A stretch of DNA of 64,000 bases, taken from Artemia franciscana. Lineage: Eukaryota; Arthropoda; Branchiopoda; Anostraca; Artemiidae. This document shows positions 1 through 64,000 of the stretch, in pieces (positions within the stretch are counted from its first letter, which is position 1; each line of letters opens with the position of its first letter). The notes beneath the pieces were generated by a model. The model worked only from the letters and a program-made list of their open reading frames with translations. It was not told the DNA's origin and made no database searches. Location: NCBI RefSeq assembly GCF_032884065.1, contig NC_088883.1, positions 23,741,637 through 23,805,636 on the forward strand, given 5' to 3'. The position numbers and the translations under genes are program-made.

Positions 1-729
1 TATATATATATATATATATGTTTTTAACTACGTAAAAAATTCGAATATACAACATTCTTCGCTGTCCCATTGTCTATGCATATAAATAGATTGTTAGGTT
101 TACTGACTCTTGAACATACAACATATAATTGTCCATGGGAAAAACAATCCGTATTCAGATCCATACCTCATTATTCTAATGATGTGTCCCTGTGTCCCAG
201 TCGTCATTTATATTCCCTGTGTCCCGGTCGTCATTGTGTCCCGGTGTCCCAGTTTGTGATTTCTCTTTCAGTTTCCCGGTCGTCATTTATATTCCCTGTG
301 TCCCGGTGTCCCGGTCGTCATTTGTGTCCCAGTCTGTAATTTCTATTCGAACAATCCCTGTGTCCCGGTCGTCATTTATATATCCCGCCTGTGCCCCCGG
401 CGTCCCCGTTGTAGTTGTGTCCCTTTGTCCCGGTCGTCATTTTATATTCCCTGTGTCCCGGTCGTGATTTGTGTCCGGGTGTCCCAGTCTGTAATTTCTC
501 TTTGAGGTTCCCGGTCGTCATTTATATTCCCTGTGTCCCGGTCGTCATTTGTGTCCCGGTATGTAATTTCATCAGTTGACAAACATGACGTCAGTCGACA
601 AATAACTTCATGACGCATACAGCTCAATCCTTAAAATGACGTCAGTCGACAAACATGACGTCAGTCGACACACAAACATGACGTAACTCGACAGACACAC
701 ACACACAGACAACTTATTTTTATATATAC
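1..729 (-). mobile_element. Non-autonomous Helitron, nested, 3' end outside window
   Basis: Read on the minus strand, this stretch begins near 729 with a run like TATATATAAAAATAAGTTG followed by a CTGTGTGTG-type run. This is the 5' terminal signature shared by the Helitrons at 15800-17176, 35447-36136 and 55818-57302. It then carries TGACGTCA octamers (586-593, 637-644, 656-663), a GACGACCGGGACAC minisatellite, and a segment (about 20-180) that matches 29840-30005 on the opposite strand. The window starts inside a TA run that lies just before the 3' end in the related element at 28759-30143, so the GC hairpin and CTAG terminus are presumably upstream of base 1. The element interrupts the helicase frame of the neighbouring Helitron relic. 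No coding capacity is seen. Confidence 0.7.
188..560. repeat. GTCCCGGTCGTCATTTATATTCCCT minisatellite
   Basis: A tandem, irregular minisatellite built from GTCCCGGTCGTCATTT and TATATTCCCTGTGTCCCGG blocks. About ten degenerate units are visible. The same units occur in reverse orientation at 29290-29840 and 56740-57110. Open frames here read as VPVSRSSFIFPVSRSS-like repeats and are products of the repeat, not a protein gene. Confidence 0.85.
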
Positions 730-735
730 AAAAGG

Positions 736-1789
736 CCCTGTCAAGATTGTGGCCTCTATTAGGTTTTCCATTGTTTTTTTTTACGGCAAGTCGCGTGCCA
801 TTGCAAAGCTTTGGTGGGTTGGTATTTCTTAAAAGTATTATTGGTACGCCTATTTTTAGTTGTAGCACGTGTGGTGGAAACCCTGAAAGATCCACGGGAT
901 TTAAAAATTCAGATGGATAATTAACCGCTTCATTTGGTTCCAAAACTGTGTCGACTGACTTGTAAAGGACTGCCTGGTCTCGAATCTTGGTCAACAATAT
1001 TGTTGATTTCGTGGACGTCTATATTTTTGGGTGCGAGAATCGCTCTTTCACTTAGCCATTTATTATTTTATAATTTTTTAGAATATTCGGAAATACTTTT
1101 TCAATCAATTCATTTTTGGACTTCACTAAATTATAGAAATCAGCAGGTAGTTGTATACGTCCTGAAATTGAGTCTACTGGGAGCTTTCCGTTTCCAATTG
1201 CCAGTAATTGATCTGAAAATGTTTGACCAGAGTCATCGTTTTGCAATCGGACACGCATATTTGTAGTTAATTTTAATGTTTTTACGTGTGCCCATAAATT
1301 AGAATTTTTCAGGCAAGCATTCATTTCGTCTGCAGGAGTTGATCTAGGTATTATAGGTAATGTTTGCCTGAAATCTCCCGCAAGCAATATTAATGTGCTG
1401 CCAAAGGGTTTCGACTTCCCTCGCAAATCTTTCAAGCATTGATCCAGAGCCTCGAGCAATTTTTTGTGTGCCATTGTGCACTCATCCCAAATAATAAGTT
1501 TGCATTGCTGCAATACTTTACCCATCCCAGATGATTTGGAAATATTGCACATGGGAGTTTCTGTAGAATGCAAATTCAGAGGCAATTTCAAAGCGGAATG
1601 AGCAGTTCTTCCACCAGGCAGCAATGTTGCGGCTATTCCGGACGACGCAATTGCCAACGCTATATCATTTTTGATCGAATTGATGCCAGAATCAGTTTTA
1701 TCACAAACGTTTTACCAGTACCTCCTGGCGCATCCAAAAAGAAAATTTCTCCAACGTTGTTATCGACACAATGCATTATCGTATCATAA
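736..1789 (-). pseudogene. Helitron Pif1-like helicase, broken
   Basis: The minus strand encodes the helicase half of a Helitron Rep-helicase, which unwinds DNA during rolling-circle transposition. In order: Walker A (DAPGGTGKT, about 1715-1740), a motif AIASSGIAATLLPGGRTAHS, the Pif1-family acidic box (LIIWDEC, about 1470-1490), motif III (LLAGDFRQTLP, about 1355-1390), and a downstream block beginning YKSVDTVLEPNEAVNYPSE with SGFPPHVLQLKIG. It is not functional. One A is missing just after Walker A near 1670. The frame is lost again near 1050-1080 and near 1000. The C-terminal motifs after TRLAVKK are deleted, and another Helitron enters at about 735. The family assignment rests on motif order. 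The upstream replication-initiator (HUH) domain is absent between here and the N-terminal fragment at 1840-2070. Confidence 0.85.
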
Positions 1790-1839
1790 ATGCATTCAAT
1801 TCAGAATTTCTATCACTGATGAAGTACAATTGTAAAAAT

Positions 1840-2070
1840 TTATGATTCTCGCCTTAGAATGGCACGCTTTCTGTTCTTTCTTTCTCTATCAGCCTCAAGC
1901 CTGTTTCCTTGCTGTTCTTTTGATTCCTCGGCACGCTTTCTTTTCTGACTTTCTCTATCAGCAGCAAATTTTTTGGCATAGACTCTTTGAGCATCTTCCT
2001 CGGCTGTTGCCATTGTAAGTTCATCAGTCATTTTAAAGTTAAACATTAATAGATTTCTACGTGAACGCAT
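1840..2070 (-). pseudogene. Helitron ORF N-terminal fragment with lysine/arginine repeats
   Basis: A 76-residue frame starting at an ATG at 2070 on the minus strand. After a short leader (MTDELTMATAEEDAQ) it becomes charged, with repeats such as RESQKRKRAEESKEQQGNR. The same repeat type, ESNKRKRAEESQEQRENR, occurs in the small Helitron at 35447-36136. It lies directly inside the Helitron 5' terminus (about 2198) and in the same orientation as the helicase relic, so it is read as the start of the same transposon ORF, cut short by an internal deletion. A separate small protein cannot be excluded, but nothing supports one. Confidence 0.65.
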
Positions 2071-2192
2071 GTCTTAAATATCTTTAATGACGTCACCGTC
2101 ATAGCAAAAATGACGACAACTAACTTCATGACGTCAGTCGATACAGAAACATGACGTCACCTGACAGACAGACAGACACACAGACAGACAAC

Positions 2193-2545
<353 letters not shown>

Positions 2546-4549
2546 ATACCCCCTCGGGAAGAGGGTTTTCCGCATGGGCACTTCCAGATAAGCTAGGACG
2601 ATGAAATTTGGCAGGCGTATCAGAGAACAGACAAGATTAAATCAGATTAAATCTTGTTGAGCCTTCAGATATAAACAGAATTAGTTCTAAAGCAATAACG
2701 AGGGGAGGATGGAGGTAAAAATTTATATATAATCCCCAGGAACATAACCAGGTCATTTATTTTTTGTTGTTGTTTTTTTGGAGGGGGGGTATTCATTATA
2801 GAGAGGAGTACAATAAAAGCTTTATGGACACATTGGAAAACGGATGAAATTGATATTTCATCCGTTTTGGCTGATGGAAATATTCCTGGTCTAGGCTGTT
2901 CTTATGAAGGTAAAGAGAAAGATTAAAGCCCAAAATGAACAGAATTTATACCATTCAAAAGGGGGATGAAGACTGTCCCCTCTTCATACCCACTATCCCT
3001 TCATAGTCGCAAAAATTTGCTTGGGGGTTAATTGCATCAGAAATGGCACTTCAGACGGATAAATCGTTTATGTAAGAGTTGTGGACGTGTTTTTAATCGA
3101 AAGAGGTAAAGTGAATGTTCATTAGATATTGATGCTAGAAACTGATTCAAGCTGAGGGATTTTCTTACCCTGCAAAGGAAATTCTAAGATCTTCTAGGGA
3201 TGAACCCAATAATTATTGTCAAGGTGGTTTGGTGGTTGCTTTAAAACTTTCTTTAGTGGAAAATATTGCTTGCTTATTTGTCAGGTTTGGGGTGGAGATT
3301 GTGAATTTATTTAGAACCAATGACTATAATTCTTTGAGAGATGAACATTCTAGTTGTAAATGGTTATGAATCCACAAAAAACGCAGTTCTGTGAGAAAAA
3401 TATGATGTTTTACTGGCCGGTTCCCTTTTTAGCACGAGCCTGACAGGGCAAGATAAGTATTTTCGTTAAGACCAGCACTACGAACACAACTTATAAAGGG
3501 GTCAGAGCTTTGGAAAAAGGTCAGTTGGTGGAAGACAAAAAAGAAGTTAGGGTATAAGCAACAGAAGAGACTAAAAAAAGAAAGTCAAGAAATGTGCACT
3601 TCTAAATAGCGAAAAAAAATTTTGGCGTTGCTTTTTATTACTTATGTTGGGTGGTTTAAACAAGGAACAGTATAAAATCTAGAAGACCATTACTGGTATA
3701 AATCAATCTAAAAATAGGGGAGAAATCTGTAAAAAAAAATTGACAAATTTTGGTCTGGTTGGTCTTTTGTTTGTATTTTTGGGTTGCTGTCTAATCCCGA
3801 TCTTTATATATCCTTATGATCTGGTTGTTCTTTATCTATTAATTCTCTTGACCTACTTCTACGTTCGATTTTAGGTTTCTGGGCCATACCTCATAGGGAA
3901 TTGATTTCTTATTGTTTGCGACATATAAAATTTCATGTCTATTGGGATTTAAACTGAAAATAAAAGAAAAAAATCACTTCTGTAATTATGTATTTTATTG
4001 CTTTTTCCAAGTCATATCTTAATGTGTTATAAGTTTTGCCTCTCTCTTTTGAACTGTAGTATAAAAACAGTGTTTACAAGAGTGTGGTACATGACTTTAA
4101 GTGATTCGGCTCCGCTTAGAAGGAATTTGGCTGTGCTTACCAAATTCAATCATGCGCAGGCTGATATCAAGGTTTAAGTTTTATTCATAGCTCGACCTTT
4201 CGTATACTGTAGCCTAACCGTGAATCCTGAGCAAGGTCAGTCAGATCGAAATTTTGAAGCAACAGAACGTGAGATGTAAGTCATTTTGCTTCTTTTTAGT
4301 TAGTGTTATATGAGGTCAATATAAACTTTCTGAACTTTGCAGTCTGTAAATTGTTCCTTGGGCTCTTTTTGTATTTTTTTTACTCTCAGTAATCCCAAGA
4401 TTACTTCAATAGAACTAAATAATATCGTTATTATATATTAAGCAAAGCTGCTGAAAATCAAGTCATGACAAAAGGAGTATTCATTAGCAACTGGATAAAA
4501 AAAAGAGAACTACACAAGCCTCTGTGAGCAGTGGCGTCATTTTGTAAAA
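2546..4549. other. No gene recognised; R1 fragment and a perfect hairpin
   Basis: About 2 kb without a usable frame. At 2576-2650 lies a fragment of repeat family R1 (CTTCCAGATAAGCTAGGACG and onwards). At 2837-2868 there is a perfect inverted repeat: AAAACGGATGAAAT, a TGAT loop, then its complement. The rest (2870-4549) is AT-rich single-copy-looking sequence in which I see nothing. Confidence 0.6.
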
Positions 4550-5412
4550 TCAAAAAGGGGAGGGAGTCAAATTCGTCGTTTTTTCAGTTTTCCAATGAAA
4601 AAAGCAAAAACACAGACGTTTCAATAGAAAAATCCTCAAAATAGGCTTTTCCTTAATACTAGAGAGGTGAAAAATATGTCGGTTATGTCAATCACGTATC
4701 TAGGGCTTGTGCGCATTCTTCTCATCAAGTTTCATCAAGATTTCTCCACTCTAAGCGTTTTCCAAAATTTCCAACCCTCCCCCTCAACTCCCCCTAATGA
4801 CACTGGACCCGGTTAGGATTTAAAATAAGAGATCTGAGTTACAAGATTCTTCCAAATATCAAATTTCATTAAGATCTAATCGCTCCTTCCTAAGTTTAAA
4901 ATACCTCAGTTTTCAAAATTAACCCTCCCTCCCAACTCATCCAAAGAGAGCGGATCCATTCTGTTTATGTCAGTCCTAAATACGTCAATCACGTATTTAG
5001 GACTTATGCTTTTTTCACATCAAGTTTCATCCCGATCCCTCCGCTCTAAGTGTTTTCCAAGATTTTAGGTTTTCCCCTCCAACTCCCCCGGTGTCACCAG
5101 ATCTGGTCAGGATTTAAAATAAGAGTTCTGAGACATGATGTCTAAATATCAAATTTCATTAAGACCCGATCACATTTTCATAAGTTAAAAATGCCTCGTT
5201 TTCTAATTTTTCCGAATTAAAAGTTCCCTCACTCCCCCCAGATGGTCGAATCGGGGAAACAACTATTTCTGATTAAATCTCTAATACACCTGCCAAATTT
5301 CATCATCATAGCTTATATGGAAGTTCCCAAACTAGCGAAACCGGGACAGACAGACAGACCGACAGAAATTGCGATCGCTGTGTCACTTAGTAAATACCAA
5401 GTGCCATAAAAA
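4550..5412 (+). repeat. Repeat family R1, about 286-bp units
   Basis: Recurrent blocks read AAATTTCATTAAGATCYGATC, then GTAAGTTAAAAATACCTC, then AACCCTCCCTCC. They recur about every 290 bases here (near 4860 and 5150). The array ends with a tail CCGGGACAGACAGACAGACC followed by GCGATCGCTGTGTCACTTAG and CCAAGTGCCATAAAA. A tail-to-tail copy begins at about 5643. No frame is conserved between copies. Confidence 0.75.
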
Positions 5413-5639
5413 TAAGATTCAAAAACTAAATGAATCAGAAGAATCAGTATTTTTGGCTGATTCTGACTATTCAAAATTCCTTACGTGTACCCATCAAAAG
5501 TTGGAATCCTTATAGCCACAGTGAAGTATTTATTTGTTTCTTTGTCTACTAGTTTTTATTCATACGGTAACGGTATTGAACCACTGTCGTAGAATATCAA
5601 GAAAGAGCTCATTAAAAAAAATCAAAGAAGGTGCTCTTT

Positions 5640-7660
5640 TAAATTCTTTTTATGGCTCTTGGTATTAACCAAGTGACATATTAGCGATCGTAAATTCTGT
5701 CGGTCTATCTGTCCCGGTTTTTATGGCACTTGATATTAACCAAGTGGTATTGGTATTAACCAATAAAAAACCAAGTGGTATTGATATTAACCAATAAAAA
5801 ATTGAGGTATTTTTAACTTAAGAACGGGTGACCGGATCTTAATAAAATTTGATTTTTAGAAGGAACTCCTGTCTCAGAGCTCTTATTTCAAATCCCGACC
5901 AGATCTTTTGATATTGGGGGGAGTTTGAGGGGGAAACCGGAAATCTTGGAAAACGCTTATAAATGTCGTAGATGCGGGATTGATGTAATCGGACTGGATC
6001 CGCTCTCTTTGGTGGAGTCAGGTGGTGTGGTTCAGTGCTTTGGCAAGTTAGGTGCTTTTGGACGTACAGGGAGCTGCACAAATTGACTTGATAAAGTCGT
6101 TTTCTACGATTCGACCACCTGGGGGGCTGAAGCGAGTGGAAAAATTAGAAAAATTGGGGTGTTTATAACTCACGAGTGAGTGATCGGATCTTGATGAATT
6201 TTAATGTTTAGAAGGACCTCGTGACTCAGAGTTCTTATTTTAAATCCCGACCGGCATTAAGCCTCTGATTTTCCTTTTAAAGCAATCTATTGATTCTTAG
6301 AATTTCGCTAGAGCTCATACCATATGGGCTCTTGACTCTTGGCTCTTCCGTCCTCGTCACAAGTGCCATATGAGCTCTTAGCTCTTGTCAAGGAGGCACA
6401 CTCGTGCCTCTATAAAGAGGCGACACACGACAATGTTAAGCGATCTTCGGTTCCAGTGGTCGCAGACGGATGGGGAGGGATGCATTTCGTAGCCCGAGCT
6501 CCAACTAAGAAACCTGCAAAATTTCATCCCCCTCCAACTTTTTCTTCATGGGGAAAATCTGGCCGAAAGTTTCGACCTGTCAACCCAAGCCCCCCTTTAA
6601 CGTTGTCCGATCGGGCTGAAATTCACAAGTTAAGGTCCCCTAGGGCCCAGGAGCTTATCCGCGAAATTTCAGCTTGATCCGATAACTCCTTCCCTGTTTT
6701 CCAGAAACCACGCATAGCCACTTAAAATTCATTTACTTTTTTTTTCGCCACGCCTACAGGTCACACCCGACATCGGATCTGGGTGTACGAAGACTCATTC
6801 GATGCGGAATTCTCCGAGTAAGTGCCCATGAAAGTTTCGTAGGAAAATCTTAACCCCCCGAAAGTTTCGAAGGGGGAGGAGAAATTAGAAAAAATTAGGT
6901 ATTTTTAACTTATGAATGGGTGACGAGATCTTAATGAAATATGATATTTAGAAGGATATTGTGACTCAGAGCTGTTATTTCAAATCCCGACCGGATCCGG
7001 TGACATTGGGGGGAGTTGGAGGGGGAAACCTAAAATCTTCAAAAACACTGAGAGTGGAGGGATCGGGATGAAACTTGGTGGGAAAAATAAACAGAAGAGC
7101 TTTTATTTTAAATCCCAACCAGATCTGGGGACATTTGGGGGGGGGGGAGCTGGAGGGAAAAACCAGAAATCTTGGGAAACGCTTAGAGTGGAGAGATTGG
7201 GATGAAACTTGGTGGGTAGAAAAGGCAAATGTCGTAGATACGTGACTGATGTAACCAGACTGGGTCCGCTCTCTTTGGGGGAGTTAGGGGGGGTCCAGTG
7301 CTTTGGGAAGTTTGGTGCTTCTGGACGTGCTAGGATGATGAAAATTGGCAGGCGCGTCAGGGACCTTTCCCCGATCCGACCATCTAAGGGGCTGAAGGGA
7401 GACGAAAAATAGAAAAAATTATGTATTTTTAACTTAGGAGTGGTTGATCAGATTTTAAGGAATTTTGATATTTAGAAGGACCTCGTGTCTCAGAGCTCTT
7501 AAATCCTAACCGGCATTAAGCCTCTGATTTCACTTTTAAAGCAATCCATTGATTCTTACAATTTTGCTAGAGCTCATGCCATATGAGCTCTTGGCTTTTG
7601 GCTCTTCCGGCCTCGTCACAAGTCCCATATGAGCTCTTAGCTCTCGTTTTTCTTCTTTTT
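5640..7660 (-). repeat. Repeat family R1, inverted copy or copies
   Basis: This is the reverse complement of the R1 pattern at 4550-5412. It opens with TATTAGCGATCGTAAATTCTG and continues through three or more units (GAACGGGTGACCGGATCTTA, GAGTGAGTGATCGGATCTTG, GAATGGGTGACGAGATCTTA). It twice reaches the other element end, AGAGCTCATACCATATGGGC / GACGAGGCCGGAAGAGCC type, at about 6250-6430 and 7500-7650. The frame at 6339-6677 falls inside this repeat and is not considered a gene. Confidence 0.7.
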
Positions 7661-8372
7661 TTTTTGATAAGCCGAGTGAAATGAACTGAAAATAACAACA
7701 AATTAACAAAATTATAAGAGGAGTTAAACCTTCTTGAACCTAAATACAGAGTCACTAGTAAATAAAGAGCTACATCAAAATTATAAATAGATGGAAATTA
7801 GCATACATATGAGATTATATTGTCACCTTAACCTTTGGCTTTACCCTAAAGTATTACTTTTTTATTTTTTTATTTTTTTTAAACTAAAATATTTCTTCCA
7901 ATTATGAATTTTCATGCTAAGAAGGTTTAGAACAATTTAGTCTCGGCTTCAGTTCATATCAAGGAAGAAAATGTAATGCTTTTCATTTGTTATTCTTAAA
8001 TTATTTTTGCTTTGTTGTATTTGCATGCAACAGAGATTTGTGACAGCTTGGATTCCTCGTTTTTTGTTTCTAGGTTTTAAAACCCCTCCCTCCAGAAACG
8101 CCCTCACATGGTAAGAAACTCTTTCTGCAGATATATTCCTTAGGACAGAACATATCAAAAATAGAATAAATACTTTGACAAAATTAATATGTGCAGCTAA
8201 ATGTGCAGAAAAAAATACATTGTAAGAATATTCAATTCAGCTCAAAGACTCTATAGATTTAAAAGTTCCAATTATTCTAGGTTTATTTTTAGTATCATCA
8301 GTCCGTATCGTTCAGTAGTATTGTCCCGTAGCATTATTAGCAGTGAGATACTCATAATGGTTTAATCACATA
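7661..8372. other. No gene; second copy of dispersed repeat
   Basis: AT-rich DNA. Positions 7930-8150 repeat 2331-2545 in the same orientation. Nothing else is recognised. Confidence 0.55.
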
Positions 8373-8681
8373 ATTAAATATAAAAAAACTAGTTTTTTTA
8401 ACTAAAAGTAAGGAGCGACATTAAAACTTAAAACGAACAGAAATTACTCCGTATATGAAATGGGTTGTCCCCTCCGCAATCCCACGCTCTTTACGCTAAA
8501 GTTTGACTCTTTGCCACAATTCTACTTTTTAAAAAAAATAAAAACTTTAGCGTAAAGAGCGTGGGACTGCGGAGGGGACAACCCATTTCATATACGGAGT
8601 AATTTCTGTTCGTTTTAAGTTTTAATGTCGCTCCTTACTTTTAGTTAAAAAAACTAGTTTTTTTTTATTTAATTTCTGAAC
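8373..8681. mobile_element. Foldback hairpin element, near-perfect
   Basis: Two inverted arms of about 130 bases (roughly 8373-8507 and 8543-8681) around a loop of about 35 bases. The outer part reads AAAAAAACTAGTTTTTT and ACTAAAAGTAAGGAGCGAC. The inner part reads GGTTGTCCCCTCCGCAATCC and GCTCTTTACGCTAAAG. The arms match almost base for base. Diverged relatives occur at 12281-12552, 21640-21900, 42040-42325, 50580-50865 and, cut by the window end, 63795-64000. There is no coding capacity. It resembles a foldback-type MITE. Confidence 0.85.
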
Positions 8682-11290
8682 GTTTTTGAATTAATGCATG
8701 TTTGATTTTGGCTCTCCGCACATAAATTATTGAAATGAAATTAGTATATTAATTTTTTTTTTTTGGCTAAATGGCTTTCTCTTAGTTTTGATCAGACGAT
8801 TTTGAGAAATAAGGGGTGGGGAAGGAGGCCTAGCTGCCCTCCAATTTTTCGGTTACTTAAAAAGGCTACTAGAACTTTTAATATTCAACGAACGTTTTTA
8901 TTAGTAAAAAATATACGTAACTTAAGAATTAACTTACGTAACAAACTTTTATATTCTTATATTTTTATTACGTGTACGAAGGGGTTTGTACCCTCGTTAA
9001 TACCTCGCTCTTTACACTAAATCGTAAGTTTTGTCCCAATTCTTTAAGAATGACCCCTGAATCAAAAAGGCCGTAGAATAAATAGTTGAAATCACTAAAA
9101 ATATTTTAGCATAAAGAGCGAGGTATTTATCTCCTCCTAAATACCTCGCTCTTTATGCTAAAGTATTTTTAGAACCCCTCATATGCGTAATAATCTCTGT
9201 TCGTTTTAAATTTCAATGCTATTCCTTACTTTCATTTGAAAAAACGTTTTCATGTTTATTTTTTCATTGTTTTTTTTTATAGCAATGCTAGAAAATCCTG
9301 CACCCTTTTCATTGAATTTTTCTTCCCCCATGACATATTCCTCAAAGGAAAGATCCTCCCACAAAGCCCTCTCCCATCAACCCCACCCCCCAAACCAAAA
9401 ATCCCCATGAAAACGTCTCTACACTTCCCAATAACCATTACTATATGTAAACACTGGTCAAAGTTTGTAACTTGCAGCCCCTCCCTCAGGGATTGTGGGG
9501 GAGTAAGTCATTCCCAAAGACATAGTTATTATGGTTTTCGACTATGCTGAACAAAATGGCTATCTTAAAATTTTAATCTGTTGACATTTGGAAAAAATGA
9601 GCATGGGAGGGGGCCTATTTGCCCTCCAATTTTTTTGGTCACTTAAAAAGGGCACTAGAACTTTTCATTTCCGTTAGAATGAGTCCTCTCGCAACATTCT
9701 AGGACCACTTGGTCGATAAGATGACCCCTGGGAAAAAAAAAACAAAAAAAAACAAACAAACAAATAAACACGCACCCGTGATTTGTCTTCTGGCAAAAAA
9801 AATACAAAATTCCACATTTTTTAGATAGGAGCTTGAAATTTTTGTTATAGAGTTCTCTGATATACCGAATGCGATAGTGTGATTTTCGTTAAGATTCTAT
9901 GACTTTTAGGGGATGTTTCCCCCTTTTTTCCAAAATAGGGCAAATTTTCTCAGGCTCGTAACTTTTGATGACAAAGACTAAATTAATTGAAACTTATATA
10001 TTTAGAATCAGCGTAAAAATTCGATTCTTTTGCTGTATCTTTTAGCATCAAAATTCCGTTTTTTTAGAGTTTCTTTTACTATTGAGCCGGGTCGCCCCTT
10101 ACTACAGTTCCTTACCACGAACTGTTTGAAAAGAAAATAATTCGGTATTTCGGGGCTTCTGACATTATTACTCCTTTGCGGAAGTTAGGCTCAAAATTGA
10201 AAAAAGGATTATATTTTTTCTCTGGGCCCCTTCCACCTCTTAGTTCGTTTATTTTCCCGTTAGTTTTCACCTGTTTTCGCTTTATAGTTGTGTTATCTCT
10301 TAGTAGTTCTTTCGTTAGTTGAGTTATGGTTGTGGTATATATGTCTTATAGCTCGTATAGTTGTGCTATTTTCAAATTATACTCCATAATAGAGAGGCTC
10401 CGAACACCCAGCATTGTATATTAAGCTCTTAATTCGACGTTTTTTTCTAACGTGACCAGATTCGTCCTGCGCCCTTTTCATTGAATTTTTTCCCCCATGG
10501 CATATTTCTCCAAGGAAAGATCCTCCCACATAGCCCCCTCCCTCAACCCTACCCCCAAAACCAAAAATATCCCCCTGAAAACGTCTGTACATTTCCCAAT
10601 AACCATTATTATATGTAAACACTGGTTGAAGTTTGTAACTTGCAACCCCTCCCCCAGGGACTGTGGGAGAGTAAGTCATCCCCAAAAACATAGTTATTAT
10701 GATTTTCGACTATGCTAAACAAAATGGCTATCTCGAAATTTTGATCCGTTGACTTTGGGAAAAAAATGAGCGTGGGAGGGGGCCTAGATGCCCTCCAATT
10801 TTTTTGGTCACTTAAAAAGGGCACTAGAACTTTTCATTTCCGTTAGAATGAGCCCTCTTGCGACATTCTAGGACCACTTGGTCGATACGATGACCCCTGG
10901 GGAAAAAAAAAACAAATAAACAAATAAACACGCACCCGTGATTTGTCTTCTGGCAAAAAATGCAAAATTCCACATTTTTGTAGATAGGAGCTTGGAACTT
11001 CTACAGTAGGGTTCTCTGATACGCTGAATCTGATGTGTCATTTTCGTTAAGATCCTATGACTTTTAGGGGGTGTTTCCCCCTATTTTCCTAAATAAGGCA
11101 AATTTTCTCAGGCTCGTAACTTTTGATGGCTAAGACTAAACTTGATGAAACTTATATATTTAAAATCAACATTAAAATGCGATTCTTTTGATGTAGCTAT
11201 TGATATTAAAATTCAATTTTTTAGAGTTTTGGTTACTATTGAGCCGGATCGCTCCTTACTACAGTTCGTTACCACGAACTGTTTGATAAA
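8682..11290 (+). repeat. Repeat family R2 with internal tandem duplication
   Basis: A non-coding repeat attached to the foldback hairpin. It runs through GGCTTTCTC, GAGGCCTAG, AACGAACGTTTTT, then a block with GGCACTAGAACTTTTCATTT and GATGACCCCTGG. It ends at ACTATTGAGCCGGGTCGC with a palindromic terminus AGTTCGTTACCACGAACTG. The block 9240-10140 is repeated in tandem at about 10440-11290. Related copies lie at 21900-22870, 41200-42030 (reverse) and in unit 2. Frames of 70-104 residues in it are not preserved between copies. Confidence 0.7.
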
Positions 11291-11385
11291 ATTCATTCAT
11301 TTATTCATCTGCAGTCTCCAATAAACCTGTAACAGGCATTTGATCATCCTAAATCCATTTCAATCCTTTAATTTCTTTAATCAAA

Positions 11386-12552
11386 CAGTTCGTGGTAACG
11401 AACTGTAGTAAAGAGCGACCCGGCTCAATAGTAACCGAAACAATAAAAAATTAAATTTTGATACCAATAGTTACATCAAAGGAATCGCATTTTTATGCTA
11501 ATTTTGATCAGAAGTTATGAAGTTACGAGCCTGAAAAAATTTGCCTTAATTTAGACAAATAGGAGGAAACAATCTCTAAAAGTCACATAATCTTAACGAA
11601 AATCACACCATAAGATTCAGCATATAAGAGAACTCTTCTATAGAAGTTTCAAGCTCCGATCTACAAAAATGTGGAATTTTGTATTTTTTTTTGCCAGAAG
11701 ACAGATCACGGATGCGTGTTTATTTGTTTTTTGTTTTTGTTTTTATCGCCAGGGGTGAGCGTGCCGACCCAGTGGTCCTATAATGTCACAAGAGAGCTCA
11801 TTCTAACGGAAATTAAACGTTTATTTAGTAATCTAAGTGACCTAGAAAATTGGGAGGCACCTTGGCTCCTCATACGCTAATTTTTTTTCAAAACCAGATA
11901 AAAATTTTGGGAAAGCCGTTTTGTTCAGCTTAGTCGAAAAACCTGATAATTATGTCTTTTGGGACGACTTAATCCCAAGGGGAAGGGCTGGAAGTTATCG
12001 GGGGGCTTGGGGGGTCGCGAAGCCCCCCACCAACTAGTTACTAATAAAAACATTTGTAAAAAATAAAAAGTTCTAGTTGTCTTTTCAAGTAATCAAAAAT
12101 TGGAGGTTAACTAGGCCTCCTCCCCACCCCTTTTTCTTATCTAAATCGTCCGATCAAAACTATGAGAAAGCCATTTAGCAAAAAAAATAATAATATGTAA
12201 ATTTTGTTTTAATTATTCATGTGCGGTAAGCCAAAATAAAACATGCATTAATTCAAAAACGTTCAGAAGAAAAAAAAATTTTTAACTGCAAGTAAGGAGG
12301 GACATTAAAACTTAAAACGAACAGAAATTATTCTGTATATGAAAGGGGTCATCCCCTCCTCAACACCTCGCTCTTTACGCTAAAGTTTTTTTTATTGTTT
12401 TAAAAAGTAGAGTTGTGAGAAAGAGTCAAACTTTAGAGTAAAGAGAGAGGCGTTTAAGAGGGGACAACTCTTTTAATCTACAGAATAATTTATGTTCGTT
12501 TTAAGTGTTAATGTTGCTCCTTACTTGCAATTACAAAAGAAACTTGTTTTTG
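11386..12552 (-). repeat. R2 repeat, inverted copy ending in foldback hairpin
   Basis: Starts with CAGTTCGTGGTAACGAACTG and runs as the reverse complement of the R2 copy at 8682-11290, with an internal deletion. It ends in a degenerate foldback hairpin (12281-12552). Together with 8373-11290 it forms a foldback structure of about 4.2 kb whose two arms are separated by only about 95 bases (11291-11385). Confidence 0.75.
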
Positions 12553-13329
12553 AATTTAATACTATGAAAAGAGATTCTGCTCTCAGACCCGACAAGTCAG
12601 CAAAATGAAATTTTGAACAAAGGATCTTTAAACACGAGTATAAAATTGGACCAGTTTATTGTTTCCTTAATTTAATTCCAATAAAGTACAAAAGAATATT
12701 TAAAGCAAAACCTGGTAGTTTTATTTTTACCTGGTCTGAAGTATAAAAATGGTGGATATGAAGAAATCGAAAATAATATAAATTAAAAAAAAAATTAATT
12801 GGTCAGAGTGAAAATTCTAGATTTCTTTATTTTATTCCTAAGTAATTATTTTTGTTTTTATATTTTGAACTCTTAATGAGAATTAATAAAACCAACAAAG
12901 TCGAAATTAACTTCAAATTGTACCTCGTTTTTATTTAATGTATTCCAAACTTTTCAGCTTTTTAATCTGAATCGTTAATTTTATTTCTATCTATGAACAA
13001 AAAATTACATTTTGATTTTATTTCTACTGCCTAAACTGCGACTTGGCAACCTACTGTTGATGTAATATTGACATTATACGTCTGCCACTCACCAACATTT
13101 TAGATATCCGAATTCTTTGTCCAAAACCAATTGAAATACCTTCACTTCACCGCTCATAATGCCGAAAATTTCGTATTTAAAACCTTTTCAAATCCGCCGC
13201 TGGAGATTGGCCGCTTGGCAGTAACGCTTGGCAGGATTCCGCCGCTTGGCAGTTCGTCCAAGCAACGTATATCAGCAACCATCTCTCATTAATAATAAAT
13301 GAAGCAATGATCTATCAGAAATATCTTAC
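12553..13329. other. No feature recognised
   Basis: AT-rich sequence without a long frame or recognised repeat. It contains CCGCTTGGCAG repeated two or three times at about 13195-13255, of unknown meaning. Confidence 0.5.
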
Positions 13330-15015
13330 TCAATAATCTAACAAGAGCTAAGAGCTCATATGGCACTTGTGACGAGGCAAGAAGAGCTAAGAGCCAAGAG
13401 CTCATATGGTATGAGCTCTAACAAAATTCTAAGAATCAATAGATTGATTTAAAAGGAAAATCAGAGGCTTAATGCCAGTCGGGATTTAAAATAAGAGCTC
13501 TGAGTCACGATGTCCTTCTAAATATCAAAATTCATTAAGATCAGATCACCCACTCGTAAGTTATAAATAACTCATTTTTAAAATTTTTCCTCTCCCTTTA
13601 GCCCCCCAGATGGTCAAATCTAGAAAAGTGAGTTTATCAAGTCAATTTGTGCAGCTCCCTGACACGCCTACCAATTTTCATCGTCCTAGCACGTCCAGAA
13701 GCACCAAACTCGCCAAAGCACTAAATCCCTCCCCTAACTCCCCCAAAGTGAGCGAATCCAGTACGGTTACGTCAATCACGTATCTGCGATATTTGCTTAT
13801 TCTATCAACCATCCCCGTTCCTCCACTATAAGCGTTTTCCAAGATTTCTGATTTCCCCCTCCAACTCTCCCCAATGTCAACAGATCTAGTGAGGATTTGA
13901 AATAAGAGCTCTGAGACATGAAATCCTTCTAAATATCAAATTTCATTAAGATCCGGTCACCCGTTCTTAAGTTAAAAATACCTCAATTCTCCTAATTTTT
14001 CCAAATTAACACCTCCCAGCTCCTCCAAAGAGAACGGATCCATTCCAATTATGTCAACAACGTATCTAGAGCTTGTGCTTTTTCTTCCCATTGAGTTTCA
14101 TCCCGATCTCTCCACTATAAGCGTTTTCCAAGATTTCTGTTTCCCTCCTCCAACCCCCTATGTCCCCGGATCCATTTCAAGTCGAAAATAGTGCATCTGA
14201 GACATAAAATCCTTCTATATATCAAGTTTAATTAAGATCCGATCGCCTATTCGTAAGATAAAAATACCCCGATTTTCACGTTTTCCAAGAATTCCGGTTT
14301 CCCCCTCTAACTCCCCCCAATGTCACAGGATCTGGTTGGAATTTAAAATAAGAGCTTTAAAGCACAAAATCCCTCTAAATATCAAAATTAATTAAGATCT
14401 GATCACCCGTTCATAAGTCACAAATACCTCGTTTTTCCGAATTATCCCCCCCCCCAATTCCACTAAAGAGAGCGGATCCGGTCCGGTTATATCAGTCACG
14501 TATCTAAGACTTGTTTTTATTCTTCCTATCCAGTTTCATCCTGATCTTTCCACTTTAAGTACTTTCCAAGATTTCCGCCCCCCCCCCTCCAATGACGCTG
14601 GATCTGGTTAATATTTAAAATAAGAGATCTGAACTACGAGATCCTTCTAAATATGATCTTTCATGAAGATCCTGTCCCTCCTTCGTAAGTTAAAAATACA
14701 TCATTTTTGCTAATTTTTTCAGAATTAACCCTCCCCCCCATTCTTCAAAATAGAGCAAATCAGTTTCAATTATGTCAATAAGCAGAAAGACTTCTTCTTA
14801 TTTTCCCCACCAAGTTTCATCCCGATCCCTCCACTCTAAGCGTTTCCATGATTTTTGGTCCCCCCAAACTCCCCCCAATGTCACCAAATCCGGTCGGGAT
14901 TTAAAATAAGAGTTTTAAGACACGATATCCTTCTAAATATCAAATTTCATTGAGATCCGATCACTCGTTCGTAAGTTAAAAATACCTCATTTTTTCTAAT
15001 TTTTCAGAATTAACC
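13330..15015 (+). repeat. Repeat family R1, about six units
   Basis: Begins with the element end AGAGCTAAGAGCTCATATGG / GACGAGGCAAGAAGAGC and continues with at least six R1 units. The phrase (GATCYGATCACCC then CGTAAGTTAAAAATACC) recurs near 13541, 13951, 14237, 14396, 14669 and 14955, giving spacings of 410, 286, 159, 273 and 286. Each unit also holds CACCAAGTTTCATCCCGATC and GCGTTTTCCAAGATTTC variants. No protein frame persists across units. Confidence 0.75.
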
Positions 15016-15094
15016 CTCCCTCACGAATAAGAATCATCATTCCACGATTTATGCATCATATCGATACAAAACTAGCTCAAATAAACTAACTCCC

Positions 15095-15262
15095 GATATT
15101 TCTCTGTATTTTTAAAATTCTGAAAAAAAAACAACAGTGATATGCTGACAAACAAATACAACGTAGGGACAATAGGGAAAATTTTAATTTTCAGCACAAT
15201 ACAAGAATAAGAGAGAAACTATATATATATATATATATAAAAGAACTTACATCAAATTGTGG
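15095..15262 (-). repeat. Inverted copy of the 17177-17287 / 46164-46330 repeat
   Basis: The reverse complement of the block beginning GTTTCTCTCTTATTCTTGTATTGTGCTGAA. In this copy the GAAGACGGCC...GGCCGAAA section is missing. With 15766-15799 plus 17177-17287 it forms an inverted repeat around about 500 bases. Those 500 bases themselves contain a smaller inverted pair, GAAGCTGTCTCCTC near 15266 and its complement near 15450. Confidence 0.6.
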
Positions 15263-15799
15263 AAGCTGTCTCCTCGCTGTGCTTTCTGAATTTTTCTGGT
15301 AGCTCAAAAGGTAAGTTGGGCCATTTGAGGTGGCCATTTTAAGCAAAAGTTAAATACAGTGAATGAGAAGCTGTATTCATTCGGCTAACTTGAAAAAAGC
15401 CATAATGAAATACACATTGGTAATCACATATTACCAAGAATGGAGGAGACAGCTTCTTTCATATAATGAATAATTACTGTTTGTTTTAAGTTTTAATGTC
15501 GCTCTTCACTTTCACCAGAAAAAATATACCCCGGGTCTTGGTAATATGGTCTTGGTTACTATCCTGTTAGGTCTTGGTTACTAGTTTGCCTGTAAATCCA
15601 TGTGAATTCAGTCCCCCTTTATTATACCAGTCTAGTCAACATTGTCCATCATCAGAGTCCTGTCCATCTCTTGAGTCCTGGTTGAACTTCGTTGAAGTAA
15701 GGATGCTAGGGCTATTTTTAAAAAAAGTTTTAAAAAGTGTTTTTAATTATTCAGTTTTTAATCCTCACAATTTGATGTAAGTTCTTTTATATATATATA

Positions 15800-15870
15800 C
15801 TAGCTGTTGGGGTGGCGCTTCGCGCCACCCCAACACCTAGTTGGTGGGGGCGCTTCGCGCCCCCCCCAAG
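15800..15870 (-). other. Doubled Helitron 3' terminator hairpins
   Basis: Read on the minus strand: a hairpin with stem GGGGGCGC and loop GAA, five bases, CTAG; then a second hairpin with stem GGGGTGGCGC and loop GAA, five bases, CTAG, then the insertion T. Each hairpin+CTAG alone fits a Helitron 3' terminus. The element at 28759-30143 has only one hairpin. Confidence 0.8.
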
Positions 15871-15899
15871 CCCCCCCGCGCGCGTAAGTCGTTACGCTT

Positions 15900-17090
15900 T
15901 TTTTTTCTTTTTTAGTTTATTTAGATTTTTAGATTTTTTAGTTTTTTTATTAGTTTTTAGTTTTTTTTTCTTTTTAGTTTTTTTGTAGTTTTTACCTTCT
16001 TTTTAGTTTTGTTAATTTTTTTTTTTTACTTATGTCCTGGTCGTCATTTATACTCCCTGTGTCCCGGTGCTTTGTTGAATGCTAATCGAACATTCCTTTT
16101 GTCCTGGTCGCTTTCTCTTTGAGTGTCGTCATTTATTTTTTTCTTTTTTAGTTCTTTTAGTTTTTACCTTTTTTAGTTTTTTTTAGTTTTTTAGATGAAA
16201 ATTTTTTTTAGTTTTTTCCTTTGTTTCTTTTTAGTTTTTTATTGGTTTTTACCTTTATGTTAGCTTATTTTTCAGTTTTTTCCTTTTTTTTTAGTTTTTT
16301 TTTATTTTTTATTTTTTTTTAGTTTTTTACCTTTTTTTAGTTTTTTTAGTTTTTTTAGTTTTTTTAGTTTTTTAGCTTTTTTACTTTTTTTATTAGTTTT
16401 TAGTTTTTTTGTAGTTTTTGCCTTTTTTTAGTTTTTTCAGTTTTTTTTAGTTTCTTTTTTAGTTCTTTTAGTTTTTACCTTTTTTAGTTTTTTTTAGTTT
16501 TTTAGATGAAAATTTTTTTTAGTTTTTTCCTTTTTTTCTTTTTAGTTTTTTATTGGTTTTTACCTTTATTTTAGCTTATTTTTCAGTTTTTTCCTTTTTT
16601 TTAGTTTTTTTTATTTTTTATTTTTTTTAGTTTTTTACCTTTTTTTAGTTTTTTTTAGTTTTTTTAGTTTTTTAGCTTTTTTACTTTTTTTATTAGTTTT
16701 TAGTTTTTTTTTTGTAGTTTTTGCCTTTTTTTAGTTTTTTCAGTTTTTTTTTTTAGTTTTTTATTGGTTTTTACCTTTATTTTAGCTTATTTTTCAGTTT
16801 TTTCCTTTTTTTTAGTTTTTTTTAGTTTTTAGTTTTTTTAGTTTTTTACCTTTTTTTAGTTTTTTTAGTTTTTTTAGTTTTTTAGCTTTTTATTTTTTTT
16901 ATTAGTTTTTAGTTTTTTTTGTAGTTTTTGCCTTTTTTTAGTTTTTTTAGTTTTTTAGCTTTTTTATTAGTTTTTAGTTTTTTTTGTAGTTTTTGCCTTT
17001 TTTTAGTTTTTTTAGTTTTTTAGCTTTTTTATTTTTTTTATTAGTTTTTAGTTTTTTTTGTAGTTTTTGCCTTTTTTTAGTTTTTTCAGT
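15900..17090. repeat. T-rich minisatellite (TTTTTTAG units)
   Basis: About 1.1 kb of short units T(4-8)AG, organised in a longer period. Phrases such as TTACCTTTTTTTAG, TTGTAGTTTTTGCC and TATTAGTTTTTAG recur in fixed order. The same array fills the Helitrons at 25640-28680, 28860-29280, 54890-55700 and 55910-56730 (A-rich strand in the last). Frames through it give F/S/L-rich or K/N-rich strings and are not genes. Confidence 0.9.
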
Positions 17091-17176
17091 TTTGACGTCA
17101 CCTGATCCAGTTTTTTCAGGTGACGTCACCTGATCCATCCACAGACAGACAGACAACTTATTTTTATATATATAGA

Positions 17177-17287
17177 TATATATAGTTTCTCTTTTATTCT
17201 TGTATTGTGCTGAAGACGGCCCTTGGACATAAGGCCGAAATATCTACAGAAATAATTTCCACTGTCTTAAAATTTTCCATATTGTCC
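17177..17287 (+). repeat. Repeat with GAAGACGGCC...GGCCGAAA stem motif
   Basis: Contains GTGCTGAAGACGGCCC, a short loop, and AAGGCCGAAATATC. GGCC pairs with GGCC and is flanked by CTGAAGA and GAAA, which resembles the core of a hammerhead ribozyme. One extra C lies between CTGAAGA and the stem, so the fit is imperfect. The other full copy is at 46164-46270. Confidence 0.45.
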
Positions 17288-17339
17288 AAACCTTCCACCC
17301 AACGCTTTGTATAACTTAGGTGATGAAACTAAAGAAGGC

Positions 17340-17930
17340 ATCATAAAAAAAAATCACCCGGAAGTAATGAGTAGCATTAAAACTTAAAACGAACTTTGGG
17401 GAGGGTGTGTGGGTCGGATATTCAACCTTTGTTTCCTAGGGGGAGGAGGTCGTAATCGGGAAACGCGCATTTTTAGGCCAGTAAATAGCTATTTTATCAG
17501 GGAAAATGTTTCCTGAAACTTTACAGGGGAAGCGATCCTTTCTTAACGTTTCAATTTAAGCTAAATATGGTCCCCGCAGATCTATGGACCTGGTCGGATC
17601 CGGCATTCGCTCCCGAAATACTCCTCCGAACACAAGTTTGAGCTGCCACATAGAAAGTACAAAATTTTGTACTTTCGCTCCCGAATATACTCCCTCATGC
17701 AAAAGTTTGAGCAGCCATATTGAAAATACAAAATTTTGAATTTTTTGGACAATATCTATGAAAAATACAATTATGAAAAAGATGGTTATCTCAAAATTTT
17801 GATCGGATACATTGGGAAAAAATGGGGTGGGTGATATCTTGTTGCCCTTCAACCACTTTTGACTCTTATAAACAGCACTACAACTTTTAACTTGCAGTCT
17901 AATGAGCCACCTCCAAAGTTTATACGGCTA
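17340..17930 (+). repeat. Inverted arm (left) of composite element
   Basis: The segment with GGGGAGGGTGTGTGGGTC, CAGTAAATAGCTATTTTATC and CGGCATTCGCTCCCGAAATA is the reverse complement of about 20640-21050. The two arms bracket the retrotransposon fragment at 18063-19497. Within the arm, GTACAAAATTTTGTAC is itself palindromic (about 17658-17673). The frame at 17556-17852 lies in the arm and is probably not coding. Confidence 0.7.
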
Positions 17931-18062
17931 TCCCTTCCATAAAAAGAGCCTCTAAAAAAGATAATAGTACATTGAACCCTTTTGGCTTTTTACTATAGGC
18001 AACGCTATAACATTACCTCTGACTTAAACAGGTGAGTATAAATTTCAATTTTACTACTACTA

Positions 18063-19497
18063 CTAATAATAACTCACTGCAGCATCAAGCCGCCTGAGGC
18101 CAACACAGCTACGCACGCTCCTCCTCCAACCCAATCTATTCAAGGCCTCCCTCTTTACACCCTCCCAGAAAGTTCCCATTTGATTTAAATCTTTATTCAT
18201 AATATCCCAACCCAGACGAGGACGACCTGCTTTCCGTGAAGCCCCAGACGGTTGGCCAAAAAGGACAATCTTCGGCAATCTATCATCCTTCATCCGTAGA
18301 ACGTGGCCTAACCATCTCAACCTTTCTTTCATTATAGCCCTAGAATACGGGATTGAACCGCATTCTTCGTATAGCCTACCGTTTGAAACACGGTCAGTCA
18401 GTCGGGTACCCAGAACAATCCGTAGGCAATTTCTGTGGAAAACATCTAGTAAATTTTCGTCTGCTTTTCAGAGCGTCCATGCTTCAGAGCCACATTTGAC
18501 CACTGTCATCACTGTAGCTTCCAATATTTTAATCTTGGTTTGCAGACTTAACGTGGCCTAACCATCTCAACCTTTCTTTCATTATAGCCGTAGAAAACGG
18601 GATTGAACCGCATTCTTCGTATAGCCTACCGTTTGAAATACGGTCAGTCAGTCGGGTACCCAGAACAATCCGTAGGCAATTTCTGTGGAAAACATCTAGT
18701 AAATTTTCGTCTGCTTTTCAGAGCGTCCATGCTTCAGAGCCACATTTGACTACTGTCATCACTGTAGCTTCTAATATTTTAATCTTGGTTTGCAGACTTA
18801 TCTTCCTATTCTTCCAAACTTTTTTTAACTGTGAAAAAACGCCCTGAGCCTTAGCTATTCTACTTTTAGCATCTTCACTGCTCCAACCGGCTTTACTAAT
18901 AATACTACTAAGGCAAGTGAAGCTGCCAACCTGATCAATCTTTTCGTTACCCAACGTCACCTTCTCAACTTCACTTATTCCTAGCCTTAGTGACTTAGTC
19001 TTCTTAATATTAATTTCCAAGCCTATTCTAGCACCCTGAACTCGCAAAACCTCTAAAAATTCATTCATTTTGCTCACACTTTCATCTAATATTCTTAAAT
19101 CATCAGCATAATCTAAGTCCAGGAGCGTTTTTCCTCCCCATTTGATTCCGTGGTCTCCAATTGCCTTTCCTGTGTTCCTTAAGACGAAGTCCATAAAAAT
19201 GATCCATATAAAGGGGAATAGAACACAACCCTGCTTAACTCCTGATTTAATACAAAATCAGTTGCTAACCTCATTTCCTACCCTAACCGTAGCAGTATTA
19301 TTCTCGTACATAGCACAAATCACTTTAATGTATTTTTCCGGTATACCATATAAGGATAAGACTCTTACTAACGCTCTTCTATCAACAGAATCGAGAGCTT
19401 GCTCATAATCAATAAAAACTGAGGACCGAAGGTATTTGACAACGAAGGGACTTCTCAATTATTAACTAAGAGTGAAAACTTGGTCGACACATAAATT
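18063..19497 (-). pseudogene. RTE-like non-LTR retrotransposon, RT C-terminal part, broken
   Basis: Minus strand, N to C. FIDYEQALDSVDRRAL (RT motif around the first catalytic Asp, about 19390-19430). VKQGCVL-type block near 19230. LLDLDYADDLRIL, the catalytic YADD, near 19100. ARIGLEINIKKTKSLRLG, then QVGSFTCLSSIIS, then a C-terminal block RLRWLGHVLRMKDDRLPK with REALNRLGW at 18063-18332. The frame is interrupted by stops and frameshifts. The block 18421-18550 is duplicated in tandem at 18661-18790, splitting the C-terminus. The endonuclease half is absent. Family assignment rests on motif order. Confidence 0.85.
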
Positions 19498-20639
19498 TTC
19501 CTTCTAATTAACTTCCAAAATTATCCAGGGGTTATTTTCCGGGAGGAGAATTTTTGAAGGAGAACTTCCCGAGGAGGTATTTTTCCCAGGGAAGAATTTT
19601 CCGGGGGGACATCTAGACCTGGGCCTGGTAGTTAAATCAAGCAGAGAAAAAGAGATTGATCTTCTATACTTCCATGTTAAAAAGTGAGTTTTTCTTTCTT
19701 TTTTGTTTATTTTCGTCAAGCCAATTCGTCACCTTTTTAAACATAATCACAGATTTCATAGCAAAAAACAAGTTAATAAAAGTACTCCTAATTCACTTTG
19801 TATCAAAGTGGAGGAGATACATTTAAGCAAGTTGGCTATCTATATGTCACGACTGTCCCTGTATGGATGAAAGTATCTCAGTACCCCCACCCCCCCAAAA
19901 GAAAAAACCCTCCCGACTTTTCTGGCCAAGTTTGTTTTCAGAGAACCACCACCCTCCCACATACTGGAAAAATATAGTGAGAGTCCTATGTAATTTTATC
20001 CCTGTAGCGAGCGAACAGTAAATACTTTTAATTTCTTACACCACAATACCTTTCCTTTTTGAATTAAATGAATGGAAATGTAATAAAAGGTACATTTATT
20101 TTTAATACTATTACAATTTAGTTAGTATGTTATATTTAACCACTTTACCCGTCGTTGTATTTTCAATTTTGTGTTGTTAGTATACAAAAAATTTAGAAAT
20201 TTCGTCTGTGTTTTATCAATTTATAACAAATACTGCATTTTTTTTTTACTTTCATAATTAATATACTAGTACAAATTATACCTTCAAAATTCCGTAGCCA
20301 TAACAGCAAGTTTTGAAATTATTACTTCAAGACCACAAAGGTTTACTTTGGTGACATTTTAACTACTATACCTAAGTACACCAGTGGGGAAGGATCTCCC
20401 TATCTCCCAAAAAAATTTTTCGATTCGATAACTGTAGGCCCAAAAATTGGCTTTATTTAAGGTACTTCTGAACCCCATCCCAACTGAAAACCTTATATAT
20501 GTAAGCAATTTTAGCTCCATGCGCAAAAACAGCAAACAGCGGCTCATTTTCTTCCTGGGCATTTTCACAATTGGTGGACTTACAATTAAACTTAGGAGGT
20601 GGCTCATTTGACTGCAAGTTACAATTTGTAGTGATATTT
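19498..20639. other. No gene recognised
   Basis: Between the retrotransposon fragment and the right inverted arm. 19510-19640 holds a run of GGGAGGAGAA / CCCGAGGAGG-like purine-rich phrases. The remainder is AT-rich. Unit 2 lacks about 350 bases corresponding to 20405-20750. The minus-strand frame at 20359-20697 falls in that indel and partly in the arm, so it is not called. Confidence 0.5.
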
Positions 20640-21060
20640 TTAAGAGTCTAAAGTGATTGAAGGGCAACAAGACATCACCCACCCCGTTCTTTCCCAAATG
20701 TATCCGATCACAATTTTGAGATAGCCGTCTTTTTCAAAATATTATTTTTCTAAAAATCTTTAAAAAAAAAATACAAAATTTTGTACTTTCTATGTGGCAG
20801 CTCAAACTTGTGTTCGGAGGAGTATTTCGGGAGCGAATGCCGGATTCGGCCAGGTTCATAGATCTGTAGGAACTATATTTAGCTTAAATTGGAACGTTAA
20901 GACAGGATCGCTTCCACTGTAAAGTTTCAGGAAACCTTTTCCCTGATAAAATAGCTATTTACTGGCCTAAAAATGCTCGTTTCCCGATTACGACCTCCTC
21001 CCCCTAGGAAAAAAAGGTTGAATATCTGACCCACACACCCTCCCCAAATACGCTTCTTGG
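20640..21060 (-). repeat. Inverted arm (right) of composite element
   Basis: Reverse complement of the arm at 17340-17930, ending at GACCCACACACCCTCCCC. Sequence identity is high but has small indels. Beyond it, 21061-21640 shows no recognisable feature apart from a small GACGCC / GGAGGCGGTATG-type inverted phrase near 21500. Confidence 0.65.
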
Positions 21061-21639
21061 ACCTTATTTGAAAACAAAAAACGAGTTAATATCCCTCGTC
21101 CTTTATGGTAGAGATATTTCTTCGACTCATAATAGATGTGCCACCACCATCTCAAATTTTTCTACCTTCTTTAGCATTCACCTACTTCTGCTAGATGATT
21201 TCCAAATTTTCAAAGGTACCTGAAAGGTTATCGTTCGAAGACAACCTGTCAATGTACCCTTGCTGGTCATAAAAATGCAACCCTGAGGTAAAATTATACC
21301 TACGGCTCAGGTACCAAAGCCTCCCAGCATTTTTTATTTGTGTATTAAATTACTTCTCAGAAGCCAGGTTTCTCTGTTACACTGAGAGTCACTTTCAAAC
21401 GGGTTTTAATTGAAGAAACGGAGCACTTTTCACTTTTGTGATTTCGTCGTTGACACTTTGCTTTAATTTTGGATTTGGGCTAGAGACCCGATGCCTAAGA
21501 ACGCCTCATTCGAGGGAGGCGGTATGTCTTTCCTTGTTTTCAATGACAGGTGTGAAATGGAAATTTTGATTAACAGAACGTTTTCTATTGTTTCGGCTAA
21601 TCTTAAAAGTAATTAAATGAGATAAAAACTTTTTTTTAT

Positions 21640-22870
21640 TTGCAAGTAAGGAGCAACATTAAAATTTAAAACGAAGAGAAATTATTCCGTATATTAAAGG
21701 GGTTGTCCCCTCCTTAACGCCCCGCTCTTTACGCTAGAGTTTGACTCTTTCTCACAGCTCTACTTTTTAAAACAGTAGAAAACTTTAACGTAAAGAACGA
21801 GGCGTTGTGGAGGGGTCAACCTCTCTCATATACGGAATAATCTCTGCTCGTTTTAAGTTTTAATGTCGCTACTTACTTGCAGTTTAAAAAAAAACTTGTT
21901 TTTTTTATTTAATTTCTGAACGTTTTTGAATTAATCCAAAATTTGATTTTGGCTTACCGCACATGAATAATTAAAACGAAATTTGTCTCTTTTTTTTGCT
22001 AAATAGCTTTCTCATAGTGTTAATCAGATGATTTTGATAAGAAAAGGGCGGGGGAGGAGGCCTAGTTGCCATCCAATTTTTAGTTACTTAAAAATGAAAC
22101 TCGATTTTTTATTTTATTTTTTTTACGAACGTTTTTGTTAGTAATAAACATACGTACCTTGCGAATTACCTTACGTAACGAACTTCTATATTTGTGTATT
22201 TGTATTATGTAAATGAGGGGGTTTTCCCCCTCGTCAATATATCGCTCTTTGCACTAAAGCTTGAATTTTATCCCAGATCTTTAAGAATGACCCCTGAATC
22301 ACAAAGGCCGTAAAATAAATAGTTGAAATTACTAAAAATACTTAAAAGCGTAAAGAGTAAGGTATTGTGGAGGAGAAAACCTTCTTTTACATGTAATATT
22401 TTATGTTCGTTTTAAGTTTTAAGGCTACTCATTACTTCCATGTGAATTTTTTTTTTTTTACTTATTTTCTCATTGTTTCTTTTTAAATAATGCTAGAAAA
22501 TCCTCCATGGAAAGATCCTCCCACGTAACCTTCTCCCCCGACCCACTCCCACCCCAACGCGGAAAAGTCTCCCCAAAAACGTCTGTACACTTCCTAATAA
22601 CCATTACTATGGGTAAAAAATGGTCAAAGTTTGTAACTTGCAGTCCCTCCTCCGGGGACTTTGGGGGATTAAGTCATCCCCAAAGACATAGTTATAAGGT
22701 TTTCGACTAAGCTGAACAGAATGGCTATCTCAAAATTTTAATCCGGTTACTTTGGGGAAAAAGTTGCGTGGGAGGGGGCCTAGGTGCCCTCAAATTTTTT
22801 GTCACTTAAAAAGGGCACTAGAGCTTTTACTTTCCGTTTGCAGCAGTAGCTGCAACCTAGTAAAGAGCAA
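21640..22870 (+). repeat. Foldback hairpin plus R2 repeat (unit 1)
   Basis: 21640-21900 is a diverged foldback hairpin of the 8373 family (GTAAGGAGCAACATTAAAA ... TTTTAATGTCGCTACTTAC). 21900-22870 continues as R2 and breaks off at GCAGCAGTAGCTGC. Compared with unit 2, about 47 bases are missing near 22503, between two TCCT words. Confidence 0.7.
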
Positions 22871-24157
22871 CCCACAGCCCATAGTAACCAAAAGTTGAAA
22901 AGCGCGTTTTGAAATAAAATACCTAATGATGAAAAAAATGACCATGTGACATTGATTCGGGATATTAACTATTATTTCGGTATATCTTAAAACTAAAAGT
23001 TTATCGTGAAAACAAATTTATAGTGATTTCGAAAAAGAGCCTGAAACCCCTCAAAAATGGCGTCAAATCGAAATAAAGATTGCACCATTGGAATCAGTAT
23101 GGTTAAAAACTTTGAAGTAACTTGAGTTCCCCACCTTGAAAAACAATAAAATCATTTTTTGCATGGGTAGTAATGATGTGTCATATAGCGATCAAGTGAC
23201 ATATAGCGATCACAAATTCTGTCTGTCTGTCCCGGTTTTGCTAGTTTGGGCACTTCCAGATAAGCTAGGACGATTAAATTTGGCAGGCATATCATGGACC
23301 GAACCATATTAAATCAGAAATAGTCGTTTCTCCGATTCTACCATCTGGGGGAGGGGAGTGGGGGGACAGTTAATTCGGAAAAATTAGAAAATGAGGTATT
23401 TTTAACTTACGAGTGGGTAATTGGATATTCATAAAATTTTATATTTAGAAGGATAAATCTATAAAGGAATAGTACTGGCCAGGAAAGTACGCGGGAATAA
23501 GGGGCGGTGACGGCTTCAACATGCCCATCCACAACGTGTGCATGCCCTATCATTGTTACTCCCTAATGACTTTCTAGGGAAGGTCGAATAAAGAAGATCA
23601 CGTCCTATTGGATTCATAAACCATTTACGGTTTATGTCTAAATACGTTTCAGATCAGATCTTAAATTTTTGTCGGAAAAGTAGTGACCTGTAGCTTCAAT
23701 GTTTCCGGGTTAACTATTGACGTTGAAACAATATGTTTGTTTTGTGTATAACCACGGAGTATTTAACGGAGATAGCATAATGAATACTACAGAAAATGCC
23801 TGCGTTTTTCAAGTTCTTTAAATTTAAGATGTTGATCGAATATGTCAGGTAATTTTTTTTCCTGAATTCAGGCTTTTAGAAATGCTGGCTGCTTGCCTCC
23901 TCCCTAACTAACTCCTCCCTAACCTAACCTCCTAACTCCTCCTTAACTCCCTAAATGATGTTCATGCTATGATGATGTGTACACTTTTCTTCCAAAACGA
24001 GGAAGGGACTTTGAGGTTCTCAGGGTCTTGTAGTGGCATCGTGGGTTTAACCTCAGCTTGGTAATACGAAACCCAGGGTTTGAACTCAGCCTCAACATAC
24101 TGAAATATAGAAAATTCAAATTTATCGCGTTTTTTAGTTGTTGTCATTTCTTTTTAG
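22871..24157. other. RFC1 intron: R1 fragment, otherwise nothing recognised
   Basis: 23175-23460 is an R1 fragment (GCGATCACAAATTCTGTCTG, then AAATTTGGCAGGCATATC). Here unit 1 carries an 18-base duplication, CATATAGCGATCAAGTGA, that unit 2 lacks. 23461-24157 has no recognised feature. I presume the stretch lies in the intron before exon A, since no earlier RFC1 exon is seen. Confidence 0.5.
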
Positions 24158-24371
24158 AATCTCTGGTAGCAAAAGAGCAGTGAATTTGGACTACATTCAG
24201 TATATAAGGGACGCAGTCACTAGGCCTCTGATAAAAGAGGGTACAGATGGTGTAGAAAAGTCAGTTGAGGCTATGACATCGTATGATTTGATTCGAGAAG
24301 ATTTGGGTGATATTTTATCTTTGACAACCTGGCCTGGAAGGAAAGATCCTATGAGCCAAGTGGAAACTAAG
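24158..24371 (+). CDS. RFC1: RFC1 (replication factor C large subunit), C-terminal exon A, unit 1
   Basis: RFC1 is the large subunit of the clamp loader that opens PCNA and places it on primer-template DNA in the nucleus. The exon starts after TTTCTTTTTAG, with one base completing a split codon. It then reads ISGSKRAVNLDYIQYIRDAV and continues through RPLIKEGTDGVEKSVEAM, SYDLIREDLGDILSLTTWPG and DPMSQVETK, and ends AAG|GTTAGA. This matches the C-terminal RFC1 domain as I remember it in animals: SKRAV..DY, RPL..G.DGV, Y.L..ED...I and a W-G patch in the same order. It joins in phase 0 to exon B. The AAA+ ATPase exons and the BRCT exon are not in the window, so at least the upstream intron is long. 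No search was run; the identity rests on motif order across three exons. Confidence 0.87.
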
Positions 24372-25008
24372 GTTAGAAAATTATCAGTTGTTAGACTTTT
24401 AGAAAGAAGAAGGCTATGATTTGGATATACTCTAGGGAGCTTTGGACACAGTGCTCACTTGTTTTTTTACTGTTTGTACTCCCCATCTCTCCTCAATACT
24501 TCTCAATTTTACTCTACCTTCCCCTTCCTCAATAAAAACATATTTTTGCTATTATTATTAACCTGAACCTGAAGCTTAAACGTTACTTATATGTAGGGCT
24601 GGGGTCCTTGGAAGTGCCCCACAGTATACATTTCCACCCTTTTATTTTTCCCTTTGTATAGGAGATAGGCCGTTGCTAAAAGCTAGACGAATAGTTCATC
24701 TTTAAAGATCAGGAACCCAATCTTTTTCTAAAATATTTAAGACATTATCACAATTTATTTTGTTTATCAATAATGAGACATTCAAATATTCTGCCACCTT
24801 AACCCTAAAAGGTACACATCAAGATATTCTAGCTTTGTATATGACATAAAATCCTCTTCAACGGACCATTTTGCAAAAACTGAAACCTAAGTTTCCATTA
24901 TATAATTTAATATTAATATGGCATAACATAATGTTATATGTTACACAATATTGTTTAAGGTTTATGTTCATTGTTGAACTTTCTTATGTTATTTTCTACT
25001 CTCCTACG
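24372..25008 (+). other. RFC1 intron, nothing recognised
   Basis: Start of the intron between exons A and B (24372-35055, 10.7 kb in unit 1). AT-rich, with no repeat recognised before the small inverted-repeat element at 25009. Confidence 0.5.
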
Positions 25009-25158
25009 CAAGGCCGTATCCAGTGTGTGTTGGGGGGGGGGGATTTTTGTCCGACTAGCAAAAACGTAACAAAAATCTATATAAAAAAATTTTGTATATT
25101 TTTTATCGTAGCCCTCCCCCCCCAAAAAAAAAGAAGAAAAATCTTGGATACGGCCTTG
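25009..25158. mobile_element. 150-bp MITE with perfect 14-bp terminal inverted repeats
   Basis: The ends are CAAGGCCGTATCCA and its exact complement TGGATACGGCCTTG. Near one end lies a run of about ten G, near the other a run of C followed by A. There is no coding capacity. The second copy is at 53964-54116. A partial relative with CCCCTGGATACGGGCTTG lies at about 33630-33650. A target-site duplication is not evident. Confidence 0.75.
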
Positions 25159-25393
25159 ATCCTATAGTTTTAATGTATCAACGAAAGGCAACACTTTTGC
25201 TTTTATTCTATAGTCGAAAGTTGGCTATCCTTCTGGTGAATTGCATTTTCGAAATTTAGAGTATATTTTTTTTTTAGATTGAAAATAGGATTAATATTAG
25301 CTGAAAATTGTTGAAAAAAAGACAATATCCCTTTCTTGTCCTTTTGGTGCAAACTATATCTGATTGTCGCAAAAACGTTTTTTCTGAGGGAAC

Positions 25394-28758
<3,365 letters not shown>

Positions 28759-30142
28759 AGATATATATAAAAATAAGTTGTCTGTGTGTGGATCTGTGGA
28801 TCAGGTGACGTCATGTTTGTCCGCATATGACGTCTGAATTATTTCACACTAATACAAAATAAGAAAAAAAAACTAAAAAAGGTAAAAACTACAAAAAAAC
28901 TAAAAAGAAAAAAAAAACTAAAAAAGCTAAAAAACTAAAAAAAACTAAAAAAAGGTAAAAAACTAAAAACTAAAAAAAATACTGAAAAAACTAAAAAAAG
29001 GCAAAAACTACAAAAAAAAACTAAAAACTAATAAAAAAACTAAAAAATCTAAAAAACTAAAAAAACTAAAAAAACTAAAAAAAGGTAAAAAACTAAAAAA
29101 AAACTAAAAACTAAAAAAGAAAAAAACTAAAAAAAGGAAAAGACTGAAAAATAAAAGAGAAAAAGAAAACTAAAAAAATATGAATAAAAATACAAAAAAA
29201 TAAAAAAGATAAAAACTACAAAAAAATAAAAAGAAAAAACGAAAAAAAACTAAAAAAGCTAAAAAAATAAAAGAAGCAAAAATCTACAAATGACGACCGG
29301 GACACCGGCACATAGGGAATATGAATGACGACACTCAAAGAGAAAGCGACCGGGACAAAAGGAATGTTCGATTAGCAATCAACAAAGCACCGGGACACAA
29401 ATGACTACCGGGACACAGGGAGTATAAATGACGACCATGATATAAGTAAAAAAAACTAAAAAAACTAAAAAAAAGGTAAAAACTACAAAAAAACTAAAAA
29501 GAAAAAAAAATAAAAACTAATAAAAAAACTAAAAAATCTAAAAATCTAAATAAACTAAAAAAGAAAAAAAATAAAAAAGGAAAAAAATAAAGGAGAAAAA
29601 CAAAACTAAAAAACGAATGTATATACAGACCGGGACACCGGGATACAAATGACGACCGCGACACAGGGAATATAAATGACGACCGGGACACAGGGACACA
29701 ACTACAACGGGGACGCCGGGGGCACAGGGGGATATAAATGACGACCGAGACACCGGGACACATGGAATATAAATGACGCCCGGGACACTCAAAGAGAAAT
29801 CACAGACTGGGACACCGGGACACAAATGACGACCTGGACAAGGGCAATCATTAGAATCATGAGGTATAGATCTGAATACGGATTGTTTTCCCATGGACCA
29901 TTATATGTTGCATTTTCAAGAGTCGGTAAACAATCTATTTATATGCACAGACAATGGGACAGCAAAGAATGTTGTATATTCGCAAGTTTTACGTAGTTAA
30001 AAACATATATATATATATATATCTATATTCACAGGTGGGACATAGGGACACAACTACAATGGCGCGTAACTAATATGGTGCGTAACGACTTACGCGCGCG
30101 GGGGGGCTTGGGGGGGGGGCGAAGCGCCCCCACCAACAGCTA

Positions 30143-30143
<1 letters not shown>
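28759..30143 (+). mobile_element. Plus-oriented Helitron, joined 5'-to-5' to the array
   Basis: Begins at about 28759 with AGATATATATAAAAATAAG (the canonical TC is altered) and ends at CACCAACAGCTAG, 30140-30143, followed by T. The last hairpin has a CGCCCCC arm and GAA loop, seven to ten bases before CTAG. Internally it has one TGACGTCA (28806-28813), the A-rich CTAAAAAA array (28860-29280), the GACGACCGGGACAC minisatellite (29290-29840), and the AATGTTGTATATTCGCAAG segment also found at the window start in reverse. It has no protein frame. Confidence 0.85.

Positions 30144-30231
<88 letters not shown>
30144..30231. repeat. (TA)n microsatellite
   Basis: About 88 bases of TA between the Helitron 3' end and the RTE-like element. 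Confidence 0.95.
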
Positions 30232-30234
<3 letters not shown>

Positions 30235-33200
30235 TGACAGCATTACCTAGCTTTTGTTCTTCATTTAGATGTTCTATATAGAAACTCCGCGTGTAATCAT
30301 ACAGCCAGTCCCAAGCCTGGATAAAGGAGGAGGGTTTGGCGGCAGACTAGCAGCCTGCCCCTGGAAAAAAGATTAGCCATAGAACTGTCTAATTGAGAGC
30401 CAACATGATACCGACTATGAAACCTGCCGACGACTATGGACCGCCCCCGGACTCCTTGACGACGAATTCGGACCGCCCCCGGACACGATTTTTGAAAACG
30501 AATTGCGAAATTAAACTTGGTTTTTGGAACGTAAGGACCATGGTTCAACTTTCTAAAACAGAACAGGTTGTGAATGAGATGGACAATTATGGCCTTGACA
30601 TCCTAGCTCTGTCGGAAGTCCGTTGGACTGGTGCAGGTAGTCAAACCCTCAAGAAGGGATCCACAATCCTGCACAGTGGCACCGAAAAAAAGAAAGAAGC
30701 AGGCGTCGCCATAATGCTGTCGAAATCTGCGTCCAGAGCCCTAACGAAATGGACGCCTATAAATGAGAGGATCATCGTGGCACGGTTCACAGGTCGCCAA
30801 GCTAAGTTAACAGTAGTCGCATGTTACGCACCAACTAATGAGGCAGACGATACCACAAAAGATAACTTCTACAACACCCTACAAGCTGTCGCCAAGGATA
30901 TCCCCAGCCACGATCTCGTCTGCTTTGTTGGTGACTTCAACGCCAAGGTGGGGAGCGACAAGTCCTATTGTCCTGAGGTTCTTGGGAGCCAAGGCCTCGG
31001 TGATATAAATGAGAATGGGATACTGTTAGTTGACTTCGCATTAGCAAATGACCTTATCATCGGAGGAACCCAGTTTCAGCATAAAACTATCCACAAATAC
31101 TCATGGAACTCGCCTGATGGTCGAACCCACAACCAGATTGACCATATCTTGATCAACAAAAAGTGGAAGTCAAGCCTTCAAGATGTAAGAGCCTACAGAG
31201 GAGCCGACGTCGCCTCAGACCACGCCTTGATGATTGCAAAGCTGTCACTCAAACTGAAAGCCACAAAAAAATCCCAAACCAAAGAGAAACCTGCCTACGA
31301 CTCTGAAAAGCTCTCAAACGCAGCAGTTAGTCATAGGTTCAACATACAGCTTACAAACAGGTTTGAGAGCTTGGCCCTAGATTTGGATAGAGAAGCCACT
31401 GTGGAGACAACCTGGGCCACCCTAAAAGAAGCCTACAACCAGACAGCAATAGAAACAATTGGGCACAAAAAAAGACCCAAAGACGAGTGGTTATCCGATA
31501 AGACATGGACCCTTATCGAAGAGCGTCGGAAACTAAAACAACGTCTTCTAAATGATGGAGATAACAGCGACACAGTCTTGAGTAACCAGCTGTATCGATA
31601 CCAAGACAAGCTGGTGAAAAAGAGCGCAAGGGGAGATAAACGGAACTTTCTAGAACAAAAGGCAGCTATGGCAGAAGAAGCGGCCAAGCGCGGCGATTCC
31701 AGAGCCGTCTATAAAATCACCAATGAAATCATCGGGAAACGTCGCAACCTAAATGGACCAGTAAAAGACGGAAACGGGAAGACAGTCACAGCCCCCGATG
31801 AAATCTCTGAAGTTTGGGCCCAACACTTCGAGAAAGTTCTCAACCGACCTAGTCCTCCGAACACAGCAGATATCCCCACAACCCCTTTCCTGGAACTTCA
31901 AATCAATACGGAAGAACCGTCAACCGAAGAACTGGTACAAGCCGCTCGCAAACTGAAGAACGGCAGAGCACCAGGAAGCGACAGGATATCAGCAGAAATG
32001 ATTAAAGCCTCTTTAGGCGCTTGCATAACTGTGTGGATCACATTCTTTGCATGTATATGGAAATCAGAGAAAGTCCCCGAAGAATGGAGAAAAAGCACAC
32101 TCATCAAGCTTTTTAAGAAAGGAGAGGCAGCAAAATGCGATAACTGGAGGGGCATCAGTCTCCTTTCTATCCCGGGGAAACTATTCTCACAGATAATCCT
32201 TCGTCGCATCCAGACAGCCTTAGATAAGCACTTGCGAGACGAGCAACATGGCTTCCGCCCATCCCGCTCCTGTTCCAACCTTATATATGTCCTACGCATG
32301 ATGATCGAGGAATGCAATGAATGGAGGCAAAAGATGTACCTTGTCTTTGTGGATTTCGAAAAAGCCTTCGATTCAATACACCGAGATTCGCTGTGGAATA
32401 TCCTCCGATATTACGACATTCCAGAAAAACTTGTATCCTTGATCATTGCCCTATATGAAAACACCGAGTGCTGCGTTCGGACCCACGAAGGAAATACAAG
32501 GTAATTCCATATCATGTCCGGTGTCAAACAGGGGTGTGTCCTCTCCCCCTTGCTTTTTGTCATTGTAATCGATTATGTGCTCCGAGACTGCACGGGGTTT
32601 GGTATCCAAATCTGCGACAACAAACGACTAGCAGATCTTGATTTCGCTGACGACATCACCCTGATGGAAGCAAACAAGGAAAGGCTCCAGGATCTTCTCG
32701 AAGTAATCCGAGAGAAAGCGAGTCTTTTGGGACTAAAGATCAACTCGGACAAAACAAAAAGCATGGCAACGAGCGACTCACCACTGGGCTTAAAGTGCGG
32801 GGACAATACAGTAGAGCAGGTAGTAGATTTTAGATACCTTGGAAGTACAGTCGAACGAACTGGATCCAGCGAAAAGGAGGTGCAGTCTAGGATTGGACAA
32901 GCCAGTGGAGCTTTTAATCGACTAAAGCCAGTGTGGCGATCGAAAAAGTACTCCCTGAAACTGAAAATGAGGCTGTTCAACAGTAACGTCATCTCCGCCC
33001 TCCTTTATAGCTGTGAATGTTGGAAACTAAACCAACACCAAGAAAAGAGGATTCTTGCCTTCGAGAACAACTGTCTTCGCAGAATACTGAACATTAACTG
33101 AAGAGACCACATAACCAACCAGACTGTTCGGTCTATCTCGCGCCAGCCCCTGGTAACAGAGGTCATACGCCAACGAAGATGGCGCTACCTGGGGCATGTT

Positions 33201-33460
33201 ATCCATATGGCGGGAGATAGACTCCCCAGAACTGTACTGGAGTGGCAACCAGAGGGAACCCGAAGAAGAGGGAAGCCGAAGAATGCACTTCGTCGTACGT
33301 ACCAGCGGGACCTAAAACACATCAATGCGATAGTCCAACCCCAGTGGGAAGACGTCTGGGCAGCAGCACATATGAGGGACGACTGGCGGCTCTTTTTGGA
33401 TGCCCTGGGTCCCTCTGGCGGCACAGGAGGAACTAAGGTCTAAGGTAAGGTAATATTTGT
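30235..33460 (+). mobile_element. RTE-like non-LTR retrotransposon, nearly full length
   Basis: A 3.2-kb element with one long frame, a 5' leader of about 160 bases and a very short 3' region ending in GGTCTAAGGTAAGGTAA. Simple GTAAG-type tails are typical of RTE-class elements. Unit 2 has no copy at the matching place. It is inserted in the RFC1 intron in the sense direction. Target-site duplication was not identified, because the left flank is TA-repeat. Confidence 0.8.
30393..33443 (+). pseudogene. Endonuclease-reverse transcriptase with two in-frame stops
   Basis: A single frame of about 1017 codons, interrupted only by TAA at 32502-32504 and TGA at 33099-33101; the three open parts share one frame. 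Endonuclease (AP type) motifs: LGFWNVRTM, LSEVRWTGAG, YAPTNEADD, GDFNAKVG, NQIDHIL and the catalytic ASDHALM, about residues 45-280. RT motifs: NGRAPGSDRISAEM, WRGISLLSI, EQHGFRPSRSC, VFVDFEKAFDSIHR, then after the first stop SGVKQGCVLSPLLF, LDFADDITLM (catalytic FADD), GLKINSDKTK and FRYLGS. The C-terminal block RRWRYLGHVIHMAGDRLPR follows the second stop. There is no RNase H and no gag-like ORF1. The order fits RTE elements. It is nearly intact, hence probably young, but it cannot make a full protein as read. Confidence 0.9.
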
Positions 33461-35055
33461 CCATTGCAAAAAAATGATAATATCTACTAACAATTGTTTA
33501 TCCTGATTTTTGTTTAGGGGGAGAGGTACAGAAAAAAGCTTTAAAAACTCGTCAAAAATTAGTTTATATGCTTTTTTGTTACGTTTTTATGAGCTTGAAA
33601 TTTTTTGAAGGGAGGGGGTCTAATTCGACCACCCCTGGATACGGGCTTGTCTCCTAATACTGCTTACATTTCATTGTAGTGCCGAACCAATTTACACCGA
33701 CACAACTGCGCAATAACTCCTCCGTCCTAACCTACTCAAAGCTTCACTCTTGAATGTACCTCCTATGAAGTTGCTGTTTCCTTTGAATCCTTTCTCACGA
33801 CCTTTTCCCATCCCAATGGAAGGATGTCCTTCTCTGTCATGGAACAGGTGGAGTAGCAAAGCAACCATGCTACTTGAAGTTTTTAAATTTGTTGGTAGAT
33901 TTTGTCCAAAAATACCATTTTTAAACATAAAAATACTTTTTGCTCAAATAAATGCTGTTAAAACACATGTTGTGCTGCTAAAATGTCTGCTAAAGTGTTG
34001 CTGCTTAGTTGCTTTCCAATCATTTTCGACTATTACAAAGGGCAATAGCCCTTTCGGTTCCTAATCAAATAAGCCGTTTTCAAAGTTTCTACGACAACTC
34101 CTTCGATACATAGTGCCCTGGCCTAAAACAAAAAAAAAATACATTGCGCCCACATCGCTCTTTACTTAGGCAGCGCTATTGCGCTGCATATGATATGCTA
34201 AGACAAACAAAAAGGCAATTCTAAGTGACGTTTGCTGCGGCTTTTCTTTCTTTCTTAACAATTTGATGGCGCTATTTTTGCTGTTTGCGTTCTGACAGGC
34301 ATAACAGACCGATTTATTAATAAAAGTATGTGTTATTTGCTGTACACATTATATGTGTGCATATAAAGTGTCAATACAGAGGGGAGCTCAAAATCTAGGA
34401 AGATACCCCTCCCTAGCTCATCCATTGAGGTGCTTGAATAGGAGAACTAGCATCCAAGAGTCTTACGATTAAAGAGCATACGATATTTCTCTGACTCAAA
34501 CTCACTTTGCGTCAGAGAAATATCAAAGCTGATTGAACATGCGTTTAAGTTATCAATTGCCAAAAAGTGCAATGATTAGCATCTTAAAATCCTTAATTTG
34601 TAAAACTTAGCCCTCTCATCTTAATATTTCTTTCATTGAAGCCCTAAAAGGGGGAATCGGAGCATAGTTTTTGTTTACAATTTATTATTTGATACACGAT
34701 CGTTCCAAATCTTGGTTTTTTCATTGTCTAGCAACCTCTCTTTTTTCTTTTTTTGTTATCGGGAAAAATAGTGGGTCTTTGTTCATTTATCAAAGTGTTC
34801 AGTTATTTCTCTAACCCAAGAAAAACGAACGAAAAAAGAGAAAAACACGGAAGGAAAAAGAACAGCTTCTTTTATGCATATTGCAACAAACATTATAAGC
34901 TGGTTAGGAAAAAAGAGTGGAAAAAAGGAAAAAGAATATAACAAGTATAAAGATAAAATAGTCAATAAAGTATATAAGTAATAAGAAAAACGAAAGAAAA
35001 AAGAGAAAAACACGGAAGGTGAAGGAACAGCTTATTTTTTATTTCTCTAACCCAG
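33461..35055 (+). other. RFC1 intron with small retroelement and MITE remnants
   Basis: From TGTCCATTGCAAAAAAATG on, this matches 57303 onward. 33500-33650 is a partial relative of the 25009 MITE. On the minus strand 33692-33770 reads GTFKSEALSRLGRRSY, close to the C-terminal block REALNRLGWRRS of the retroelement relics, so a 3' fragment is likely. 34500-35055 shows a repeated CGAACGAAAAAAGAGAAAAACACGG-type phrase (34826 and 34990) and nothing else. Confidence 0.55.
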
Positions 35056-35242
35056 GTGAAATCTGCATTCACTCGGACCTTTAATAAAGAGGGACACCTT
35101 ACCACCTATGCTAATATGAAAATGTCTAAAGTCAGAGGAGGTGGTGGTTTCGCCACTGAAGGGCTAGATGAGGAAGGCATGACTGCAGAAGAAGAAGAAG
35201 CTCTTTTAGAAGAAGATGAAGATGAGGACGATCTGAAAAAAG
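35056..35242 (+). CDS. RFC1: RFC1 exon B, unit 1
   Basis: Follows the acceptor TTTCTCTAACCCAG. It reads VKSAFTRTFNKEGHLTTYAN, which continues exon A's ...VETK to give the conserved K-V-K-x-A-F-T-R block of RFC1. It then becomes glycine-rich (RGGGGF) and strongly acidic (EEEEALLEEDEDEDD), like the acidic linker before the basic RFC1 tail. The only nearby donor is AAAAAAG|GTTTTT, with GT at 35243-35244, leaving 187 coding bases. That is phase 1, while exon C opens in phase 0. One A fewer in the A6 run at 35236-35241 would make the join exact. Residue T in HLTTY is P in unit 2 and, from memory, in vertebrate RFC1. Confidence 0.85.
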
Positions 35243-35446
35243 GTTTTTATTTTCCCTTATTTGGTTTTACTCTTTCTTATGTAGTGGTACTGATTTGGTT
35301 TTTAACGTTTGAAGTTTTTGCTTTTAACATTTTTACCAGTATATTAGTACGTGGATTTTTAGTAAAACTCTAGTATAGCCGTTAGTTAGGCAAATGTAAA
35401 TCTCAAAAATAAAACCACTAAATTGTATATATTTTTTTATTATATA

Positions 35447-36136
35447 TCTATATACATAAAAATAAGTTGTATGTTTGTGTGTTTGTGCGCATATGACGTC
35501 ATTATAAGTATATAAGCCTTTGTATATAACGTCATGATAAGTATATAAGGGGGCGATTCAAAGAGAAATTTTAGTATAAATCCTACAATAGCAGAAGAAA
35601 AAGCCAAGAAAGCTGCTCAAAGAGCTAATGCCAAAAAGCTCTTGGCTAAAAGAGAAAGTAACAAAAGAAAGCGTGCCGAGGAATCACAAGAACAACGTGA
35701 AAACCGGCTTGCGGCTCAAAGAGAAATTACCAAAAAAAAAACATGCCGAGAAATCACAAGTGCTACGTGAAAACAGGCTTGTGGCTCAAAGCGAAATTAC
35801 CAAAAGAAAGTGTGCCAAGTAATCACAAGAGCAACTTGAAAACAGGCTTGCTGCTCAAAGAGAAATTACCGGAAAAAATCATGCCGAGGAATCACAAGAA
35901 CAGCGTGAAAATAGGCATGCAACTCAAAGAGACAATGCCAAAAGTAAGCGTGCCAAGGAATCAGGTACAGTCCAGTCGATGATTATAGCTTGAGTAGATG
36001 TGTTTCGCCTCAGGAAAAGTTAAACTTCCTCAACTGGCTGCACCACCAGAGCCATTGAAAACTTTGCTTACTGGAACTACGTCAGAACCTAAGCGTTTTT
36101 TTATTAAACATCAGAAAATGCCACACCAACAGCTAG
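35447..36136 (+). mobile_element. Small Helitron in the RFC1 intron, 690 bp
   Basis: Starts TCTATATACATAAAAATAAG after an A and ends ACCAACAGCTAG before a T. Subterminal TGACGTCA words follow the 5' end (ATGACGTCATTATAAG, about 35496). A GC hairpin before CTAG is not evident. It is also present in unit 2 at 59288-59978, so it predates the duplication. It keeps pieces of a transposon ORF (next entry). Confidence 0.85.
35590..36110 (+). pseudogene. Helitron ORF remnant with 23-residue repeats
   Basis: A frame beginning near EEKAKKAAQRANAKKLLAKR continues through about five 23-residue units of the form RLAAQREITKKKHAEESQ..REN. Each unit is 69 bp. A stop (TAA at about 35820) and a frameshift break the array. 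After it, DYSLSRCVSP, then in another frame APPEPLKTLLTGTTSEPKRF, resemble the segment that follows such repeats in Helitron proteins. The charged repeats are the same type as at 1840-2070. It has no helicase or HUH motif, so it is an internally deleted derivative. Confidence 0.65.
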
Positions 36137-36801
36137 TAAAATATATATTTGCATATGCTCAATAAAGCCTAGTATAGCGTTAATTTTATTAAAGAGAACT
36201 TTCACAAATAAAACTAACCCAAAGTTACAGTCTCGAGAACCTCCAATTTAAAAACTTCACGCTCAAAACATGCAAGAAATAAAAGACCAATAAATTAGAA
36301 AAATTCAGTGACCTTAGAGTTCAAAAGAATTTGAGGAAAACAACTTGGAAAAGCAAATTTTGGGCCTATATTTTTCAAATGTACTAAAGATTATAAAGAA
36401 CTTCAAAAGTATTTTTTTTTTACTAATCAAAGATTTTATATTATAATTTCAGTTTTTCCTTTATCCAGCTGATTGAAGATGATCATCGTATCCCTATAAT
36501 TTTTTTTTACAGTTTTTTAAGGTTATTTGTTACTTTTTGATTTTGTTCTTTTTTGTATTTCACTTTTTTGGACCAAAATCACGCAAGGGTTTCAATCTTT
36601 ATCTTTCAAGAGCCAAAATTGGCCTGTATAAAATTTGGAATAAATAAAATGGAATAAATAAAAATGGAATAAATTGAACAGAATAGTGAATTCAAAAATA
36701 ACTCTTCTGTTAGATGATATGATCTTAGCTAACATCGTGAACACAGTGTCTACTGGCTACTGCTGCAATCTATTGTTTTTAAACCTGTTTTATTTCTTTA
36801 G
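36137..36801 (+). other. RFC1 intron, nothing recognised
   Basis: AT-rich intron end. The acceptor of exon C is TTTTATTTCTTTAG with a good pyrimidine tract. A short tandem GGAATAAATAAAAT phrase lies near 36645-36675. Confidence 0.5.
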
Positions 36802-36915
36802 GTGAAAACTAAGCCACGAAGCAAAAAAACTGAAGGTGATTCGACAAGCAAAGGCAAAGGCAAGGTAACTCAGGGTGGTAATAAACCTGCAAGAGGAAGA
36901 GGAAGAGGAAAATAA
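36802..36915 (+). CDS. RFC1: RFC1 terminal exon C, unit 1
   Basis: Thirty-seven codons plus TAA: VKTKPRSKKTEGDSTSKGKG, then KVTQGGNKPARGRGRGK and stop. This is a basic, nuclear-localisation-like tail of the kind that ends animal RFC1, which finishes in lysine-rich KG/SK repeats. The RGRGRG end may bind nucleic acid (inference). An AATAAA occurs at 36920-36925, probably too close to the stop to be the only polyadenylation signal. The exon is identical in both units. See exon B for the phase problem at the preceding junction. Confidence 0.8.
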   Translation: MKTKPRSKKTEGDSTSKGKGKVTQGGNKPARGRGRGK

Positions 36916-37610
36916 GATAAATAAACACATGTAACTTTTTGGCTCTGTGGATTTATTGATAAATTTGTCTAATTTCACCAATTTGTCTAATTAAAAAGTT
37001 CGAATTTTAAAAATGTCAAAATGTAGGGAAGCGATGCAGCATTTGATAATGGTTAAATAAACTAGCCGCAAGACCCACTGTACAAGAGGTTTAGTGGCAA
37101 CATGTTAAAAAATCTGAAGACTGCAATTAGATTTAAACTTCTTTTCCGCTGGTTAGGTTAGGCGATCAATATTTTCATAAACACCTCCAGGTGGGGGGGG
37201 GGGGGCTGACGTATGAAAGAAATTGTTATAAGAATAACTTATTTTTTCCCAGATGGTTACAAAGTATGCCTTTTCTAAATTGTTGGTTTTCTAGAGGGGA
37301 TGACCTCTCCCCCTCGAGGGCTCTTTCAAGCTGGTTTTGCCATGATTGTTTATTAGTAAATTATTCCAGAGTAGCGCATTCAGATCTCAATTTAACTAAG
37401 ACTGCAAAATAAAGAATTAAGATAGCTTATAAAATTAGTTTATTACTGGTTTATCTTAATGCTTTAATCGTCAGGTAGTGAAATATCCTGGACGTTATTT
37501 TTTGTTTCCCGTTTCACTTGTGTATGAGCATGCGCTGGAGTATGAAAGATGTGTTTAAGTTCATTTTACTCTAGACTTCTGTAAAAAAAATAGTATACTA
37601 CTACTGCTAC
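36916..37610. other. 3' flank of RFC1, nothing recognised
   Basis: The first bases are probably 3' UTR. The two units differ just after the stop: TTGTCTAATTTCACC in unit 1 and TTGTATTTTAAGTTTTTCACC in unit 2. A poly-G run of about 12 lies at 37194-37205. No gene is seen. Confidence 0.5.
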
Positions 37611-40420
37611 TACCATTAACAACTCACCGCATCACCAAGCCGTCTGAGGCTAACAGAGCTACGCACGCTCTTCCTCTATCCCAATCCGTTCAAAGCCTCC
37701 CTTTTTACATCCTCCAAGAAAGTTTCCATTTCCTTTAAATCTTACTTTATGACGTCCAACCACCCCAGACGAGGACGACCTTCTTTCCGTTTAGCCCTAG
37801 TTGGTTGGTCGAAAAGGACAATCTTTGGCAATCTATCATCCTTCATCAGCACAACGTCCACGAGGAATTTCAACCTTTCTTTCGTTATAGTCATAGAAAG
37901 CAGGATTGAGCCACATTCTTCGTACAGTCATTTGTTCGACATACGGTAAGTAAGTTGGGTATCAAGATCAAACCCTAGGCAATTTCTCCAGAAAACATCT
38001 AGCAAATCTTCATCCGCTTTTCGGACCGCTGTCTGTCATCACTGTAGCTTGTAGTTTTCAAAGCTTTGTTGGCCGACTTATCTTCCTATTCTTCCAAGTC
38101 TTTTTTAACTGTGAAAAAAACATCCCGAGCCTTGGCTATTCTACTTTTAATATCTTTACTGCTCCTACTGTCTTTACTAATAATGCTACCAAGGTAAGCG
38201 AAGCTGCCCACCTGATCAATCTTTTCGTTACCCAAGGTCAACTTTTCATCTTCACTTATTCCTAGCCTTAAGGACTTGGTCTTATTAACATTAATTTTGA
38301 AACCTATTCTAGCACCCTGAACTCGCAAAACCTCTAAAAGTTCATTCATTTTGCTTTCATTTTCATATAGGATGCTTAAAGCATCAGCATAATTTAAGTC
38401 CAGGAGAATTTTTCCTCCCCATTTGATTCTGTGCTTTCTTATTGACTTTCCTGTGCTCCTTGTGACAAGATCCATCAAAACCATCCATATTAAATGGAAT
38501 AGAACACAACCTTGCTTAATTGATGATTTAATACAAGACCAGCTGCTAACCTGATTTCCTACCTTAACCAAAGCAGTTGTATTCTCGTACATAGCACTGA
38601 TCATTTTAATGTATTTGTCTGGTATACCATACACGGATTACCTGGCTTACCACACAAGGACAAGACATTTGCTAAATATCTTCTATCAGAAGAATCAAAC
38701 GCTTCTCATAATCTATACAACTGAGGACCAAAGGTGTTTGACAAGTAAGGCACTTCTCAATTATTAACCTACAAGTGAAAATTTGGTCTACACATCCTCC
38801 ACCTTTTCTACCTTTACCTTCACCTCCACCTTTTCTAAAACCGCACTGCTCTTCTCTTACAACTTTGTCTACAACATCTCTAAGTCTAAAAAGTATCATA
38901 TTACTAAGCAATTCGCTCCCTAATTTTTTTCTAAATTCCTAATTCCTTTTCTTATACAGTGGTTTAATTAAGGTTTTCCTAAAATCTTTAGGTACCTCCG
39001 CTATTTCAAAAATCATATTCATAATTTTCTACAGCTTTTCACCATAGTCACCATATTTAAGAAACTTATTTACCCCAGTATCAGCCCCTAGATCCTTATT
39101 TTTTTTCATCCTTTTAATACTGTTGCTAATTCTTTCTCACAAAACAAATCTTCCTTCATATCCAAGATATCACACATTTCTTCATTTTCCTATATATCTT
39201 TCCGCGCAAATCTATCTTGGTTTAGCAGATTTTCAAACTGTTCCGCCCACCTCTCTTTAACTTTTTCCTTATTACTAATTGTGGTCTCGTTCCTATCTTT
39301 AACTGGGATAAGTTCTGATTGACTACTTCCTCTAAATTTACTAACATACTAATGCAACATTTTACTATTATGCTGTCTGCATCCTTCAGATCTTCGGTAA
39401 TTGTATCCATGGCCTCTACTTCAAACCTCCTTTGTTCATATTTCAATTTTTTCTCCGCTTTCTTACATTCCTTTTGTTTTTATATGATCTATCACTCAGA
39501 TAATTCTTGTAAACGCCCCTTCTCCTCTCTATTAAATACTCTAGTTTAGTATTCAACTGCTCCTGGAAGATTTATCTTTAATTCTCATCTTGGAGTCTAC
39601 CAGCATTATAACTTCCTGATAAGTAGTTACCATTTAGATATTTTCTCTTTAAATTAACCCTAGACACTAGTAGATGATGATCTTCAGTACTCCAGTATTA
39701 GTATTGATCCTGTCAGTTTTCGTTTTACTATAACATAATTAATAAGGGTTGCTGTCTTACCCTCATGTGAATACCACGTTAATTTATTGACCATTTTATG
39801 ATCAAACGCCGTATTGGTTATAACAAGATTAGTATACCTGTAAAATTGCAGAAGTCTTTAGCCATTAGGCTGCTGTTTTCTTTTCCTGCACCAAATTTAT
39901 CTAGGCTAGGATATCATATATCCCTATTTCTACTCACCTGGGCATTAAAATATTCTAGTAAAAACATCATATTTCTACCTGGGTTTCTGTCTATTGGCTC
40001 CTGTATAGTAACACAGTAAACTGTAAGTAAAATTAATCTATGGGGAGTCACTAGAATCGCTGTCAGTCGGTTCTACAGGAGATATTACTCTAACGGATAC
40101 CATGAACTTTTTAGTCATTAAATGAGCAATTAGTATTCTATTAGTAATACCTCCCCAGTCTAAACAAGACTTAACAGCTCCCATATTCATTAGGAGCCCT
40201 ACTTCTTGTCTATATACCCCATCCTTCCTACCTGAGTAAACAAATCCCATATCACCTAATTTTATTCTTCCTACCCCTGAGATATGAGTTTCTGAAACTC
40301 CTAATAAGTCCAGTTTGAGTCATCTTCATTCGTCAGTCAAAATGTAACTACGATAGTAATTTTTAACCTCATTAAATCCCAAGTTCCAATGTTCATGTTC
40401 TTTAAATCATTGAAATTATT
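37611..40420 (-). pseudogene. RTE-like non-LTR retrotransposon relic, endonuclease to C-terminus
   Basis: Minus strand, 5' to 3'. Endonuclease pieces at 40038-40250 (SGRKDGVYRQEVGLL, GGITNRILIAHLMTKKF) and further fragments to about 39250. RT at 38672-38935 (EEQCGFRKGG, SCIDYE) and 38086-38634 (KQGCVLF, LLDLNYADALSIL, GARIGFKINVNKTKSL). C-terminal remnant to 37611. The catalytic YADD is YADA, and there are many stops and frameshifts, so it is dead. It belongs to the same family as 18063-19497 but is a separate copy. GGGEGKGRKGGG inside the RT is an unusual glycine-rich insertion. In unit 2 the 5' half is deleted. Confidence 0.85.
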
Positions 40421-40773
40421 TTGGCCTCAGGAAAAGTAATGATCCGTTATGCCAGTGCAGGATCACATATCTTATCAAGGCTACACCGAAGCACTTAGGC
40501 TGGTTTAGCAGGGTTGCAAACCCTAGTGATTTATCACTAGTTCTCATAATTTTTAAGTTGCCTAGTAATTTTCTTCTAGCTAGTGATTTTTGTTCTGAAG
40601 CCAGTGATATTTCCCAAATGTAGTGGTTTTTCATGATATAGCGCGCAGTTTTGAATTACCAAAGACAGAAAATCAATGTCTACATAAAACTGACAAAGCA
40701 TTTAGTTTTTCTATAATCTACTGTCATCAGCTCGAAATTCACTATTCAGCAAATAGGCCCATTATCTGGCACC

Positions 40774-40806
<33 letters not shown>

Positions 40807-41200
40807 CGGATAGACCAACACAATTTCTCAAGTCTGCACCGAAGTTCCTAAGCCGGCTTAGAAACGGACAGCATTAAGTCCCTGGGACCTCCAGTAGGAA
40901 TGGAGTTTCTTCACAATCTTGGGTCCACTCTTAACCACAACATAGTTTTCAGCACTTTACGATGCTCTTCTATCATCAAGAGACGAAATCCTGCACAGAC
41001 AGTCTCAATAGTACAAAAAAACAAATTGAGAGAAACAAATTTTCATAGAAGGTAAGTAAAACATTATTGAAACTATCTCCACCAAGATCATGAAGCTGTA
41101 CGTCTTTCTAAGTTCCTTGCAACTCAAAGAATATAGTTGTAAAAGTGGCAGGTGACGGTCGGTCAGAATATTCTACGGGAGTCACCGGATCGAAATTCTG
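40421..41200. other. Nothing recognised except a poly-T run
   Basis: A run of about 30 T at 40777-40806 is followed by CGGATAGACC. No gene is seen. This stretch is absent from unit 2. Confidence 0.5.
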
Positions 41201-41205
41201 AGATA

Positions 41206-42330
41206 GGGATTTTATTCACCATAGTCAAAAAACCTAATAACTATGTCTTTGTGGACGACTTGCTCCCAAACAGTCCCTGTGGGAGGGGCTGCAAGTGTCA
41301 AACTTTGACCGTTGTTTGCATATACTAATGGATATTGGGAAGTGTACAAACGTTTTCAGGGGGATTTTTTGGTTTGGGGGAGGGGAAGCTGACGGGGGGT
41401 TACGCGGGAGGATTTTTCCATGGAGGAATTTGTCAAGGGGGAAGAGAATTTCAATGAAGGGGGCGCGGGACTTTCTAGTATTATTTAAAAAAAAAAACAA
41501 TGAAAAAATAAATATGAAAAGTTTTTTCCACTGAAAGTAAGGAGCAGCGTTAAAACTTAAAACGAACAGAAATTATTATGCATATGAGGGGTTCTCCTTT
41601 TCGTAATACCTCACTCTTCACGCTTAAGTATTTTTAGTAATTTCAACTATATATTCCATGACCTTTGTGATTCAGTGGTCATTCTTAAGCAATTAGGACA
41701 AAATTCAAGTTTCAGTGTAAGGAGCCAGGTATTCACGAGGCTCATTTACGTAATAAAACATACGAATATAGAAGTTTGTTACATAAGTTACGTATATATT
41801 TTTACTAATGATAGCGTTAGTAAAACATTCAAAGTTCTAGTTGCCTTTTTAAGCAATCAAAAAATTAGAGAGCAGCTTGGCCTCCTCCCTCGCTCCTTTT
41901 TCTCTCAAAATCTTCCGATTTAAACTGTGAGAAAGCCATTTAGCCAAAAACAATTAATATACAAATTTGTTTTAATTATTTATGTGCGGAGAGCAAAAAT
42001 CAAAACATGCAATAATTCAAAAACATTCAGAAATTAAATATAAAAAAACAAGTTTTTAACTGAAAGTAAGGAGCGACATTAAAACTTAAAACGAACACAA
42101 ATTACTCCGTATATGAAAGAGGCTTTTACTCCTCTACGCCCCACTCTTTACGCGAAAGTTTTTTACTGTTTTAAAAAGTAGAATTAAGAAAAATAATCAA
42201 ACTTTAGCGTAAAGAGCGGGGCGTAGAGGAGTAAAAGCCCCTTTCATATACGGAGCAATTTCTGTTCGGTTGAAGTTTTAATGTCGCTCCTTACTTTCAG
42301 TTAAAAAACTGAAAAAACTTTTTTTCTATT
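41206..42330 (-). repeat. R2 repeat (reverse) ending in foldback hairpin
   Basis: 41206-42030 is R2 in reverse orientation (compare 8682-9550). 42040-42325 is a foldback hairpin whose arms match for about 120 bases, with GCTTTTACTCCTCTACGCCC and its complement at the core. Confidence 0.75.
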
Positions 42331-43364
42331 TAATAGCGTAAAGAGGGAGGTGTTAAGGTGCAGTAGTTTTTTATTTTCATCTAATACAAGCTTAGCAGGA
42401 AGTATTACGGTAATTTACATTTGGTTAAATGGATTTATTATGTTTATTTCTATTCGTTTCCTTTTACACCATACCTTTATCATTATTTTAATATCTAACA
42501 GAAATAATATATCTTAAGATATAGTTTTACAATTAGCACCGTCAGAGACTTTAAATGACCTTAGAACAGTTTTGATATGGGTCAGACTTCAGATGCACAT
42601 CATGCTTTTTATCTTGTCTCTGCGTCTTCTTCCGTCTCCTGCGTCTTCTTCCGTCTTCTTGAATCAAGATTCAATTCTTTTGATGTATCTATCGTTATCT
42701 AAACTCTGTAACTTACAGTTTCGATTACTATTGAGCCACATCGCTCCTTTCTTACAGTTCTTTACCAGGAACTGTTTGAGAAATTATCTTTGTTTCAAAT
42801 AATCATTGACTTATTAGTTGCTCTCAAATTTTTTTAGCATTAAATTGCTATACCCAAGAAGTTGGCTCATTCAAAACTCAATAATTTCTCTACAGAAATG
42901 ACATCTGTTTTACTTACACCTAGCATTTCTAAAAAGAAACGTCCTTGAAAGAAGCTGAAGAAATTGTCGAAGGGCGTATTGTGCAGAAAGTTTAAAAAAA
43001 GAAAAATGCTGGATTTCTGAATTAGTCAAAGCTTGATTTTGTCTCTTTGTAAGGCGTGTGTAATTTAAGAAGGATTGGAATAGTGGGTAAGTCAATTGAA
43101 TTTGCTTAATTTAGTAGAGCAGATGTAGGCTATAACTTAACAAAATGTTTTCATTTGCTCATTGATCCTAAAAGGCTCAGTCCAAAACTAGCTTATATGT
43201 TCCTTAATTTGCACCTTGGAGCCACCTTAGGATCTGATCTGTGTGGATTTCAAATTTATACTGTTAAAATTGTGTTTTATCAAATAATTTGCTTGCTCAA
43301 AATTTGAATAGCCAACACCACTTCATGCATCCTTCAAAATGGATAGGCCTATCATTTACACTAA
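42331..43364. other. Unit 1 distal segment, R2 end fragment only
   Basis: 42665-42785 matches the R2 terminus (ACTATTGAGCCACATCGCTCC ... GAACTGTTTGAG). Otherwise no repeat or gene is recognised. Confidence 0.5.
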
Positions 43365-44035
43365 TCAGTAAAATTCTATTTAATTGACTTCTTGCTATCT
43401 TAGAAAGGATTTTGGTTAGGAAAATGAAACTTTCATGGATGTATCTACAGGCTAAGGTAGTTTATGTCCCAGGAAGATATGTTAAAGTACCTACCTCCAC
43501 TTCTTCTACCTCTAGAGGGCCCTGAAATTTGCCTACATGTCAGGTGAAATTTTGAATTGAAATTTTGACAAAACAACATTTTACCTTAATTTTCAGTTAG
43601 CCTAATAGTTTTTTTTCTCTGCCTTTAGTTCTGAAAATGCAATTCCTTTTATTTGAGTAGCCTTGAATTCTGAGCTGTATCAGTGTTTTTTTTTCAAAAT
43701 TTAGGAAATGTATTTGCATGTCTTTAAAACCTTATAAAATAGAGTTGAGCAAAGTTATGAAGCTGAAAACAATTTTGTTGTAGCCTACTTTAATTAAGCA
43801 GAAGATCTATTTTGCAAGGTTTTACTTTTATAACACACATATTTGTACAGGTCATCAAAGGTCAGGGCCCTCTAGAAAGAGAAGGAGAGGAGGAAGTTGC
43901 TTCAAAATACCTTCCCAGTTCCTAGGACATACTTTAGTCTGTAGATTCATCCCTGAAAGTTTCATTTCCCTAACCTAAACCCTTTCTGAGATAGCAAAAA
44001 GTCAATTAACTAGAATTTTACCCACTAATCATTAT
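43365..44035. repeat. Diverged foldback element
   Basis: The arm 43365-43545 (ATTGACTTCTTGCTATCTTAG, then GAAACTTTCATGGATGTATC, then TCTAGAGGGCCCTGA) pairs with 43860-44035 in reverse, with many mismatches. The loop is about 320 bases. It has no coding content. The level of divergence suggests an old insertion. Confidence 0.7.
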
Positions 44036-44889
44036 GTTTGCAATTTTGACCCAGCCCTTCCTCCTAATGGGGCCAGATATAGACTGTATAAGTAGTATAT
44101 ATGACTATCAGTTATAACATCATACAACTTAATAGGCAAGGCTAGTAAGGGAGCTCAGGGTTGTTTAGGACACAGGTTGGCTTTGATACTGCCATTACAA
44201 GAGGCCATTCTAAGAAATGTCCTAAATGCCACATGAACACAAGAATGTATCAAAACTTCTTCTCCAAAAGAATTGTCAATGACTAGAATTCCCTCTCTGA
44301 GTCTACAGTGTCAGCAACTTCACCTATTACTTTCAAGAAGTCACTGGATAACAAGTGGTCATGCAGGAACTAGAAATACTGCTTGCAAGATTCAGATCAG
44401 TTACAGATGTCAGTCATCATCACTCACAGAGCAACACAGATCCATTGGACCTTATTGCTCTGAAGTGCAAATTAAGATCATGCCTTTTCTATGCTCTTTC
44501 CTTTTTTCATCCTAGGAAATAAGGGCACAAGCTTCAATAGAGCTGGATGAATGCATTCCTGAGGTGAGAACAGTGCAATTTCCATCTAATCCTCCAAGGC
44601 AACATGTCAAGATAAGTTAAAGGGCTTCAACAAAGTGTTTATGGGGAGATTACTTGCTAACCTTACCTTAGTCTATGCCTAATACCAAATCCCTCCAGAC
44701 CATGTTTGGCACATCTACAAAACAGGGGTCCCAACTCTATTACCTACTCCTAGAGTGCTTGCCCAGAAGGACTAGAGGCAAGTGGCCTTGACAACATCAG
44801 CAAAATATTCTCAAAACATGACCATGGTATCTTTTATGTGATACCATGTAGGTAAACATAACATGTTTATGTGAACCAAGTAGACTACT
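44036..44889. other. Nothing recognised
   Basis: Single-copy-looking sequence before the transposase relic. It may include the diverged 5' part of that transposon. The frame at 44273-44515 has no recognisable features. Confidence 0.45.
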
Positions 44890-45640
44890 TCTGTTTTTAT
44901 TGTTAAAGGGTTGATTTCCAATCACAGATGCAGAAATATAGGTCACCTGGGTACTTTGGAATTAGTTTATCTAAGTGGTCATATTAATTCTGAATTTTCT
45001 GTGAAGACCATGAAACATTTTTGTAAAGCACACCAGATCATCAAAAGAGACCAAACTTTACTGTTGCTAGGTAATCATGACAGTCACTTGGACATCCAAG
45101 TAGTCAACTACTGCAAAGAAAATGAGGTATTCTTAAATATCTCCCAACCTCACTGCTTGCATCTCTTGTAACTCTACAGACAATTCAAATAATGATGAGA
45201 AGTAAATTTAATGAGTGGTTGAATCTTTGTCCAGGGCAATGAATCTCCATATGTGAAATAATAGAACTCAGCCATGTTCCATAACATAAGAAGTTTAGTA
45301 TGGGTAATATTATGGCTGGCTTTAGAAAGCCTGGACTATGGTCATTTGACTACAACACTTCCTTCTGTGCTGAATTTTCTGCTGCTTCAATTTTAGATAG
45401 TCAATTGCTAGACAGCCATTCTCAACTTGCCCAGCCAGACCAGGGTGCTAACAAAACTAAAGAGCCTTCTGTAGTCTTCTCTGTAACTCTTGAGCAGGTA
45501 AGACCATTTCCCCATATGCCACTTACAGTTACCTACGGTAGATGAGTAAAACAAAGAGGAAGAACTAGAATACTTACAGGAACGCTAGAAAAGGAAGAAC
45601 TAGAGCAACTAAGTTCTAAAACTTGGTCAATCTACCTGAG
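44890..45640 (+). pseudogene. pogo/Tigger-type DDE transposase, C-terminal half, dead
   Basis: Pieces in three frames. First, FSVKTMKHFCKAHQ, then LLLLGNHDSHLDIQVVNYC and PHCLHLL (44911-45171), matching the DDE_1 core LLLLDNH-SH ... PHC-H-LQPLD. Then KFNEWLNLCPGQ and NIMAGFRKPGLWSFDYN with VTLEQVRPFP (45300-45530), the region after the DDE core where such proteins have a GF-K-G-PF block. Last, KQRGRTRILTGTLEKEELEQ (45553-45615). The catalytic Asp of DNH is Gly here, the LQPLD end is replaced by a stop, and at least two frameshifts occur. These transposases cut and paste DNA transposons; this one cannot. Confidence 0.8.
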
Positions 45641-46163
45641 ATTTTAGGCAGTGGACTGGATGCTTGTTTTCCTGTGATTCCCTACAACTTAATGCTCATG
45701 TGTCAGTTCTAAAACTTTGTCACCCTGCATGAGACTCTTGATTGGCATACCTATGTAAAAGCTAACATAGAAGTATTTGTCTAATAAGAGAGTCATGGCT
45801 ACTCACACCGTTTACCTAATCACTTAAGAAACTATAGGTATCCCCATTTGCCTGTGTGTCCAGGGGACTTGTTGGTTATATGTTGAACCTAAAACATGGT
45901 AGTCCACTTGAGACATTAAGTGGGTTATCCTGTTAGGTCTTGGTTACTAGTTTGCCTGTAAATCCATGTGAATTCAGTCCCCCTTTATTATATCAGTCTA
46001 GTCAACATAGTCCATCATCAGAGTCCTGTCCATCTCTTGAGTCCTGGTTGAACTTCGTTGAAGTAAGGATGCTAAGGCTATTTTTAAAAAAAGTTTTAAA
46101 AAGTGTTTTTAATTATTCAGTTTTTAATCCTCACAATTTGATGTAATTTCTTTTATATATATA

Positions 46164-46330
46164 TATAGTTTCTCTCTTATTCTTGTATTGTGCTGAAGAC
46201 GGCCATTGGACATAGGGCCGAAATATCTACAGAAATAATTTCCACTGTCTTAAAATTTTCCCTATTGTCCCTACATTGTATTTGTTTGTTATGGAAAGGC
46301 AGTGTGGTCTTCTTTGCTATTTTAGTGATA
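46164..46330 (+). repeat. GAAGACGGCC...GGCCGAAA repeat, fuller copy in unit 2
   Basis: Reads GTGCTGAAGACGGCCATTGG, then ATAGGGCCGAAATATCTAC, then continues into CCCTACATTGTATTTGTTTG, which the reverse copy at 15095-15262 also has. Unit 1 has lost this continuation. Confidence 0.5.
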
Positions 46331-46639
46331 TGCTGAAAAAACAGAACTGATACCATTGAGCAGACAGGGGGCAAAGGCCCTTCCAGACCCCAGTTTACCC
46401 CTTCCAGACTCCAATATCATCCCCAGCTGAAATTTAGTTTCTTCAATTAGAATAGTTTTGCAAATATATTTTGCTTAACTGAGAACAATAAGTTTTGTTT
46501 ATTTGAAATGTTTGTTTGCTTCCATAAGAAAAACTTTTTTCTTAAGATTAATTTTTTTTTTCTTTTTTTTTTTATTCTGAATAAACACTAAACCTTCCAC
46601 CCAACGCTTTGTATAACTTAGGTGATGAAACTAAAGAAG

Positions 46640-47230
46640 GCATCATAAAAAAAATCACCCGGAAGTAATGAGTAGCATTAAAACTTAAAACGAACTTTGG
46701 GGAGGGTGTGTGGGTCAGATATTCAACCTTTGTTTCCTAGGGGGAGGAGGTTGTAATCGGGAAACACGCATTTTTAGGCCAGTAAATAGCTATTTTATCA
46801 GGGAAAATGTTTCCTGAAACTTTACAGGGGAAGCGATCCTTTCTTAACGTTTCAATTTAAGCTAAATATGGTCCCCGCAGATCTATGGACCTGGTCGGAT
46901 CCAGCATTCGCTCCCGAAATACTCCTCCGAACACAAGTTTGAGCTGCCACATAGAAAGTACAAAATTTTGTACTTTCGCTCCCGAATATACTCCCTCATG
47001 CAAAAGTTTGAGCAGCCATATTGAAAATACAAAATTTTGAATTTTTTGGACAATATTTTTGAAAAATACAATTATGAAAAAGATGGTTATCTCAAAATTT
47101 TGATCGGATACATTGGGAAAAAATGGGGTGGGTGATATCTTGTTGCCCTTCAACCACTTTTGACTCTTATAAACAGCACTACAACTTTTAACTTGCAGTC
47201 TAATGAGCCACCTCCAAAGTTTATACAGCT
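46640..47230 (+). repeat. Left inverted arm, unit 2
   Basis: Same as 17340-17930, with a few substitutions. Its right partner at 49715-50000 is shorter than in unit 1 because of a deletion next to CTCCCTATCTTTAAAAAAAT (about 49690). Confidence 0.65.
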
Positions 47231-47363
47231 ATCTCTTCCATAAAAAGAGCCTCTAAAAAAGATAATAGTACATTGAACCCTTTTGGCTTTTTACTATAGG
47301 CAACGCTATAGCATTACCTCTGACTTAAACAGGTGAGTATAAATTTCAATTTTACTACTACTA

Positions 47364-48796
47364 CTAATAATAACTCACAGCAGCATCAAGCCGCCTGAGG
47401 CCAACACAGCTACGCACGCTCCTCCTCCAACCCAATCTATTCAAGGCCTCCCTCTTTAGACCCTCCCAGAAAGTTCCCATTTGATTTAAATCTTTATTCA
47501 TAATATCCCAACCCAGACGAGGATGACCTGCTTTCCGTGAAGCCCCAGACGGTTGGCCAAAAAGGACAATCTTCGGCAATCTATCATCCTTCATCCGTAG
47601 AACGTGGCCTAACCATCTCAACCTTTCTTTCATTATAGCCCTAGAAAACGGGATTGAACCGCATTCTTCGTATAGCCTACCGTTTGAAACACGGTCAGTC
47701 AGTCGGGTACCCAGAACAATCCGTAGGCAATTTCTGTGGAAAACATCTAGTAAATTTTCGTCTGCTTTTCAGAGCGTCCATGCTTCAGAGCCACATTTGA
47801 CCACTGTCATCACTGTAGATTCCAATATTTTAATCTTGGTTTGCAGACTTAACGTGGCCTAACCATCTCAACCTTTCTTTCATTATAGCCCTAGAAAACG
47901 GGATTGAACCGCATTCTTCCTACCGTTTGAAATACGGTCAGTCAGTCGGGTACCCAGAACAATCCGTAGGCAATTTCTGTGGAAAACATCTAGTAAATTT
48001 TCGTCTGCTTTTCAGAGCGTCCATGCTTCAGAGCCACTGTCATCACTGTAGCTTCCAATATTTTAATCTTGGTTTGCAGACTTATCTTCCTATTCTTCCA
48101 AACTTTTTTTAACTGTGAAAAAACGCCCTGAGCCTTAGCTATTCTACTTTTAGCATCTTCACTGCTCCAACCGGCTTTACTAATAATACTACTAAGGCAA
48201 GTGAAGCTGCCAACCTGATCAATCTTTTCGTTACCCAACGTCACCTTTTCAACTTCACTTATTCCTAGCCTTAGTGACTTAGTCTTCTTAATATTAATTT
48301 CCAAGCCTATTCTAGCACCCTGAACTCGCAAAAGCTCTAAAAATTCATTCATTTTGCTCACACTTTCATCTAATATTCTTAAATCATCAGCATAATCTAA
48401 GTCCAGGAGCGTTTTTCCTCCCCATTTGATTCCGTGGTCTCCAATTGCCTTTCCTGTGTTCCTTAAGACGAAGTCCATAAAAATGATCCATATAAAGGGG
48501 GAATAGAACACAACCCTGCTTAACTCCTGATTTAATACAAAATCAGTTGCTAACCTCATTTCCTACCCTAACCGTAGCAGTATTATTCTCGTACATAGCA
48601 CAAATCACTTTAATGTATTTTTCCTGTATACCATATAAGGATAAGACTCTTACTAACGCTCTTCTATCAACAGAATCGAGAGCTTGCTCATAATCAATAA
48701 AAACTGAGGACCGAAGGTATTTGACAACGAAGGGACTTCTCAATTATTAACTAAGAGTGAAAACTTGGTCGACACATAAATTTTCCTTCTAATTAA
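47364..48796 (-). pseudogene. RTE-like RT fragment, unit 2 copy
   Basis: Counterpart of 18063-19497. It keeps LLDLDYADDLRIL and the C-terminal block at 47364-47633, with the same internal tandem duplication. It differs by small indels: one extra G near 48499 changes the frame so that the fragment 47990-48559 stays open longer, nine bases are missing near 47918, and about eight bases are missing near 48038. Confidence 0.85.
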
Positions 48797-50579
48797 CTTC
48801 CAAAATTATCCAGGGGTTATTTTCCGGGAGGCGAATTTTTGAAGGAGAACTTCCCGAGGAGGTATTTTTCCCAGGGAAGAATTTTCCGGGGGGACATCTA
48901 GACCTGGGCCTGGTAGTTAAATCAAGCAGAGAAAAAGAGATTGATCTTCTATACTTCCATGTTAAAAAGTGAGTTTTTCTTTCTTTTTTGTTTATTTTCG
49001 TCAAGCCAATTCGTCACCTTTTTAAACATAATCACAGATTTCATAGCAAAAAACAAGTTAATAAAAGTACTCCTAATTCACTTTGTATCAAAGTGGAGGA
49101 GATACATTTAAGCAAGTTGGCTATCTATATGTCACGACTGTCCCTGTATGGATGAAAGTATCTCAGTACCCCCACCCCCCCCCAAAAGAAAAAACCCTCC
49201 CGACTTTTCTGGCCAAGTTTGTTTTCAGAGAACCACCACCCTCCCAAATACTGGAAAAATATAGTGAGTCCTATGTAATTTTATCCCTGTAGCGAGCGAA
49301 GAGTAAATACTTTTAATTTCTTACACCACAATACCTTTCCATTTTGAATTAAATGAATGGAAATGTAATAAAAGGTACATTTATTTTCAATACTATTACA
49401 ATTTAGTTAGTATGTTACATTTAACCACTTTACCCGTCGTTGTATTTTCAATTTTGTGTTGTTAGTATACAAAAAATTTAGAAATTTCGTCTGTGTTTTA
49501 TCAATTTATAACAAATACTGCATTTTGTTTTTTACTTTCATAATTAATATACTAGTACAAATTATACCTTCAAAATTCCGTAGCCATAACAGCAAGTTTT
49601 GAAATTATTACTTCAAGACCACAAAGGTTTACTTTGGTGACATTTTAACTACTATACCTAAGTACACCAGTGGGGAAGGATCTCCCTATCTTTAAAAAAA
49701 TCTTTAAAAAAAAATACAAAATTTTGTACTTTCTATGTGGCAGCTCTAACTTGTGTTCGGAGGAGTATTTCGGGAGCGAATGCCGGATTCGGCCAGGTTC
49801 ATAGATCTGTGGGAACTATATTTAGCTTAAATTGGAACGTTAAGACAGGATCGCTTCCCCTGTAAAGTTTCAGGAAACCTTTTCCCTGATAAAATAGCTA
49901 TTTACTGGCCTAAAAATGCTCGTTTCCCGATTACGACCTCCTCCCCCTAGGAAACAAAGGTTGAATATCTGACCCACACACCCTCCCCAAATACGCTTCT
50001 TGGACCTTATTCGAAAACAAAAAACGAGTTAATATCCCTCGTCCTTTATGGTAGAGATATTTCTTCGACTCATAATAGATGTGCCACCACCATCTCAAAT
50101 TTTTCTACCTTCTTTAGCATTCACCTACTTCTGCTAGATGATTTCCAAATTTTCAAAGGTACCTGAAAGGTTATCGTTCGAAGACAACCTGTCAATGTAC
50201 CCTTGCTGGTCATAAAAATGCAACCCTGAGGTAAAATTTTACCTACGGCTCAGGTACCAAAGCCTCCCAGCATTTTTTATTTATGTATTAAATTACTTCT
50301 CAGAAGCCAGGTTTCTCTGTTACACTGAGAGTCACTTTCAAACGGGTTTTAATTGAAGAAACGGAGCACTTTTCACTTTTGTGATTTCGTCGTTGACACT
50401 TTAATTTAATTTTGGATTTGGGCTAGAGACCCGATGCCTAAGAACGCCTCATTCGAGGGAGGCGGTATGTCTTTCCTTGTTTTCAATGACAGGTGTGAAA
50501 TGGAAATTTTGATTAACAGAATGTTTTCTATTGTTTCGGCTAATCTTAAAAGTAATTAAATGAGATAAAAACTTTTTTT
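48797..50579. other. No gene; right inverted arm at 49715-50000
   Basis: Counterpart of 19498-21639. No feature beyond the arm is recognised. Confidence 0.5.
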
Positions 50580-51845
50580 TATTTGCAAGTAAGGAGCAAC
50601 ATTAAAATTTAAAACGAAGAGAAATTATTCCGTATATTAAAGGGGTTGTCCCCTCCATAACGCCCCGCTCTTTACGCTAGAGTTTGACTCTTTCTCACAG
50701 CTCTACTTTTTAAAACAGTAGAAAACTTTAACGTAAAGAACGAGGCGTTGTGGAGGGGTCAACCTCTCTCATATACGGAATAATCTCTGCTCGTTTTAAG
50801 TTTTAATGTCGCTACTTACTTGCAGTTTAAAAAAAAACTTGTTTTTTTTTATTTAATTTCTGAACGTTTTTGAATTAATCCAAAATTTGATTTTGGCTTA
50901 CCGCACATGAATAATTAAAACGAAATTTGTCTCTTTTTTTTTGCTAAATGGCTTTCTCATAGTGTTAATCAGATGATTTTGATAAGAAAAGGGCGGGGGA
51001 GGAGGCCTAGTTGCCATCCAATTTTTGGTTACTTAAAAATGAGACTCGATTTTTTATTTTATTTTTTTACGAACGTTTTTGTTAGTAATAAACATACGTA
51101 CCTTGCGAATTACCTTACGTAACGAACTTCTATATTTGTGTCTTTGTATTATGTAAATGAGGGGGTTTTCCCCCTCGTCAATATATCACTCTTTGCACTA
51201 AAGCTTGAATTTTATCCCAGATCTTTAAGAATGACCCCTGAATCACAAAGGCCGTAAAATAAATAGTTGAAATTACTAAAAATACTTAAAAGCGTAAAGA
51301 GTAAGGTATTGTGGAGGAGAAAACCTTCTTTTACATGTAATGTTTTATGTTCGTTTTAAGTTTTAAGGCTACTCATTACTTCCATGTGATTTTTTTTTTT
51401 TTTTACTTATTTTCTCATTGTTTCTTTTTAAATAATGCTAGAAAATCCTGCCCTCCCTTCATGAAAATTTTCTTCCCTCATGATAAATTCCTCCATGGAA
51501 AGATCCTCCCACGTAACCTTCTCCCCCGACCCACTCCCACCCCAACGCGGAAAAGTCTCCCCGAAAACGTCTGTACACTTCCTAATAACCATTACTATGG
51601 GTAAAAAATGGTCAAAGTTTGTAACTTGCAGTCCCTCCTCCGGGGACTGTGGGGGATTAAGTCATCCACAAAGACATAGTTATTAGGTTTTCGACTAAGC
51701 TGAACAGAATGGCTATCTCAAAATTTTGATCCGGTTACTTTGGGGAAAAAGTTGCGTGGGAGGGGGCCTAGGTGCCCTCAAATTTTTTGGTCACTTAAAA
51801 AGGGCACTAGAACTTTTAATTTCTGTTTGCAGCAGTAGCTGCAAC
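50580..51845 (+). repeat. Foldback hairpin plus R2 repeat, unit 2
   Basis: Counterpart of 21640-22870. 50580-50865 is the hairpin. It retains CTTCATGAAAATTTTCTTCC (51459-51478), lost in unit 1. Confidence 0.7.
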
Positions 51846-53114
51846 CTAGTAAAGAGCAACCCACAGCCCATAGTAACCAAAAGTTGAAAAGCGCGTTTTG
51901 AAATAAAATACCTAATGATGAAAAAAAAATGACCATGTGACATTGATTCGGGATATTAACTATTATTTCGGTATATCTTAAAAGTAAAAGTTTATCGTGA
52001 AAACAAATTTATAGTGATTTCGAAAAAGAGCCTGAAACCCCTCAAAAATGGCGTCAAATCAAAATAAAGATTGCACCATTGGAATCAGTATGGTTAAAAA
52101 CTTTGAAGTAACTTGAGTTCCCCACCTTGAAAAACAATAAAAATCATTTTTTACATGGGTAGTAATGATGTGTCATATAGCGATCACAAATTCTGTCTGT
52201 CTGTCCCGGTTTTGCTAGTTTGGGCACTTCCAGATAAGCTAGGACGATTAAATTTGGCAGGCATATCATAGACCGAACCATATTAAATCAGAAATAGTCG
52301 TTTCTCCGATTCTACCATCTGGGGGAGGGGAGTGGGGGGACAGTTAATTCGGAAAAATTAGAAAATGAGGTATTTTTAACTTACGAATGGGTAATTGGAT
52401 ATTCATAAAATTTTATATTTAGAAGGATAAATCCATAAAGGAATAGTACTGGCCAGGAAAGTACGCGGGAATAAGGGGCGGTGACGGTTTCAAGATGCCC
52501 ATCCACAACGTGTGCTTGCCCTATCATTGTTACTCCCTAATGACTTTCTAGGGAAGGTCGAATAAAGAAGATCACGTCCTATTGGATTCATAAACCAGTT
52601 ACGGTTTATGTCTAAATACGTTTCAGATCAGATCTTAAATTTTTGTCGGAAAAGTAGTGACCTGTAGCTTCAATGTTTCCGGGTTAACTATTGACGTTGA
52701 ATGTGTAACCACGGAGTATTAAACGGAGATAGCATAATGAATACTACAGAAAATGCCTGCGTTTTTCAAGTTCTTTAAATTTAAGATGTTGATCGAATAT
52801 GTCAGGTAATTTTTTTTCCTGAATTCAGGCTTTTAGAAATGCTGGCTGCTTGCCTCCTCCCTAACTAACTCCTCTCTAACCTAACCTCCTAACTCCTCCT
52901 TAACTCCCTAAATGATATTCATGCTATGATGATGTGTACACTTTTCTTCCAAAACGAGGAAGGGACTTTGAGATTCTCAGGGTCTTGTAGTGGCACCGTG
53001 GGTTTAACCTCAGCTTGGTAATACGAAACCCAGGGTTTGAACTCAGCCTCAACATACTGAAATATAGAAAATTCAAATTTATCGCGTTTTTTAGTTGTTG
53101 TCATTTCTTTTTAG
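51846..53114. other. R1 fragment at 52160-52440, otherwise nothing recognised
   Basis: Counterpart of 22871-24157. A stretch of about 20 bases near 52701 (ACAATATGTTTGTTTTGTGT in unit 1) is missing. Confidence 0.5.
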
Positions 53115-53328
53115 AATCTCTGGTAGCAAAAGAGCAGTGAATTTGGACTACATTCAGTATATAAGGGACGCAGTCACTAGGCCTCTGATAAAAGAGGGTA
53201 CAGATGGTGTAGAAAAGTCAGTTGAGGCTATGACATCGTATGATTTGATTCGAGAAGATTTGGGTGATATTTTATCTTTGACAACCTGGCCTGGAAGGAA
53301 AGATCCTATGAGCCAAGTGGAAGCTAAG
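53115..53328 (+). CDS. RFC1: RFC1 exon A, unit 2
   Basis: Identical to the unit 1 exon except that the codon before the last is GCT (Ala) instead of ACT (Thr). Acceptor and donor are the same. In a true tandem duplication this exon has no upstream RFC1 exons of its own, because unit 2 starts within the preceding intron. It would then be a 3' fragment unless transcription reads through from unit 1. If the units are two haplotypes, it is simply an allele. Confidence 0.8.
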
Positions 53329-53963
53329 GTTAGAAAATTATCAGTTGTTAGACTTTTAGAAAGAAGAAGGCTATGATTTGGATATACTCTAGGGACCTTT
53401 GGACACAGTGCTCACTTGTTTTTTTACTGTTTGTACTCCCCATCTCCCCTCAATACTTCTCAATTTTACTCTACCTTCCCTTCCTCAATAAAAACATATT
53501 TTTGCTATTATTATTAACCTGAACCTGAAGCTTAAACGTTACTTATATGTAGGGCTGGGGTCCTTGGAAGTGCCCCACAGTATACATTTCCACCCTTTTT
53601 TTTTCCCTTTGTATAGGAGATAGGCCGTTGCTAAAAGCTAGACGAATAGTTCATCTTTAAAGATCAGGAACCCAATCTTTTTCTAAAATATTTAAGACAT
53701 TATCACAATTTATTTTGTTTATCAATAATGAGACATTCAAATATTCTGCCACCTTAACCCTAAAAGGTACACATCAAGATATTCTAGCTTTGTATATGAC
53801 ATAAAATCCTCTTCAACGGACCATTTTGCAAAAACTGAAACATAAGTTTCCATTATATAATTTAATATTAATATGGCATAACATAATGTTATATGTTACA
53901 CAATATTGTTTAAGGTTTATGTTCATTGTTGAACTTTCTTATGTTATTTTCTACTCTCCTACG

Positions 53964-54116
53964 CAAGGCCGTATCCAGTGTGTGTTGGGGGGGGGGGATT
54001 TTTGTCCGACTAGCAAAAACGTAACAAAAATCTATATGAAAAAATTTTGTATATTTTTTATTGTAGCCCTCCCCTCCCCCCCCAAAAAAAAGAAGAAAAA
54101 TCTTGGATACGGCCTT
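53964..54116. mobile_element. MITE with 14-bp inverted ends, unit 2
   Basis: Same as 25009-25158, with small changes in the C and A homopolymers. Confidence 0.75.
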
Positions 54117-54375
54117 GATCCTATAGTTTTAATGTATCAACGAAAGGCAACACTTTTGCTTTTATTCTATAGTCGAAAGTTGGCTATCCTTCTGGTGAAT
54201 TGCATTTTCGAAATTTAGAGTATATTTTTTTTTTAGATTTAAAATAGGATTAATATTAGCTGAAAATTGTTGAAAAAAAGACAATATCCCTTTCTTGTCC
54301 TTTTGGTGCAAACTATATCTGATTGTCGCAAAAACGTTTTTTCTGAGGGAACATATACATATATATATATATATA

Positions 54376-55813
54376 CTAGCTGTTGGGGTGGCGCTTCGCG
54401 CCACCCCAACACCTAGTTGGTGGGGGCGCTTCGCGCCCCCCCCAAGCCCCCCCGCGCGCGTAAGTCGTTACGCGCCATTGTAGTTGTGTCCCTATGTTAT
54501 ATAAACTTGCGAATATACAACATTCTTTGCTGTCCCATTGTCTTTGCATATAAATAGATTGTCAGGTTATCCCCCTGTTTCCCCCGGTGTCCCCGTTGTA
54601 GTTGTGTCCCTGTGTCCCGGTCGTCATTTATATTCCCTGTGTCCCGGGTCCCGGTCATCATTTGTATCCCGGTGTCCCGGTCTGTATATACATTCGTTTT
54701 TTAGTTTTGTTTTTCTCCTTTATTTTTTTCCTTTTTTTTCTTTTTTAGCTTATTTAGATTTTTAGATTTTTTAGTTTTTTTTATTAGTTTTTAGTTTTTA
54801 TTTCTTTTTAGTTTTTTTGTCCCGGTCGTCATTTATATCCCCCTGTTTCCCCCGGTGTCCCCGTTGTAGTTGTGTCCCTGTGTCCCGGTCGTTATTTATT
54901 TTTTAGTTTTTTACCTTTTTTTAGTTTTTTTAGTTTTTTAGCTTTTTTATTTTTTTTATTAGTTTTTAGTTTTTTTGTAGTTTTTGCCTTTTTTTTAGTT
55001 TTTTTTAGTTTTTTAGCTTTTTTATTAGTTTTTAGTTTTTTTTGTAGTTTTTGCCTTTTTTTAGTTTTTTTAGTTTTTTAGCTTTTTTATTTTTTTTATT
55101 AGTTTTTAGTTTTTTTTGTAGTTTTTGCCTTTTTTTAGTTTTTTCAGTTTTGACGTCACCTGATCCAGTTTTTTCAGGTGACGTCACCTGATCCACGATC
55201 CACAGATCCACAGACAACTTATTTTTATATATATAGATAGTTTTTTTTTTTTTACTTATGTCCTGGTCGTCATTTATACTCCCTGTGTCCCGGTGCTTTG
55301 TTGATTGCTAATCGAACATTCCTTTTGTCCTGGTCGCTTTCTCTTTGAGTGTCGTCATTTATTAGTTTTTTCCTTTTTTTTTTTTAGTTTTTTATTGGTT
55401 TTTACCTTTATTTTAGCTTATTTTTCAGTTTTTTCCTTTTTTTTAGTTTTTTTTTATTTTTTATTTTTTTTATTTTTTTACCTTTTTTTAGTTTTTTTAG
55501 TTTTTTTAGTTTTTTAGCTTTTTTACTTTTTTTATTAGTTTTTAGTTTTTTTTTGTAGTTTTTGCCTTTTTTTAGTTTTTTCAGTTTTTTTTTTAGTTTT
55601 TTATTGGTTTTTACCTTTATAGTTTTTTTAGTTTTTTAGCTTTTTTATTTTTTTTATTAGTTTTTAGTTTTTTTTTGTAGTTTTTGCCTTTTTTTAGTTT
55701 TTTCAGTTTTGACGTCACCTAATCCAGTTTTTTCAGGTGACGTCACCTGACACATCCATCCACACATCCATCCACACATCCACAGACAGACAACTTATTT
55801 TTATATATATAGA
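54376..55813 (-). mobile_element. Helitron composite, left arm of palindrome
   Basis: Read on the minus strand, it starts TCTATATATATAAAAATAAG type at 55813 and ends with two hairpin+CTAG terminators (CTAG at 54413-54416 and 54376-54379). A second 5' terminus at 55237 splits it into 55238-55813 and 54376-55237. It holds TGACGTCA pairs, the T-rich array and the GTCCCGGTCGTCATTT minisatellite. It lies in the intron between exons A and B of unit 2. Confidence 0.85.
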
Positions 55814-55817
55814 TATA

Positions 55818-57302
55818 TCTATATATATAAAAATAAGTTGTCTGTCTGTGGATGGATGGATGGATGTGTCAGGTGACGTCACCTGAAAAAACTGGATTAG
55901 GTGACGTCAAAACTGAAAAAACTAAAAAAAGGCAAAAACTACAAAAAAAACTAAAAACTAATAAAAAAAATAAAAAAGCTAAAAAACTAAAAAAACTATA
56001 AAGGTAAAAACCAATAAAAAACTAAAAAAAAAACTGAAAAAACTAAAAAAAGGCAAAAACTACAAAAAAAAACTAAAAACTAATAAAAAAAGTAAAAAAG
56101 CTAAAAAACTAAAAAAACTAAAAAAACTAAAAAAAGGTAAAAAACTAAAAAAAATAAAAAATAAAAAAAAACTAAAAAAAAGGAAAAAACTGAAAAATAA
56201 GCTAAAATAAAGGTAAAAACCAATAAAAAACTAAAAAAAAAAGGAAAAAACTAATAAATGACGACACTCAAAGAGAAAGCGACCAGGACAAAAGGAATGT
56301 TCGATTAGCAATCAACAAAGCACCGGGACACAGGGAGTATAAATGACGACCAGGACATAAGTAAAAAAAAAAAAACTATCTATATATATAAAAATAAGTT
56401 GTCTGTGGATCTGTGGATCGTGGATCAGGTGACGTCACCTGAAAAAACTGGATCAGGTGACGTCAAAACTGAAAAAACTAAAAAAAGGCAAAAACTACAA
56501 AAAAAACTAAAAACTAATAAAAAAAATAAAAAAGCTAAAAAACTAAAAAAACTAAAAAAAGGCAAAAACTACAAAAAAAACTAAAAACTAATAAAAAAGC
56601 TAAAAAACTAAAAAAACTAAAAAAAAGGCAAAAACTACAAAAAAACTAAAAACTAATAAAAAAAATAAAAAAGCTAAAAAACTAAAAAAACTAAAAAAAA
56701 ACTAAAAAAGGTAAAAACTAAAAGAACTAAAAAAGAAAAAAATAAATGACGACATCGACCGGGACACAGGGAATATAAATAACGACCGGGACACAGGGAC
56801 ACAACTACAACGGGGACACCGGGGGAAACAGGGGGATATAAATGACGACCGGGACAAAAAAACTAAAAAGAAATAAAAACTAAAAACTAATAAAAAAAAC
56901 TAAAAAAGCTAAAAATCTAAATAAGCTAAAAAAGAAAAAAAAGGAAAAAAATAAATTAGAAAAACAAAACTAAAAAACGAATGTATATACAGACCGGGAC
57001 ACCGGGATACAAATGATGACCGGGACCCGGGACACAGGGAATATAAATGACGACCGGGACACAGGGACACAACTACAACGGGGACACCGGGGGAAACAGG
57101 GGGATAACCTGACAATCTATTTATATGCAAAGACAATGGGACAGCAAAGAATGTTGTATATTCGCAAGTTTTACGTAGTTAAAACCATATATATATATAT
57201 ATCTATATTCACAGGTGGGACATAGGGACACAACTACAATGGCGCGTAACTATTACGCGAAGCGCCCCCACCAACTAGGTGTTGGGGTGGCGCGAAGCGC
57301 CA
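55818..57302 (+). mobile_element. Helitron composite, right arm of palindrome
   Basis: Starts TCTATATATATAAAAATAAG at 55818, with a second 5' end at 56379. It is the near reverse complement of 54376-55813, including the same subdivision. The 3' part is partly deleted: the GC-rich stretch after GCGCGTAACTATTACGCG is shortened, and the final hairpin is cut at GGCGCGAAGCGCC, where RFC1 intron sequence resumes. The last CTAG is therefore missing. Confidence 0.85.
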
Positions 57303-58896
57303 GTCCATTGCAAAAAAATGATAATATCTACTAACAATTGTTTATCCTGATTTTTGTTTAGGGGGAGAGGTATAGAAAAAAGCTTTAAAAACTCGTCAAA
57401 AATTAGTTTATATGCTTTTTTGTTACGTTTTTATGAGCTTGAAATTTTTTGAAGGGAGGGGGTCTAATTCGACCACCCCTGGATACTGGCTTGTCTCCTA
57501 ATACTGCTTACATTTCATTGTAGTGCCGAACCAATTTACACCGACACAACTACGCAATAACTCCTCCGTCCTAACCTACTCAAAGCTTCACTCTTGAATG
57601 TACCTCCTATGAAGTTGCTGTTTCCTTTGAATCCTTTCTCACGACCTTTTCCCGTCCCAATGGAAGGATGTCCTTCTCTGTCATGGAACAGGTGGAGTAG
57701 CAAAGCAACCATGCTACTTGAAGTTTTTAAATTTGTTGGTAGATTTTGTCCAAAAATACCATTTTTAAACATAAAAATACTTTTTGCTCAAATAAAAGCT
57801 GTTAAAACACATGTTGTGCTGCTAAAAGTCTGCTAAAGTGTTGCTGCTTAGTCGCTTTCCAATCATTTTCGACTATTACAAAGGGCAATAGCCCTTTCGG
57901 TTCCTAATCAAATAAGCCGTTTTCAAAGTTTCTACGACAACTCCTTCGATACATAGTGCCCTGGCCTAAAACAAAAAAAAATACATTGCGCCCACATCGC
58001 TCTTTACTTAGGCAGCGCTATTGCGCTGCATATGATATGCTAAGACAAACAAAAAGGCAATTCTAAATGACGTTTGCTGCGGCTTTTCTTTCTTTCTTAA
58101 CAATTTGATGGCGCTATTTTTGCTGTTTGCGTTCTGACAGGCATAACAGACCGATTTATTAATAAAAGTATGTGTTATTTGCTGTACACATTATATGTGT
58201 GCATATAAAGTGTCAATACAGAGGGGAGCTCAAAATCTAGGAAGATAACCCTCCCTGGCTCATCCATTGAGGTGCTTGAATAGGAGAACTAGCATCCAAG
58301 AGTCTTACGATTAAAGAGCATACGATATTTCTCTGACTCAAACTCACTTTGCGTCAGAGAAATATCAAAGCTGATTGAACATGCGTTTAAGTTATCAATT
58401 GCCAAAAAGTGCAATGATTAGCATCTTAAAATCCTTAATTTGTAAAACTTAGCCCTCTCATCTTAATATTTCTTTCATTGAAGCCCTAAAAGGGGGAATC
58501 GGAGCATAGTTTTTGTTTACAATTTATTATTTGATACACGATCGTTTCAAATCTTGGTTTTTTCATTGTCTAGCAACCTCTCTTTTTTCTTTTTTTGTTA
58601 TCGGGAAAAATAGTGGGTCTTTGTTCATTTATCAAAGTGTTCAGTTATTTCTCTAACCCAAGAAAAACGAACGAAAAAAGAGAAAAACACGGAAGGAAAA
58701 AGAACAGCTTCTTTTATGCATATTGCAACAAACATTATAAGCTGGTTAGGAAAAAAGAGTGGAAAAAAGGAAAAAGAATATAACAAGTATAAAGATAAAA
58801 TAGTCAATAAAGTATAAAAGTAATAAGAAAAACGAAAGAAAAAGAGAAAAACACGGAAGGTGAAGGAACAGCTTATTTTTTATTTCTCTAACCCAG
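57303..58896 (+). other. RFC1 intron, unit 2
   Basis: Counterpart of 33461-35055, with the same MITE-like and retroelement 3' fragments (minus strand, 57536-57612). Nothing else is recognised. Confidence 0.5.
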
Positions 58897-59083
58897 GTGA
58901 AATCTGCATTCACTCGGACCTTTAATAAAGAGGGACACCTTACCCCCTATGCTGATATGAAAATGTCTAAAGTCAGAGGAGGTGGTGGTTTCGCCACTGA
59001 AGGGCTAGATGAGGAAGGCATGACTGCAGAAGAAGAAGAAGCTCTTTTAGAAGAAGATGAAGATGAGGATGATCTGAAAAAAG
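58897..59083 (+). CDS. RFC1: RFC1 exon B, unit 2
   Basis: Three substitutions relative to unit 1: HLTPY instead of HLTTY, YAD instead of YAN, and a silent GAT for GAC. The P form agrees with the RFC1 sequence I remember from vertebrates, so unit 2 looks ancestral at this codon. It has the same A6 run (59077-59082) and the same out-of-phase donor at 59084. Confidence 0.8.
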
Positions 59084-59287
59084 GTTTTTATTTTCCCTTA
59101 TTTGGTTTTACTCTTTCTTATGTAGTGGTACTGATTTGGTTTTTAACGTTTGAAGTTTTTGCTTTTAACATTTTTACCAGTATATTAGTACGTGGATTTT
59201 TAGTAAAACTCTAGTATAGCCGTTAGTTAGGCAAATGTAAATCTCAAAAATAAAACCACTAAATTGTATATATTTTTTTATTATATA

Positions 59288-59978
59288 TCTATATACATAA
59301 AAATAAGTTGTATGTTTGTGTGTTTGTGCGCATATGACGTCATTATAAGTATATAAGGCTTTGTATATAACGTCATGATAAGTATATAAGGGGGCGATTC
59401 AAAGAGAAATTTTAGTATAAATCCTACAATAACAGAAGAAAAAGCCAAGAAAGCTGCTCAAAGAGCTAATGCCAAAAAGCTCTTGGCTAAAAGAGAAAGT
59501 AACAAAAGAAAGCGTGCCGAGGAATCACAAGAACAACGTGAAAACCGGCTTGCGGCTCAAAGAGAAATTACCAAAAAAAAACATGCCGAGGAATCACAAG
59601 TGCTACGTGAAAACAGGCTTGTGGCTCAAAGCGAAATTACCAAAAGAAAGCGTGCCAAGTAATCACAAGAGCAACTTGAAAACAGGCTTGCTGCTCAAAG
59701 AGAAATTACCGGAAAAAATCATGCCGAGGAATCACAAGAACAGCGTGAAAATAGGCATGCAACTCAAAGAGACAATGCCAAAAGTAAGCGTGCCAAGGAA
59801 TCAGGTACAGTCCAGTCGATGATTATAACTTGAGTAGATGTGTTTCGCCTCAGGAAAAGTTAAACTTCCTCAACTGGCTGCACCACCAGAGCCATTGAAA
59901 ACTTTGCTTACTGGAACTACGTCAGAACCTAAGCGTTTTTTTTTATTAAACATCAGAAAATGCCACACCAACAGCTAG
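59288..59978 (+). mobile_element. Small Helitron in RFC1 intron, unit 2
   Basis: Counterpart of 35447-36136, with the same TC and CTAG ends. The 23-residue-repeat frame is better preserved (HAEESQ where unit 1 has HAEKSQ) but also contains the TAA within the third unit (about 59660). Confidence 0.85.
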
Positions 59979-60645
59979 TAAAATATATATTTGCATATGC
60001 TCATTAAAGCCTAGTATAGCGTTAATTTTATTAAAGAGAACTTTCACAAATAAAACTAACCCAAAGTTACAGTCTTGAGAACCTCCAATTTAAAAACTTC
60101 ACGCTCAAAACATGCAAGAAATAAAAGACCAATAAATTAGAAAAATTCAGTGACCTTAGAGTTCAAAAGAATTTGAGGAAAACAACTTGGAAAAGCAAAT
60201 TTTGGGCCTATATTTTTCAAATGTACTAAAGATTATAAAGAACTTCAAAAGTTTTTTTTTTTTTTACTAATCAAAGATTTTATATTATAATTTCAGTTTT
60301 TCCTTTATCCAGCTGATTGAAGATGATCATCGTATCCCTATAATTTTTTTTTACAGTTTTTTAAGGTTATTTGTTACTTTTTGATTTTGTTCTTTTTTGT
60401 ATTTCACTTTTTTGGACCAAAATCACGCAAGGGTTTCAATCTTTATCTTTCAAGAGCCAAAATTGGCCTGTATAAAATTTGGAATAAATAAAATGGAATA
60501 AATAAAAATGGAATAAATTGAACAGAATAGTGAATTCAAAAATAACTCTTCTGTTAGATGATATGATCTTAGCTAACATCGTGAACACAGTGTCTACTGG
60601 CTACTGCTGCAATCTATTGTTTTTAAACCTGTTTTATTTCTTTAG

Positions 60646-60759
60646 GTGAAAACTAAGCCACGAAGCAAAAAAACTGAAGGTGATTCGACAAGCAAAGGCA
60701 AAGGCAAGGTAACTCAGGGTGGTAATAAACCTGCAAGAGGAAGAGGAAGAGGAAAATAA
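60646..60759 (+). CDS. RFC1: RFC1 terminal exon C, unit 2
   Basis: Identical to 36802-36915: basic tail ending ARGRGRGK and TAA at 60757-60759, after the acceptor ATTTCTTTAG. Confidence 0.78.
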   Translation: MKTKPRSKKTEGDSTSKGKGKVTQGGNKPARGRGRGK

Positions 60760-61449
60760 GATAAATAAACACATGTAACTTTTTGGCTCTGTGGATTTAT
60801 TGATAAATTGTATTTTAAGTTTTTCACCAATTTGTCTAATTAAAAAGTTCGAATTTTAAAAATTTCAAAATGTAGGGAAGCGATGCAGCATTTGGTAATT
60901 GGTAAATAAACTAGCCGCAAAACCCACTGTACAAGAGGTTTAGTGGCAACATGTTAAAAAATCTGAAGACTGCAATTAGATTTAAACTTCTTTTCCGCTG
61001 GTTAAGTTAGGTGATCAATATTTTCATAAACACCTCCAGGTGGGGGGGGGGGCTGACGTATGAAAGAAATTGTTATAAGAATAACTTATTTTTTCCCAGA
61101 TGGTTACAAAGTATGCCTTTTCTAAATTGTTGGTTTTCTAGAGGGGATGACCTCTCCCCCTCGAGGGCTCTTTCAAGCTGGTTTTGCCATGATTGTTTAT
61201 TAGTAAATTATTCCAGAGTAGCGCATTCAGATCTCAATTTAACTAAGACTGCAAAATAAAGAATTAAGATAGCTTATAAAATTAGTTTATTACTGGTTTA
61301 TCTTAATGCTTTAATCGTCAGGTAGTGAAATATCCTGGACGTTATTTTTTGTTTCCCGTTTCACTTGTGTATGAGCATGCGCTGGAGTATGAAAGATGTG
61401 TTTAATTTCATTTTACTGTAGACTTCTGTAAAAAAAATAGTATACTACT
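60760..61449. other. 3' flank of RFC1, unit 2
   Basis: Counterpart of 36916-37610. No gene is seen. Confidence 0.5.
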
Positions 61450-62962
61450 ACTGCTACTACTATTAACAACTCACCGCATCACCAAGCCGTCTGAGGCTAA
61501 CAGAGCTACGCACGCTCTTCCTCTATCCCAATCCGTTCAAAGCCTCCCTTTTTACATCCTCCAAGAAAGTTTCCATTTCCTTTAAATCTTACTTTATGAC
61601 GTCCAACCACCCCAGACGAGGACGACCTTCTTTCCGTTTAGCCCTAGTTGGTTGGTCGAAAAGGACAATCTTTGGCAATCTATCATCCTTCATCAGCACA
61701 ACGTCCCAGAGCAATTTCAACCTTTCTTTCGTTATAGTCCTAGAAAGCAGGATTGAGCCACATTCTTCGTACAGTCATTTGTTCGACATACGGTAAGTAA
61801 GTTGGGTATCAAGATCAAACCCTAGGCAATTTCTCCAGAAAACAACTAGCAAATCTTCATCCGCTTTTCGGACCGCTGTCTGTCATCACTGTAGCTTCTA
61901 GTTTTCTAATCTTGGTTGGCCGACTTATCTTCCTATTCTTCCAAGTCTTTTTTAACTGTGAAAAAAACATCCCGAGCCTTGGCTATTCTACTTTTAATAT
62001 CTTTACTGCTCCTACTGTCTTTACTAATAATGCTACCAAGGTAAGCGAAGCTGCCCACCTGATCAATCTTTTCGTTACTCAAGGTCAACTTTTCATCTTC
62101 ACTTATTCCTAGCCTTAAGGACTTGGTCTTATTAACATTAATTTTGAAACCTATTCTAGCACCCTGAACTCGCAAAACCTCTAAAAGTTCATTCATTTTG
62201 CTTTCATTTTCATCTAGGATGCTTAAAGCATCAGCATAATTTAAGTCCAGGAGAATTTCTCCTCCCCATTTGATTCTGTGCTTTCTTATTGACTTTCCTG
62301 TGCTCCTTGTGACAAGATCCATCAAAACCATCCATATTAAGTGGAATAGAACACAACCTTGCTTAATTGATGATTTAATACAAGACCAGCTGCTAACCTG
62401 ATTTCCTACCTTAACCAAAGCAGTGTTATTCTCGTACATAGCACTGATCATTTTAATGTATTTGTCTGGTATACCATACACGGATTACCTGGCTTACCAC
62501 ACAAGGACAAGACATTTGCTAAATATCTTCTATCAGAAGAATCGAACGCTTGCTCATAATCTATACAACTGAGGACCAAAGGTGTTTGACAAGTAAGGCA
62601 CTTCTCAATTATTAACCTACAAGTGAAAATTTGGTCTACACATCCTCCACCTTTTCTACCTTTACCTTCACCTCCACCTTTTCTAAAACCGCACTGCTCT
62701 TCTCTTACAACTTTGTCTACAACATCTCTAAGTCTAAAAAGTATCATATTTCTAAGCAATTCGCTACCTAATTTTTTTCTAAATTCCTAATTCCTTTTCT
62801 TATACAGTGGTTTAATTAAGGTTTTCCTAAAATCTTTAGGTACCTCCGCTATTTCAAAAATCTTATTCATAATTTTCTACAGCTTTTCACCATAGTCACC
62901 ATATTTAAGAAACTTATTTACCCCAGTATCAGCCCCTAGATCCTTATATTTTTCTAAGTTTT
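61450..62962 (-). pseudogene. RTE-like retrotransposon relic, unit 2, 5' half deleted
   Basis: Counterpart of the 3' part of 37611-40420. It has the same YADA in place of YADD. SCIDYEQAFDSSDRRYL at 62448-62759 is less damaged than in unit 1. The deletion joins TCCTTATATTTTTCTAAG to GGATTTTATTCACCATAG at about 62960, removing the endonuclease half. Confidence 0.85.
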
Positions 62963-62964
62963 TA

Positions 62965-64000
62965 AGGATTTTATTCACCATAGTCAAAAAACCTAATAAC
63001 TATGTCTTTGGGGACGACTTGCTCCCAAACAGTCCCTGTGGGAGGGGCTGCAAGTGTCAAACTTTGACCGTTGTTTGCATATACTAATGGATATTGGGAA
63101 GTGTACAAACGTTTTCAGGGGGATTTTTTGGTTTGGGGGAGGGGAAGCTGACGGGGGGTTACGCGGGAGGATTTTTCCATGGAGGAATTTGTCAAGGGGG
63201 AAGAGAATTTCAATGAAGGGGCTTGGGACTTTCTAGTATTATTTAAAAAAAAAAAACAATGAAAAAATAAATATGAAAAGTTTTTTCAACTGAAAGTAAG
63301 GAGCAGCGTTAAAACTTAAAACGAACAGAAATTATTACGCATATGAGGGGTTCTCCTGTTCGTAATACCTCACTCTTCACGCTTAAGTATTTTTAGTAAT
63401 TTCAACTATATATTCCATGACCTTTGTGATTCAGTGGTCATTCTTAAGCAATTAGGACAAAATTCAAGTTTCAGTGTAAGGAGCCAGGGATTCACGAGGC
63501 TCATTTACGTAATAAAACATACGAATATAGAAGTTTGTTACATAAGTTACGTATATATTTTTACTAATGATAGCGTTAGTAAAACATTCAAAGTTCTAGT
63601 TGCCTTTTTAAGTAATCAAAAAATTAGAGAGCAGCTTGGCCTCCTCCCTCGCTCCTTTTTCTCTCAAAATCTTCCGATTTAAACTGTGAGAAAGCCATTT
63701 AGCCAAAAACAATTAATATACAAATTTGTTTTAATTATTTATGTGCGGAGAGCAAAAATCAAAACATGCAATAATTCAGAAACATTCAGAAATTAAATAT
63801 AAAAAAACAAGTTTTTAACTGAAAGTAAGGAGCGATATTAAAACATAAAACGAACACAAATTACTCCGTATATGAAAGAGGCTTTTACTCCTCTACGCCC
63901 CACTCTTTACGCGAAAGTTTTTTACTGTTTTAAAAAGTAGAATTAAGAAAAATAATCAAACTTTAGCGTAAAGAGCGGGGCGTAGAGGAGTAAAAGCCCC
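62965..64000 (-). repeat. R2 repeat (reverse) and truncated foldback hairpin, unit 2
   Basis: Counterpart of 41206-42241. The hairpin starting at about 63795 is cut by the window end in its second arm. Confidence 0.75.

Follow-up and report, generated by a model that had tools for sequence, protein, structure and literature searches.

Two opposite Helitron insertions into one TA tract as the likely origin of a 5'-5' palindrome in an RFC1 intron of Artemia franciscana

Helitrons of Fusarium oxysporum are described, in the relevant passages of PMC5148889, as having multiple 5' termini, and one element is inserted 2 bp upstream of the 5' part of another. The insertion of copy into copy, opposite orientation included, is drawn there as a source of composite elements. 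Adjacent Helitrons of maize have been explained by consecutive insertions, with the AT formed by a host A and the 5' T of a resident element as a possible target (PMC2267711, in its account of the pair). Head-to-tail tandem arrays of Helitrons are cited in passages of PMC5876387 and PMC2267711. With regard to target choice, excerpts from three reports give A/T targeting without duplication for Helitrons (PMC5876387), an AT preference for wheat Helitrons (PMC13286980) and, in Pleurotus ostreatus, frequent landing in AT-rich regions that already hold other Helitrons (PMC4289320). At the level of titles and abstract openings, no count of 5'-5' Helitron pairs was found in the literature, and the 5'-terminal string of the family described below has no match in literature text.

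The window (the whole stretch of 64,000 nt of Artemia franciscana DNA that was analysed) contains a palindrome at 54376-57302, in which two Helitrons of opposite orientation have their 5' ends turned towards each other, with a 4-bp TATA spacer (55814-55817) in between. An earlier note on this DNA had described such a pair, centred at about 55815, and both the inverted repeats and megablast bear this out. Inverted repeats of 485, 400 and 327 nt, the longest three (93%, 99% and 96% complementary), join the palindrome halves in register, and in megablast 54895-56722 aligns at 97.5% with its reverse complement over 1,846 columns. The sequence at the centre is AT-rich and perfectly palindromic. A 24-mer of the Helitron 5' terminus has 13 matches in the window at up to 3 mismatches (0.00 expected). 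Each arm also has an inner 5' terminus (TC), located by sequence, inverted repeats and the 24-mer scan at 55236-55237 on the minus strand (left arm) and 56379-56380 on the plus strand (right arm); the positions given earlier, 55237 and 56379, stand as stated.

The left arm (54376-55813, minus strand; limits read in the sequence) is a complete, non-autonomous element belonging to the dominant Helitron subfamily, deleted at a block termed D1 and carrying the short form of a second block, D3. It has a 3' CTAG (54376-54379), a 5' TC (55812-55813, GA on the forward strand) and a 3' terminal hairpin on the minus strand (TTGGGGTGGCGC..GCGCCACCCCAA; 54383-54409, read in the sequence), and a TA tract adjoins its 3' end on the outside. 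At 54380-54440, this 3' end shows two consecutive hairpin-plus-CTAG ends, ACCAACTAG then AACAGCTAG, an arrangement present in the subfamily; it gives the impression that a further 3' terminus was acquired downstream of the original one. The right arm (55818-57302, plus strand) is a Helitron of another lineage that is undeleted at D1. It is without the terminal 13 bp present in the left element, and from 57303, which pairs with 33459 in the paralogous flank, the sequence is that of the host. Both elements begin TCTATATATATA and so have the canonical Helitron 5' TC. The canonical 3' end, CTRR with an upstream hairpin, is present in the left element and missing from the truncated right one. The palindrome junction is 5'-5' and not the head-to-tail CTAG|TC join of a rolling-circle tandem. 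As 54376-57302 contains no ORF of at least 110 aa, both elements are non-autonomous and neither carries a Rep/helicase.

The earlier placement of the palindrome in an RFC1 intron is upheld by the flanking exon stretches. Two of these (24138-24416 and 35023-35370), translated and joined by hand as one query, match 6vvo_A (Replication factor C subunit 1; E-value: 2.1e-24), and the palindrome sits between their second-unit counterparts at 53095-53373 and 58864-59214 (exon limits approximate). The region 15560-42241 matches 45926-64000 in blocks (97.4-98.8%; megablast), giving tandem units with the 3' part of the RFC1 gene that differ by 0.87-1.70% in substitutions. The array extends beyond the window: locus L050 aligns at 98% with 42242-44197 and with 44192-46424, and its end aligns with the start of the unit as well (15560-15799). 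Taken together, 15560-64000 and L050 hold a tandem array in which the last RFC1 exons are present in at least three units, similar at 97.4-98.8%; it could be either a true duplication or uncollapsed assembly haplotypes.

A second 5'-5' Helitron pair lies in the window at 28758|28761, the paralogous intron site of the first tandem unit. Its left member (25639-28758, minus strand) has three tandem 5' units and no matched 3' end, and its right member (28761-30143, plus strand) has a complete 3' end (CTAG at 30140-30143). This pair, 25639-30143, belongs to other lineages than the palindrome and has outer TA tracts of 248 and 88 bp. Palindrome and second pair are alike in blocks at 75-92% (megablast), against 97.4-98.8% for the flanking blocks; unit-wise, substitutions amount to 8-9% in the outer units and 6/344 in the inner unit. 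The young left arm of the palindrome most likely arrived after the unit duplication. It was also considered that the second pair is the same event as the palindrome, carried through the duplication, and an older event at the site may be shared.

Other mobile elements are found in the window. Degenerate matches to the 5' and 3' termini (2 and 3 mismatches) occupy equivalent places in two units (35451-36142 and 59292-59984) and perhaps represent an older Helitron that predates the unit duplication. A minus-strand PIF1-like helicase fragment in 1-2207 (PF05970; E-value: 1.1e-51), between 5'-terminus matches at 705 and 2184, is likely the remnant of an autonomous element. A LINE-like element, with domains for endonuclease (PF03372) and reverse transcriptase (PF00078), adjoins the second Helitron pair at 30393-33443 and is interrupted by a stop at about 32502.

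According to the portion of PMC11492255 that reports genome composition, Helitrons make up 8.81% of the Artemia franciscana genome. Across the 1,270,528,402 bases searched (1.27 Gb in 6,468 contigs), there are 28,969 exact family 5' ends and 26,604 exact family 3' ends of one type. Two family patterns have no exact match in viral contigs, and one pattern has none in bacterial and archaeal genomes. A 578-bp query from the left-arm outer unit gave 486 candidates, 40 of which were scored (one being the window itself) and the 39 others fetched; these 40 copies were picked by likeness to the left arm rather than drawn at random from the whole family. The scored outer-unit copies are 98.8-100% identical (n = 40), so that near-identical arms need no local duplication. 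A 3' end was found in 38 of the 40, at 1,438-1,455 bp in 36 of those 38; by motif search, these 36 ends of normal length are CTRR with a hairpin, and one reads CTGG. The inner 5' terminus is present in all 39 fetched sister copies: the composite previously regarded as an already tandem insertion is the usual unit of this subfamily, and no local tandem event took place at the palindrome.

The arms differ in length (left 1,438 bp, right 1,485 bp). Their alignment has 17 substitutions in 1,381 aligned bases (3/559, 5/334 and 3/389 by segment) and gap blocks of 12, 18, 41, 43 and 26. Two blocks, both placed by alignment and marker scoring, serve as lineage markers: the long form of D3 (approximately 56713-56773, plus strand) is absent from the left arm, and D1 (approximately 57172-57220, plus strand) has been lost from the left arm and from the subfamily to which it belongs. 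When the 39 focal copies were scored with one edit allowed, the left-arm D1 deletion was found in 36 and the short D3 form in all 39, and no focal copy had the right-arm form at either marker. Counting every family copy inside the 39 loci, there are 50 instances of the undeleted D1 form, which is also present in locus L048 and in the first-unit plus element. The long D3 form has no occurrence across the 39 fetched loci and is possibly private to the right arm. With this form absent and the best other 3' match (40 of 436 candidates scored) reaching only 86-87% over 44-590 of 590, no source copy of the right arm was found. The left arm has a private change of its own, a contraction of a repeat kept by 38 of the 39 sisters.

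Because the D1 deletion is common to the left arm and 36 of 39 dispersed sisters, it predates the arrival of the left arm; and as the right arm is undeleted at D1, the arms are of different lineages. The sequence evidence thus says that the right arm stems from a lineage without the D1 deletion and that neither arm is a copy of the other. Over the 22 blocks at which the arm alignment differs, the left arm has the majority state of 42 other copies (39 focal and 3 secondary) at 19, and the right arm at 3.

The family targets TA tracts. Of the 40 copies, 35 have an A and 5 a T immediately before the TC, and all 38 copies with a 3' end have a T immediately after it. TA runs of 8 bp and longer adjoin 32/40 copies, compared with 1,251/8,000 control AT sites from the loci of these copies; within the window, 285 of 5,135 AT sites touch such a run. 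A related minus-strand Helitron at 15800-17176, in the first tandem unit, is absent from two other units, where the TA tract is uninterrupted. Canonical A|T insertion without visible target duplication was seen in the sister copies and in 15800-17176; a duplication of a few TA bases would be invisible inside a TA repeat.

Simple insertion had been said not to be expected to yield head-to-head dimers, but 5'-5' junctions recur. The 150 bp upstream of each focal 5' end were searched for neighbours in the 40 copies: there is an opposite 5' end in 11 (window included), a same-orientation 3' end in 5 and neither kind in 24. Beyond the 3' end (38 copies), there is a same-orientation 5' end in 13, an opposite 3' end in 3 and neither in 22. 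The 11 sampled 5'-5' spacers measure 4-96 bp; three of them consist of TA only, five are TA runs with a terminal TCT or TCTA and the remaining three are other short AT-rich sequences. Matching pieces between the partners are 74.7-99.2% identical. The earlier note had proposed a genome-wide search for other 5'-5' junctions and would have taken a blank as a refutation of its reading; with exact patterns, the search returned 118 with spacers of 0-7 bp (control 0). Six have a spacer of 0, and 31 match the palindrome in the TATA spacer and in the 16 bases to either side of it.

Junctions of the other types were counted genome-wide in the same way. There are 237 3'-to-5' junctions with TATA and 1,450 with spacers of 0-7, no 3'-3' junction with a TATA spacer and 76 3'-3' junctions with spacers of 0-14 (several of which look like local duplicates), figures that are counts and not rates because the patterns differ in length and strictness. 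Of 100 listed 3'-to-5' junctions, 53 are, by hand count, direct CTAG|TC joins, and none of 50 listed among the 76 3'-3' places has a spacer below 7 bp. Close 3'-3' pairs thus seem to be without short spacers, unlike 5'-5' pairs. Tandems outnumber inverted pairs, perhaps since a tandem can multiply as a unit. Out of 32 nearest neighbours, 24 are 5' ends (binomial p = 0.007), so random orientation alone leaves some of these counts unexplained. The census of spacers at 5'-5', 3'-5' and 3'-3' junctions, in a genome with some 29,000 exact 5' ends, bears on the TA context that is needed on each side of a target.

Very probably, the palindrome arose when two Helitrons, related to each other but distinct, inserted in the ordinary way and in opposite orientations into one (TA)n, the right 3' tip being lost afterwards. 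The proposed course of events, whose order we infer, is as follows. A plus-strand element would have entered between A and T of a (TA)n microsatellite. Later, a minus-strand element of the now-dominant subfamily would have entered the TA stretch beside the 5' end of the resident (TCTATATATATA), leaving TATA between the two. A small deletion would then have taken the 3' tip of the right element together with the TA tract beyond it. An AT in (TA)n is its own reverse complement, so that an element can enter in either direction without any special intermediate. At a resident 5' end, the host A and the T of the TC form an AT, which makes a zero spacer possible; at a resident 3' end, CTAG|T offers no AT directly at the junction. 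If a target had to lie in TA context, this would account for the presence of close 5'-5' pairs, with their TCTATATATATA ends, and for the lack of close 3'-3' pairs. The apparent anomaly for rolling-circle transposition is thereby removed, a self-complementary target and a TA-rich 5' terminus being sufficient for 5'-5' pairs. Several observations count against the two-insertion reading: no empty or half-filled allele of the pair was seen, the long D3 form and a close 3' match of the right arm did not turn up among the copies examined, the left arm is the odd one at 3 of the 22 differing blocks, substitutions between the arms are few, and the excess of 5' ends among nearest neighbours goes beyond random orientation.

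A variant of this reading, in which gene conversion after the two insertions made the inner 900 bp or so of the arms alike, is unlikely, though it has the best standing among the alternatives. The inner segment has few substitutions (3/559), whereas D3, D1 and the 3' repeat differ, and the divergence of the arms is similar to or below that of the tandem units (0.87-1.70%). Conversion is not needed for this likeness, as unpaired outer-unit copies are equally similar (98.8-100%).

It is improbable that a single insertion was duplicated in inverted form, by template switching or by break-repair fold-back at the AT-rich 5' end. Such an event would account for the pairing of the arms (97.5% over 1,846 columns), the inner 5' terminus in both and the perfect AT-rich palindromic centre. 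The right arm cannot have been copied from the left, however, as it keeps the D1 block lost genome-wide in the left arm's subfamily, and the left arm was not made on the spot from the right, since its D1 deletion and short D3 are common to 36/39 and 39/39 dispersed copies. Moreover, the inverted matches stop inside the elements, and the host flanks have no inverted homology. A template switch would also leave exclusive older variants shared by the arms; instead, the left arm groups with the 39 sisters at D1 and D3 and the right arm does not. The replication intermediate, template switching and inverted duplication put forward earlier are all at odds with the different lineages of the arms at D1.

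The last two alternatives have very little probability. If the Helitron machinery itself produced a 5'-5' dimer, as a replication intermediate or an aberrant circle, and this dimer inserted whole, the recurrence of the junction class (118, spacers 0-7) would fit, but the 11 sampled spacers vary from 4 to 96 bp, the partner pieces are 74.7-99.2% alike and the palindrome arms are of different lineages. An assembly error or fold-back chimera is just as hard to credit: palindromes and TA tracts are often misassembled, but the arms carry different diagnostic states, so that neither is a mirrored read of the other, and there are many similar junctions with varied spacers, including another pair at the paralogous site.

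The earlier suggestion that the intron transcript would form long dsRNA holds as a prediction. RNA folding of 54376-57302 gives a predicted -2231 kcal/mol, with 1,372 of 1,389 pairs running across the arms and a longest unbroken helix of 376 bp. If transcribed, inverted Helitron pairs would be natural sources of dsRNA in host introns. A more tentative and rather doubtful extension is that the 5' end acts as a landing pad for this TA-seeking family, and that the many resulting inverted pairs, some of them intronic, give dsRNA that feeds silencing of the family.

The closest described systems share parts of this arrangement. As in Fusarium oxysporum (PMC5148889, in the passages on composites), there are multiple 5' termini and self-insertion in either orientation. 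The Fusarium elements described there are non-canonical and have other termini, whereas those of the palindrome are canonical (TC...CTAG), use a TA-tract target and come with a genome-wide count of 5'-5' junctions. The maize pair likewise consists of two neighbouring Helitrons from consecutive insertions, but its members are head-to-tail and dissimilar according to section 8 of PMC2267711 (head-to-head according to its abstract), while the palindrome is 5'-5' with long, similar arms. The tendency seen in the cited part of the Pleurotus ostreatus report is the same, with general AT-richness as the target there and (TA)n microsatellites here. Head-to-tail arrays have their counterpart in the 1,450 3'-to-5' junctions (spacers 0-7) of the Artemia franciscana genome. 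Such tandems can come from rolling-circle transposition and can move together; a junction of the 5'-5' type, in contrast, would lie outside any one 5'-to-3' unit.
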